A DNA stretch of 64,000 nt from the NCBI GenBank assembly GCA_028015205.1, contig CM051516.1:47434230-47498229 (forward strand). The letters run 5' to 3'. Position 1 is the stretch's first letter. Each line of letters begins with the position of its first letter. The position numbers and the translations under genes are program-made. The stretch is from Mytilisepta virgata. Lineage: Eukaryota; Mollusca; Bivalvia; Mytilida; Mytilidae. This document shows positions 1 to 64,000 of the stretch, in pieces. Below the pieces are notes generated by a model that saw nothing but the letters and a program-made list of their open reading frames with translations, was not told where the DNA came from and ran no database searches.

Positions 1-690
1 TAGTTTAAAAATGTGTCCGATGACCCTGCCTGCCAACAAACATGGCCGATATTTATCTTAGTTTATGGAATGTGTCCAATAGCAATAACATGGCTAAAAA
101 TAGAACATATGGGTAAACTGAAGTTTTTGTCTTATATCTAAAAACTAAAGCATTTAGACCAAAATTGACAGGCATAATAATGTTTATCAGGTCAAGATCT
201 ACCTGCCATGAAATTTTCAGACGAATTGGTCAACCTTTTGTTGGGTTATTGCCCCTGAAATGTTAATTTTAAGGAAATTTGCAGTTTTAGGTTATTATCT
301 TGATAAAGACAAACTGTAACCATCAAAAATGTTCAACAAAGTAAGATCTAGAAATATGTCAACATGACCAAAATCATTAATTGACCCCCTATAGCAGTTT
401 TTGTCCTTAAAAGAGTGTCCGGTGTAAAATATCCTTTAAAGATCATCTCCTCTGAACTGATTGGGCAAATTTGGTCCACTATTTCATAATTGGTTAATTG
501 GTGGCCCCCATTGAAAGATATTTCTGGCATCCCCGACTTCCAAATGATATGGTTGCTGTGACAAAAATAGAAAAGGGGGATGAATTTTTAAAATCTTCTT
601 TGAAACTAAAGTACGATAATTTTAAACATCGTCCTCAAGCAGACATTTCAAACAGAGATTATTACCATTCCAAGTTAACTTAAACCAGAG
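1..690 (+). repeat. GCTCACC-family bivalve interspersed repeat, 3' portion
   Basis: The stretch matches, segment by segment, the element at 8794-10346: the 'ccgatgaccc' block, the 'catggctaaaaatagaaca' block, the 'gtcaagatctacctgccatg' block and the 'gggttattgcccct' block occur in the same order. It enters from outside the window, so its hairpin head is not visible. Short open frames inside it are not conserved between copies and I do not regard them as genes. Confidence 0.8.
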
Positions 691-1450
691 ATTATGACTG
701 GTTAGTTTGGTCATAATCTCTTCATAAAGTTAACATGAGGACAGGAATGGTCCTAATGACTGTTCTTAGGACCACGACTTGGACCGCATCTAGTTTTGTC
801 CTTAGTTTGTTCTTGTCACCGTTTTCGTCCTTATGCCCAAATCTGTCTCGGCCTTAGGACGGCACATGGGTAGAATACATAATGTTATTGCATTATGGAA
901 CTGGTCATCAGGACGGCGCATGCGTAGTTTAATTTTTTTTAAATCAAACAAATAATTTTCTTCCATAATTTTTTTATGCCCCGGCGACAAATTGTCGGGG
1001 GGCATATTAATTTACCCCTGTCTATCCATCCGTCTGGATTAGGATACATTGTTTGTCTGGCTATCTCCTCCCAAAGTTTTGGAGATACATGGCCAATTTG
1101 AACCAGACTTGGCAGCAATGGTCCTGAGGAGATCCTCTTTCAGAAATGTTTCCAATGACCCAGACTGTCAACCAAGATGGTCCTTACACAGTCCTCTTTA
1201 AAATTTATGTCTATGACACAAACTGTCGAACTTAGTTTAACATAGGAACCTACATGTGTATGGGAAAATTCATTTGAAACCTTCTTGTCTGAAAATCCAG
1301 AGACAATTGGAATTAAACTTGGCAGCAATGGTCCTTAGATTGCCCTCTTTCATACTTGTGTCTGATGATCCGGACTTTCAACCAAGATGGCCGCCACAGC
1401 AAATTTAGTTTAACATAGGATCCTATGGAAAAACCAGCCAAATTGACTGA
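691..1450 (+). repeat. Hairpin-headed repeat with 'cttggcagcaatggtcctta' units
   Basis: Positions 976-1007 form a near-perfect stem (atgccccggcgac / gtcggggggcat). It is followed by a run-in resembling the GTCCGTC leader of related repeats ('ctatccatccgtctgg'), then by copies of a block of roughly 190 bp containing 'gtcaaccaagatgg', 'agtttaacatagga' and 'ggcagcaatggtcc'. The same block recurs at 2270-2715, in 8794-10346 and inverted at 63455-64000. Bases 691-970 hold nothing else I recognise. Confidence 0.65.
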
Positions 1451-1922
1451 TACACTTAGATTTTTAGTCATGCTTAAGGTTGAAAAGTTAAATTCGGGTG
1501 AGCGATACAGGCTATTATGAGCCTCTAGTTCCTTTGACCAAGACTGTCAAGTAAGACATGTAAGATGGCCACCAATGTTCAACATTGGATCAGATGAGAA
1601 TCTGTGAAAATTAATTCTGTTAAACTATTCTTGGCAACAATGGTATCTATATATAAAAAATTCCATAGATCTCAATCATCAACCTATTGCACATCTTTTA
1701 CCTTTTATGGTCATTGCTTGGCAAATTTCATCAACTTGAGGGGTGCCTCTGGTTTTTATTTGTTTTTCTTTATATATTTGGTTAAGTAAAGAAAGGGTTA
1801 GCAAAGAGATTATCTTTAACTAATTTAATGATTTAATCTAATTTTTCATCAAAAAAATTATGTCATACATTTTGTACCATTATATAACATTCATCATTTT
1901 CATGGACCTAAAAAAATTTCAG
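1451..1922. other. Non-coding sequence before the death-domain exon
   Basis: AT-rich sequence without a recognisable exon. The left end is repeat-derived ('gagcgatacaggct' is the tail of the GCTCACC family). The right end, about 1840-1922, is the presumed intron end with a pyrimidine-rich tract and 'tttcag' just before 1923. The previous coding exon was not found here. Confidence 0.5.
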
Positions 1923-2207
1923 GAGTTCCTCATGTAATACCAGATGATGATATGTTATGGGAATTGTCACGTAAAGTCGGGAACTGTGTAATCCAGCTTG
2001 GAATAGAATTAGGACTTGAAGTTACAGAAGTTGAACAAACCATATATACTTATCCCAAAGACCTGTTTCAACAGATATATGACATACTGAGGAAATGTAG
2101 AGATAAGAACAAAGCAAATACATTGTATATGTTGATGAGATCACTTCAGCGTGTCAATTCACAAGCAGTGACATTATTAATCGAAAAGTATGACATAAAA
2201 ACTTCAA
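1923..2207 (+). CDS. Death-domain protein, penultimate coding exon (partial gene)
   Basis: The exon is bounded by 'tttcag' before 1923 and 'gtaagt' at 2208; it enters in phase 1 (two bases finish the first codon) and leaves in phase 1. The 95-residue translation has the death-fold pattern: LWELSRKVG, then LGIELGL, an acidic EVTEVEQ, then ILRKCRDK and a final LYMLMRSLQRV helix ending near LLIEKYDI. Death domains are six-helix adaptor modules that assemble apoptotic or innate-immune signalling complexes. Only this part of the protein is visible; upstream domains are outside the window, so the family member cannot be named. Reading through the donor gives about 20 more residues and a stop, which I take as intronic. 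Confidence 0.75.
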
Positions 2208-2269
2208 GTAAGTCACCACAGGAAGAAAGATCTTTCTTGAGGAAAGGTAATGTTCGATGCCTATGAGAA

Positions 2270-2715
2270 ATTTACTTAAAGATCTTGTCTGAAACCAATT
2301 AGCCAATTGGAACAAACCTTTGCAGCAATGGTACTTAGATTGTCCTCTTTCAGAATTATATCCGATGACCCCGCCAGTCAACCAAGATGTCCACCAGAGC
2401 CGAACTTAGTTTAACATAGGACCTTATGGGAAATTTACTTAGAGATCTTCTTGTCTGAAACCACTTGGCCAATTGGGAAATCTTGGCAGCAATGGTCCTT
2501 AAGTGGTCCTCTTTCAGAATTTTATCCATTGACCGCACTGTCATCGAAGATGGCCACCAGAGCTGAACTTTGTTTAACATAGGACCCTATGGAAATTTAC
2601 TTAAAGAGCTTCTTGACTTTGCCAATTGGAAAAAATATTGGCAGCAATGGTCCTTAGTTGTTCCTCTTTCAGAAATATATCCGATTACCCTGTTTACCAT
2701 CCAAGATGGCTGCCA
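2270..2715 (+). repeat. GCTCACC-family tandem units inside the intron
   Basis: Repeated blocks contain 'gcagcaatggt', 'tcaaccaagatg' or similar, and 'agtttaacatagga', with a spacing of roughly 170-190 bp. They are the same units as at 9500-10340 and belong to the same interspersed family. Confidence 0.7.
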
Positions 2716-3230
2716 GATGATCTTACATAAGGTAGTATATTTATTTTAAAAGACTAATTGTTGCCATTGTTGGCAAATACATGTTCTTGTCCTAAAACGC
2801 AGTTAAAAAATACTTGTCTTATATTTTATATATAGTATGTTCAGACAGTAAAAAAAGGCCTCTTCACGTCAGAGGAATCTCGAGATAGTAATACCTAAAT
2901 TGGAATATTTCGTCTGAGGTTATATTTTGTTTTAATTGGCATGTGTTACAGATCTGCCAAAATTAAACACACCAAAATAAAACAAATTCAATAAATAAAC
3001 TTCCAAAATGATTTCAAATTCTTTTAATCTGGAAAAGTTATTAACTTAGATTTTAGACGCAATGCTTTGGTGAATTAATGTTGAAGGTAAATTGCTGTAT
3101 CATATTTGCATGATCAAAATATTTCAATTCATTTATTTATCAGTTGTCAATTATGACAGCTTGTGGTTATAACATTATTACTATATCATAATACAGATTT
3201 AATCTGATTAGTAAATCATACGTTAATTAG

Positions 3231-3620
3231 GGCCATGACACTTAGTGGTGGTCACCCTATTGTGACCAGTCTGTCCGTCAGTTCGTCTGTTACAAATCGT
3301 GTCCGCTCTATACCTTGAGAATCTTTATGATTTCAAATTTTATACTTAAATTGGCATGGGTATTCACTAGTACCAGAACCAGAGAGTGTGTCACACTGTA
3401 CGTACAACACTGTAGATCAAAGGACAATGTAAAAAACTTTGTTTAAAGTTGAGAACCCCATGTCCTATGGGAAAGATAAGAAGGTGTGTCACGATAAATG
3501 TAAAAAATCTACATCAGTGGTCAAGCTAAAATATAGTTAGACCAAAGGAGGGTCACCCATGCCCTTTGGTAAAGGTCTTCCACGCTGTATAACTTGGGAT
3601 GGATTTGTAGTTATGTGAGG
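3231..3620 (+). repeat. GTCCGTC-leader interspersed repeat
   Basis: The segment starts 'agggccatgacacttagtgg' and passes into 'ctgtccgtcagttcgtctg', the leader motif seen in several other repeats of this window (15466, 61850, 52200). It has no coding potential. Confidence 0.45.
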
Positions 3621-4057
3621 ATGCTTATTATTACTTCAATTACTTTATTACTTAGCATTACTTCAGTTTATTCATTCAAGTTGTTGACCACAAGTTATTT
3701 ACGGCGGGGCCACAGAGATGGATTCCATCTCCTTGATATCTAGATTTAGTTAATTTTTGTTTTTATTTGATATTTTGCTTTTTTCTTAATGTGCCAAAAT
3801 AATGGAAGTTCTGACAAAAACTGCTAAATGTTAACACAGTACTGACATAAAGTACCAAATAATGACACACCAAAATTTAAAATCGACGTTTTAAGCAAAA
3901 ACCGCCAAAATATCTCTACACCAAAATATCCTGATTTACATAAATATATAATTATTAAAATATATGATTTTTATACCACAATTATATTTATAATCATATG
4001 TAAATTTTACCAAGCCAGTTATATATTAAATATTGTATAACATTTATCTATCAAAAG

Positions 4058-4308
4058 GTAAACCAGGAGAACATTCTTCACATGAGAGAAGTAGCAGTGA
4101 AGAGAAAGGAGCAATTCCAAAACGCTCAAAGCCAATATCACAGACTGGATTACCTAGTAGACATTCCTTAATGGAAGCAGGGTTCAGAGGAGAAGAAAGC
4201 AAATTGGAGACTAAACAGAGTGCAAAGACAATAGAAGGTGAAGAGAAGCGAGAACCAAAGAAAGAAGTTTCAGACTTGATCAGAAAGTTTGAAGGATTCA
4301 AGAAATAA
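4058..4308 (+). CDS. Death-domain protein, last coding exon
   Basis: The acceptor is 'atcaaaag' before 4058 and the phase fits the donor at 2207, giving a Ser codon across the junction. The 83-residue tail is rich in Lys, Glu and Ser, has no predicted fold, and ends ...SDLIRKFEGFKK with TAA at 4306-4308. It looks like a disordered, charged tail after the death domain at 1923-2207. A canonical AATAAA lies three bases after the stop. Confidence 0.7.
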
Positions 4309-4310
4309 AT

Positions 4311-4316
4311 AATAAA
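4311..4316 (+). terminator. Polyadenylation signal AATAAA
   Basis: AATAAA directly follows the stop codon of the death-domain gene and is followed by a T-rich stretch (acttttttgtgt). This would make a very short 3' UTR; a more distal site cannot be excluded. Confidence 0.5.
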
Positions 4317-4404
4317 ACTTTTTTGTGTAGTATAAGAATTAACTGATTAATAGGTAGACTCAAATCACATGTATTATAGCAGTACAGTCAAACTTTGTCA
4401 TTAG

Positions 4405-5275
4405 ATCCCTTTGTGTTTTATGATTCGTATTTTTCAAATATTAAAATTACCGTGTCTAATGCATCTTTTGTGAAACTCGGGCAATATACATTTTTTGTAC
4501 ATATAAAAATGTTGTTACTTTACAGAAAGAATATGTGAATTCTTTTCCATATCTTTCATCCTCCATTTCAAAGTTGATTTTACCTTTTGTTGAATGTAAT
4601 TTAATTTACACTAACCTGTTGAAAGTAGAATAGACTATTTCTACAGAACTCAGAGGTGAATTTAGCAACATATATTTTTTTAAACTAAATTTGTACAATA
4701 TGTCTCTTTAATCTAATTAATGCTTCACTATGTATAGACTTTTACAGATGTTCTCTTCCGGTACATGTAACCACTCCAAAAGATAAATTACATAGCTGAG
4801 TGTGACTTTATTTTCATTAATGTTATTGTTTTTAGTTTTTAGTTTTGTTTGTCATACGTCCCCTTTGTGTTTCATGATTTGTCTTTTTTTTTTAATATTA
4901 AAATTATCGCGTTTAATGCATGTTTTGTGACAATCTGGCAATATACATATAAAAATCCTCTCACATTGCAAGGGTATGTAATTTCTTTTCTGTATCCTTC
5001 ATACTCAAATTCAAGCCTGATTTTACATTTTGTTTACATTTAAATGTTTTTTGCTTGTTTTGGTATACACTTGCTTGCTTGGAGAAGAATAAAATATTTC
5101 TGCAGGACTCAATGCTGAAAGTAGAAAAAGACATTTTCTGAAACTAAATATCCACAATATAAGATTTTCTTTAAATCCAATTAATGATGCTCTACTTCAA
5201 AAATGTATACACTGTCCAAGATATTATCTATCTGTAAATTACACGTACATAGCTGATTGTGACTATATTTAAGTC
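4405..5275 (+). repeat. Tandem duplication, two diverged copies of about 410 bp
   Basis: Copy 1 (about 4405-4815) and copy 2 (about 4859-5275) align along their length: both start 'cctttgtgttt(t/c)atgatt', both have 'aatatacat', 'cctgttgaaagtag'/'tgctgaaagtag' and 'ataaattac', and both end 'catagctga(g/t)tgtgact'. Divergence is substantial, so this is an old local duplication behind the death-domain gene. No coding sequence is seen in either copy. Confidence 0.75.
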
Positions 5276-7460
5276 TCCCAAACAAAGTTTTCTTGTTTTT
5301 CCCCGTTTCTTCTTATTATTATTATTATTATTCTTTCTCTGGCACGTTTCTCAGATACCGTAAGTCCGAAATCTATGAAACGTAGGGATATGTTATATAT
5401 GCATCTCTAGGTGTGCTGTCAATAATAATTTTTTTTCTGGGGGTCCACTAAGGTTATATTTGGGGGGTCCAAATAGGGGTGGGGTTTACTATAGAAACCT
5501 ATGGGAAAAAAACTTTTCCAGCAACATGTTCATAACTTATCAAACTTTAGGATATATTCAATATGTATCTCTAGGCGAACCCCTGCCTAATTTATTTTTA
5601 AAGGGGTCCAAAAAGGGGTACAGAATTAATTTTGGGGCCCATGAGGGCTGGGCATGGGGAAACCCTGTCCAAATTGTGTTTAAAAAGGGGTCCAAAAAAG
5701 GTGAATAAGATATTTTGAGTTCAATTGGGGATATACTTCACTTGAAACTAAAAAAGAAAAAAATGCATTTAAGAGTATAAAAGGTTTTTTTTTTAATTTT
5801 TTCTCTTCAAAAAAAATGTTTTGATGGTATATGTTATATATGCTTTTTCTTTGGGGGTATTTAAGGTTGTTTTGGGGGGTCTAAGTAGAGGTGGTGCTAC
5901 TATAAAACTTTTCCAACAACATGTTCATAACTTATTAATCTTAAGGATATATTCAATATGTATCTCTAGGCAAACCCCTGCCTAATTAAATTTTTTAAAA
6001 GGGTCCGAAAGGGATACAGAATTAATTTTGGGGCCCAAGAGGTGATACAATTCATTTAAAAATGAAACAAATGCTTTGTTTTCAGCAATTAGAAATGGGT
6101 GTATACCCCCAGACATGGGGAACCCCTGCCCATTTTTTTTTTAAAGGGGGTCCAAAAAAAGGTACAAAAGAATTTAAGGTTCAATTGGGGATATAATTCA
6201 CTTGAAATTAAAAAATAAATTGCATTTAAGAGTATAATTTTTTTTTTAATTTTTCTGTTCAAAGAAACGTTTTGATGGGATATCTTATATATGTGAGATC
6301 TTTAAGGTTGTTTTTGTAGGGTTTTGGGGGCACAAGAGGGGACACAATTTACTTCAAAATGAAACAAATGCTTTGTTTTCAGCAATTTAAAAATGGGTGT
6401 ATACCCCAGACCCAGCCATGATAGGCTGGGCAGGGGGAACCCCTGCCCAAATGTTTTAAAGGGGGTTCAATTGGGGATATAATTCACTTGTAATTAAAAA
6501 ATAATTTGCATTTAAGAGTTTAAGGTTGCTTTTTAGGGTTTTTGGGGTCCAAGAGGAGATACAATTCACTTCAAAATGAAACAAATGCTTTGTCATCAGC
6601 AATTTAGAAATGGATGTATACCAGCAGACCCAGCTGGGATGGGCTGGGCATGGGGAGCCCCTGCTTAAATTGTTTTTAAAAGGGGGTCCAAAAAAAGATG
6701 CATTATATATTTTGGGGTTCAATTGGGGATATATTTCACTTGAAACTGAAAAAAATGCATTTAAGAGTATAAAAAGTTTTTTTTTAATTTTTCTCTTGAA
6801 ACAAATGTTATATAGGTTTTTTCTGTGGAGGTCTTTAAGGTTGTTTTGATGGGTCTAAGTAGTGGTGGTGCTGCTATAAAACTTCAGCAACATATTCTTA
6901 ACTTATTAAACTTTAGGATATATTCAATACTTATGTATCTCTAGGCGAATGTTTTTTTAAAGGGGTCCAAAAAGGGATGTAGAATTAATTTTGGGGGATA
7001 TAATTCACTTCAAAATAAAACAAATGCTTTGTTTTCAGCAATTTAGATATGGGTGTATACCAGCAGACCCAGCTGGGATGGGCTGGGCATGGGGAACCCC
7101 CGCCTTAATTTTTTAAAGGGGGTTCAATTGGGAATATAATTCACTTGAAATTAAAAAATAAATGCATTTAAGAGTATAAATTTTTTTTTAATTTCTCTGT
7201 TCAAACAAATGTTTTGATGGGATATGTTATATATGCTTTTTCTGTGGGGGCCTTTAAGGTTGTTTTGGGTGTCTTAGTAGAGGTAGTGTTACTATAAAAA
7301 TGTTTTGTTTTCAGCAATGTAGAATTAGGTGAATACCCCATACCCAGCCAAGATGGGGAACCCTTGTCCACATTTCTTTTAAAAGGAGGTCAAAAAGGGG
7401 CTCGAATGAATAAGAAAATAATGCATTCATTTGTTTGTATAGCTACACCAAAGGTACACT
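5276..7460 (+). repeat. Diverged repeat block with 'ggggtccaaaa' and 'gggctgggcatggggaaccc'
   Basis: Several phrases recur irregularly: 'gaaacaaatgctttgtttt' with 'cagcaattt' (near 6065, 6362, 6580, 7018, 7297), 'ctgggatgggctgggcatgg' (6631, 7070 and variants) and 'ggatatattcaatatgtatc' (5551, 5944). Spacing varies from about 220 to 440 bp, so the block grew by repeated partial duplications. It is preceded by a (TTA)n run near 5315. Short open frames are interrupted differently in each copy. Confidence 0.75.
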
Positions 7461-7997
7461 GTATTTGTATATTGTGGCCTTTCTTTGGGAGTCTTTTGTA
7501 ACCCACAGGTTACAGTTATCAATTTTTTAATTAATATAATAATGTTTTTTTGTTTTTTTTTAATGTGTTACAGATAGTTCTTTTTCTTATGTAAGAAAAT
7601 GTTGTTAGAATTGCTATATTACTATTCATAAAATTTTTTACAAGGAATAAATAATGCTGTGATATGATATGGATTGTGTGCTGTACTATTATATCATATG
7701 ATTTTGTTTTCTGTTCAACAGCCCCTATAACATCGGCGTGGCTTACTACTGTTATTCCCAGCGATTGACAGTGCAAATCCTTTTATGTAAACGTGTAAAA
7801 CAAAATTTTGTAATATTATATTTTATTTTAAGAGTATCAGATTGATTAAATAGTGGAATTTATAACTTTCAAAGTAGATGAACTGCATTCTATGCATAAT
7901 GCCACCAAAACTATTAGGCCAATTATTTTATCATTTCATTATATTGTTACAAAACATTCAAAATTGTACAAAGACACAGCAAGACAAAAGACTCTTT
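7461..7997. other. AT-rich sequence without recognised features
   Basis: No splice-bounded exon, no repeat shared with the rest of the window and no RNA gene was recognised. The right end runs into the 50-bp minisatellite. Confidence 0.4.
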
Positions 7998-8352
7998 GGA
8001 ATTTGTGAGAACACTAACACAGCAAATAGAAACTCCAAAGTCAATGTCGAATTCGTGAGAACACTTACAGAGCAAATAGAGACTCCAAAGTCGATGTGGA
8101 ATTCGTGAGAACACTTGACTTTACTTACAGAGCAAATAGAGACCCAAAAGTCAATGTATAATTCACAAGAACACTAACACAGCAAATGGAAACTCCAAAG
8201 TCAATGTGGAATTCGTGAGAACACTTACAGAGCAAATAGAGACTCCAAAGTCGATGTGAAATTCGCGATAACACTTACATAGCAAATAGAGACTCCAAAG
8301 TCAATGTATAATTCATGAAAACACTAACACAGCAAATAGAGACTCCAAAGTC
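7998..8352 (+). repeat. 50-bp minisatellite, about 7 copies
   Basis: The unit reads gaattcgtgagaacacttac then agagcaaatagagactccaa then agtcgatgtg, and follows itself head to tail. One copy has about 10 extra bases (near 8117). Adjacent copies differ at a few positions, alternating 'cttacagag' and 'ctaacacag'. A related phrase 'cagaacactaacacag' appears alone at about 55807. Confidence 0.9.
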
Positions 8353-8524
8353 AATGTAATTAATCCAAACACTGAACTATCAGCAATATAAACACATACA
8401 AATACTTTTACAACATGTACAATACAAATGAAAAGAACATTTTAAACTAGAAATTAACAGTAAAAGAAAATATAAATAGTGACACCACAGCTGAGGCTTA
8501 CATAACAAATACATTGAATTATCT

Positions 8525-8793
8525 CTATCTTAGGGCCTCCTTTAAAGATTTATTTAATTGGTACATTTTTTGTACACCATTAATGTTTATTTTGCAAATG
8601 TCCAGATCATTGGAACTTAATATGAATTTAAATTTTTCATAATCAGAGAGCTTTAAAAAAGAAGGAACAACTAACATGACTAATACAATATTATCAAATA
8701 ATTTAGATCTCTCACTTTGCATTGCAGAACATTTCATAATAAAATGGAATTCATCTTCTATCCCAAATTCTTTGTTCTAATGTTATATTATTA
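8525..8793 (-). pseudogene. LINE ORF2 C-terminal remnant (zinc-knuckle tail)
   Basis: Read on the - strand, it encodes the end of a non-LTR retrotransposon polyprotein: KEFGIEDEFHFIMKCSA, then LSDYEKFKFILSS, ending at a stop near 8525. The 'EDEFHF..KC' pattern is the zf-RVT-like motif that follows the reverse transcriptase in many LINEs. The preceding part of the same ORF lies at 10347-10590; a repeat element (8794-10346) was inserted between them. It is too short to be functional. Confidence 0.75.
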
Positions 8794-10346
8794 GCTCACC
8801 TGACCCAAAGGGTCAAGTGAGCTATTCTCATCACTTGGCGTCCGTCGTCGTCCGTTAACTTTTACAAACATCTTCTCATCTGAAACAACTGGGCCAAATG
8901 GAACCAAACTTGGCCACAAGCATCATTAGGGTATCTAGTTCAAAAAATATGTCCAATGACCCCGTCTGCCAACCAACATAACTAAAAATAGAACATAGGG
9001 GTAAAACAGTTTTTGTCTTATATCTCAAAAACTAAAGCAATTAGAGCAAAACTGACATGGGGTTAAAATGTTCATCAGGTCAAGATCTACCTGCCATGAA
9101 ATTTTCAGATGAATCGGTCAACCCTTTGTTGGGTTATTGCCCCTTAATTGTTAATTTTAAGGAAATTTTGCAGTTTTAGGTTAGTATCTTGAATATTATT
9201 ATAGATAAAGACAAATTGAAAACAGCAAAAATGTTCAACAAATTAAGATCTACAAATAAGTCAACATGTCCAAAATCATTGATTGACCCCTTATAGGAGT
9301 TTTTGGCCTTTAAAGACGGCATCCAGCGTAAACTTTCCTTTAAAGATCTTTTCCTCTCAAACCACTGGGTCAATTGAGACCAAAGTTTATTGGAATGGTC
9401 CTTGGGTGGCCCCCTTCCAAAAATATGTCCGACAACCCTGACTTCCAACCGACATGGCTGCTGTTACTAAAAATAGAAAAAGGGGGGATTTCAAAAATCT
9501 TCTTATATGAAATTACAAGGCCAGTTGGAACCAAAGTTGGCAGTAATGGTTCTTAGGAGATTTTCATTCAAAAATATGTCCAATGACCCAGACCGTTAAC
9601 CAAGATGGCTGCCACAGCCAAACTTATTTTAACATAGGGCCTTATGGGAAAATTCATTGAAAAATCTTCTTGTCTTAAACCACTTGACCAATTGGAACCA
9701 GACTTGGCAGCAATGGTCCTTAGATGGTCGCCACTGCAGAACTTAGTTTAAAATAGGACCCTATGGGAAATTCACTCAAAAATCTTCTCGTCTGAAACCA
9801 CTTAGCCAATAAGAATTAGACTTGGTAGCAATGGTCCTTAGATGGTCCTCTTTAAGAATTTTGTGCGATGACCCGTACTGTCAACCAAGATGGCCGCCAC
9901 ACCCAAACTTAGTTTAACATAGGGCCCTATGGAAAAATTCATTGAAAAATCTTCTTGTCTGAAACCACTTAACATATTGGAGCCAGACTTGGCAGCATTG
10001 GTCCTTAGGAGGTCCTCTTTCAGAAATGTTTCCATCACCCGGATTGTCTACCTAGATGGCTGCCACACCGAATTTAGTTAAATATTGGACTCTATAGGAA
10101 AATTCATTTAAAAATCTTGTCTGAAACCGCTTAGCCAGTTGGAACAAGACTTAGCAGAAATGGTCCTTAGATGGTTCTCTTTTAGAAATGTATCCGTTGA
10201 CCTGGACTGTCAACCAAGATGACTGCCACAGCTGAAATTAGTTTAACACAGAATCCTATAGAAAAACCAGCCAAATTGACTGCAACACTTAAATTTTTAG
10301 GCCTGTTCAAGGTGAAAAGTTAAATCCAGGTGAGCGATACAGGCTC
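8794..10346 (+). mobile_element. GCTCACC-headed bivalve repeat element, complete, inserted in a LINE
   Basis: The head is a perfect-looking stem (gctcacctgaccc / gggtcaagtgagc), followed by 'ggcgtccgtcgtcgtccgt', unique blocks shared with 1-690, then four to five units of about 190 bp ('aaccacttggcc', 'ggcagcaatggtcctta', 'tcaaccaagatggc', 'agtttaacatag'). It ends 'gagcgatacaggctcttgag'. A short repeat 'ttatat' lies at both edges (near 8783 and 10351), and removing the element rejoins a LINE reading frame. No protein is encoded; how it moves is unknown to me. Confidence 0.75.
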
Positions 10347-10640
10347 TTGAGAACCTTTAGTTATATTTCCCTCTTTCAATTTCTAAAATACTATTACTTA
10401 TTCTAAGTTTAATAAACGGAACAATAGTTTGCTTGTTTAAATCTGAATAAAGGTATTTCTTTCTACAAATTTGTGACTTAATTTTAAAGTATGTCCTAAG
10501 TTTATTCCCAGCATCCCTGGTGTGATTTGGTACATTTAGTACTGTGTAAAATTTGATTCCAATATTATATAATTCCTTTCTATACATTTGTGAATCGAGA
10601 ATAAAAGTTTACTTTTAGAAAAAGTTCATTGATTGTTCCA
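10347..10640 (-). pseudogene. LINE ORF2 remnant, upstream half of the split element
   Basis: The - strand translation includes VLNVPNHTRDAGNKLRTYF and, at its end, LRISNSILEIERGKYN. That is the segment normally just before the zinc-knuckle tail found at 8525-8793. The similar motif 'RFRISAHQLEIEKGRYKG' occurs in another LINE remnant at 50104-50469. The 5' portion is absent or unrecognisable beyond about 10640. Confidence 0.7.
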
Positions 10641-10872
10641 AACATGTTCAAAACCATTTTCAATTAGACAAATCTTAATTTTATTACACTGACTATTATT
10701 CATGGAGTAATTATCTCTATATGAGTAATATATTAATCATTCACTTTTTTCATCAAATAAGTGGAGCCAAAAATTAATTGTGGATTTAATTGCATCTAGG
10801 GTTAGAGGAAAACGTCCTAATTCCCCAAAAACAGCTTTTCTCCCAGAATGTATTTTGAAAATGTAAGAAGTC

Positions 10873-12935
10873 CATCAGACTTGGGAAAAGTTATATATAC
10901 ACGGCATTTATCTACGTTGTTCATCCCTCAGACTGGACAAAGGTTATATATACTTACTGTATCTATCTGCGTTGCTGATCCTTCAGACTGGACACAGGAT
11001 ATATATACACTGTATTTACCCTCGTTAGTGATCCCGCAGACTAAACAAAGGTTATATATACACTGTATTTACCTACGTTCTTCATCCCCTAGACTGGAAA
11101 AAGGTTATATATACACTGTATTTACCTACGTTTTCATCTCTTAGACTGGACAAAGGTTATATATACACTGTATTTTCCTACGTTGTTCATCCCTTAGACT
11201 GGACAAAGGTTATATATACACTGTATTTGCTTACGTTGTTCATCCCTCAGACTGTACAAAGGTTATATATACACTGTTTACCTACGTTGTTGATCCCTCA
11301 GACTAGACAAAGGTTATATATACACTGTATTTACCTATATTGTTGATCCCTCAGACTGGACAAAGGTTATATATACAATGTATTTATCTAAGTTCTTCCT
11401 CCCTCAGACTGGACAAAGGTTATATATACACTGTTTATCTACGTTATTGATCCCTCAGACTAGACAAAGGTTATATATACAATGTATTTACCTAAGTTCG
11501 TCTTCCCTCAGACTGTACAAAGGTTATATATACACTGTATTTGCTTACGTTGTTCATCCCGAAAATTCGACAAAGGTTATATATACACTATTTACCTACG
11601 TTGTTGATTCCTCAGACTAGACAAAGGTTATATATACACTGTATTTACCTACGTTGTTCATCCCTTAGACTGGACAAAGGTTATATATACACTATTCAAC
11701 CAAGACGTTAGTCCCTAAGACTGGACAAAGGTTAAAAATACACAGTATTTACCCAAGTTCTTCCTCCCTCAGACTAGACAAAGGTTATATATACACTGTA
11801 TGTACCTACGTTGTTCATTCCTTAGACTTCACAAAGGTTATATTACCTTCGTTAGTCATCGCTCAGAATGAACAAAGGTTATATATACACTGTATTTACC
11901 TGCATTGGTGATCCCTCAAACTAGAGAAAAGTTATATATACACTGTATTTGCCTACGTTGTTGATCCCCAGATTGGACAAAAGTTATATATACACTCTAT
12001 ATACCCACGTTGTTGGTCCCTGAGATTGAACAAAAGTTATATATCCACTGTATTTACCTACTTTGGTGATCCCTAAAGATGGACAAAGTTATATATACAC
12101 TGTATTTACGTAGTTCACCTCTCATACCGAAGAAATGCTATATATACATTGTATTTACCTACGTTGTTGATCCCCCATACTGGACATAGGTTATATATAC
12201 ACTGTATTTTCCCACGTTCGTGATCTCTGAGACTGGACAAATGTTATATATACACTGTATTTACCTACGTTGTCGATCACTCATACTGGACGAAGGTTAT
12301 ATAAACACTGTATTTACCTACGTTGTTCGTCCCTCAGACGAGAAAGGTTATATATACATAGCATTTACCTGCGTTGTTCATCCCTCAGACTGGACATAGG
12401 TTATATACACAATGTAGCTATCTGCGTTTCTGATCCCTCAGACTTAACAAAGTTTATATATACACTGTATTTGCCCTTATTGGTGATCCCTCAGAGTGGA
12501 CAAATGTTATATATACACTATATTTACCTACGTTGTCGATCACTCAGACTGGACAAAGGTTATATATACACTGCAGTTACCAACGTTGGTGATCCCTCGG
12601 ACTAGACAAGGGTAATATATATACTGTATTTATCTACGTTGTTGGTCCCTCAGACTGGACAAAGGTTATATATACAGTGTATTCACCCACGTTAGTGATC
12701 CCGCAGACTAGACAAAGTTTATATATACAATGTATTTACCTACGTTCTTCATCCCCCCAGACTCGAGAAAGGTTATATATACACTATTTTCATACGTTGT
12801 TTGACCCTCAGACTTGAAAAAGGTTATATATACAGAGCATTTACTTGCGTTGTTCATCCCTCAGACTGGACAAAGGTTATATATACAATGCAGCTATCTA
12901 CGTTTATGATCCCTCAGACTGGACAAAGGTTATAT
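10873..12935 (+). repeat. 53-bp minisatellite array, segment 1 (about 39 copies)
   Basis: The unit is roughly cctacgttgttgatccctca then gactggacaaaggttatata then tacactgtattta, 53 bp. Copies vary by substitutions and small indels. The array is cut at 12935 inside a unit ('ggttatat') by the LTR retrotransposon and resumes at 30447 in the same phase. Open frames of 80-110 codons arise only because the unit has few stops on the + strand. Confidence 0.95.
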
Positions 12936-13461
12936 TGTTACGGCCGAAATCACCTTTAAATTGTAGCCAACAAAAGACACAAATCAATAATAAAATTTAA
13001 CAAGATTTATTATATACAAGTTTACAAAAAAATATTACACAAACTAAAATGTCAACTTAACTGTTCAAAATCCTTCGTCTTTTCCTAATCCTGAATTCTT
13101 CTCGTCACTGTTGCGGGAATCCAAGCGGAATATTATATCCAATCAGTCACAATCTAGTATGATGTAACGTAAATAAAAGTGTGTCAAGTACGATGTGTGA
13201 AACGTAAATAAAAGTGTGTCAATCCAACAGCTGAGAACACAAGAATGTATGTTCTGAAAGTCTAACTTTCTTGTCCGTATATATACTGTAGAACGGAAAC
13301 TTCTGGAATACGGTAGAATTTTGAATTACACCAGAATTATTACGTAAGTCAAATAGAAAGTTCTAGTCATTCCATCAGTATCTATTATTGTTCCAGTGAT
13401 TTCTAAACTGCGCAGTTATAACATTATTTGGTAAACAACTATACGTATTATGTAAACATAA
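12936..13461 (-). repeat. 3' LTR, outer part (interrupted)
   Basis: Collinear with 29822-30360 of the intact LTR. It lacks a 21-bp stretch after 'cacaagaatgt' and 6 bp after 'attattacgta'; these 27 bp account exactly for the length difference from the 625-bp copy. Only a handful of substitutions separate the two LTRs. It stops at 13461, where the nested insert begins; the rest of the LTR is at 24833-24908. Confidence 0.92.
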
Positions 13462-14671
13462 TGTAATATTTTGCATTGATCCACGTGGTTACCATGTGCC
13501 GTTTGACATCGGGTACTTGTTCATTGATTTTTACTTAGCTCTGGGGCATGACAGCATTTGTGAACGTTTTCAGTTATTTATCTGTGCCCTCACGATCATT
13601 TGTGTTGATATGTTTCAGTGTTTAGTCATTTGTATGTCTGGATAAGTGAGAAAGTTTACTCTCTTGTCGTGTGTAACAACTTACATTTTCATGTTGCACG
13701 ATTTCCGGTGAAAAAGTTGCGCAGCTATGTTAAGGCAATGTTTTTTATTTTTGGTCACGGGGAGATAACTCGTGCTAATGACATGAATATTCATGAACAT
13801 TGCGTGCTACGTCATGGACGTCAATGCCGGCGTTGTTTCCGTCATAAAAGATATTTACGTTAAAATTTCGGTTAATTTTTCGTTGAGATTGATGCGAATG
13901 ATATAACAACGTATATCCTTACGTTGTACATCGCAATGCGTGTCTATATTTGGAGAAAAAAGCTTTGATGTGGTAAAACTTGAGCCGTCCATCATCGTAC
14001 GAAGGCGGGGTCTATTTTCCTTATATGGAAATCTTAATCTTTGAGAAGCTTGAAGAGTGGACATTTCACGTGTTATCAGCCGAGGAGAAGGAGCAACAAT
14101 GATGCAGGCCTTGTAATTGACCAGACACTGATTATGCTGATCTTAAATATTAAGGTAACGTATATCAGTAACCTGACAACATTCATAACATGACCCACAT
14201 GCATTTGTCCACAACACGAAGTGGTGTATCACCTGTTCACTGTTGACACTGACACTGTTGTTTGTCATTTTTCGTGAACCGTATTTAAAAAAAGAATATT
14301 TGTGTGAGAAAAGTACAAAATCCAATATCAGAACATGATAAGTAATAAAAGTATATGTTTTGTTTAAACATAACATTTACCACCCCCCCCCCCCTCCCCC
14401 CCCCAAAAAAAAAAAAAACAAATCTCCCCAAACAAACTCTGGCTAAGTTTTTAGTTGTTAATAAAGCCTCTTTTTATTGTCACCAGGGGATTGTAGTTTA
14501 CTTTGAAAGCCAAATAATAAATAGAATATAAGCGTTTTGTTCTGCTCTGATCTGACAATCGACCCCAGGGTAAGGAATGGGGGATTTGTTTTTGTTTTTT
14601 TTTTAGGTGGCTAGAGAAAATCTAAATGTTGGTGCTGGTGAAAAGTTTATTTATTTAGTTGGTGTTTTACG
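13461..14671. other. Left end of the nested insert, no identified gene
   Basis: Relatively GC-richer sequence (about 13690-14110) with several CG dinucleotides and 'gtcataaaagatatttacg', reminiscent of a promoter or leader region. It is followed by a C-rich/A-rich low-complexity tract at 14382-14420. No conserved protein was recognised on either strand. Confidence 0.35.
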
Positions 14672-14765
14672 TAATCCCTTTTGGGATTCTGTGTTCAGAG
14701 CTATTTTTCTGTCTGGCCGCCAAGTCAGAAAAATAGCTCCGGACACAGAACCCCAAAAGGGATTA
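14672..14765. repeat. Imperfect inverted repeat (hairpin), arms about 40 bp
   Basis: The left arm 14672-14711 (starts taatcccttttggg, ends ctatttttctg) and the right arm 14726-14765 (starts cagaaaaatag, ends ccaaaagggatta) are reverse complements with a few mismatches, around a 14-base loop. It looks like a small fold-back element or MITE remnant. Confidence 0.85.
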
Positions 14766-14969
14766 GGGTTTTATGCTGTTTTCAGCACATTTTGGCTATT
14801 TCGTAGAGGAAGATTAAGAAAATGACAAAAATATTATCAGGTTCTCAGCAGATAAATATTTATAGTGACACCTTTAACCAGTGACTTAAAATTACAGTAA
14901 TTCTTCTATAACTTAATTAAATAAAATACATGGCAAATATATTGTTGTTAAGGTTATTATTTTTTTCAG

Positions 14970-15067
14970 CAGCAACAAAACGTAGAGCTATGTATTTCTA
15001 TGGAGAACAGGAAGCAGAAGTTTATATAAGGCCAATGCTCTGTATATCGGCCCTGTACAAGTGCTAG
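14970..15067 (+). pseudogene. Exon-like open segment, unknown protein
   Basis: A strong acceptor (ttatttttttcag) precedes an open frame reading ATKRRAMYFYGEQEAEVYIR and ending ...CISALYKC, stop at 15065-15067. The translation looks protein-like rather than random, but I do not recognise it and no partner exon was found. It may be a fragment of a host gene carried in the nested insert. Confidence 0.3.
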
Positions 15068-15419
15068 CTTTCAAGAACTTCCTGTTATATTAAACGGTCC
15101 ATTTATATATACTGTATTTCAGGTCATTGATTACCGTTATAATGTAAAATACAGCCGCTCATCACAATATGAAGCCATTGGCTCGTTGGCTATGCTCACT
15201 TGCCAAATAAGGCTTCATATAATGACTGCCAGCTGATATTTTACAATATCAATCTGCAATAAACCTGGTAACATTATACATATTTTTTCATATAGACTGC
15301 AAAAAAAATATTACAGTCAATCTTTAAATAATTTAGAGAGCTATAGTTTTTGGGGTTGATTTAATTGGATATTTAAAAAATAATATTTGATTGTCAGCAT
15401 GATGCACAGCAACAAGATC

Positions 15420-16230
15420 TTTATGCCCCACCACAAATGTGGCTGGGGTATATAGATTTACCCTTGTCCGTCAGTCCGTACGTTTAAATTCGGTTAAGTT
15501 TTGCGTTTAGCTCCATTTCTGAGAAACGTATAGTAATATATCAATGATATTTCACCACTACAGCCATCCTGTATAGTACAAGGCAGTTCAGCAACACTGG
15601 GTCGCTATGACCTACATTTCATGCTTCAGTGACTTTGGTTTAATTTTACTACATTAGGGTCAATAAATCAGAATCTTATGGTAATATATCAATGACCTTT
15701 CACCGCTACATTCCTCTTATATAGTACAACGCTATTCAGCAATATTTGGGTAAGCAAGTAAGTAAGTAATGTCTTTATTTAAAGAGGTAACACAGTTAGC
15801 ATTAAAAAGCTTATCTTCCCGAAGGCCCTCAAATAAAATATAAATTAATACAATGCACAGAATAAATTAATCTAACATTGATCCTATTTCTACAAAGATC
15901 CACACCATGTAGACCATCAATATAAATATATACATATATATATAATCAATAAAATTATATGCATTTAATATAAACATTGAAGCAATAGAATATCTTGCCT
16001 TCAAATACTGTGACTTTAATTTAATAAATTTAGAAAGCTGCACGGAGCTTTAAGTAATCTGTATAATTTCTTTTGAAGGTTTCTATATTTTTCTTTAACT
16101 TTAGGTCTGTTGGTAAAGAATTCCATAAAATAGTCACATTGACCTACATTTCATTGTCGAATAACTTTGCTTAAGGTTTATGTTTAGGTCCATTTCCTCA
16201 TATTTCTTACATTTGAATTTTTTTTTTTTT
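15420..16230 (+). repeat. Hairpin-headed repeat (tatgccccacc), interrupted by a LINE end
   Basis: It starts with a stem (atgccccaccac / gtggctggggtat), then 'ttgtccgtcagtccgtacg', then units containing 'agtaatatatcaatga', 'tatagtacaa' and 'ctatgacctacatttcat'. The phrase 'cagcaatatttgggt' at 15738 continues at 16135 with 'cacattgacctacatttca', so the repeat was broken by the insertion 15751-16134. Confidence 0.7.
15751..16134 (-). mobile_element. LINE 3' end, 5'-truncated
   Basis: On the - strand the segment ends with 'aataaagacattacttactt' and a short (ACTT)n tail, the usual form of a non-LTR retrotransposon 3' terminus. The rest is 3' UTR-like without the reverse transcriptase. It interrupts the repeat at 15420-16230. 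Confidence 0.6.
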
Positions 16231-16949
16231 AAAAATGCTCATTCGAACATACAATAAAAGAAATCAAGTTGATACTGCCATAGCTCCATATCTTAGAAAT
16301 CATGTTGTCAATGATACTTTAACAAAACAATTTTGGTCTTTTAAAGTACAACACAGTTCTGTACCATATATTTGCTCCATTATAAACTTCATTTTTCACT
16401 TTTATAACTGGATATAAACCTATATTGTTTTTAGGGCGGGACGTGTCTTTTGGACACATTTTGTAGTTTTCTTAACTTTTGACAGAAAAATGAGTTTTTT
16501 TTATTGGTATCGGGTAAAGATTATATTTTAATTACAAGTTGATGTTATATGGCAAAAAAAAAGATTAAAAAGGACAGGAAAGTTACATTTACGCTTGTAA
16601 AAAAGTAATTCGATGTGAATAGTTAAATAAAATGGAATTGATACTTGGAACACTACATCCAACCTTGAATCCATATCTAAGGGCCAATGCAAAAACCAAC
16701 CAAGAGTATAAATTAAGTAATATGACTCTTGCCCCTTTGTTCTCCCACCTTGCCTTAAAAACATAAAGAATGATGATCACAAAAACTTTTACTTTACTAA
16801 AATTCTGACAAAAGTCATTATACCATTCTTGAATTAATTCTTAAATTGGCTGTTTTTTTTTTGTGCTTAAGTGTTGTAAAACTTTACACCTATAATACAG
16901 GGTCTTGCATAGGGAAACATGAGGAAATAAAAATATCATTTATGATGAA
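16135..16949. other. AT-rich sequence, no identified gene
   Basis: Between the broken repeat and the SINE only AT-rich sequence with short spurious open frames is seen on both strands. No splice-bounded exon or repeat shared with the rest of the window was recognised. Confidence 0.4.
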
Positions 16950-17310
16950 AACCGCTTTTGTGGTCTCCTGGTAGCGTGCTCGCCTCGAGTGCAGAAGGTC
17001 GCAGGTTCGATCCCCGGCCGGGTCAAACCAAAGACATTAAAATTGGTATTTGCTGCTTCTCCACCATGCACACGGCATATAGCCTACAATGTATAGGAGT
17101 AAGAGCAAAGGACTGGTAGTCAGTATAATGTGTCCGAGTGGGGTGATATGTCTTCCTGCGGATATTTACCTCGTGAGCTAGCATGTTAAAAATCTGGCTC
17201 AGCGTGTCGGTCTAGTACAAAGCAGGGATCATATTCATATCATATTAACATGTTCTCGTTCTGATATGCACCTGGTTGCCACTGGACGATAAATAATAAT
17301 TCATCCATCC
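16950..17310 (+). mobile_element. tRNA-derived SINE with 15-bp target duplications
   Basis: The 5' part carries RNA polymerase III promoter boxes: an A-box region 'tggtagcgtgctcgcc' (about 16969) and a B box 'ggttcgatcc' at 17004-17013. A non-tRNA body follows and the 3' end is a short (ATCC)n run. The direct repeat 'atcatttatgatgaa' flanks it at 16935-16949 and 17311-17325, typical of LINE-mediated retroposition. About 360 bp suggests a full-length SINE; the family was not identified with certainty. Confidence 0.88.
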
Positions 17311-17325
17311 ATCATTTATGATGAA

Positions 17326-18539
17326 CAAAACATAACAATTTAACCTTCATGTAGTATTTTTATATAAGTTTGTTATAAACATCCTTCACTGAGAACTGCA
17401 TGAAAATAACCATGTGCCTGTATGTTCAATCTGATATTTTGAAAATAGGTGAAAATTTGAAATTTTAATAGGAATACATTGTACACAAACATTCATTGCA
17501 GTTCTAAACTCAAAGAGTCATATAGCATCGACTTAGAAAAAAGTACTTCATTGATATATTACATACATATATTCCCTATTTGCAGATATTGGAGTGGTCT
17601 CCCATATGCATGAGTTATCTTTCCTTACATAATGAGCAAAAATTTATTTAACCTTTTCTGAAATATTGAATAGGAGAAAGCCTTCATCAGTTACAAAAAT
17701 TTTGGAGAATAATGTGTATGGAACATATATATTCCTAAGAAAACAAATGACTATTTGTTCATTTAATGTGCACACAACAGTTTTCAGTTTCCTAAATGAT
17801 GTCAGGAATTGATGGTGTCTGTTAATCAAGTTGGTAACTGACCAATTTGTTGTATCTTAAACCCCTATATAAAAACAATATACAATGTATATCAAATTTT
17901 TCAAACTTTTCCACCATGTGACATTTATTTCTGATAAATTTCCACTGTGACATAAACGAGATAAAATACAGTCCCTCCCCCCTTACAAAATCCCAAATAC
18001 ATGTATTGGCTGATTCTAGACTAACAGATTTAGGTGCGAAATTTAAAGGTGTATTATTATAGATATTTGAAAGGTTATATCAATCTGTTTTTAAAACTTA
18101 GTTTCAAGGTAAATTTGCTGGCTTCCAATAGAGTAATCTCCCCTTAGTTAATATTAAATTATATGTTTTAAATTCACATTTCTGATCTTTTTATACAACT
18201 AAAATAAAGTTTAAGTATAAAGTAAGATAATAAATCATAAAAATTCACTGTGCAATGATTAGCAAATTAGGCAATTTGCTTCCAGTTTTTTATTATTTTG
18301 GGGAAAAGTCTATAGAATTTTATTCAAAACTGTTGTTTGCATCATGTGAAAGATGCCTCCAATAAGAACGTGGGAGACAACTCACATCTATCATGTCAAT
18401 AAAAAGCACAATAAAAACAAGTAATTTGACCTAAATTAAGAATTGTTTTGAAAAAATGTGTTTGTTGTTACACAATCTTACACTTATTACCCATTTATTT
18501 AACATGTACCTTCTATACTTATTTTACAGCCTCAAGCTT
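17326..18539. other. AT-rich sequence, no identified gene
   Basis: Nothing with coding character on either strand. It includes a 28-base segment (17597-17624) that is nearly the reverse complement of 20697-20725, and a 'gggagacaactcacatc' phrase at 18382 of the same type. Confidence 0.4.
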
Positions 18540-18605
18540 TGTCATGTGTAACCCTGAACAGGAAAAGGTTTATAACCCGAGAAATGTGATACGACAAAAT
18601 GCAAG
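18540..18605 (+). pseudogene. Exon-like segment, unknown protein
   Basis: A strong acceptor (ttattttacag) and a donor (AAG/gtaaca at 18606) bound a 66-bp segment open in one frame only: SSFVMCNPEQEKVYNPRNV followed by IRQNAR. The composition is protein-like. It leaves in phase 2, which does not match the phase needed by the next candidate at 19739, so either an exon is missing or the locus is broken. Function unknown. Confidence 0.35.
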
Positions 18606-19738
18606 GTAACATTATTTCTGGTATTTGGTATAATACTGCTTGATTTTGGTCACTGACCTACATTTAACGAATGAGTGACTGATAAAATTTTACATTAAAG
18701 TTCTTTGTAACTAAATGTAAATAATAGCTTACAGGTAAATATGTAAGCAATATCACTTCGGATTTGTTAAACCTGTGCATAGTTGTTTCGGACTGAACGT
18801 AACTTTGATGGCCTGAAAATAATTCTCAAGCTTATCTTCCACTTTTCAATGTGTAAATGAAACTGATGTGCACGTTATCTGGGACTCTTTGTTGTATTTT
18901 TGTTCACAGTGCTTATGAAGTCATGTTTTCCCTGTATTATTATCTTTGTAAAAAGGGGCTAGAAATGTGCCATTTTCATGACTTTTCCCAATTAATAAAA
19001 AAAATTATCATTGCTGAATAAAAAAAGGTATTCTTTTAGGCCAGGCAAAATTTATTTTTGGTGAATAGTTTCAGTCTCAAAGAATTCTGTAAATGTAAAA
19101 GAAATTCATTTCATTACAAAGTTAGATAAAAGGTTTGTTTCACTGGAAATTATTGAGTTTGTTTCATTCCTGATTCCATAAAATAAGCTATTTAAAAACA
19201 TGGGGGAAGAAAGTTGCATGATATTATAACAGTTTCTAATAGACAGTCAGACAATTTAAAACAACATTAATAATTGCCACAAAACAAAACAGGAAATTTA
19301 TTTAATTTTCGTGCACCCATCTTTAAAGACAGGACATATTATGGTATACCGTTGATTTCGTCTGTCGACCACACTTCGGACAACAACTCGAAAACGCTTT
19401 CACCAATTTTCAAAACTAGTTGACTTATTTAAATCTATTGACATAAGCTCCCTTTTGTTTTGTTTTTTTTTCATCAATTCCAATATGACATGGATCTTTA
19501 TTCGTTGAAAAATTGTCCAAAACTGTCAATTTTTCACACGTTGGACGGTTATGGAATTTTATTCATTCAAATTTCAGTGTTATGGAACTTTGTTCATTAA
19601 AAAAGGGGGGATTTTTCACATGTCATGCTGTATCTTAAGAACGCATTGTCATATTTACTTCAAACTTTAAACAGTTGTTTGTTGTGATAGTCTAAAGGTC
19701 TTTATACTTTTTGGTGAAGTTACAATTTTCTGTTCCAG

Positions 19739-19902
19739 AGTGGGATGCGACCTACCTGGTATTCATAAAAAATAAGCAACAAAATCAAAGAGTCTATATG
19801 TTAACCGGTGAAATTTTATTTCCTGGACAACAGGTGTATCATGCCCTCATGTTGCAGCAGTTTATTTATTTCTGCCTGGAAAAAAATTGCCCCCGAAGGT
19901 GA
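19739..19902 (+). pseudogene. Exon-like terminal segment, unknown protein
   Basis: A pyrimidine-rich acceptor (ttttctgttccag) precedes an open segment reading WDATYLVFIKNKQQNQRVYM, LTGEILFPGQQ and a tail HALMLQQFIYFCLEKNCPRR with stop at 19900-19902. It needs a one-base carry-in, whereas the upstream candidate (18540-18605) supplies two. Together they may be the 3' end of a captured or decayed host gene. I do not recognise the family. Confidence 0.35.
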
Positions 19903-21059
19903 AAACAGACCTGATCATGTTAGGAGAAACCAACAATCATTCTGTAAATTGTCATAAAATATACATTTATTTTTAATTGCCAAATATGTTATAAACTTCT
20001 ACCTGTTTCTGACGCTCATATACTAATAAATTATATATATTTCCCAACAATTTACTTGTACTTGAACAAAAATGTTTTACTTTGTCAGTTACTGATAAAA
20101 AAGTATATTCTAATTTGTACAGTCACAAGGATTTTATGTAGATGTATACTTAATATAAAATTTTCCGTTTTTATTAATAGGATGGTGATAGGTTACAGCC
20201 AAAGAGCCCGTTGAAAATTGAACATATTAAATGTAAAATTGTCAGTTGTGGAGTTGGACAAAGTTGAGCTGAAGAAAACTGAGTGTATTATACATTGTAC
20301 GGCAGTACATGTAGCAGTTTGAACAAGAGATTGAATTTTAATTTGACTAGATGAATTGAAAATTGAAATACACAATGACATTTCTGGAGTAATCCTGAAA
20401 AATTTTGATTTAAAAAGAAGTTTCTGAAATGTTCATCACACCATGAAAAAAAACCAATGGATTTATTTGAATTACGGAAAAAGATTAATCAGTTTTGGAT
20501 AAATATATAACGCTAACTGAATGAAAGTTTCTATATTTAGTTTGAAAAATGTTCATTGAAATAGTTGTTTTTAATTCAGAATACAAAAAATCAGTAGATT
20601 TAATTTATATCTTTATTTTGTTTATATGTTTTGATGTTCTTTATCTAAAATCTAAAAGTAATTTTTGTCCTTTGTAAATTTATACAAGATACTTTTGGGG
20701 GAAGATAACTTATGCATATGGGAGACAACTTCAAATACAAGTAGGGAATGTGACATCTGGTTAACAAATGTAAAATGATAATAAATATAAACATTTATTT
20801 TAGCAGTTTATTAGAAAATTTTTGTATTTTGAAAAAGGATTGTTAACATTTTTTTGTATTGAGTATTGACATACTATGTGATATTTATTATTAATAGATT
20901 TATTAAAATCATGTGTCTTGAGTAATTTTTCAAGTTTTATTTTTAAAGATGAGGTGGCAAGAATTTGTATGAAATTTCTTGCTCTGTAGTAAGTGAACTT
21001 GATATCTCTGCTTGAGGCTTTGATAAAACATACAAGTAAAGTCAAGAAATACCAAAGGG
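19903..21059. other. AT-rich, 3'-UTR-like sequence
   Basis: No coding signal was accepted. At 20697-20725 lies 'ggggaagataacttatgcat', the right member of the inverted pair with 17597-17624. 'aataaa' occurs at about 20779. Confidence 0.35.
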
Positions 21060-21150
21060 ATATTCGAAGGAGGGGAAAATCGAAACATGGACCCCACCAA
21101 AAAACGAGGGGTAGACTCAGGTGCTCCGGAAGAGTAAGCAGTCTGTTGAC
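21060..21150 (+). repeat. Mussel CCACCAAAAA / GGTGCTCCGGA repeat fragment
   Basis: The phrases 'accccaccaaaaaacgaggg' and 'ctcaggtgctccggaagagt' belong to a repeat I know as very frequent in Mytilus non-coding DNA. A related piece, 'ccaggtgcccctgaagggt', occurs at 56053. Open frames crossing it on both strands are not genes. Confidence 0.6.
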
Positions 21151-21478
21151 AAGAACCAACAATTGTGCAAGTATCAATGGGGGGGGGGGGCTTTTTATGA
21201 CCGTGGGGTGCGTCAGTGAACTGGAAACCCCTATCCGAAATTATCCATATATCGAATTTGTGACCCGAAAATATCCAGGAAAGCTAAAATTACATACCCG
21301 AAATTATCCAAAAATAATAAAAGCCATGATGAGACATATTTAAAGGCAACCTGAATTCTCCTTTGTGCTTTATAAAAATCTGCAGAAAATCCTGACCAAA
21401 AATCTCCACCAGTTTTGTAAAATCTTGACCGGAATTTGCAGCACGTCCTTTATCTAGTACCATTGAGTTACAGAGTTA

Positions 21479-21512
21479 CACACACACACACACCCCCCCC
21501 CCCCCCCCCCTT
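21479..21512. repeat. (CA)n followed by poly-C
   Basis: A simple repeat: (CA) dinucleotides from about 21479 run directly into a C tract ending at 21510. Confidence 0.9.
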
Positions 21513-22540
21513 CCTCTCTCAGCATTGGGGATGATAAAAGGTCATGTTGATGGTAAGTGGTGCAGAATCTGCATGAATTGGCCCCTGCCATGATCATGCA
21601 GGGACCATATAATACTATATATACAGTTCCTTGATCATGTATTCCTGTAAAACCCTTGTATTATGTACACATTGACCCAGAACAGTTAATATGGCTCATA
21701 CATTTAAAGGTAGAAGTTACATCTATTCCTAAGCAAAGAAGGTAATTTTTCTCACAAGTAGTGATTAATTACCGGTAGTCCACCATTTTAAAGCATGGAA
21801 AACTTGCATCCAGACTGGTTTCAGAAGCTATATGCAGTGAAATTTGGCAGTCTCTGCAGTAAAAAAATAATCTCTGAACTTTAAAATTTTAATTCCTTGC
21901 CAAATTTAGGGAGATTTCAATACATGAAAGCAAATATTTTATTCGAAAATGAAAATAAAAATTTATTTGTAACATTTTAGCATATGGTCCTACAGGATTG
22001 GTATAAATACATAAACGTGGGGTTTTGTAACATTTTGTTGGAGCCAAGATATTAAATCTGATCATTCTGAAACCTGGTGGTTTGTAATCCTGTGAAAAAA
22101 TCTACTATACTGGTATGATATGTGAAATAGTGAATGTATAATTTATCCAGATCTCATTGTGCATCCCCCCTACTTTTCTTGTGTTGTGTTTCAGTAAACC
22201 TAAACTGAATGTAAATTGATTTTTCCCAGAAAACCAAATAGAGTATTAATGTTTATTTATTTAATATGGTAACAATACAATATTAAAAATATGTTCATAA
22301 TATTTGCGCTTCTAAAGTTTATATAACTGGTTGCCGACTACAAGATGGAAACAGTAATTCCGGATATCTTTTTGGTCATCGGTGCGCTCTTAGAAATCCA
22401 TCGTCCTCGTTGCGCTTTAAATCCGGAGCGAAATGAGAGTAGAGTTGTTGAATAAAATAAAATCGAAAAGTGCATGGGCATACGCTGAACAGACATTATA
22501 GACATGAATATGTGTGAAATCTGCTATATCTACGGTAATA
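21513..22540. other. Nested insert interior, no identified gene
   Basis: AT-rich sequence. A small palindrome (ccctgcc-atgatcatg-caggg) is at about 21584. A possible LTR-type start 'tgtaacattttgttggagcc' lies at 22027, but no matching end could be paired with it with confidence. Confidence 0.3.
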
Positions 22541-22690
22541 GAAAAGTGCTGCTACTTTTCCTGGTTTGTATTCGTTTTTGAGAAAACTGCATTTAAAGAT
22601 GAAAAATCGTGCTTTTTTGACGCATTCGAGTACTTCATGTCAAATTTTGTAAAAAATACACAAATCCAGACAAAGTAGCAGCACTTTTCA
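22541..22690. repeat. Inverted repeat with 17-bp perfect arms
   Basis: 'aaaagtgctgctacttt' at about 22542 is answered by 'aaagtagcagcactttt' at about 22672, with a loop of roughly 115 bases. It could form a stem in RNA or be the ends of a small fold-back element. Confidence 0.8.
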
Positions 22691-23328
22691 GAAAGACGGG
22701 GTCCTATAGAATATATCGTATATATTCTTGTTAATAGCTGACACCCCTACGCCCTTGCACTTTTGCGAAATGTATGTACACCCGGTCCGTTGTTGGTAAT
22801 TCGCTGTAGTATGCAAATGAGCAATCACGTGACTGAAATAATTACCTGTTAGGTACCTCTTGTCATTGTCATTAACATAGTGGTTAACGATAACGCTCAT
22901 ATGCTAAATATATATGAAGAGTATTCCTTATTTAAGTGGAATAGACCCAATATTATGAAATAAAAAAAAAACATATGCCTTAACATCGCTGCGTGTAGAA
23001 AGCATGCGCAAGAATTGTATGCAAATTTGTTTGTGGAATGTGACCTGACGTGACCTTGTTTGTAAATTTTGTCGGAAAGCGAGTATGAATACGATCTGAG
23101 TGAATTTGAGCATTACGATTAATTTATGAATTAAAGTACAAATGATATTTATTGTCTAATTGCAATGTATTTTATGAACATTTTAGTGTTCCGTAAACAT
23201 CTTGTTTACGCTGTATAGTATTTTTATGTGCTTGTCGGGGATTATTTTTCTGTCATTTTCGGATGCTGAACCAATATCCCCGACGGTTGCTATGAACGCA
23301 CGCTCGTTGCCCCGACTGTTCTAGGGGA

Positions 23329-23352
23329 TATATAAAGGATTTTTCCGACAGA
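23329..23352 (+). promoter_or_regulatory. TATA box and possible start site of an LTR-like promoter
   Basis: A GC-richer stretch (23235-23325) leads to 'ggggatatataaagg' and, about 25 bases on, 'cagattcagttcttc', which resembles an initiator. Downstream, AATAAA occurs at about 23723 and 23966, and the insert ends in CA at 24832. This layout suggests that the right end of the nested insert is the R-U5 end of a + strand LTR. Inference from layout only. Confidence 0.4.
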
Positions 23353-24832
23353 TTCAGTTCTTCTTCTTCTTCTTCCACGTCTTCTGGCTCATTATCAGTC
23401 GAGTAGCTTCAGCTTATTCAGTTTCTTACACATTTTGGTTAGTAATCATGTTTTTCGCGAATTTCGGAATATTTTCCAAAGACCTTTCCTTACTTTTGGC
23501 ATTTCTTATTCAAGTTTAATGTTCTCTTAAACTTGTATCAAAAATTAACAGGACAATTTAGATTTTTCCTGACTTTGAATCATTCTAGTGATGTTTAAAA
23601 CTAAGTCAGAGTTAAACTTTGAGTCAAACTGTATTTTCCCCATTTATCTGAATTGCAAGTAGCACACAATTTCTACTTGATCAGATTTGTTTTCACCCTA
23701 TCAGTTATTTCATTTTATAGAAATAAAGTATTTGCCATTTTCCCATGCCCCTTTTTCATGTAAGGGTTAGGAATCATTTCATGGTTAAGATTTGGACATA
23801 GGAATCCCGATTCATTGCGTTTTCCTATAAATCAGAGAAACTCACAGTTTGCTAGGAATCCTGCAATATAACATTGTCTGATATCATGTTATGCAGAGCA
23901 ATAATTTCATATTTCTAAACTTTCAAATATAGGGATAAGTTAAGGGTTATAGGATTTTCATATAAATAAAGGATAGTTAAAAGTAGGAGTAAAAGTTATT
24001 TTAACTTCTGTGCACTCCAGAAGTTCATTTGTATTATTGAACAATTAACAGTTCAAAATAAGGGATATTATATGCTGTAGTATATATGTTTACCATAGTA
24101 AAACTGGTTGAACACTGAGGCTTATTTTCATATATTGTCAATAGAATAACAAAGCAAATGTTGTACAATTTATTGTTATGAGTAATGCATTGTTAATTGA
24201 ATCAGAATAATAGAATATCTGCTCAACACAGTCTTCTTTCTTCAACATAATTATCTACCATATATCAGCAGCAAAGGCCCACATCTACGCTTCCCTGGCT
24301 ATCTCGTGAGACATTAGACCCTCTTGCTGTCCAACAAGAGACTAATTGATTGCCAGATAGTCCCTGTTCTCTTCAGATAGTCTGTCGGTATCAGCCTTAA
24401 ATTAGAGATCTCCCTCTGGAGTGTCGTTGGTCGTGCTTGTACCATATTCTTGGAGAGTCACCTCCTCCACAGTTGGTATCACTTCCGTCGAACGCATAAC
24501 AGAGTGTGTGTTTAATATTTCCACAGACTAAATTGAGAGAACAGGTCCTTTTCATAAATTATTCTTTTCAACTGAGATTGTAACATTGAAATTTGTTGGA
24601 TTATTCCCCATGTCCCATATCCCTTTATACATATCAATGTTAATGTTCAGAGACAAAATACACATAAAAACATAAATAACCTTGTTCTCAAAAACATTCA
24701 AGATTAGTTGTCTAATCTTGCATTCATTCACTGTGAATTAGTGTCACAGTAGTGCTGGTAACCTGAAAATAACAATCTATTGTCACAGCAGTATTTGGGA
24801 AAAACGAGTGGACCCCTCCCTTGACCGCTACA

Positions 24833-24908
24833 ATATTATACATGTTATAAGGCTACGCAAAACAAATTAGGCCAAGATAAATAATATAATAATTACAATA
24901 TCATAACA
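24833..24908 (-). repeat. 3' LTR, inner part
   Basis: Identical or nearly identical to 30371-30446 of the other LTR, from 'atattatacatg' to 'atcataaca'. On the - strand it begins TGTTATG, directly next to the polypurine tract at 24909-24924. Confidence 0.93.
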
Positions 24909-24924
24909 CCTCCCCCCTTAAAAG
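24909..24924 (-). promoter_or_regulatory. Polypurine tract of the retrotransposon
   Basis: On the - strand the sequence aaggggggagg abuts TGTTATG of the 3' LTR, as expected for the plus-strand primer site of an LTR retroelement. Confidence 0.85.
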
Positions 24925-24990
24925 AAGTTTGAGTATAACGAGAACTTCATGAACAATATATACAAAAATATATAGTATGTTTACACTGTT

Positions 24991-26285
24991 TTAATAAGAT
25001 CTAGATAAAGCATCTGCTATTACATTATCTTTACCTTTAATATGTTTTACAATAATATGATATTCCTGTAACAATAAACTCCACCTAGTCAACCTCTGGT
25101 TCTTGTTTCTCATTTTATGTATGAAGGTGAGAGGATTATGATCAGTATAAACCAGAATAGGATGCATAGTGGGATTTAAATATACATCAAAATGTTGAAG
25201 TGCAGACAACAATGCAAAACATTCTTTTTCAGTAGTGGAATAATTTTTCTGATGTTTATCTAATTTCTTGGAAAGATATGATATATGTTTCTCAACATTA
25301 TCATCTGTTTCTTGATATAAAACAGCTCCAACTCCTACATCACTTGCATCAACGGCAAGTTTGAATTGCTTTTTAAAGTCGGGAGTGATAAGAACGGGAC
25401 TGTTAATTAAAAGTGATTTGCTTTTTTCAAAAGCGTTTTGACAATTATCACTCCAGATGAATTTAGAATCTTTCCGTAAAAGATGAGTCAATGGTTGAAC
25501 AACAGTAGCAAAATTTGAACAAAATTTTCTGTAAAATCCAATCATGCCTAAATATCTCATAAGTTGTTTTTTATTTGTAGGAGGAAGAAAATTGGTAATT
25601 GCATCCACTTTAGACATAATAGGTTTCACTTGACCTTGGCCAACTGTGTGCCCTAAATAATCAACAGTGGCCTTACAAAATTCACTTTTACTAAGATTAA
25701 CAGTCAAATTTGATTGTGACAATCTATCAAAAGTATCATATAAATGTGTTAAATGCTCTTCCCAGCTATCATTACATACAATAAGATCATCAATATAAGC
25801 GTAACAACAGTCTAAATCTTTTATAACATTATTGATCATTCTTTGAAATGTAGCTGGAGCATTTTTCATACCAAACGGCATGACAGTATATTGAAATAAG
25901 CCGTCTGGTGTGACAAAAGCTGATATTTCACGAGCTCTCGGTGTCAAGGGGACCTGCCAGTAACCTTTTAATAAATCAAATTTGCTTACGAATTTTGATT
26001 GTCCAATGTTATCAATGCAATCGTCTATCCTTGGAATCGGATAGGAGTCAGATTTTGAAACTGAGTTTACTTTTCTGAAATCAGTAACGAAACGAAAGGT
26101 TTTATCTGGTTTCGGCACCAGGAGACAAGGAGAGCTCCATTCACTGTTACACGGCTCAATAATATCATTGTCAAGCATATATCTAATTTCTTGTCTCATA
26201 ACATCAAGTTTAAGTGGATTGAGCCGGTAAGGATGTTGCTTAATTGGAGAAGCATCGCCTACATCAACATCATGGTTTTGATTGG
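24991..26285 (-). pseudogene. pol: Retrotransposon reverse transcriptase and RNase H (C-terminal pol)
   Basis: The 402-codon open part (26199-24991) has Ty3/Gypsy RT motifs: SPCLLVPKPDKTFRFVTDFR, the first catalytic Asp in KFDLLKGYWQ (about residue 75), VMPFGMKNAPATFQR, and the active-site YIDD at residues 135-138. RNase H follows (LAVDASDVGVGAVLYQ, then YTDHNPL) and ends ADALSRSY with a stop, so pol ends with RNase H and no integrase follows. Homologous sequence continues upstream of the ATG to about 26285, out of frame with the integrase C-terminus. The stretch 24925-24990 is the short 3' untranslated part. Confidence 0.93.
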
Positions 26286-26326
26286 CACATCTGGAAAAAG
26301 ATTTTTAAAAGAAAATACCAAAGTTC

Positions 26327-27607
26327 TCAATTTTTCTCTGCGAAAGTCAGATGTGCAAGTTTTGAGTCTAAATTTGCCAAAATTTCAGAATTTTTCAATC
26401 TAACAGTTTGTTCCTTAGTCTTGGAATCAAAAGATGGTTCAATTATGTCTGGTTTGTCATGATCGTTCTCCAATTTAACCATGGCTAAAGTGGCAACTGG
26501 TTTACTCTCACCTTCTTTAGTAGGCTCAAAATATGGTTTTAACATATTAATGTGACACACTCTATTTTGTTTACGCCGACCTGGAGTTTTTACAATATAA
26601 TTCAAATCATTGATTTTACTGTCAATTGTATGAGGACCACAGTATTTAGCCTGTAAAGGATGCCCAGGGACTGGCAAAAGTACAAGTACCTTATCACCAG
26701 GCTCAAAAACTCTGTCCCTGGCATCTTTATCATACCATATTTTCATCTTATTCTGTACAGTTTTTAAGTTTTTCTGAGCAATTTGACAAGCAGTATACAA
26801 TATTTCTTTAAATCTAGATACATAGTCTAGAAGATTCAAGTCAGTGTGTTCAGTAAGCCATTTTTCCTTAACCAATTTCAAAGGTCCCCTTACAGTATGA
26901 CCAAACACTAACTCAAAGGGGCTAAAACCAAGGGATTCTTGAACAGCCTCTCGGACCGCAAAAAGTAGAAAGTGAACACCATCATCCCAGTCCCTATCAA
27001 ATTGAAGAAATGTTTGATGAAAACGTTCTCAGGCACCTTGAGATTCTGGATGATAAGCACTTGATCTATACTGAGCAATCCCTAACTGGTAAACGACCTG
27101 CTGAAATAAACGTGACATAAAATTTGAACCCTAGTCGGATTGTATAGGCTTAGGAAGTCCTACTAATGTGAAAAATTTGATAAGAGCTTTGACAATAGTT
27201 GGTGTCTTGATATTCCTTAAGGGAATAGCCTCAGGAAAACGAGTGGATGTACACATGATCGTTAATAAATAAGCATTTCCAGTCTTGGTCTTTGGTAAAG
27301 GTCCAACGCAATCAATAAGTACTCGGCTGAAAGGTTCTTCAAAGGCTGGAATTGGCAGAAGTGGTGCTGGTGGTATTTTCTGGTTAGGCTTGCCAACAAC
27401 ATGGCATATATGGCATGATTTACAGTATTCTGTGACATCATTTCTAAGTCTGGGCCAGTAGAAATGTAATATCTTAAGGCAAGTCTTCCTTATACCTAAA
27501 TGTCCAGCCAATGGGGGTGTCATGGGCAAGACCAATAATTTCTTGCCTATAGACTTTAGGCACCACCACTTGGTATACCACTCTCCATTCCTCCTCTGGG
27601 AAAGCAT
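26327..27607 (-). pseudogene. pol: Retrotransposon integrase, upstream of RT, with stops
   Basis: The first part (27607-27131) carries the HHCC zinc finger (H36, H48, C65, C68) and the first catalytic Asp in LIDCVGPLP (D99); it ends right after the second catalytic Asp region (KPIQSD), where an in-frame TAG stands. Homology continues past it with the catalytic Glu region near 27030, broken by a TGA. The 193-codon part 26908-26327 is the C-terminal domain (FEPGDKVLVLLPVPGHPLQA, then YCGPHTI and CHINMLKPYF), the GPY/F-like module. The domain lies between protease and RT, not after RNase H. Defective as it stands. Confidence 0.9.
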
Positions 27608-28445
27608 CAGGGGGCCTCCACTTCCTCATCAAAATGCCGTCTTGATGGTAGTAACATTCGGCCACTTTGTCTGCTTCTTCTTGTGGTAGAGCCCTCTTGC
27701 AGAGCTGAAGAACCTCAGGGTCTTTATTCTGTTCTTCCCTAAATGTTCTTTTTTCTAACGAATGGCTGTTCACGTCTGGACATGGCATAATTACATGCTT
27801 GTTAGTACCAGGTGGTCTTATGGCCTTTTCTGAGCTACCGAGACCTTCAATGTCGGCAATGAAAGTGTCAGAAAGGTCCATATAATCATACTGGCCTTCT
27901 TGTAAATCCTCGTCTTGTTGTTTTCTTACCATCGCCCTAGTAACAACACAAGCTGGATACAGTTCAGCATCATCTTCAGGTGATTTAACATCCACCACCG
28001 GTTCACTTGTAACAATTGGTTCAGCAACCACTTTGTTCCTAGCTAGATCATTTCCTAGCAATAATGAAACACCCTCAACAGGGAGAGTAGGACGAACACC
28101 CACAACAACTGATCCAGTAGTTAAATCTGACTTCAAATAAATACGATGGAGGGGAACATCTATACAACCTAACTCCACACCTCGTAACAAAACGGAGGCA
28201 CCAACGGACGTCTCCTCGGACAAAGGCAACACACCTTCTAACAACAAAGACTGAGAAGCTCCAGTGTCCCGTAAAATCTTAATAGGCTGATGAGTAGTAT
28301 TATTAACAATAGAAACAAACCCATCAGACATAAAAGGTTTATAATCCTCCATGTTATCACAAAAACTGGACTTAAAAGCCTGACTCGCAGGACATTCCAA
28401 CTTATTGGTAACAAGCACTGGACTTGGGCTTATGATCTCTTTCAT
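27474..28445 (-). pseudogene. pol: Retrotransposon aspartic protease region
   Basis: An open stretch of 323 codons on the - strand has the retropepsin active site DTGA at residues 60-63 (KILRDTGASQSLLL) and the later hydrophobic-Gly pattern LLLGNDLA. A long linker follows, and the end overlaps the integrase start in another frame: a five-C tract near 27516 marks a one-base indel relative to the integrase frame. Its frame also differs from that of the zinc knuckle just upstream, so the protease would need a +1 shift from gag or the copy is damaged there too. Confidence 0.85.
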
Positions 28446-28459
28446 TCTTGTTCTGGAGT

Positions 28460-29732
28460 CTAAAACAATCAGCCATCAGGTGACCATTTTTCTTACAATA
28501 AGCACAAGTTAGTGACTTCTTCTCAAAAGTATCAAATTTTGGACCAGACATATTATAACTAGACGGACTCTTATTCTGTGCAACAGGCTTACTATCAGTA
28601 CGTTCAGTGCTTTGATTTTTGTAATTTTGTAATTTCCGCCTGAAGTATTAAAATTTTGACCTTTGAAACTTCTTTTATGTGAAATGGTATAATTATCGGA
28701 AACAACAGCTGCATCTTGCAATGTCTCAACAGTTTTGTCATCTGAATGTGTTTTTAAGTCTAAATTAATACACTGCTTGAACTCTTCTAATAACATTAAT
28801 TGTCTTAATTTATCAAAATTTTTATCTATTTTCTTTGACGTAAGCCATTTATCAAATAGATCTTTTTCCCTAGCAAATTCAACATAGGTTTGTGTTTCAA
28901 ACTTTTTATAAGACCTAAATTTCTGTCTATATGCTTCTGGCACTAGCTCATAAGCTTTCAAAACTTCCTGTTTAACAGTGTCATAATCAGAACTTTTTTC
29001 TGAAGAAAGAGCTGAGTAAATTTCAGCGGCCTTGTCCACAAAAACACTTTGCAGCATTGTAGTCCAATAAGGCTTTGGCCATTTCAAATTTTGAGCAATT
29101 TTCTCAAACTGTGGTAAAAATTTATCAACTGTTTTTTCACAAAATTTGGGAACCAAACGTATATTTTTTGCTGCATCAAAATGTTCTGATTTTGACTCAT
29201 ATTTAGTTTTGCTTTCTACTTTAGCTATTTCTATTTTTATTTTCTCCATCTCTAACCTTTCCCTCATTTCAAGTTCTGCCTGTAATTGTTTTTCTTTAAA
29301 TTCATCTTCTTTTTCTAATTGTTTTAATTTAACTTCGTTTTCCAATTGTTTTAATTTAAATTCATCTTCTTTTTCTAATTGTTTTAATTTAACTCCGTTT
29401 TCCAATTGTTTTAATTTAAATTCATCTTCTTTTTCTAATTGTTGTAATTTAACTTCGTTTTCCAATTGTTTTAATTTCGGTTCATGTTCTAATTCAAGCT
29501 GTTTTAATTTGAAAGAATCAACATTTTCGACCTTGAGGTCAAGAGCCTCTTCACCAAAATGTTCTAAGTCAACTAAATTGTCTATTACCAATTTTTTTAT
29601 AATTTGTTTTCTCATAGATACTCTAAAATCTATTTTTAGATGTTTAGCAAGCAACACTAATTCTTCTTTCTTTAATTTATCAAACCCTTCCAGGTTTGGC
29701 GTTTTCAAAAATTTACCAGCATCAAATGCCAT
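28460..29732 (-). pseudogene. gag: Retrotransposon gag with coiled-coil repeats and CCHC knuckle
   Basis: The ATG is at 29732, about 65 bases inside the primer-binding site. The first 200 residues are helical; residues of roughly 85-145 consist of three tandem 20-residue units of the type EVKLKQLEKEDEFKLKQLEN. The middle part resembles retrotransposon capsid (KFRSYKKFETQTYVEFARE). A short duplication in the DNA near 28625-28635 shifts the frame, after which the other frame encodes a CCHC knuckle CAYCKKNGHLMADC (28466-28505). The nominal stop of the 407-codon frame at 28509 is therefore an artefact of that shift. Confidence 0.88.
29287..29490 (-). repeat. 60-bp tandem repeat inside gag
   Basis: Alternating 'ttttaatttaaattcatctt' and 'taatttaacttcgttttcca' blocks repeat with a 60-bp period, about 3.3 copies, and encode the 20-residue coiled-coil units of gag. 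Multiples of three are kept, so the frame stays open. Confidence 0.9.
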
Positions 29733-29796
29733 TTTGTAGAATTTTGTTGGCTAATTCTAATAAAAATACTGAAAAAATTTAATAAGATATTAACGT

Positions 29797-29816
29797 TATC
29801 CCGAGACGAGCCCCCA
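29797..29816 (-). promoter_or_regulatory. Primer-binding site, tRNA-Pro-like
   Basis: On the - strand, five bases after the 5' LTR end (GTAACA), the sequence TGGGGGCTCGTC... appears. It is complementary to the 3' end of a proline tRNA as used by many retroelements, with one base more than the vertebrate tRNA-Pro 3' end in the T-stem part. The mussel tRNA itself was not compared. Confidence 0.7.
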
Positions 29817-29821
29817 ATTTC

Positions 29822-30446
29822 TGTTACGGCCGAAATCACCTTTAAATTGTAGCCAACAAAAGACACAAATCAATAATAAAATTTAACAAGATTTATTATA
29901 TACAAGTTTACAAAAAAATATTACACAAACTAAAATGTCAACTTAACTGTTCAAAATCCTTCGTCTTTTCCTAATCCGGAATTCTTCTCGTCACTGTTGC
30001 GGGAATCCAAACGGAATATTATATCCAATCAGTCACAATCTAGTATGATGTAACGTAAATAAAAGTGTGTCAAGTACGATGTGTGAAACGTAAATAAAAG
30101 TGTGTCAATCCAACAGCTGAGAACACAAGAATGTTAATGTCCGGTCCAATATGTTATGTTCTGAAAGTCTAACTTTCTTGTCCGTATATAAACTGTAGGA
30201 CGGAAACTTCTGGAATACGGTAGAATTTTGAATTACACCAGAATTATTACGTACATGTAAGTCAAATAGAAAGTTCTAGTCATTCCATCAGTATCTATTA
30301 TTGTTCCAGTGATTTCTAAACTGCGCAGTTATAACATTATTTGGTAAACAACTACACGTATTATGTAAACATATTATACATGTTATAAGGCTACGCAAAA
30401 CAAATTAGGCCAAGATAAATAATATAATAATTACAATATCATAACA
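29822..30446 (-). repeat. 5' LTR (intact, 625 bp)
   Basis: It begins TGTTACGG and ends ATAACA on the + strand, i.e. TGTTAT...GTAACA on the - strand. It matches the split 3' LTR over its whole length with only a few substitutions and two deletions (21 and 6 bp) in the other copy. It is followed directly by the ATAT duplication and resumption of the 53-bp array. Confidence 0.95.
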
Positions 30447-33400
30447 ATATATACACTGTATTTACCCACGTTGCTGATCCCCCAGACTGGACAAATGTGA
30501 TATATACACTGTATTTACCTACATTGTTGATCCCTCAAACCAGACAAAGGTAATATATTTACTACAGTTGTTGGCCCCGTAAACTGGACAAAGGTTATAT
30601 ATACACTGTATTTACATACGTTGTTCATCTCTCAGACTGGACAAAAGTTATATATACACGGTATTTACCTACGTTGTTGATCCCCCAGACTGGACAAAGG
30701 TTATATATACACTCTATCTACCCACGTTGTTGGTCCCTAAAACTTGAGAAAGGTTATATATACAGAGCATTTACCTGCGTTGTTCATCCCTCAGACTGGA
30801 CATAGCTTATATACAATGTAGCTATCTACGTTTATGATCCCTCAGACTGGACAAAGGTTATATACACTGTATTTACCTACGTTGTTCATCCCTCAGACTG
30901 GACAAAGATTATATATACACTGTATTTAACTACCTTGTCGATCACACAGACTGGACAAAGGTTATATATACACTGTATTTACCTACGTTCTTCGTCCCTC
31001 AGACTTGAGAAAGGTTATATATACAGAGCATTCACCTGAGTTGTTCATCCCTCAGACTGGACAAAGGTTATATATACAATGTAGCTATCTACGTTTATGA
31101 TCCCCCAGACTGGACAAATGTTATATTGTATATACACTGTATAAACCCACGTTGTTGGTCCATCAGACTGGACAAAAGTTATAAATACACTCTATTTACC
31201 TACGTAGTTCATCCCTCATATTGAAAAAATATTATATATACATTGTATTTACCTACGTTGTTGATCCCTCAGACTGAACAAAGGTTATATCTACACTATA
31301 TTTACGTACATCGTTGATCCCTCAGTTTGAACAAAGGTTATATATACACTGTATTTACCTACGTTCTTGATCACTCAGATTGGAGAAGGCTATAAATACA
31401 CTGTACCTACAGTGTTGTAAAGACTGGACAAAGGTTATATATACACTCTATTTTCCCACGTTCGTGATCCCTGAGTTTGGACAAATGTTATATATACACT
31501 GTATGTACCTACGTTGTCAATCACTCAGACTGGACAAAGGTTATATATACACTGTATTTACCTACAGTGTTGATCCCTCAGGCTATAGAAAGGTTATATA
31601 CACTGTATTTACCTACGTTGTTCGTCCCTCAGACTTGAGAAAGGTTATACACACTGTATTAACCTACATTATGGGTCCCTTAGACTGGACAAAGGTTATA
31701 TATACACTGTATTTACCAACAGTGTTGATCCCTCAGGCTATAGAAAGGTTATATATACACTGTATTTACCTACGTTGTTCGTCCCTCAGACTTGAGAAAG
31801 GTTATACACACTGTATTAACCTACATTATTGGTCCCTCAGACTGGACAAAGGTTATATATACACTGTATTTATAAACGTTGTTGGTCCCTCAGACTAGAC
31901 AAAGGTAATATATACACTGTATTTACCGACGTTCTTGATCACTCAGATTGGACAAGGTTATATATACACTGTACTTACCTACATTGTTGATCCCGTAGGC
32001 TATAGAAACGTAATATATCCACTGTATTTACCTACATTATTGATCCCCCACACTGGACAAAGGTTATATATACTGTATTTTCCCATGTTCGTGATCCCTG
32101 AGACTGGACAAGTGTTATATATACACTGTATTTACCTCGATCACTCAGACTGGACAAAGGTTATATATACACTGTATCTACCTACGTTGTTCGTCCCTCA
32201 GACTTGAGAAAGGTTATATACACAGTGCATTTACCTGTACATGTGTTGTTCATCCCTCAGACTGGACATAGGTTGTATATACAATGTAACTATCTACGTT
32301 TATGATCCCTTAGACTTGACAAAGTTTATATATATACTGTATTTGCCTTTATTGTTGATCCATTAGAGTGGACAAATGTTATATATACACTGTATTTACC
32401 TGCTTTGTTCATCCGTCTGACTGGACAAAGTTTATATATACACTGTATTTGCCTTTATTGTTGATCCATTAGAGTTGACAAATGTTATATATACACTGTA
32501 TTTACCTACGTTGTCAATCACTCAGACTGGACAAACTTTATATATACACTGTATTTGCCTTCATTGTTGATCCCTTAGAGTGGACAAATGTTATATATAC
32601 ACTGTATTTACCTGCTTTGTTCATCCGTCTGACTGGACAAAGGTTATATATACACTGTATTTACCTACGGTCTTCACCCCCCCCCCCCCCTCAGACTGGA
32701 CATTATTGATCCCCCACACTGGACAAAGGTTATATATACACTGTATTTTCCCACGTTCGTGATCTTTGAGACTGGACAAATGTTATATATACACTGTATT
32801 TACCTACGTTGCAAATCACTCAGACTGGGCAAAGGTTATATATACACTGTATTTACCTACCTTGTTCGTCCTTCAGACTTGAAAAAGGTTATATATACAG
32901 AGCATTTACCTGCGTTGTTCATCCCTCAGATTGGACAAATGTTATATATACAATGTAGCTATCTACGTTTATGATCCCTCAGACTGGACAAAGGTAATAT
33001 ATACACTGCATTTACCTATGTTGTTCATCCCTCTGACTGAACAAAGGTTATATATACAATGTAGCTTTCTACGTTTATGATCCCTCAGACTGGACAAAGC
33101 TATATATATATATATATACTGCAGTTACCAACGTTGGTGATCCCTCGGACTAGACAAGGGTATTATATATATACTGTATCTATCTACGTTGTTGGTCCCT
33201 CAGACTGGACAAAGGTTATATACAGTGTATTCAACCACGTAAGTGATCCCGCACACTAGACAAAGATTATGTATACACTGTATTTACCTACGTTTTTCAT
33301 CCCCCAGACTGGAGAAATAATATATATACACTGTATTTACCTACGTTGTCAATCACTCAGACTGGACAAAGGTTATTTATACACTGTATTTACCTACGAT

Positions 33401-33688
33401 TTTCGTCCCTCAGACTTGAAAAAGGTTATATATACAGAGCATTTACCTGCGTTGTTCATCTCTCAGACTAAACAAAGGTTATATATACAATGTAGCTTTC
33501 TACGATTATGCTCCCTCGGACTGGACAAAGGTTATATACACTGTATCTACCTACGTTGTTCGTCCTTCAGACTGGACAAAGGTTATATATACACTGTATT
33601 TACGTATATATACCTACGTTGTTGATCCCTCTGACTGGACAAAGGTTATATATACACTGTATCTATCTTCGTTGTTGATCCCTCAAAA
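30447..33688 (+). repeat. 53-bp minisatellite array, segment 2 (about 60 copies)
   Basis: Continues the unit broken at 12935 ('atatatacactgtattta'). Copies vary in the 'gttgttgatccctc' part (gttgttcatccc, gttgtcgatcac, gttcgtgatccc). A C-run sits at about 32681-32694 and a (TA)n expansion at about 33106. The longest apparent open frame (31380-31898, 172 codons) is made entirely of repeat units. Confidence 0.95.
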
Positions 33689-34275
33689 TAACAATCCAAA
33701 GATACTTATATTAGATATAGTAAATTTATACTATGCTATATACGACGCATTTCAAGGAGTTACCTCTCATCAGCAGCATTAAAACCGAAACATTTGGAAG
33801 ACCAAAAACCAAACTTATATTAAACAAGTAGTACTAAATCAAAAATACCGAAAAAGGAAGCCAAATTTCAGCTAAGGAAATCTACCATGTGCAATACAAG
33901 GAATGAACCCTTAGTATTTCTATTATTTTTGAATTTTGCTAAATACTGGTAATTTCTGTAACAAATCAATGAATAATCATGTCAGACAAGTCTGACGACT
34001 GGGTTGGCGAATACCCTCGGGGACATAGGGTCCACCAGCAGAGGCATCATCCCAGGATTTTCAAAATAACAATCCAAAGATACTTATATTAGATATAGTA
34101 AATTTATACTATGTTGTATACGACGCATTTCAAGGAGTTACCTCTCATCAGCAGCATTAAAACCGAAACATTTGGAAGACCAAAAACCAAACTTATATTA
34201 AACAAGAAGTACTCAACCAAAAATACCGAAATAGGAAGCCAAATTTCAGTTAAGGAGATCTACCATGTGCAATAA
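33689..34275 (+). repeat. 590-bp insert in the array, internally duplicated
   Basis: It begins 'aaaataacaatccaaagat' and repeats itself from 34064: copy 1 is 33689-34063, and copy 2 (34064-34275) contains only the first about 210 bp, ending 'ctaccatgtgcaat'. The copies share 'cgacgcatttcaaggagtta' with few differences. The array unit is interrupted in 'ccctca' and resumes with 'ctagacaaag'. No coding sequence. Confidence 0.85.
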
Positions 34276-34615
34276 GCTAGACAAAGTTAATATATATTTA
34301 TTTTATTTACCTACCTTGTTGAACCCTCAGACTAGACAAAGGTAATATATATATTTTATTTACCTACCTTGTTGAACCCTCAGACTAGACAAAGGTAATA
34401 TATACACGGCATTTACCTACTTTGTTCATCTTTCTGACTGGACAAAGGTTATATATACAATGTGGCTATCTACGTTTATGATCCCTCAGACTGGACAAAG
34501 GTTATATATACAGTGTATTAACCTAAGTTGTTGCTTCCCCAGACTGGCCAAAGGTTATATATACACTGTATTTATATACGTTTTTGATCCCTCAGATTAG
34601 ACAAAGGTAATATAT
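34276..34615 (+). repeat. 53-bp minisatellite array, segment 3
   Basis: About six units between the duplicated insert and the solo LTR; it ends 'ggtaatatat' at 34615. Confidence 0.93.
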
Positions 34616-36262
34616 TGTAACAGGTGGGCGAGTAGGGGTTGTGTGTACTTTTATTTCAATGTTGATTATCGATACTGTTCCTGTAGATAGTCTTGTTTTA
34701 AGTGTAGTTGGTTGACTCCAGCATAATCATATATAAATGAATCCAGCGTAAAAGAATGACTTTTATTCTTTTCCAGTATGTATTTATCTCAATAAATGAC
34801 TCATATAACCGCAATAACATAGTTAGTATAAATTAAAAGAGTAAGATGCTGGCCTTCCGAACCCCATATGTAACTTAATATAGATATTTGCAAGACTTTA
34901 TCATATCAATCATACTAATTCCTCGAGACTAATTCAATAATGAGAAAATGAAATATACTTATTTCATGAAATTACGAATATATAAGGTTGTCAACGTGGT
35001 GGAATACCGTATCTATACATCTTTAATAATTGTCATATTTGCCGAAAACTACTATTAGAAATTGTAAACATTGAACTGGTTCCGCATCTTGTCTAATATG
35101 AAGCAACTTCCTGTTGAAGACCTGCGTAAGCGGGAATATTTGTAAAATGGTATTTGGTTCCTGAAAGACTTTGAGTAAGGTTTTGGTTCAATATTCCGAA
35201 AGATGTTCAAAGATTAATAGTAGCTTAAAATAGAAGAACTTGAAATGCTATCGCATAGCTTAAGGTAAAATAGCTTTGTATCGAAATGCATCCTGTACCT
35301 ATTTAGATTTGTTAACTCGAAGGTTTGTTTATTTTGACGTTCTGTTCAGCATGACAGCCAGATACGATATGCGGAACTGCTAGTGCGACGCTGTATTTAT
35401 ACTTGACGGTGAGATACATGCGCGACTCACAGAACTGAAAATCTACTATAACTTAGAAATGCTAACGAAAACTCTTGCTCATGGCACAAAATGCAGTTAT
35501 AAATCCATAAATCTGCGAAAGTTTGCCATTATTTCCAAAAGAAAAGTGACATATTTATTATAAACAGGAAAATTCCACACTCGTAGCCTAATCACCTAGG
35601 TTTCTATATGACGTCATTGAAAACAGAAGATAGTTCCCTAACGCCGCTTGACGAAAACGTAATTATCATAACTATATCCTATTATTTAGTACCCTAAACA
35701 TATAAAAGGAAGGCCAGCAAGTAATTTGATCTTATCTCCACAATACTTTATGTATTATTATAACTTTATAGAGAAAGTACCGTTTCCCGGAAGTGACCAT
35801 TCATCGGAATGGTGACTTCTAGTACGTAAACAATCACTTGCCACGATGGAATTTAAAGGGAATACTACCCCAACGATGAGTCAAATAACGTTTAGAATGA
35901 ATGAATAGGTAACCACAAACATGTTTTATAAATCCCTTACCCCATGAGAGAGTGAAATTAAGGTAGACCCGTGAAAATCGTGATCGAAGTGCCTGCTCAC
36001 TGACAGTTGAATTTTACCGCTGATCAGAACTTTATCAATATGAAAGATATTATGTTATGCGTCATGATAACTGTCAAAAACGGTACAAGTTATGAAAATA
36101 TTCAAATTGATCCCCATAATTGAAGTTTGCCAAAGCTGTCTTAGTGTATAAAAATCAGCTAAGACTCTTATTTTTCAGGTTTACAGATATTGATCCCAAA
36201 TAAATTTTGAAATATTAACTGTGTTGTTTCTTTATCATTATTGGTAATACCCATCTATAACA
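34616..36262 (+). mobile_element. Solo-LTR-like element, 1.65 kb
   Basis: It begins TGTAACAGGTGGGCG and ends CCATCTATAACA, with the 4-mer ATAT on both sides (34612-34615 and 36263-36266), so TG...CA ends and a 4-bp duplication. Internally, 'catataaaaggaagg' near 35699 looks like a TATA box and AATAAA near 36198 like a polyadenylation signal, which suggests a + strand LTR. There are no gag or pol frames, consistent with loss of the body by LTR recombination. It shows no similarity to the 625-bp LTR, so it is another family. Confidence 0.72.
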
Positions 36263-36620
36263 ATATAGTCTGCATTTACCTACGTTGTTCATCCCTCTGA
36301 CTGTACAAAGTTTATATATACACTGTATTTACCTACGCTGTTGATCCCTCAGACTAGACAAAGGTTATATATTATACACTGTATTTACCTATATTGTTGA
36401 TCCTTCAGAATGGACAAAGGTTATATATACACTGTATTTACCTAGGTTCTTCCTCCCACAGACAAGAGTTACATAAACACTGCATTTACCTACGTTGGTG
36501 ATCCCTCAGACTATACAAAGGTAATATATATATATATATATATATATACTGTATCTATCGACGTTGTTGATCCCTTATACTGGACAAAGGATATATATAT
36601 ATTGTATTAACCCACGTTAG
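36263..36620 (+). repeat. 53-bp minisatellite array, segment 4
   Basis: About six to seven units, one with a (TA)n expansion at about 36520-36548. It ends 'cccacgttag' where the TTAA-type element begins. Confidence 0.93.
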
Positions 36621-37518
36621 GGGACGACCATTTGATATTCTGGGGGGGGGGTAAAGGGGGCAGGAGGATTTGCTTTGGATGGGTTATTTATTTTTGTGGA
36701 AAATAAAGACAGATTATTTATTTTCTGCACCGTTGAAGCATGATTTTTCATTTTCAGTAAAACAAGGGACTGATTATTTATTTTCACAATTATATTTATA
36801 ATATTTGAAAATACACAATTTTTAAATTCATGTTTTTATTCTTAAATAAATAACATAGTCAAGGTTGTATCTGTTCGGAATTTTGGCTGTTCCACCTTGC
36901 AGTCTGAGTCCCTGTCCAGCACTGTGGTATTCTTTAAGACCATCATAAAGATACCATTTGTTGTTGTGTTTGATGCTATATATACCAGTATAATAATTTT
37001 ATACTTACATCTTATAAATTCGATGAGATGAAATACATTATGTACCATTTAATCGAAATTAATCATCATCCTCTGGAAGTGAATCTTCTGAATTCAAAAC
37101 TGCATATATTGCATACGTACAAAAAAACAATATAGGTTAAAATGGGAAAAGGTATTAAAGTGAGGTAAATGTTCGTGAGACAATATACCTCAAGTGAAAT
37201 GAAACCCATTTTCAGACATTTCAAAAACATTAATATTTAATTATTAAAAGATTTGGGAAGTTTTTCCCGAAAAAAATATGAAAAAAGACGAATTTTAGTA
37301 GAATCTGGTGCCATCTCATGCTTTAAAACATGCATTTATAAAATGGTTTAAAAGACCTGCCGAGTTATTTATTTTCAATACATTGTAGGTCAGGTTATTT
37401 ATTTTCAAACTACCACAGAACAAACCATTCATTTTTGTTATTATCAAGGCTGAGTTATTTATTTTCAAAATCCTCATGCTCCCCCCCCCCCCCTCCCCGA
37501 ATATCAAATGATCATCCC
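36621..37518. mobile_element. Kolobok-like non-autonomous DNA transposon (TTAA target)
   Basis: The left end GGGACGACCATTTGATATTC is answered at the right by GAATATCAAATGATCATCCC, i.e. inverted ends of about 20 bp followed inside by G- or C-runs. TTAG/TTAA flank it (36617-36620, 37519-37522). Kolobok transposons use TTAA targets and RGGG-type ends, which fits. The interior has several 'gttatttattttc' repeats and no transposase, so it would depend on a helper. A similar pair of ends occurs at 45471-45772. Confidence 0.75.
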
Positions 37519-38645
37519 TTAAGTGATCCCAGAGACTAGACAAATGTTATATATAACCTGTTTTTACCTACGTTTTTCATCTCCTACTGGACAAAGGTTA
37601 TATATGCAATGTATTTACACTTGTTGGTGATCTCTCAGACTGGACATTGTATATATAAAAATTGTATATATACACTGTATATACTTACGTTGTCGATCAC
37701 TCAGACTAGACAAAGGTTATAAATACACTGTATTTACCCTTGTTGGTGATCCCTCAGAGTGGACAAATGTTATATATACACTATATTTCCCTACGTTGTC
37801 CATCACTCAGACTGGACAAAGGTTATATATACACTGTATTTACCTATGTTGTTCATCCGTCAGATTTGACAAAGGTTATATATACACAGTATTTACCTAC
37901 GATGTTCGTCCCTCAGACTGGACAAAGGTTATATATACAATGTAGCTATCTACGTTTATGATCCCTCAGACTGGACAAAGGTTATATATACACAGTATTT
38001 ACCTACGTTGTTGATCCCCCAGACTGGACAAAGGTTATATATACACGTTATAAACCCACGTTGTTGGTCCCTCAGACTGGACAAAGGTTATATATACGGT
38101 GTATTAACCTAAGTTGTTGCTCCCCCAGACTGGCCATAGGTTATATATACACTGTATTTATCTACGTTTTTGATCCCTCAGACTAGACAAAGGTAATATA
38201 TACACTGCATTTACCTACGTTGTTCATCCCTCTGACTGGACAGAGTTTATATATACACTGTATTTACCTATGATGTTGATCCCTCAGACTGGACAATGGT
38301 TATATTAACAGTGTATTAACCTAAGTTGTTGATTCCTCAAACGGGACAAAGTTTATATATACACTGTATTTACCTACGATGTTGATCCCTCAGACTAGAC
38401 AAAGGTTATATATACACTGTATTTACCTACGTTCTTCCTCCCTCAGACTGGACAAAGTTTATATTTACACTGTATTTGCTTACGTTGTTCATCCCGAAGA
38501 CTGGACAAAGGTTATATATACACTGTATTTACCTACGATGCTGATCCCTCACACTAGACAAAGGTTATATATACACTGTATTTACGTACATCGTTGATCT
38601 CTTAGACTAGACAAAGGTAATATATATATATATATTGTATCTATC
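37519..38645 (+). repeat. 53-bp minisatellite array, segment 5 (end of array)
   Basis: About 20 units; the last copies have (TA)n expansions ('taatatatatatatatattg' near 38618) and the array stops at 'gtatctatcg'. Confidence 0.93.
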
Positions 38646-39049
38646 GAAACACACAGCATGTTAATTGCGCATAACAAATTTCTTTACATGTAAATTTACA
38701 ACAGATAAAACTCAAATAAATTTTACCAAAAAAAAATATCGCTTTTCTCGCGGCTTAAAAATTTCATATTATTAATTATTGTCACAATTTCATATATTGG
38801 AATTATAATCCATGTGAAATGTTACTACATATTTCAAATAAAAAGTTTTTAAAGTGGAGACGTGGAGTACGTGCTTTTATCAATACAGAGTTATCGAAGT
38901 ACGATGAATGCCTGTCATGAACGGGACCAGTAGATTCCCGATATTGGGTAACCAGTTAATAAGTCTAAAAAGAGTTACCTAACTTTATTATGACCGATAT
39001 AGTTGCATATGGTCAAAGTTCTGAACAATACAAACAAAATCGAAAAAGA
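38646..39049. other. Sequence between array and recognisable LINE part
   Basis: Probably LINE-derived in its right half (adjacent to 39050), but no motif of the endonuclease is clear enough to claim. The left part has an A-run and AT-rich sequence. Confidence 0.3.
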
Positions 39050-39259
39050 CGAATTAAAAAACCATGAATGACGAACTAACAAATAGATGGAACGATGTTT
39101 GAAAGGCAGAAAGAGACTATGTAACTTGTAAACATGGTAGCTTAAAACTACAATTACGCAAACACTTTGTTGATAAACGCAAAGACTTTGACAAGCTTAC
39201 ACAAAAATATAAGCGTCAATATTGGTACCGCTGCCAGGAAGAGCTGGTTAATTTTAGTA

Positions 39260-40773
39260 ACAACTAGTAGAAACCCGTGGTTTATGATGATATATGATTA
39301 ATGCACCATTCATAGCTTAAGTACTAAGCATTGAACGTAATATGCTTTTGGTCAGTCAGAAAAAGCTGAATTTTTTTAAACAGAAAGTTGATGAGCGACA
39401 GACCTGAAATTGCATATATAGTATGGGTCACTCACCTGAGGCTGCATACCAAATATCAGGAGCCTCTGACTGATAGTTGCTGAGAAAACTGTTATGGAAG
39501 TTGATGTCTGTTTTTCCCTGCCCGCCCAACATTCACCATTTTATAACCCAAACAAAAATAGGTTTGAAGCAAAATCATACATGTGATTTTACTAAATATG
39601 CCAATTCCATTGGGAACTTGGCCACATCTATCTGATCACTATTTTCATGAACTAAATTTTGTCGAGATAAATGGGGTTAGTCTGTGTATGTTTTTCAACC
39701 TGTAGGCTAACCTCTACTACAGGCTGATATACTATACCTGAATACATGTATATCATTGTCAAATCTGCAATATACGTAACGTCGTTTAGGTCAATATCGC
39801 GAGTCAAGAGAAAATTTCATGGTTTTACTTTTTCGTTTAAAAATGGTGAATTTTAACATTGATTTTAGGCTATGGTGCCCTAACTCAAGTTACGAAGTGT
39901 ACGCACATTATTGCAGACGATAGTTTTTTTTAATAAATAAGACGTGATGTGCATCTTCTGTTGTCTTGGGTAGTAACCTGTGAAGTGTTTTTAGACGGGG
40001 AAGCAGATTTGCCTTTTTTATTTTCATGCATGTGATGTTGGGCATGTCGTCACTTTCTGTTTTTAAAATTTCCAGTTGCCCACAAAATGTTTGTTTTTAC
40101 AAATATAATAAATAAGACGTGATGTGCATCTTCTGTTGTCTTGGGTAGTAACCTGTGAAGTGTTTTTAGACGGGGAAGCATATTTGCCTTTTTTATTTTC
40201 ATGCATGTCAAGTTGGGCATGTGGTCACTTTCTGTTTTTAAAATTTCCAGTTGCCGATAAAATGTTTGTTTTTATAAATATAAAGACGCGATGTGCATCT
40301 TCTCTTTTTGGATATTTAATCCCTGGAGCCTTGGGTGAAGTGTTCTTTATAAGACGGGGAAGCAAGCATATTTGCCTTTTTTATTTTCATTCATTTTGGG
40401 CATGTGGTCGCTTTTTAAATTCCCAGTGCAGGTGATTGAATAGAAAGACGATTGTTCATTTTCCTTTGTGCATTTTTCTTTACACTTACGCAACGAAATC
40501 CTAAACCGTTTTCTGTCGAGCTGTCTTTTAGTTTAGACAAACTTTTCCTCGGTCGATACCGGAAACTTCTTGTGATGTATACTTCCGGAACGGTATCGGT
40601 TTTCGTGATCCGGATTAATTAATTAGGGGTAATTAGCAAAACGCGGAAACAATGGCGTATGTACTGATAAAAGTTTTAAACTGCACAATGGTCTCATACT
40701 TCTGATATATAAAGATCGCACGTCGCATTTGTTGTTGAAACGGCAACCCGGCTAACAAAAATTTGTCTCATTC
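39260..40773. mobile_element. 1,514-bp insert in the LINE with 8-bp target duplication
   Basis: TTTTAGTA occurs at 39252-39259 and 40774-40781, and removing the segment rejoins the LINE reading frame (VNFS / SINDPNQFW). No inverted ends are evident. It contains a triplicated stretch (39932-40435) and no transposase-like frame. Confidence 0.65.
39932..40435 (+). repeat. Tandem repeat, about 173-bp unit, 3 copies
   Basis: Copies start near 39934, 40108 and 40282 and share 'aagacgtgatgtgcatcttc', 'gtgaagtgtttttagacggg' and 'tgccttttttattttcatgc'. The third copy is more diverged and shortened at its end. Confidence 0.88.
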
Positions 40774-43005
40774 TTTTAGTAGTATTAATGATCCGAATCA
40801 GTTTTGGCGTAGAATTGGTCAAATTGGTATTGGTAACGACAGACAGATGCGTATTCCGAATGAAGTTACTTTAGATGATGGAACTAGCAATTTAGAAACT
40901 ATTTTAAGTAAATGGAAAAGCAGTTTTCACAGTTTATTGAACCCAAATGTAAATGCAGAGTATAATAAGGTTGAAAATTATAATATTAAAGAAAACATTA
41001 TTTGTATTGAATTAGATAAGGAAATTACCATTGATGAGGTTCATAAAGTTGTAATGAATACAAAAAATGGTAAAAGTGCAGGTATTGACCTTATTCAAGC
41101 TGAGTTATGCAAGAATATTTCTATAATTTCTATTTTACATAAATTATTTAACTTATGTTTCAGTTCTGGTAATGTACCAAATATGTGGAATAAGGGAATT
41201 ATAACCCCAATACCAAAATGTTCTACATCAGATCCTAGATCTTATAGGGGCATAACTCTAGCTCCATTCGCATACAAGATGTATTGTAGTATTTTAAATG
41301 AAAGATTCTCAAAGGGAGATAATTAAAGATGAGCAAAATGGTTTTATGAAAGGCAAAAGTACAATTGATCATATAAGCACTGTAACATCAATAATATATA
41401 GAAACCAGGAAAAAGTATAAATTATCAACACATGTAGCTTTTATAGACTTTAAGAAAGCATATGACTCAATTAATTGAGTTTTTTTGTTTAACAAACTGG
41501 AAAATTTAGGTATAAGTTCAAAGTTTATGCACTCTTTAAAAGCTTTATACTCTAATGTAGAATGTAGTGTACGTGTAAATGGTAATATGACTGAATGGTT
41601 TAATGTTGATTCTGGGTTGAAACAAGGTTGTGTTTTATCATCTATAATGTTTAATATATATATATAAATAACTTAGTTGATGATATTAATGTGTTGAATA
41701 TTGGTATTAATATAAATGAAGAAAAATTAGCTATATTGTTATATGCTGATGATGTTATTTTAATGGCCGAGAACGAAGAAGATTTGCATAAAATGTTGAA
41801 TGTGCTTAATACATGGTGTCTCAATAATGAGCTGACAGTTAATATAAATAAATCTAAGATCATTCATTTTAGAAATCCAACTGTTTTACAAACTAAATAT
41901 ATTTTTTCTCTTGGTGGTAATGTTATAGAATGTGTAAAAAGTTACCGGCAATATTTAGGCTTGTTACTAACTGAATTTTTAGATTATCAGTTAATGGCTA
42001 GGGCAGTAGCAAAGTCAGGCAGTAGAGCATTAGGATTGTTAATTGTGAAGAGTAAAACACATGGCGGTTTACAGCACATTTTTTTCAAAACTGTACGATA
42101 CAATGGTATGGTCAGTTATTAGTTATGGTGCAGGTATTTCGGGAACCAGGGACAAAAATGCAGTCCAAAACAGGGCCATAAGATTTTTCATGGGAGTTGG
42201 CAAATACACACCAAACGATGCCATAGCTGGTGATATGGGCTGGACACCACCATGCGTTAAACAATGGTCAAGCGTCTTGAGACATTGGTCTAGGTGTTCC
42301 ATAATGGACCCACACAGGATAAATATTAAATTTTTTAAGTGGTCAATACGAAAGTGTAATACTAAAATTAAGAACTGGAGCTTCAGAGTTATAGAGATGT
42401 TAAAATTTTATAATTATGAGCAATATTGTAATTTTTAATTAAATATATTGAACAAAAATATTGTACTGAAAATTATTTGAAAAATATTAAGTCAATAAAA
42501 AACAGAAGTTCTTTTGCTAAATTTAGATGTGGGGTAGCTCCACTAAAAATAGAAACTGGAAGATATGAAAGAAAAGAAGTCCACGAGAGGACATGCTTTA
42601 ACTGTAGCTATATAATTGAAGATGAACTTCATGTCATTTTAAAATGCCCATTATATGTGGATTTAAGACAAGTCATGATACATGAAGCTCTACATTTTAA
42701 TGAACGTTTTAACCTATTATCAGATAGTGAAAAATTTATATTTTTATTTAGTAACGACAATGTTGCTCCTATAGTTGCCAAAACCTGCAACAGTATTTTA
42801 TTAAGAAGAAACAGTATTTTATTTCACTAGTTCTTAAAGAAACAAATGTTTTAATCTCATTTAGTATAAATGTATACTGTAAATTTTAAATGTAAATGTG
42901 TAAAAATGTGTTTATATGTATATATTGTGTCTTAAAAGTCTCTCATAAATCTTTTTATGTTTGTATGTGGTGAGACTAAAATAAAATATTGAATCTGAAT
43001 CTGTA

Positions 43006-45235
43006 AATATTTCTTTTTTTGGTCGCCATTTTGTGTTCATTCTCAGTCTTGAGGGTGCGGGTGGCGTGTTCATTTAAACTTGTTGACCGCTTAATACTGT
43101 AGTAAAAATAATTAATTTTGTTTGTATATTGAATTATCTAGTAGAAAGTTCTCTTGTTGTATTGTAAAATTCGTGGGGTGCTCGAATTTAGCTATTTGGT
43201 TAACGACTGGATTTCAGGTGCAGGTTGCCGCAAGTTGTAGAAATAAATTAGACGCTCTATGATTGATTATAGCAGTTAACTAAATCTTACATATGTTTAT
43301 TGGGATTAGTTAGAATATTTTGTTTTAACTGCTAATGGAGTAATATTTGTTGATCATATAATTTTACTTATGGTGCGGGTTGCAGTCGCGCCAGAATTGT
43401 CAGTAACCGCTCGGTAGTTGTTTATATTACATGAATAGTTAAAGTTTGGTTTGCTCCTGACCAACCAAAGGAAAGACAACGAATCACGTTTCATATTTGT
43501 TTACTTGTTTTATTATAATAAAGCATTAATTCTTAGCTACGCCTTTGTCATTTGTTGAATCTTAATACATGAACTTCATCTAAATTCCGACAACAAACGG
43601 ACCCCTTATTTTGTAACACTGTTTTCCTAGTGGTGTCTAACAGTACACTGGGCCCGCAGTCTTACAATATTAATAATGGGTTACTAAATGGCAGTTGTTA
43701 CTACTGTGAAGCTATTAGTAACTCACACACAATTAGATATACCTGTATTATGAAATTGCGTTCGAAACTAAAATAAAAAAATAATAGTAACTAGAGTACT
43801 GTCGGAGACGACATTTATACCCGCACCCCCACATTTGTTTCATCCAAGTGATGATTTTGATGCAAATGTAGCGTTAAGGAAAAAACTTACTCCGAGTTAA
43901 AATAAACCATGCAAAGTTTATTTTAGGATCTAAGATCTCAACAGCATATTTTGATAATTATAATACTTCCTATATGCCATGGGTCTAAAATTGAGTTTTG
44001 TGCATCTTTTGTTTGCATCTGTCCTTCATGGACAATCTGTCTATGAAGAAACCAGAAGCCTAGCATAAAAAATGCCTCAGAAATTAATGTTTGAAGCATA
44101 TCTTGAAAATTCGCTCATTTTCGGTCCCAATTTTCGCTCCATGAATGAAATCAAAATTTTAAAACCTTATTGCGCATCAACAACATATGTACAATCATTC
44201 TATAATCAAAGTAGAAGCCTAGCATCAATAATCAATACCCCCCACCCCAACCCATACCTCTAACGAATGCGGAATAAACAAACACACAGAAATACAAACA
44301 GTAAAGCTCAGTTCAAAAGATGTCCGACATTGCTTACTTAATTTTGTTACAATTTTAAATTAAAAATGATATTTGTTGATGGAATTCACGCTCTGCAATA
44401 TTTCTCACAAGTATTTGTTTCTAAGTCAGAGAATTAACTTCTACTAGAATTTTTCCAATTAAGAAGTGGGAGATAATTTATATTTGGAAAAGGTAACATT
44501 GTGAACTGGTTCAAGAAATTAATCTGTTTCTCATATACATGTACTTGTTTTGCAAAAATTACTCTTTTCATTAATAAGTATAATTATTTTTCTTATTAAG
44601 TTATATCTTTATTATAATTGTTTGTCTTTATTTTAAACATAGAAATGTATTATTTCAAATAAAATGAAGCCTTGTGATGTACCTGTATGCAAATTAATAT
44701 TCTTGATGATAAAAAATCTACTATATTATGTATGCTTTAAAAGGGGTAATATTCCACTATAAATGAATGTTAAAATACGTAATATTTAACTATCTAGCTG
44801 GTTTCTGACTTGAATGCACAAAATTGCAGTAAGAAAGCTAGTTTTAACGTCAGCACACGTTATATAACTTGTAAAACTCGAGTTCTGCAAATCAGAAAAA
44901 GCATTGCCCGCGATGATCATATTAGGTATTATACTGTAAAAACTTAATTGTATTCCTGCCATAAATGCTTCATATCAATTTCCTTAAATTTAGTTCAGTT
45001 GTTTCGAATGACTTTTAATTTGCAGTAATGTTTAAGAACGGACAGCTGCGATGAATGCCAAGTGGTGACACTTTGGCTCTAAAAAAGACTTGCGCCTTGG
45101 TCAAGCGAATGTTTTTTTAAGCAAATCATGGTCTTACTGTGACGTCAACTTTCTTTATACTTGTGTATCTATGGAAGCTTGCCCCGGCAGATTCTCATAA
45201 GTATTCTATAGGAAATTTATATTTCTTCTGCCAAA
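43006..45235. other. Intergenic, upstream of the F-BAR/SH3 gene
   Basis: Mostly unique AT-rich sequence. At 44050-44230 is a copy of the 'aaaaccttattgcgcatc' repeat also present in tandem at 63010-63440. No exon was recognised. The 3' part (45050-45235) is the putative promoter and 5' UTR of the gene starting at 45236. Confidence 0.4.
45140..45147. promoter_or_regulatory. CRE palindrome TGACGTCA upstream of the first coding exon
   Basis: A perfect 8-bp CREB/ATF-type site lies 96 bases before the start codon, followed by an AT-rich 'ctttatactt' that may serve as a TATA-like element. Two further perfect copies lie in intron 1 (46787-46794, 49553-49560). Function is inferred from the motif only. 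Confidence 0.4.
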
Positions 45236-48200
45236 ATGGATTTGGATGTTACTCAGATCACGATTTTTGATACAGATGATGTAGCTAACTATAGGAATTC
45301 GTAAGTATTTAAAAATAATTATTTTTTGTTTTTATTAAATTGAAATGTTCTTAGCAATTACAGGACGTAAGCCTATGTCTCAATATATATTTATTATTGA
45401 GACAAATATTCAATAGAAATGTCCGGTTATTATAGTTTGATGATGTACGACGACACATCAGCTCCAATTACGGGAGAACCATTTGATTTTTATGGGGGCT
45501 AAGATGAAATGTTGGATCAAGCCTAATTTTTTCCCTTTTTTTTGTCTTGGAATATTTTGGTAGGGCCACTGTCATGACTATCGCTGCCTATTTTTTAAGT
45601 TTTATATAAACCCAAAAATTTGCTGGTTGACATAGGTCTTCCACTTTTTACACACCTGAATTCATCCTGGCTTTTATTTTGCAAAAATCCTGGACCTGCC
45701 TTTTTATTTCAAATTTCACCCTACCCCCCCCCCCCCCCCCCTTTCCTCTCATAAGAATCAAATGGTTGCTTCTTAAGGTTAATTGGGAGAAAATCCGGTG
45801 ACTGGTATTTGTTTTTCTGAGTACTTTTACCGATATATTAACATATGTATTGACTTTGGAAGGAAAAAATATTTTTCAAAACGAATAATAATAATCGATG
45901 ATGGAAACCCCCAAGGCTACCAATGGGTCTTCAACGCAGCGAGAAAATCCCGTACCCGGAGGCGGACTTGAACAGCTGGTTAATTTATTGTCATATATAC
46001 AATTCCCAATATCTGTCAGATTACGATTTGACCATTCCTTACGCACTTTGATGATTGCGTGCTCGAAATTGCGTGTTTGAAATGAAATGAACATAAAACT
46101 GTATTGTCTTAGATGTGACAGTGTGAAAAAAACCTCGGAATTTGAAATGGCAGGCATAGACTGTAATCCGATGGACGTAGGTTATTTAAAAAAAAAATAT
46201 ATTGGTACCAAAGGAATATTTTGTATCATAAAAAATATGTTCTCCTGATTTATAAAAGTTTCTATTACCTCAAATTATTGATGGTCCTAAAATTTTGATA
46301 AGTTCAAGGCTTTCGATTATACCACAGTAGGTCGTGCAATTTTTTGAAGGCATCGATATAGCATATTTAACGCATATATCGCCAGAAATAAAAGCAATAA
46401 AGAGATTAAAGGCAAATAAGAATTACAAAGAAAAAGGGCCACTTTTCCCGGTACACTATTTTAAATTTAATATTTTAAAAAATTTAAATATTTACCAATG
46501 TCCGTTTTGATCAATAGCAAGCATTTTATATATCATTTGTTGGAATATCGGCATCATGAAAAAAACTCTCAGAATATAAAATCTTTTTATTAACAGCCCC
46601 ATCCCCCAAACATGAGAATACCCACACACAAAAATAGGGATTGGTACCCTTTATGTAACTGTCTTATTAAAAGACCCCAAAATGGCAATTTTTATGTACG
46701 CTGTTTGTGTACGTTTGGAGAAACATGGAAAGGTGATTTCCCCTTTTAAATCCTAAACTCTGATTGGTTGTCTTTAGCGGAGATTTTGACGTCACAGTGA
46801 TAACGGCTTCATCTATAGTCGCGGCAGACGTAATCTTGATGTCCAGAGATAAACTTTAGTAGAATGTCTTACTACGACAGAACTATGGATAGGGGGTGAG
46901 GTCACGTTAAATTATTATGATTATCGCCAAGATATATAATGTTCTGTCAAACAGATTTCAAAACGAAAAGTCAATGCATTTTATACAAAAAGTTTGGTCC
47001 ATGCCATGATGCACAGGAATCGGAAGTTCTATCAATAAAATTCTGTAAATAATAAAGTCGACTATCAATAGAGCTCCTCGTAGAGAACTACGAGAAGCTC
47101 TATTGATAGTCGACTTTATTTTCTCTACGAGATGCTCTATTGATACTGATAGTCGACTTATTATTTACAGAATTTTATTGATAGAACTTCCGATTCCTGT
47201 GGTCCATGACCATGTTGACGTGTGGAACATAGAGTCTACCGAATTGACCAAATGTACTGAATTATACTAATGTCCAGAGTTTTTCGTCGAGAAATCAGAG
47301 TAATGAAAATCGGACAACGGACTCAAAAGCACAGGCACTTGTTTTAAAAAATATATGCCCCCTCCTCTTCCTTAGGACTTAGGAGGGGGGATATATTTTT
47401 TTAAACAAGTGCCTGTGCTCCAAAGTTACATTTCTTTTGAAGCTGACAGTTTGAAAATGTGGCATTCATTTACTTTAAGGCCAAGGGTCCTACTCCTTTA
47501 GGCCAGGGTAACATGGTAAGGGGCTAGGGTCAGTAGGAACTCGGGTAGAGTTAGGGTTGTTTTATGGAAGGGTTAGGGTTAGTATCCAATATAATGGATA
47601 CCCCCATATGCAGTGGGATCCGTACAGTAAATGAAGGCCGGAAGTATTGTCTGAATTCTTAGAATTTCTGAGAATGAAGCATGTTTAACCTTAAGTTAAT
47701 TGAAGTATCTCTAGTTAAAATTAATAATTAATCAATATATCTATAAACCTCCCGGGGATCCAAGTTTTCACCTTGACGCACTCCAACTTCACAATTAAAA
47801 TAATCTGAAATTAAATTACAATTATCATATGAAATAAAAGACTTGATATTCGAGTACAGTTGTGACTATACTATAGTCATAACCTCTCGTCCGATTTAAC
47901 TCTATGAACTGCTCTAAGTTAACTTAGAACAGTCAGGAAAAAGAACATCTGTGGTCAAGATTTAGAGCAGTCCTGGTCGACATGATCTTGAGTAAAAAAA
48001 AATAAATAAAATTAAATTAAAATTAAAAAAAAAATTAAATTAATTTTTTTTTTTAAATTGAAATTTAAAACCAAAAAATTGTCAGGTCAGCGATATGATC
48101 CATACCATTATTCCGTGGGTAAAATGATCATTTCTATAACAATGTTAAAGAACTGTTCTAGACCATGACAGGTTAGAGCTGTTCTTCACCATGACAGCTT

Positions 48201-51200
48201 AGAGCAGGCAGAATCGGTCAGGATTCTGTTCTAGAGCAGCCAGGATTCTATTCTAGAGCAGTTCAAAAGCAGTCAGCAGAACTGCTCTAAGTTAACTTGG
48301 TGAGAGGTTATGTCTGCACCTAACTGTACATATTAAATATAACCTTATACATTTTGCCATTTACTTTGTTAAGTAACAGCTTGTGAAAAAAGAGCATCCT
48401 TCCACACTTTATCAAAAGCCTTTTCAAAATCAATAAAGGCACAATACATTTTTTTCTTTTTTTTTTCTTTTAAGATTTGAAATAGGGTACGGATAGAGAA
48501 ATATAGATTCTATTTCAGTTTCGAGTGAATTACAAAATTTCTACACTCGAGAGAGTTAAAATTAAGATTTTAACAGGCGAGCCTTGGCGAGCATGTTAAA
48601 TCTTAATTTTAACTCTCGAGAGTATAGAAATCTTGTAATTCGCGAGAAATTGAAGTAGAATTTGTTTCTCCCAATACGCTTCTACCAAAGAATCTAGGTC
48701 ATCCCTAATTGTACCCCGAAATTTGTTTTTGTTATCGTTTACGCTCGACCGGATATCGCTTGACGATTTGTTTAGTGCGAGGTCGCGACCTTTAGGACGG
48801 CCAATAAAATTCCGTTTCCGCACGAGACTTTTTAATTGCTCTAGAGCATTAATTATTTTTATTCAATGGGCTGAACGGTATGAAAAAATACGCACACCCA
48901 TGGGAGAAATTGTGTCTATTGTTGACTAATTTTGTTGAAATCCACATTGGTTTTCTTTAATAAACACAAATTCTTCAGAAAAAGTCATTAACCGTGAGTT
49001 TAAATTGGCGGTAAATAATTTACCAAGACAGCTTACAATTGTAATTGGTCTTTTATTTTTGGGGTGTTTATAAAAAGGAGAAATTTCACGGCTTGGTTAA
49101 TATTACTAGTATCTTCAGAAGATGACTTTATGATTGATAAAATAAGACACAATTAATCCACCATATCTATGATTGTTTTGAAATTAAAAGATACTTTGTA
49201 CGTAACTTTATACATTATAGCTTTGTTTATACTGCTTTGTTTTATTTTCATTAAAAATGTTTTTATTTTTTGTATATCATATATTTGGATACATACTAGA
49301 ATATGTACACACTGTCTCGGAATATGAAATTTATTCGTACCAGGCTTAGAAAGAAGTGCAGCTTTTATCGCCTTCTTATCGAGTTCGAATTAATTTTAAA
49401 TTAAGACTTGGAGACAATGAACACATATTCTGTTTATCCTGCAACATGAAAACTGTTAAAAATCACTGGATATTAGTGAATTTCTGCATTGTGCAAGCAA
49501 AAAACCGTCGCATTTCACGACGTCATAAGTAAAATTCCAAGGTTTCATACAGTGACGTCACAGTAAAAGTGGTATACAGTCAATTCAGTTTGGCTGCTCA
49601 TATAAGCAATGAAGATATTCAGTCCTGAATGCCACTTGTAAATTTATTAAAGACAATCTGGGTTAACTTGTATTATTATTATCTTTTATATTAAAAAACC
49701 ATATTACTGCTATAGAATAGATTAGAATAGAATAGAATATAATAGAATACTTTATTATCCAATTTAGGCCCATTAAGAGCATAATATATATATATGCATA
49801 TATACAATACATGTAAATTTGAACAACAATTATTACAATAAATAAAAATTATTTTTCTACGTAAAATAAATACATATATAAGTTATTATCAATAAAATAT
49901 ACAAACAAAACAGAGATATATTGAATCAATTAAGTATAACTTTCTGTCCTATTTAAACAAAAATTCTCCCAAATCATTTATTAAAATGGGATCTTCACAT
50001 ATCATCAACCATATAAATACGTTATAATATCCGAAAGATGTTGCAGATTTGTATATTTTCCATATATTTTATTAACAAATGTCGTTCGTTCCGTTTCGTA
50101 TAATTAACATTTTAAGAGAAAGTGAACTTCATCCTCTACCTCCTTACTACTACAAAGTTTACATAACCTATTTTCTGCAACTATCCCTTTATATCTCCCC
50201 TTTTCGATTTCAAGCTGATGGGCACTAATGCGAAATCTCGTAAGGTATTTTCTAATTTCTTGGTCTTTTATGTCAAACAGATATTGTTCTGCTTTTAGAT
50301 CGTTCTTAAAGTCAAAGTATGTGCAAAGTTTGCCTTTCTTCACAACAGCGTTGTCTATTAAATCTTTTTTCCGTTTTTTCTTTGCCCTTTTAATTAGAGT
50401 TAACTTTATTTTATCTAAATCAAGTTTTTGATGATCAAATACGATACAAAGTTGTTTCATTAAAGTCAAAGCTACTAAACCAACTTGTTGTTGTATAGGA
50501 GAGTTGGGGGATGAAAGAAAGCTGCCTATGCCGCCTTTGTTTATTTAGTATAAAGCAAAATGCTGCAAACTTCAATTGATCATATTTTGCTGTAATTTTA
50601 GAATTGAATACATGTATAATCTATAAATGTATAAATCTAACATCATGTAACTCTTCTTCAAGCATTACCAGGTTTCACATGTGGAAGGAGTACTATAAAT
50701 TTAGGAGAGAATGTGAAGAAGACATGGCAAAGAACTTAACAACAGGACTGAGAAATTTTAAAAAGGAGTTAGAATCATTTAAGAGTAGGGAAGGTATGTA
50801 CATTTCATAATTTAAAGATGATATTTATTGAGAGAGTTAATGCCCTTGGAAATAGGAAATATTGCTAAATAGTTGTTTTCCGGACTTTTTTTTCAAAAAC
50901 CGTTTAACCAACTGATCTTATTTTGTGATGTGAGCTAATAATGATGAGTTACAGATCAAGTTTGAGTTTCAGGCTGATCGGATAATTTAAATTATTGTGA
51001 GGGTTATTGGCCTTGCCCTTTCAAATAGGAATTGTTGTCAAAATAATAGTTTTCCATATTTTTTTTTTTTTTTTTGCAAACCCTTTTACCAAGTGATCTT
51101 ATTTTTGGTATTTGTCATTGAACATATAATGATGAGATCAAGTTTCAATTTCACGCTGATCGGATAATTTATTGTGATAGTTATAGCCCTTGGAAATAGG

Positions 51201-54200
51201 AATTATTGTAAAATGTTAGTTTTCTGGACTTTTTTGCAAACATTTTACCATGTGATCTTATTATTGGTAGGTGAGCTTATAATGATGAGCTGCAGAGCAA
51301 ACTGATCGGGTAAATAGTGTGTACCCCTTGCAAACATAGTTTCAGGATTTTTAGAAGTTACTCTGTCCATAAGTTCTATAACCGGTACCGACTTCATTTA
51401 GACCTTACAGCATTCTACACAGCACCGTGACGACAACTGGTTTTTCATTGTACAGTTACCTTACATGGTGACATCAGTCATAATAACTTAATACTCACTA
51501 CTGTTACATGTGTTATCCCAACATACGTCATTTTGCTGTTATCACGTACATATTATTTTTATTCTTTTTTACATTTAATAAAAATTAATATGAAATTTCA
51601 GAGATTGACTGGATCATATCTTTCAAAAAGGAAATAGAAAGGGGTGAAGAGAAGACCAAATTTCACATTGCAAAAGCAAAGGCATACGAACAGGTGGAAA
51701 ACGAAGTAAAAGAGTGAGTTTACTTTTTTGTTTATTTCAAGTAAATCACTTAGTACCCCCTGGTCGCTATGATCATGTCAATTATTTTATATTAAAGATT
51801 TGACAGTCTAATATATTTTGGGCATTTTTAAGTAGTGTTCCCATTGTCACATCAATATTAACTTTTCCTAAAAAATTAAACTTTTTTGACGTAGGTTTAC
51901 CTTTGTCAAGTCTGTCAACGCTGTCAAGGCACCCTTTTTTTAAATTTGTTCACTGTAAATTTGATTTTTTTAAGGTTGGTAACGAAGTCATATCAAGAAG
52001 GAGGAAATTATCTGAAGCAATCGCTTGAATTAGATAAAGCAACCAGAAAGTTCATAGTACTCAACAAGGAGCTTCTAGCCACAAAAGAGGTAAAACTAAT
52101 TCTAATTTAGCTGTGTAGCATATCGAGGGTGAATAAATGACGTAAGTATTAAAAATTATCTCCTAATGGTGCATTTAATGCCATGAGGGAGACATATTGT
52201 TTTTGTCCTAGCTGTCTGTCCGTCACAAAATTTTTTCATCGCTCTATCTCATGGATCATACTTCGGATTTGGATGAAACTTGACAGGAAAACTTCATAGA
52301 ATATATGTAGATGTGCATATGTTCTTGATTTTTTAGTTAAATCAATTTTTGACGGTTTGCCAGTGTAAAATATGGAGTTAGCTATTTTGCCCTATAGGGA
52401 TGATTTTAGTCCTTTATTTAGATAATTTCAGTTATTTGGTACTACAAAATTTATTTGAAAAGTTGTCAAACTTGGCAGAAGGTGCCGGAAAATGATAGTT
52501 TTAAACACCTAACCTCCCTATTTCAGTTATTTTTAGCAATTTTCAGTTATTTCCTCTGCTCATCAAAATCATCCCTGGCCCTAAGACTAGATGAAAATAA
52601 TTTTGTCATCACTCTATCTTATGCATCATACTTTGGAATTAACAATATTGATACCTCTCTCTTTCTCATTATGAAATCCAATTAATTGCATATTTGATAT
52701 CAGGTTTGTAATACAACAATTTATGTTCCCTCCTGATAACATGCAGGCGGGGGCGACATACGTTGATAGAGTCAACTTCAAGTTTTTGGGTCAGCCTTCC
52801 TGATAAAGGTTAATCCGAAAACTGACTGATTTGTAAGTGTTCCCCAGTACGGTCTTCTATATAGGATTTTCGTTATATGTCTTAAAAAGTATGATTAAAA
52901 ATATTAAAAGTCGGAAGCCTCTTCATGAAAAAAGTCATGTGAAGGGCAAAACATCATATACTGATTAGTTTCTAAAATATTAACACCGTACAAACTTCAA
53001 TGTTCGCTGGTTCACCATGTTGAGATTGTTGGACAATTTTTTTTTTAAATATTTTCAAATTTCCCATGAGAGTACCCAAAAAACCGGTTTAATTTTCCTT
53101 TGTAAAATATCTGTACCAATTTATAATTTTTAAGTTACTAACAATTTTATTTTATCACTTTTTTGTGTTGTAGTTTTGAGGAAGGGGTGATGATATAATT
53201 AAACTATTATAAATTAAAACGCTGCTCATCTTATACCATTAAGGGAGCGACCTTTGGATTTTTAGGGGAAGGCGGCAAGGAAGAACAAAATTGGGCATAT
53301 TTCAATCTTTGGTAAAAAAAAAAGTAGGCTCAGAATTGTGATGAAAGGAATAAAATATTACCTCGAAAAATGGGTAGTTCACATGTATTTAAAAAAAAGT
53401 TCAAGTGGGTTCGCTTTCAATTCTGGAGAAAAGTAGGCTCTGGGATACCAAAAAAAAAATTGGCACATAAACTTTTAACCTTAATAACTTTGCACACATA
53501 ATACCTATACTTAACATACATCATGATATAAACTTTGCAACAGCATACTTGTGACTCGCTCATGATTCATTGACTTCATAAACATTTGTAAACTCTGTGT
53601 CAAAGTTTCGTGATTAAGTCCATTTTTCAGCAATTGTAATTCCTAAGACCTCCATATTTGGTCTTTATCCGGACCTTGATCAATTTCAGTCTTGAGTACT
53701 CGACTTGTGTCACATTTTCCTTATATTGAGTCCATTTCTCAACAACTGAAATTTAATACCTTGACCCACCATATTTGGTAGAGAGTTCTTAATTGGTACA
53801 TCATGTCAGACTGACACCTGTATCCGGAACTTGACCTCAAATTCATGGTTGGGTGACTACACCTGCGTCACATTTTTTCGTGATTAAGTCCATTTCTCAG
53901 GCCTAAATTAAAATATTGTTTGTTTGCCATTCTCCTACCCATAATTTTTTATGTGGGTAGGTAGGTAGGTAAATTATTTTATTTTTTTTCTGGAAAAATA
54001 TTTCAATGTACTATCGGAAATCAAAACCGCATGTAACCCGGAAATCAGCACTCGATTCTAAACCGCAACCGGCAAAATTCCGGAATAAAAAAAATGTTTT
54101 CAAAAACGGCAATAAAATTATTTGGGTCGCGGCGATTTTTTTGGGTCGGTCGGCTGACAGCAAACAAACAATATTTTAATTTAGGCCTCAGCAACAGTAA

Positions 54201-57200
54201 TACCAAAACCCACCATATATGGTCAAAAGATAGTTCTTGGTGGGTATTTTACACCTTTCAACCGACTTTAACCCCAATTTCATGCTTGAGTGACTTGTGT
54301 TACATTTTTCAGAAACTTTAATATCTAGATCCATTATATTTTATCTATAGATAGTTGTTAGGTACATTCAAATCTGAGAACTGTCATCCGATCTTGTCCT
54401 GAATTTCACGCTTGAACGACTTGCAACACATATTCTTGAATAGGTCCATTTCTCAGCAACTTTACTTCCTAGACACATCATAATTCCTCTGTAGATATTT
54501 CTTATTGGATACATGCCAGTCGAACACATGTCACTTGACCTTGGCCTGAATTTCATGCTTGAGTGACTTACAATGTATTTTCATGATTAAGTCTGTTTCT
54601 CAGCTTAAACTGTACAAAGTAGACCTCTATTTTACGTTTGAGTGACTTGTGGACTCACCATTAATTCCATTTCTAAGAAACTTAATATGTAGACCAGTCA
54701 TATTTTGTCTATAGATAGTTCTTGGTGGTTGCATGTTTGTTTGAGACCTTGCCCGACTTGAGTGGCTAGGTGTCATATATTTTTGGATTATGACCATTTC
54801 TCTGTAGCTTAAATGTCTATACCCTTCAAATATATTCTGTAGATACTTCTTGGCAAGAAGACGTCAGTTTTACACTTTACCTTGACCCAATTTCATGCTT
54901 GAGCGACTCTCACAAATAAGTCAAATGCTTGTAACATTTCAACGTCATTTTAGAATTTTTTCATACGCTAAGGTATTAGCTTATATTATTACAACTTTTT
55001 AAAGTATGCAAGAGTTTACTTATGTATCATACCAAACTGCCTTTTGAATTTTTCATCGAAATTAGTCAAATTTGGTGACACAAAAAATTGAGACTCTTTT
55101 TTTTCTGACCATGCAAAGATACAACAGTTAAGCATGTTTTTTTTTCTTGAAAAAAAATTGCGTGTAACGAAAGGTTGACACCGAACTGTCACACCCACTT
55201 GTCAATGTTCATTGTATTATGTTTTGAAACCATTCGAATTGATTTTACATAAAAAAATTGTTTATTTAAGTTGCCTTTAAAACAATTTATCACTCAGATA
55301 TGGCATATAGGCAGTGGACACCAAGAAATAAATGATTATCCAGGAGTGAATTCTTGCCCATTGCATATACTAATGAAAAAATATTTTATATTAATTCGTT
55401 AATCTTGACCAAAATACCACAAATTTATGATTATCTAACAAACCTAAATCTATTTTAGAAATTGGAAAGCCGACTACAGAAACTACAGAATGTGTATCTT
55501 ATAGAAACTGAAAATAAAAAGGAAAAACTGGAACTGTGTAAATTGAAAGTAGAAAGGTCAAAAGCAAAATATGATGATTTGAGGGCTAAAGAAGGGTATA
55601 TCACTCCATCACTCATATCGGTAGGTTAATCAATAAGAAATATCAGGTTTGAACATTTTTTTTCTTTAATACCTTTATGATTTATTTATTACTGCCTCCA
55701 TTTCCGAGTTCTTTCTATTTACTGAACGATATGCCGAAAATTCCTTGTTTTCCATACCAGGGAAATTCTACAATACCAAAATCCAAAGACAACTTGAAGG
55801 CGATTTGTCAGAACACTAACACAGTAACAAATATTTAATAGTTATAAATAAGATATCTTTTCAAAACAATCAGGATATCTTTTTAACTAAATAAGATATC
55901 TTATAACCTAAATATCTTAATAAGATTACCTAGATATCTTATTTCGTTTATAAGATATCTTATTTAGTTTAAAAGATATCTCATTTAGTTTATAAGATAT
56001 CTTGAAAGTAGAATAAATATAAAAAACGGTTTGCCCTACCGAGAACTTAATACCAGGTGCCCCTGAAGGGTAAGGATATCTTGCTCCACTGCATTGCAAA
56101 TGAAGAAGATTAGGTAGAGTGTCAATTCCAATAAGACGTGAAATCTAACTGAAGATTCTAGAAACCTCGTGTCGATCAATCAAGTAGTAGTAACCATAAA
56201 ATTCTAGAATGATGAAAAATTTAATTCAGTTAAAAATAAGCACCAATTGTATTTTTAAATGGCATTTTGCAATGATGTATGTGAAATTGTCACATTTTTA
56301 GCTGTCAGAGAAAACTACAAAGGCCTACACCAAAAGAGAGCTTGATAGAATGACCGCACTCCTCCAGGGATGGAAACATTGTTTATCCACTCTGGAGGAA
56401 GCATCTGCAGAATATGCTCACCGTACCTCTGACATCAGCGAAGCTGTTGAAGCAGCTGAAAAAGTAGACATAAAAAAAATAAACCAGAATTACTCTGATA
56501 ACAGGACCAGGAACTTGAATAAATTCAACTTCAAGGTAATGACCGTTTTATTTTTCGTGATTAAATTAATGCTTCTTAAAATGTTTTCCGTAAAATTGCT
56601 AATTGCTATGTCGCAGATCTGTAGCGAACTTGACAGCTGACAAAATAACTCAAAATGTCTTTCAATGTTTTTTAGTACTTGGCTTTTGCAGTGTATTCTT
56701 ATAAATGTCATTCCAACAGTGGTGTTCAATGAATGACAACTGTTATTAAATATAAAATGTCACAAATTTAAAATAGAAACCTTTTTAAACATTACTATGG
56801 CACTTAGTTTTTTTTTTATTATAGAAAAGTGAAGATATCATCAGAAATTATAGAGAATGTACGCAGCTCCTGGGCATAAAACAACATAATGAGGATGAAA
56901 ATAAAGAGGAACCAAAACAAGGTTAGTAATACTTCAGTCAGTTACCCCATAGAGATAAATAACAAATTAATTATTTAGTTGGGAAAATAATGTAAATTAA
57001 GACTGATAATATATATATATATATATATTTAATGATTGGGCTATTAAGGCTGATTATATATATATAATGTCGCTGTCAATCCACTGGGTCACCACGTAAT
57101 TGGCGAAGGACTGGAATGTTGCTGGGTTTACTGGGGAGTACTACAAATATGGCCACCATGGGCATTTGTTAACGATTGACTGATATAAAAAAAAATCTTC

Positions 57201-60185
57201 TCTGAAATCGCTTTGCCAAATGGAACGAAACTTGATAGGCAGCATTTTTGGGAAGCTCTTTACACAATTCCTCATTTTGTCCCGATCGGGCAACAAATAT
57301 GGCCGTCAAGGGCATTTCTTGTTTCTCATTGGTTGATTATTTTTTTTCCTATCTGGAACAGCTTTGCCAAATAAAACGAAACTTGACAGGAAGCATCTAT
57401 GGGAGGTACTTTACAAACTTCCCTCATTTCGTCCCAATCGGACTACAAATGTGGCCGCAATGGGCAGTTCTTGTTTCTGATTGGCTGATATAAAAAAAAT
57501 CTTCTCCTCTAAAATAGCTTGGCCAAATGGAACGAAACTTGACAGGAATCATATTTGGGAGGTCCTTCGTAAAGTTTCCTCATTTGGTCCCGATTGGACT
57601 ACAAATGTGGCCGCCATGGGCAATTCTTTTTTCTGATTGGCTGATATAAAACAACCTTTTTCTCTGAAACCACAGATAGTCATTTTTTTCATACTACAAA
57701 TGTATCTCCATTGTTTACAGGCCTTCAAGTGGTTTTTGGTCCAAAAATAGTGCTTTTTATAGGGCCGAATTTCTTGAAAAATAGGGTCTAATAGGGAAAA
57801 TTTAATAATTTGTAGGGAAATTTTAGCGATATATCTCTTCATCCCTTTTCAAAACTGCCTTGGCATCCTGTTGTCGCAGTCAATCACCAAGACTTGATTG
57901 ATGTGCACATGAAATGATAAAAAGAAGACGGTGAGTTTATTTGAAATATTCAAGTACTAGATTTTATCATATCTACAGGTACATTGTGTACATGTACATT
58001 GTATTTAAGGTACCCTTGGAGGTTTTCAAAGGAGTGGTACGCCCAAAAAAAATACATTTTAATTTTCTACCAATAAAATCTAATTTATAGGGCTAATATA
58101 GGGAAAAGGGTCATTTTATGCCAAAATACAGGGATTATAGGGCAGTTTCAAAAGATAGGGATTTTATAGGAAATATAGGGCTGCTTAAAAGCATGTGTTA
58201 ATAATTTCTTATGGTCAGGCGGGGGCATCATTTGTGTCTTTACAGACACACCTCATTTTTAAAAAATCACTCCCAACAAAACAACTTTGTCCTTAATTAT
58301 CAAGCGCGGGCGCGGGCATACTTCTTTTCTAGTTTTAATGTATGATACAGAGATTTTTATTCTTTTTATGCATATTCAGCACGTAAACAATTTTTGTAGA
58401 ATTTACACCTTACCATTCATATCCCGTCATTTGACAGTTTAGAACCCTTTCTGAGATATATCTCTAACTGGCAAACAATGTAAACCACCAGAGTGTATGC
58501 ATGCAATAATTCTGTCCAACACTTATGGTAGCTTTATCCCAGACCAAATTTAAACGACCTACAAAATGACCCCGAATTCGAGGAGGAGGGGGATACTGCT
58601 GTTTCATTGGCGGATAGAAGAAAACATTAACACAATCATGTATCAATGTCATTTAAACCATGAGCTCATATTCTTTCTGAAGTGGAATTTACTATTACTT
58701 TCTACATGAAGTATATGATCATAAATTGAGATTGCCTATGACTGCTATTTAAAAAAAATCGTTTTAAATTGTGTTTATGATAAACATTTTCGCAAAGATT
58801 GGTTACAGTTCAGTGCCTGCTAATCGGTACTTCGTTGGTCAATCCATTTTTTAATCAAGTAATATTATCAATTAGCTATGTCAGATATTAATTATATCCA
58901 TTTTAAATATTAGAACCAGGCCCTTCAAACAAAGACCAAAAAGTAGAAAAACAGGAAACATCAGTACAAACCTTTGATGAGGACAGCAGTGTGGACGATG
59001 AAGAGCCTGGGCCATCAGGCCAACCTCTTCCATGCAAAACTAACTCAAATCCATTGCTTCCGACATCAACAGACAAACCATCCACACCAAGGCCTCTTCC
59101 GGAACCTCCAAAAACATCAAACAACAGAGTGGTTCCAAAGAGGCCTCTCCCGCAACGACCAACGACCGTTGCTACAAAACACGATTCATCAGATTCATCC
59201 GAAAATGAAGGTAAGTGTAAATAGAGAAAAATATGTATTAAATTACTAATTATCCTTCTATATTGTGAACTATCTTTTTCTACACATGCTGTTCCTCCTT
59301 GTCTATTTTTAAATAAGCATATCATAATAATACAGATAAGTTTGAACTTTCAATTAAATTGTCTTTTTTCTATTCAATTCTTCAATTTTCCAAAATATGA
59401 CATGCTAAGGTAAGATTACTTCAATAACATCATTGACATACAACCAATAATAAATTAATTATTCACCATTTGAAAAAATAAAGCTCATTTTATCTTCTAA
59501 CGATCTTATGCGGTTTGTTGCTCTATTTATTAAAAAATAGTCCATAGTACTGAGGAAAGTGGACTCGACAACTGGAAGTCAAATAATATGTGTATTGGTT
59601 TCCACATTATTTGATTTATTTCCGTTCTACTTTGTATTTATGTTGTGTTAATGTTTAAATAATGCTGTCAACCCTTCGGGTATAATTTTGCATTTCAAAT
59701 AAATAAATTTATTTCATGTTGTAGTACCATTACAATTCAATACATAGCTTAGTTTTTCATTCTATATTTATTCTGAGCAGCAACAACAGGGGGCTTTGTA
59801 CCAAAAAAAGCAAAGGTTCATAGCAGCTATCATAAGCGCCGAGAAGGCGAAATGACCGTAAAGAAAGGTATGTGAATTCTTTGTACTTAACAGATGTTAG
59901 AACGATAATTCATTAATTTTTTTAATTAATTGGAACGATGAATACTTTTATTTCATAGTTTTTCTCTGTTTCAGGTATACATTTTCCTTAACCTAAACTA
60001 TAAAACATTCAATATTATTGAGATAATGCAAACTATTTCTTTATATTTAAACAGGAGACAAGGTCAAGCTACTTGAAGAGCCAAGAAAGGACGGCTATGT
60101 ATACGTAAGCAAAAGGATACGTCTGAAGATTCAAAAGAAGAAGGGACTCATTCCACTATCAATTATCACCATACTGGATAAATAA
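45236..60185 (+). CDS. F-BAR-like / SH3 adaptor protein, ten exons, 476 residues
   Basis: Coding exons: 45236-45300, 50663-50793, 51602-51713, 51975-52089, 55459-55620, 56302-56535, 56825-56921, 58914-59210, 59781-59867, 60055-60185. All introns are GT-AG and every phase joins. The start ATG sits in ccaaaATGg; the stop is TAA. Residues about 15-280 are long charged helices (MWKEYYKFRRECEEDMAKNL; later YTKRELDRMTALLQGWKHCL), matching the layout of F-BAR membrane-bending proteins of the PSTPIP or nostrin kind. Residues about 300-405 are acidic and then proline-rich (RPLPEPP, RPLPQRP). Residues about 413-476 are an SH3 domain (EMTVKKGDKVKLLEEPR, YVYV, GLIPLSIITIL) lacking the usual Trp. The protein likely acts at membrane-actin contacts; this is family inference. 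The gene structure is firm; the F-BAR label is moderate. Confidence 0.82.
45471..45772. mobile_element. Kolobok-like MITE in intron 1
   Basis: The left end gggagaaccatttgattttt and the right end aagaatcaaatggttgcttc are inverted, each with an inner G- or C-rich run (poly-C at 45723-45741). TTAC is at the left and TTAA at the right edge (45773-45776). It resembles the ends of 36621-37518 (ACCATTTGAT core). No coding capacity. Confidence 0.6.
45773..47010. other. Intron 1 sequence without assigned elements
   Basis: AT-rich sequence with a GC-richer island near 46760-46850 that includes TGACGTCA (46787-46794). No additional exon with matching phase was seen. Confidence 0.4.
47011..47201. mobile_element. 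Palindromic fold-back element (MITE-like) in intron 1
   Basis: The outer arms (cacaggaatcggaagttcta ... tagaacttccgattcctgtg) are inverted over some 50 bases, and the centre repeats 'gactatcaatagagct' and 'agctctattgatagtc' in opposite senses. Imperfect direct repeats (ggtccatgccatgatg / ggtccatgaccatgttg) lie at the two edges. The whole could fold into one long stem with branches. Confidence 0.85.
47328..47419. repeat. Inverted repeat, arms about 38 bp, in intron 1
   Basis: The left arm from agcacaggcacttgtttt to atgccccctcct pairs with the right arm from aggaggggggatat to aacaagtgcctgtgct; the loop is about 16 bases. Confidence 0.88.
47420..47877. other. Intron 1, short GGGTTAG-like phrases
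   Basis: 'agttagggttg' and 'gggttagggttag' occur near 47550-47585 but do not form a telomere-type array. Otherwise nothing was recognised. Confidence 0.4.
47878..48312. mobile_element. TIR-bounded element with 'agagcag' repeats in intron 1
   Basis: The ends cataacctctc and gagaggttatg are exact inverted 11-mers, and 'actgctctaagttaactt' follows the left end and precedes the right end in the same sense. 'agagcag' and its complement recur within. The middle is a very AT-rich tract (47995-48065). No transposase; probably a non-autonomous DNA element. Confidence 0.7.
48508..48660. repeat. Inverted repeat, arms about 66 bp, in intron 1
   Basis: The left arm (tctatttcagtttcgagtga ... attaagattttaaca) and the right arm (tgttaaatcttaatttt ... 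ttgaagtagaa) pair over nearly their whole length around the 18-base loop 'ggcgagccttggcgagca'. Confidence 0.88.
48661..49715. other. Intron 1, no assigned elements
   Basis: A GC-richer stretch at 48690-48830 is followed by AT-rich sequence. A perfect TGACGTCA is at 49553-49560. The open frames on both strands at 48600-48930 have no recognisable protein. Confidence 0.35.
49716..50600 (-). pseudogene. LINE remnant, ORF2 C-terminus and 3' end
   Basis: The - strand open stretch 50469-50104 contains RFRISAHQLEIEKGRYKG, then CKLCSSKEVEDEVHFLLKC, the zinc-knuckle tail of a LINE polyprotein. Downstream on the - strand (to about 49716) is 3' UTR-like sequence ending 'aaagtattctattatattct' with an (ATTCT)n tail. 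It sits in intron 1 just before exon 2 of the F-BAR/SH3 gene, antisense to it. Confidence 0.78.
50825..51330 (+). repeat. Tandem repeat in intron 2, about 165-bp unit, 3 copies
   Basis: Copies share 'gtgatcttatttttgg', 'taatgatgag', 'ttgagtttcaggctgatcgg' and 'ggaattattgt'/'ggaattgttgt', starting near 50850, 51028 and 51190. The third is truncated. Confidence 0.75.
52140..53530. other. Intron 4, first part, dispersed repeat fragments
   Basis: A GTCCGTC-leader repeat begins near 52185 ('gagggagacatattg ... gtctgtccgtcac'). A possible Kolobok-type single end lies at 53238 ('ttaagggagcgacctttgga') without a partner found. No exon was recognised. Confidence 0.4.
53540..54940 (+). repeat. Tandem repeat in intron 4, diverged units
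   Basis: Recurring phrases are 'atgcttgagtgactt', 'gattaagtccatttctcagc', 'tagatagttcttggtgg' and 'gaccttgacc', with varying spacing of about 80-180 bp and seven or eight partial copies. One copy is interrupted around 53930-54180 by unrelated sequence with (GTAG)n. Confidence 0.75.
55849..56008. repeat. Cluster of AAGATATCTT palindromes in intron 5
   Basis: Eight occurrences of (a/g)GATATCt or close variants lie within 160 bases, several separated by 'atttagtttat', giving an irregular period near 23 bases in the second half. Each unit is self-complementary. Confidence 0.85.
57110..57665 (+). repeat. Tandem repeat in intron 7, about 155-bp unit, 3-4 copies
   Basis: Copies share 'tttgccaaatggaacgaaac', 'ttgacaggaagcat', 'cctcatttcgtccc' and 'acaaatgtggccgc', near 57205, 57365, 57520 and (partial) 57120. 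This is another bivalve repeat of the 'tggccaaatggaac' type. Confidence 0.8.
57666..58913. other. Intron 7, remainder
   Basis: Contains 'atagggaaaatt'/'tatagggctaatatagggaa' low-complexity phrases (57760-58190) that resemble each other, and otherwise AT-rich sequence. No exon of matching phase. Confidence 0.4.
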
Positions 60186-61800
60186 TTATTATATTCTAAA
60201 TTTCATTCATACTGTTTTCCAAAAATATATCTTTAAGTAAATATGACCTTATACCTGCCTCCAATATTGTGTTTCGTGAATTTTTTTGCTCATAAGTAGT
60301 TATTTTAAATATATATACATTTAACACAAAGTTATAATAAGTATTGGAATCCCAAAGTTTTCTTATATCTTATACCTTTTGCGAACAAAAATAATTATAT
60401 ACGATAATATCGTGAGTTTTGAAAAAAAATGAAAAAAAATAATAATGCTGTTTAGGACCTTATATCCTACATTTTAAAGTACAGTTTTATTTTTTATAGT
60501 AACTGAGTTAGTTTTATATGTCTTGAGATAAATCAAAGGCGGTACATATCACGATACATTAGTACCGTATCGATTAGCGATATTCGATATTCATTTTAGT
60601 AATATACAATATACATGTATGTCGTTTAAATAAAATTCGTGATAAATAGGGTAAGAAAGGATGTTGAGACAACTCTACATAGCAATACAGGAACATGATA
60701 AAAAATTGAACAGAGCTTTTATTTAGGTGTTTTTCAACCAAAACCAAAAAGCCCATACTATACAGCCAGATAAAAGAGGGCCACTAAGAGAATAGGATAC
60801 AGTAGCAGGGGGAGGTAATAAGTCGCCAAAGATACCCATTGTGATGTACACGTAGTATCTCAAGAAAAGTCCTTATAATATACTACATTTTGAGATTTTT
60901 CTTTAAAATCTCCATAATAAGCACATGGACACCCATTATACTAAAATTTGAAGAAAAATTCAATGGTGGTGTTTTCCAATACTCTGATATTCAAAGGGAC
61001 TGAAATTCGTAGTTTATTTTATATAGTGTTCGAAAATGTAGGGATAACTCCCACTTTAATTCATGTATAGCTCTTATAAATGAATCATACAAAGAGGAAC
61101 CTCTTACAAAAAACCCTGAGATTAACCGTCACCCATTTGTTCAAAAATAATACCCAACCAGATGATTTTATTTCTCCTTTATAAGAAAGCTATATTAGGC
61201 CATTTCTGCTGATTCATTCATCATACCATACAACATTCTCGTTTCATTAAGGTATTATCAAGAAATCTATATTTATTTTTTTTTTTTTTTTGTATCAAAA
61301 AGTCAGGTAAAATATAAAAGGACTGAGAATTCGATTAAAAATTCATATTCAAAATTTTATAGAATTACTTCAAAAATATTTGGTAACATTTTCTTATTTT
61401 AAGTATTATATTCTACCAAATCAAAATGGAAACTTAATTTTACACCAAAATTAGAACAGGATTTTAAACTTGGGTGGGGTTGAGCTTTCAATTAGTCTCA
61501 AAGCAGCGTAAGAAATGAAATAACGTGGTTTTGCAGAACAGGATGTGATCCTCTGGCGCGCATGAAATATGGCCGTAAGATCACAAGTCACTGGCAGGTC
61601 TGAAAATGACCGTAAACTTGGCCTGCTGCAAAAACAGATCTTTTCCTCTTACGATTTTAGAGTTTGGCTAGTTTTGTTTAGGACTTTTTTAATTGTACAT
61701 GTGTAAAAATGGTAGAAATAATTTCTTGGAATACAAAATAAGTTTGAATTCCCTTTTGAACGTTAACCATAAATTAAAAAAAAACATATATTATTATCAT
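60186..61800. other. 3' UTR and intergenic sequence after the F-BAR/SH3 gene
   Basis: Candidate polyadenylation signal AATAAA at 60629-60634, about 440 bases after the stop; closer AT-rich stretches lack the canonical hexamer. Beyond it only AT-rich sequence with a T-run (61272-61290) is seen. Confidence 0.4.
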
Positions 61801-62150
61801 TATACCCCCCGCAAACAAAGTTTAGGGGGGTAAATAGGAATTACCTTGTCCGTCCGTCTGTCTGTCTGTCCGTCTGTCCATATATCTTGTAAGCGCAACT
61901 CCTCCTAGACCGCTCAATGGATTTCAACGAAACTTTACAGAAAGGAAGTACATCATCCAAAGATGTGCATGAAGAAAAATCTTTGCTTTCCGATATTTGC
62001 TCACAGTACATCTAGTTTTATCACTATTCTTTTGAAAAATACAAAATTGTTCTGTCTTGGTTTTTCATCTTTGCAGGTTTTTCTTCCATACGTTTAAAGT
62101 CGAACATTCGAAAATACGTATTTGTAAAAAAGTCAAATAAATGCTATCCA
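61801..62150 (+). repeat. Hairpin-headed GTCCGTC repeat
   Basis: The stem 'accccccgcaaac ... gtttaggggggt' (61803-61831) is followed by 'ttgtccgtccgtctgtctgt' and then 'ctcctcctagaccgctcaat'. This is the same head-plus-leader layout as at 976, 8794 and 15420. Confidence 0.7.
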
Positions 62151-62459
62151 ATTTTTTTTTGGCGTAATATACGCTTATGTACTGTCTCTGAATAAAAGTA
62201 ATTTATATGAAAAATGGTTACTCTTGCGTGCATATTTTCGTATGGTCTTAAGCCTCCATTAGAAAGTGTTAAAAGAGGATGTTCCTATTCATGGTTGTTT
62301 TGTAATAAGTATCCGACATCCAATGTCTTTCGTGTGTTTAGAATTGTTGTTTTGTTTTTCTTAAACAATTTTATCATTCCCTTTTGTACCTATCTGTGAT
62401 ATATATTTATAGAAAAAAATTATACAAAGTACTAAATTTTATACAAAACTAAAAATTTC

Positions 62460-62990
62460 TATCTCCTCCTACAGTTTTGGAGAAACAGCTTTAATATTTG
62501 GTAGGATGTTCATATACATGATGAATTTTTTGGTCATTTTTTGGTACTAGCTGCATAAGGAGTTTATGGTTTGTCCGGCTATCTCTTTCTACAGTTTTGG
62601 AGGTAAAACTTTAATATTTTGTAGGATGTTCATACACATAATGAAGGTGTGCATGGCAACAGGATTTTGATTATTTCCAATTATTCTGAAAATGACAGGT
62701 AGTTGGACTTAGTAATTTTTTGGTACTAGCTGAATAAAGAGATCATGGTTTGTCCGACTATTTCCTTCTACAGATTTGGAGATACATCTTTAATATTTTA
62801 TAGAATGTTCAAACATAAAATGGCGGTGTGCATGGCCACAGGATATTGATTTCTAATAAATATTCTGAAAATGACAGGTAGTTGGACTTAGTCATTTTGC
62901 AAGCTGCTTAAAGAGATCATGGTTTGTCGGGCTATCTCCTCCTACAGTTTTATAGATACAGCTTTAATATTTTGTAGGATGTACTTACAT
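62460..62990 (+). repeat. Tandem repeat, about 118-180-bp units, 4 copies
   Basis: 'ggctatctc(c/t)t(c/t)ctacag' with 'tttggag' and 'ctttaatatttt' recurs near 62461, 62577, 62757 and 62933, with 'gaaaatgacaggtagttgga' between later copies. Confidence 0.85.
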
Positions 62991-63009
62991 ACAATGGAAG
63001 TGTGTCTGG

Positions 63010-63440
63010 CGTTTCACATCAAATCATTTCAATTTTCGAAATTCGACCCCTTTGGGCCCCAATTTTTTAAAATCAAAATTCCAAAACCTTATTGCCCATC
63101 TACGTACAGTATTTGACAATACTGTATAGAAATTAAAGCATAAAACGAAAAATGTATGAGGAGTTTAGGTCACAAGCTTAAACTTCCAATTTTTGAAATT
63201 CGACTCATGTGGACCCCAATTTTTAAACATCAAAATTCGAAAACCTTATTGCGAATCAACATACAGTATGTGACAATACTGTAAATTAAAGTATAAAACG
63301 AAAAATGAATGAGGAGTTTAGGTCACAAGTTTAAATTTCCAGTTTTCGAAATTGGACCCCTGTGGGCCCCTATCTTTGAAAATCAAAATTCTAAAACCTT
63401 ATTGCGCATCCACATACAGTCTGTGACCATACTGTATAGA
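63010..63440 (+). repeat. Tandem repeat, about 157-bp unit, 3 copies
   Basis: 'gaaattcgacccctttgggc', 'aaaaccttattgcgcatc' and 'gacaatactgtatagaaatt' recur with starts near 63039, 63196 and 63350. A single diverged copy is at 44050-44230. Confidence 0.88.
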
Positions 63441-63454
63441 AATTAAATGCATGA

Positions 63455-64000
63455 AGTAACTAGAGGCTCTCAAGAGCCTGTATCGCTCACCTGAATTTAA
63501 CTTTTCACCTTGAGCAGACCTAAAAATTTAAGTGTTGCAGTCAATTTGGCTGGTTTTTCTATAGGATTCTGTGTTAAACTAATTTCAGCTGTGGCAGTCA
63601 TCTTGGTTGACAGTCCAGGTCAACGGACACATTTCTAAAAGAGAACCATCTAAGGACCATTGCTACCAAGTCTAATTCTAATTGGCTGAGTGGTTTCAGA
63701 CGAGAAGATTTTTGAGTGAGTTTCCCATAGGGTCCTATGTTAAACTAAGTTCTGCTGTGGCGGCCATCTTGGTTCACAGTCCTCGAAATCAGACATTTCT
63801 GAAGCAGGACCTCCTAAGGACCAGTGCTGCCAAGTCCTGCTCCAATATGTCAACTGGTTTCAGACAAGAAGATTTTTCAATGAATTTTCCTATAGGGCCC
63901 TATGTTAAACTAAGTTCAGTTATGGCGGCCAACTTGGTTGACAGTCCAGGTCATCGGACACACCTCTGTAAGAGGACCATTGCTGCCAAGTCTGATTCCA
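63455..64000 (-). repeat. GCTCACC-family element, inverted, running out of the window
   Basis: It starts 'agaggctctcaagagcctgt' and 'atcgctcacctgaa', the reverse complement of the tail at 10290-10346, then 'ttttctataggattctgtgt' and two to three units with 'gcggccatcttggtt' and 'ggaccattgctgcc'. The head lies beyond the right edge. Confidence 0.85.

Follow-up and report, generated by a model that had tools for sequence, protein, structure and literature searches.

LARDs are defined by two LTRs flanking a long non-coding interior, Helitrons produce no target duplication and have 5'-TC...CTRR-3' ends, transposases of EnSpm/CACTA and its CMCT kin carry C(2)C and H(3-4)H motifs, and known non-autonomous TIR DNA transposons are mostly far shorter than 9.3 kb. 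Within the CMCT group (EnSpm/CACTA, Mirage, Chapaev, Transib, and Plavaka), target duplications are typically 2-5 bp, those of PlavakaA being 2-bp and those of PlavakaB 2- or 3-bp, and EnSpm/CACTA and their CMCT kin have 5'-CA..TG-3' termini "in most cases", according to the available part of the source (PMC12730594). Plant Pack-TYPE elements are described, in the accessible portion of another report, as non-autonomous TIR elements able to carry host DNA (PMC8903248).

We analyzed a 64,000-nucleotide stretch of the genome of the bivalve Mytilisepta virgata (the window), in which an 11,371-bp insert interrupts the 3' LTR of a Ty3/gypsy-like element with the following parts:

12936-30446, minus strand: outer element, Ty3/gypsy-like
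12936..13461, minus strand: first piece of its 3' LTR, 526 bp; 520 of 525 aligned bases equal the intact LTR, plus two gaps
24833..24908, minus strand: second piece of its 3' LTR, 76 bp; all 76 bases agree with the terminal part of the intact LTR
24909..29821, minus strand: interior, with gag carrying a SCAN-like domain, RT, RNase H, and integrase parts in several separate frames (Pfam)
29822..30446, minus strand: intact 5' LTR, 625 bp, which serves as an internal empty-site copy

The integrase core match in the interior falls below its Pfam cut-off. The split 3' LTR differs from the intact one (29822-30446) by 5 substitutions and by gaps of 21 and 6 bp, and the length arithmetic put forward in a sequence-only reading of this DNA (the two LTR pieces less a 4-bp duplication) holds, since 526 + 76 - 4 = 598 = 625 - 27. 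The same reading placed the break exactly between TG and CA ends with ataa and atat at the edges; indeed, the insert termini are TGTA...TACA, and the edges ATAA (left) and ATAT (right) have one mismatch in four. At random breakpoints, TG/CA arose in 1.5% of cases, TGTA/TACA in 0.014%, and an overlap of at least 3 nt in 7%. The insert had also been called coding-poor, in agreement with a Pfam scan at E 0.01, which yielded 0 matches for 78 of its 83 listed ORF pieces; laxer Pfam scans gave sub-cut-off matches only (RSN1_TM, E 0.075; RepL, E 0.11-0.22). Rfam (gathering thresholds) and ARAGORN found no matches over the window.

The TG/CA ends and the LTR-type 4-bp duplication speak for taking the whole 11.4 kb from TG to CA as one giant, LARD-like non-autonomous LTR element, a possibility raised in the sequence-only reading. 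Yet no direct repeat or two-LTR structure links the two ends of the insert, and a scan within it for a tRNA primer-binding site and a PPT found nothing that fits an LTR element. Alternatively, a block of host genome could have arrived via break repair or a circle, its TG/CA ends being fortuitous. The insert does contain old repeats, its base composition resembles that of the flanks, and an overlap of at least 3 nt has the 7% chance given above. In searches of other collections, exact matching of one motif from the ends of the insert or one from the SINE-like piece described below found nothing in viral contigs, and a plasmid search with the SINE-like stretch gave no match.

A search of the window's own genome with the ends of the insert, a check suggested along with the earlier reading, recovered elements that share them and a further boundary inside. 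The left 500 bp consist of two genome families joining at base 258/259, and the insert has a second, internal boundary pair, 13719/13720 and 22993/22994, which had escaped the earlier reading. Copies of both boundary pairs turn up independently at many genomic sites, which refutes the host-block account of the whole insert and makes it highly improbable. We conclude that the insert is almost certainly two elements nested in a third, namely a solo LTR, A, split by a TIR DNA transposon, B. The features of A are as follows:

13462..13719, plus strand: left piece of the solo LTR, 258 bp, starting TGTAATATT; genome matches of the first family stop exactly here
22994..24832, plus strand: right piece of the solo LTR, 1,839 bp, terminating CCGCTACA
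13458..13461, no strand: left copy of the target duplication, ATAA, one mismatch
24833..24836, no strand: right copy of the target duplication, ATAT
23327..23358, plus strand: from the sequence, what we take to be a TATA box (GATATATAAAGG) with an initiator-like TCAGT, both in LTR A around its base 590

Element A totals 2,095 bp (13462-13719 plus 22994-24832) and has TG...CA termini. In all six other fetched copies (L003-L008), position 13719 is joined straight to 22994 and the 9.3-kb middle is missing, so the outer ends belong to one element that runs continuously across the break. These empty copies refute the LARD-like explanation, to which we assign practically no chance: one LTR is present rather than two, and the middle segment recurs separately, with ends of its own. 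The option of a solo LTR later filled with insertions, listed in the earlier reading, is supported, both ends being of one LTR family and the filling a single 9.3-kb TIR transposon. Apart from the window copy, where three of the four bases agree, all five A copies that were read on both sides are flanked by perfect 4-bp duplications. Among the best 40 matches to the right end of A (window included), 39 reach the last base, 24832, and one ends sooner.

Two copies, L006 and L055, continue beyond the right end of A into an interior with a PBS-like TGGCATCC... sequence. The full element at L055 reads LTR end, TAAATT, and TGGCATCCTCGG, with a PPT-like AGTGGGGGCAAA preceding TGTAATATT; gag and protease matches lie between its LTRs, and no RT or integrase match was found in this one A-family interior. 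LTRs of A are spaced 5.857-5.886 kb apart in 9 of 11 same-strand neighbor steps among the best 40 matches listed. These data support the identification of A as the solo LTR of an LTR retrotransposon, putatively gypsy-type as judged by gag, protease, and termini only. Like gypsy-type solo LTRs, it has TG...CA ends and a 4-bp duplication, and the LTRs of its full element have PBS-like and PPT-like flanks; it departs from them in its considerable length, 2.1 kb, and in being interrupted by B. The promoter-like region noted 1.5 kb from the right end corresponds to these putative TATA and initiator-like motifs and belongs to LTR A.

Ginger elements offered another comparison, since the outer ends of the insert are compatible with the TGTNR termini and the 4-bp duplication of that group; TIRs are about 40-270 bp in Ginger1 and about 50-180 bp in metazoan Ginger2, as given in the available part of the source (PMC2836005). 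The inverted match of the outer ends is 4 bp (TGTA/TACA), against Ginger TIRs of at least about 40 bp, and the Ginger-like appearance of these ends is accounted for by LTR A. LARD, Ginger, Helitron, and chance break-repair were all dropped for the whole insert after the genome copies were examined.

The second element, B, reads CGCAGCTATGTTAAGGCA...TGCCTTAACATCGCTGCG from end to end, and its features are these:

13720..22993, plus strand: B, a 9,274-bp TIR DNA transposon without a recognized gene (20 fetched genome copies)
13720..13751, plus strand: left terminal inverted repeat, CGCAGCTATGTTAAGGCA...
22962..22993, minus strand: right terminal inverted repeat, CGCAGCGATGTTAAGGCA...
13718..13719, no strand: left copy of the target duplication, TG
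22994..22995, no strand: right copy of the target duplication, TG

Its terminal bases are inverted-identical at 17 of 18 positions, and in A copies without B the unoccupied site has the sequence ...AAAAGTTGTAGAA... or one very similar to it. All 20 fetched copies, which were picked by left-end match, share the same first base; 19 of 19 loci picked by right end (L030-L048, partly the same elements) share the exact terminus. Of the best 40 right-end matches, the 39 that are not the window itself all terminate between query bases 498 and 508, base 500 corresponding to 22993. Fourteen genomic copies have both ends inside the fetched stretch, with lengths of 8,394-9,737, and the 2-bp flanks match in 13 of them as well as in the window copy. 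The duplicated bases vary, being ta in 4 of the 14 and tg, ca, at, cg, or tt in others. Copy L011 has flanks tt/gt, or gtt/gtt when read as 3 bp, and copy L027 has a one-base difference at its right terminus.

Genome-wide, the exact end motif of B (left and right variants) has 228 matches, compared with 0 for the reversed control, which suggests roughly 100 copies. Among the first 100 listed ends, 80 make 40 inverted pairs, and the other 20 are unpaired over a distance of 25 kb. A pair at C6:4882966 is unusual in its length of 6.36 kb: its right 1.9 kb (L033) is B, and a sample from its middle (L063) has no match in the window or in the fetched copies. The other samples, L062 and L064, show 97% and 93-96% agreement with B. 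The median difference among the 20 fetched copies and the window copy is 1.05%. Taken together, these sequence comparisons point to B as a recently spread TIR DNA transposon family without a recognized gene.

We are therefore highly confident in a nest of three layers, the outermost being the oldest: gypsy, then A, then B. Boundaries, duplications, empty sites, and copy families were observed directly, and we infer the order of events from the nesting itself. First came the Ty3/gypsy element, in a 53-bp satellite, and a family-A LTR retrotransposon then entered its 3' LTR, making the 4-bp duplication. The two LTRs of A presumably recombined afterwards to leave the 2.1-kb solo LTR. Finally, B (9.3 kb, with inverted ends of about 20 bp) landed in A, duplicating 2 bp of it; the transposase that mobilized B was probably produced elsewhere. 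The window copy of B has 38 private substitutions (0.41%). For the outer LTR pair, the 5 substitutions in about 598 bp amount to roughly 0.4% per LTR, an estimate with a broad margin of error; the layers therefore have comparable ages.

The interior of B contains several repeats:

14672..14765, no strand: hairpin, arms 91% complementary
15427..16180, no strand: old dispersed repeat whose units are 79% similar; broken at about 15754-16132 by the fragment described below
16935..17325, plus strand: SINE-like insertion with a perfect 15-bp duplication, ATCATTTATGATGAA
22466..22764, no strand: degenerate palindrome, 64% self-match

The fragment at about 15754-16132, which contains ...TILWNSLPTDLK..., presumably resembles a LINE 3' end, and we take the SINE-like piece (16935..17325) to be a tRNA-SINE; ARAGORN found no tRNA there. 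The exact 15-mer ATCATTTATGATGAA occurs twice in 14 of the 20 B copies, once in 5, and is absent from L021.

Two accounts of this interior may be considered. First, B may be a decayed, formerly autonomous DNA transposon whose transposase exons are no longer recognizable, a tentative reading to which we give somewhat less than an even chance. Roughly 100 copies with precise ends would agree with it, as would splice-like motifs around 18530, 19739, and 20181, near candidate exons at 18530-18605, 19739-19898, and from 20181. However, Pfam at 0.01 matched none of the 78 scanned ORF pieces (of 83) of the insert, a scan that recognized no transposase and that spliced genes could escape. Nothing significant was found by Pfam with the candidate exons (RepL again sub-cut-off, E 0.11-0.22), and the candidate 66-aa product, the only one searched, had no significant match in PDB and no candidate homologue in a protein database. 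That database contains some mytilid proteins, since the window ORF 1832-2263 matched named Mytilus relatives in it. Copy L028 has a stop codon within the candidate frame, and just 5 of 10 copies examined contain the precise sequence with which the second candidate exon begins; for these reasons, we claim no gene here. The longest ORFs in four other copies are 149, 144, 171, and 145 aa, and no autonomous partner was found, none of the adjacent inverted pairs of less than 25 kb among the first 100 ends listed having two like ends.

Second, the interior (roughly 14.1-22.1 kb) may be host DNA captured between transposon ends and then amplified, as in Pack-TYPE elements, which we consider possible but short of probable. 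The SINE-like insertion with its duplication, the LINE-like piece, and the diverged repeats are all older than the burst, and the observed/expected CpG ratio of B is 1.85 over its initial 300 bp and 1.0-1.2 over its final 0.87 kb, compared with 0.0-0.9 in between. Yet plain retroelement sequence in this region can be CpG-poor as well, with 0.32 in the 3' portion of LTR A and 0.45 in the outer gypsy interior (versus 0.64-0.77 in four flanking blocks), so the profile is not diagnostic of host DNA. Further, no gene or homologue was recognized in the interior, most of which is already matched by samples of one older 7.7-kb-class copy, and no parent gene locus was found among the best 40 matches of a genome search swamped by B copies, all 40 being B. 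The earlier suggestion of a vehicle for host exons fails where the insert as a whole is concerned; B alone may have captured host DNA, though its candidate exons gave no significant Pfam, PDB, or protein-database match.

A strange 11-kb object thereby becomes an ordinary three-element nest, and a false giant LTR derivative is removed. What then remains is B, a young and large DNA transposon family without a recognized gene. Should the interior of B prove to be captured from the host, the family would exemplify a definite way in which kilobase-sized blocks can be moved around bivalve genomes. Large presence/absence variation is reported in the Mediterranean mussel, the share of transposable elements being left open in the available part of the source (PMC7653742); were the Pack-TYPE-like account true, B would be a vehicle able to generate large presence/absence differences in a bivalve genome.

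Compared with known systems, B resembles non-autonomous TIR DNA transposons in its inverted ends, target duplication, many near-identical copies, and lack of a recognized transposase, and its empty sites appear in 6/6 A copies. It is unlike most of them in its 9.3-kb length and in a 2-bp duplication of varied sequence. Tc1/mariner, with its TA duplication, was rejected, ta being found in 4 of 14 copies, and Helitron was rejected given the 2-bp duplication and the TIRs. The 2-bp duplication resembles that of the CMCT group as described in the available part of the source (PMC12730594). Yet the termini of B, CGCAGC...GCTGCG, are neither 5'-CA..TG-3' nor those of Plavaka as given there, a comparison made by termini and duplication. 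It is conceivable, though unlikely, that B is an animal counterpart of Pack-TYPE elements, that is, an undescribed TIR lineage with 2-bp, sequence-tolerant duplications that picked up some 8 kb of host sequence, perhaps an intron-containing gene, and has recently multiplied it as a unit at roughly 100 sites. Both B and Pack-TYPE elements are non-autonomous TIR elements, the latter as described for plants in the accessible portion of that report (PMC8903248).

On the evidence of the window alone, the nature of the insert is ambiguous; it was settled by genome copies. The sequence-only reading had described an 11.37-kb insert that lacks gag and pol, has LTR-type ends, and interrupts a retrotransposon's 3' LTR, a description that is correct and was well argued. 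Its length arithmetic also holds: 12936-13461 plus 24833-24908, minus the 4-bp duplication, gives the intact 625-bp LTR minus gaps of 21 and 6 bp. The interrupted element is, judged by its sequence, Ty3/gypsy-like and on the minus strand. It has matches to reverse transcriptase (RT), RNase H, an integrase zinc-binding domain, and SCAN-like gag, with an integrase core-domain match under its cut-off, and its surroundings are a 53-bp satellite. The layers are as follows.

10871-12935, 30447-33685, 34277-34615, 36263-36620, 37523-38643: arrays of the 53-bp satellite, whose unit includes TTATATATACACTG, next to the outer gypsy element and farther along
12936-30446, minus strand: outer gypsy element
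13462-13719 and 22994-24832: element A, an LTR of 2,095 bp
13720-22993: element B, 9,274 bp, inside A

Elsewhere in the window, an ORF at 1832-2263 has four protein matches, among them two named Mytilus relatives (48 and 51% identity), and 40739-42830 holds a degraded reverse transcriptase, which we take to be non-LTR-like; its piece 41655-42119 matches RVT_1 at E 1.9e-10.

Within the window, the sole likeness between the outer ends of the insert is TGTA/TACA; simulated breakpoints gave TG/CA in 1.5% of cases and TGTA/TACA in 0.014%. No second LTR for the insert was found there, and 78 scanned of its 83 ORF pieces gave no Pfam match at E 0.01. A 32-bp inverted pair (13720-13751 versus 22962-22993) later proved to be the key clue. 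When the insert's ends were searched against the genome assembly (1.034 Gb, 109 contigs, including the window), as the sequence-only reading had suggested, the first 500 bp turned out to comprise two different repeat families, with the junction at base 258/259 (13719/13720). In all six other fetched copies of the first family (L003-L008), 13719 runs directly into 22994; the insert is therefore element A broken by element B. Ordinary nesting of elements explains the insert, and the remaining interest lies in B.

Element A is an LTR that stands alone, with no interior at the window, and is thus a solo LTR. The promoter-like region that had been noticed near its right end lies at LTR base 590. 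Four-base duplications are perfect in the five A copies with both flanks read (gtac, gtag, ttat, atat, and atac); the window copy, flanked by ATAA/ATAT, is best read as an ATAT duplication with one later change. Among the matches listed, 9 of 11 steps between same-strand neighboring A LTRs measure 5.857-5.886 kb; the other two measure 3.94 and 9.70 kb. One family-A interior was read (L055, C12:18161683-18165600). There, TAAATT and TGGCATCCTCGG, a PBS-like site, follow the LTR end; AGTGGGGGCAAA, a PPT-like tract, precedes the next LTR; and the matches in between are limited to a zinc-knuckle gag (PNMA similarity just under cut-off) and an aspartyl protease, the three scanned frames giving no match to RT or integrase. 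The common spacing of ~5.86 kb suggests that this gag-protease form is the main form of the family, needing RT and integrase from elsewhere. On C8, two LTRs at a distance of 9.29 kb may mark a more complete form, and three LTR ends in 5.86-kb steps (C14:41654613-41666822) look as if LTRs and interiors alternate there in tandem (LTR-interior-LTR-interior-LTR).

Element B is a DNA transposon. Its left end has the same start base in all 20 fetched copies, which were chosen by left-end match, and its right terminus is common to 19 further loci chosen by that end, several being elements already in the left-end set; in L027 the right terminus has one base changed. Of the 14 copies with both ends in the fetched stretch, 13 have the same dinucleotide on either side (tg, ca, at, cg, ta, or tt), the exception being L011, whose flanks match only if a 3-bp duplication is assumed. 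The window copy is flanked by tg/tg, and the A copies give its empty site. Exact copies of the end motif CGCAGCNATGTTAAGGCA number 113 + 115 genome-wide, against 0 + 0 for the reversed control; with two mismatches the numbers are 186 + 194 and, for the control, 14 + 13. Among the first 100 ends listed, 80 form 40 inverted pairs and 20 are unpaired; 20 pairs span 9.1-9.7 kb, 6 span 7.5-7.9 kb, and 14 have other lengths. A 7.7-kb copy sampled at six places, with 88-98% identity over longer matches, is an older relative; judged by coordinates, this copy is missing ~1.5 kb between 13915 and 16581.

Several loci depart from this pattern. On C5:20632361-21048858, six right-hand ends, all on the minus strand, are spaced at intervals of 53-155 kb, and the listing has no left ends there; one sample (L065) matches B only from window position 18550 on, at 94%, and the region is probably a truncated copy within a large tandem duplication. 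A 6.36-kb inverted pair (C6:4882966-4889323; L033, L063) is B in its right 1.9 kb, and its middle sample matches neither the window nor the fetched copies; it may have taken up a nested insertion or have an interior of another kind. Further insertions occur in L018 (~2.15 kb, with a partial tandem duplication), L023 (~2.1 kb), and L021 (~1.1 kb), and at 21084 the window copy lacks ~70-90 bp present in all 17 fetched copies whose match crosses there.

In filtered matches, the median substitution divergence among the 20 fetched copies plus that of the window is 1.05% (range, 0.16-1.32%); raw identities, 97-98%, are lower because they count indels. Since 38 changes (0.41%) are private to the window copy and the outer LTRs are only 5 substitutions apart, implying ~0.4% for each LTR, the layers are of similar age and the activity of B is recent. 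B contains a hairpin, a SINE-like insertion, and a diverged dispersed repeat that includes a LINE-like piece, all older than this burst; 14 of 20 copies have the 15-bp duplication of the SINE-like insertion on either side, 5 have it on a single side, and L021 on neither.

The interior of B is possibly captured host DNA; it is as likely that B is a decayed autonomous element. No parent locus and no partner with a transposase were found, the DNA searches of the genome covering the best 40 matches. B is CpG-rich at its ends: CpG observed/expected is 1.85 in the first 300 bp, 1.0-1.2 in the last 0.87 kb, and 0.0-0.9 in the rest. Host DNA is not alone here in having low CpG, because the 3' part of LTR A (0.32) and the gypsy interior (0.45) are also low when compared with four flanking blocks (0.64-0.77).

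Two-base duplications of varied sequence rule out Tc1/mariner for B. A targeted literature search recognized no described element like it, which is no proof that none is in print, and we assign B to no superfamily. CMCT elements, according to PMC12730594, make duplications of 2-5 bp and mostly have CA..TG ends; B, in contrast, does not have CA..TG ends.
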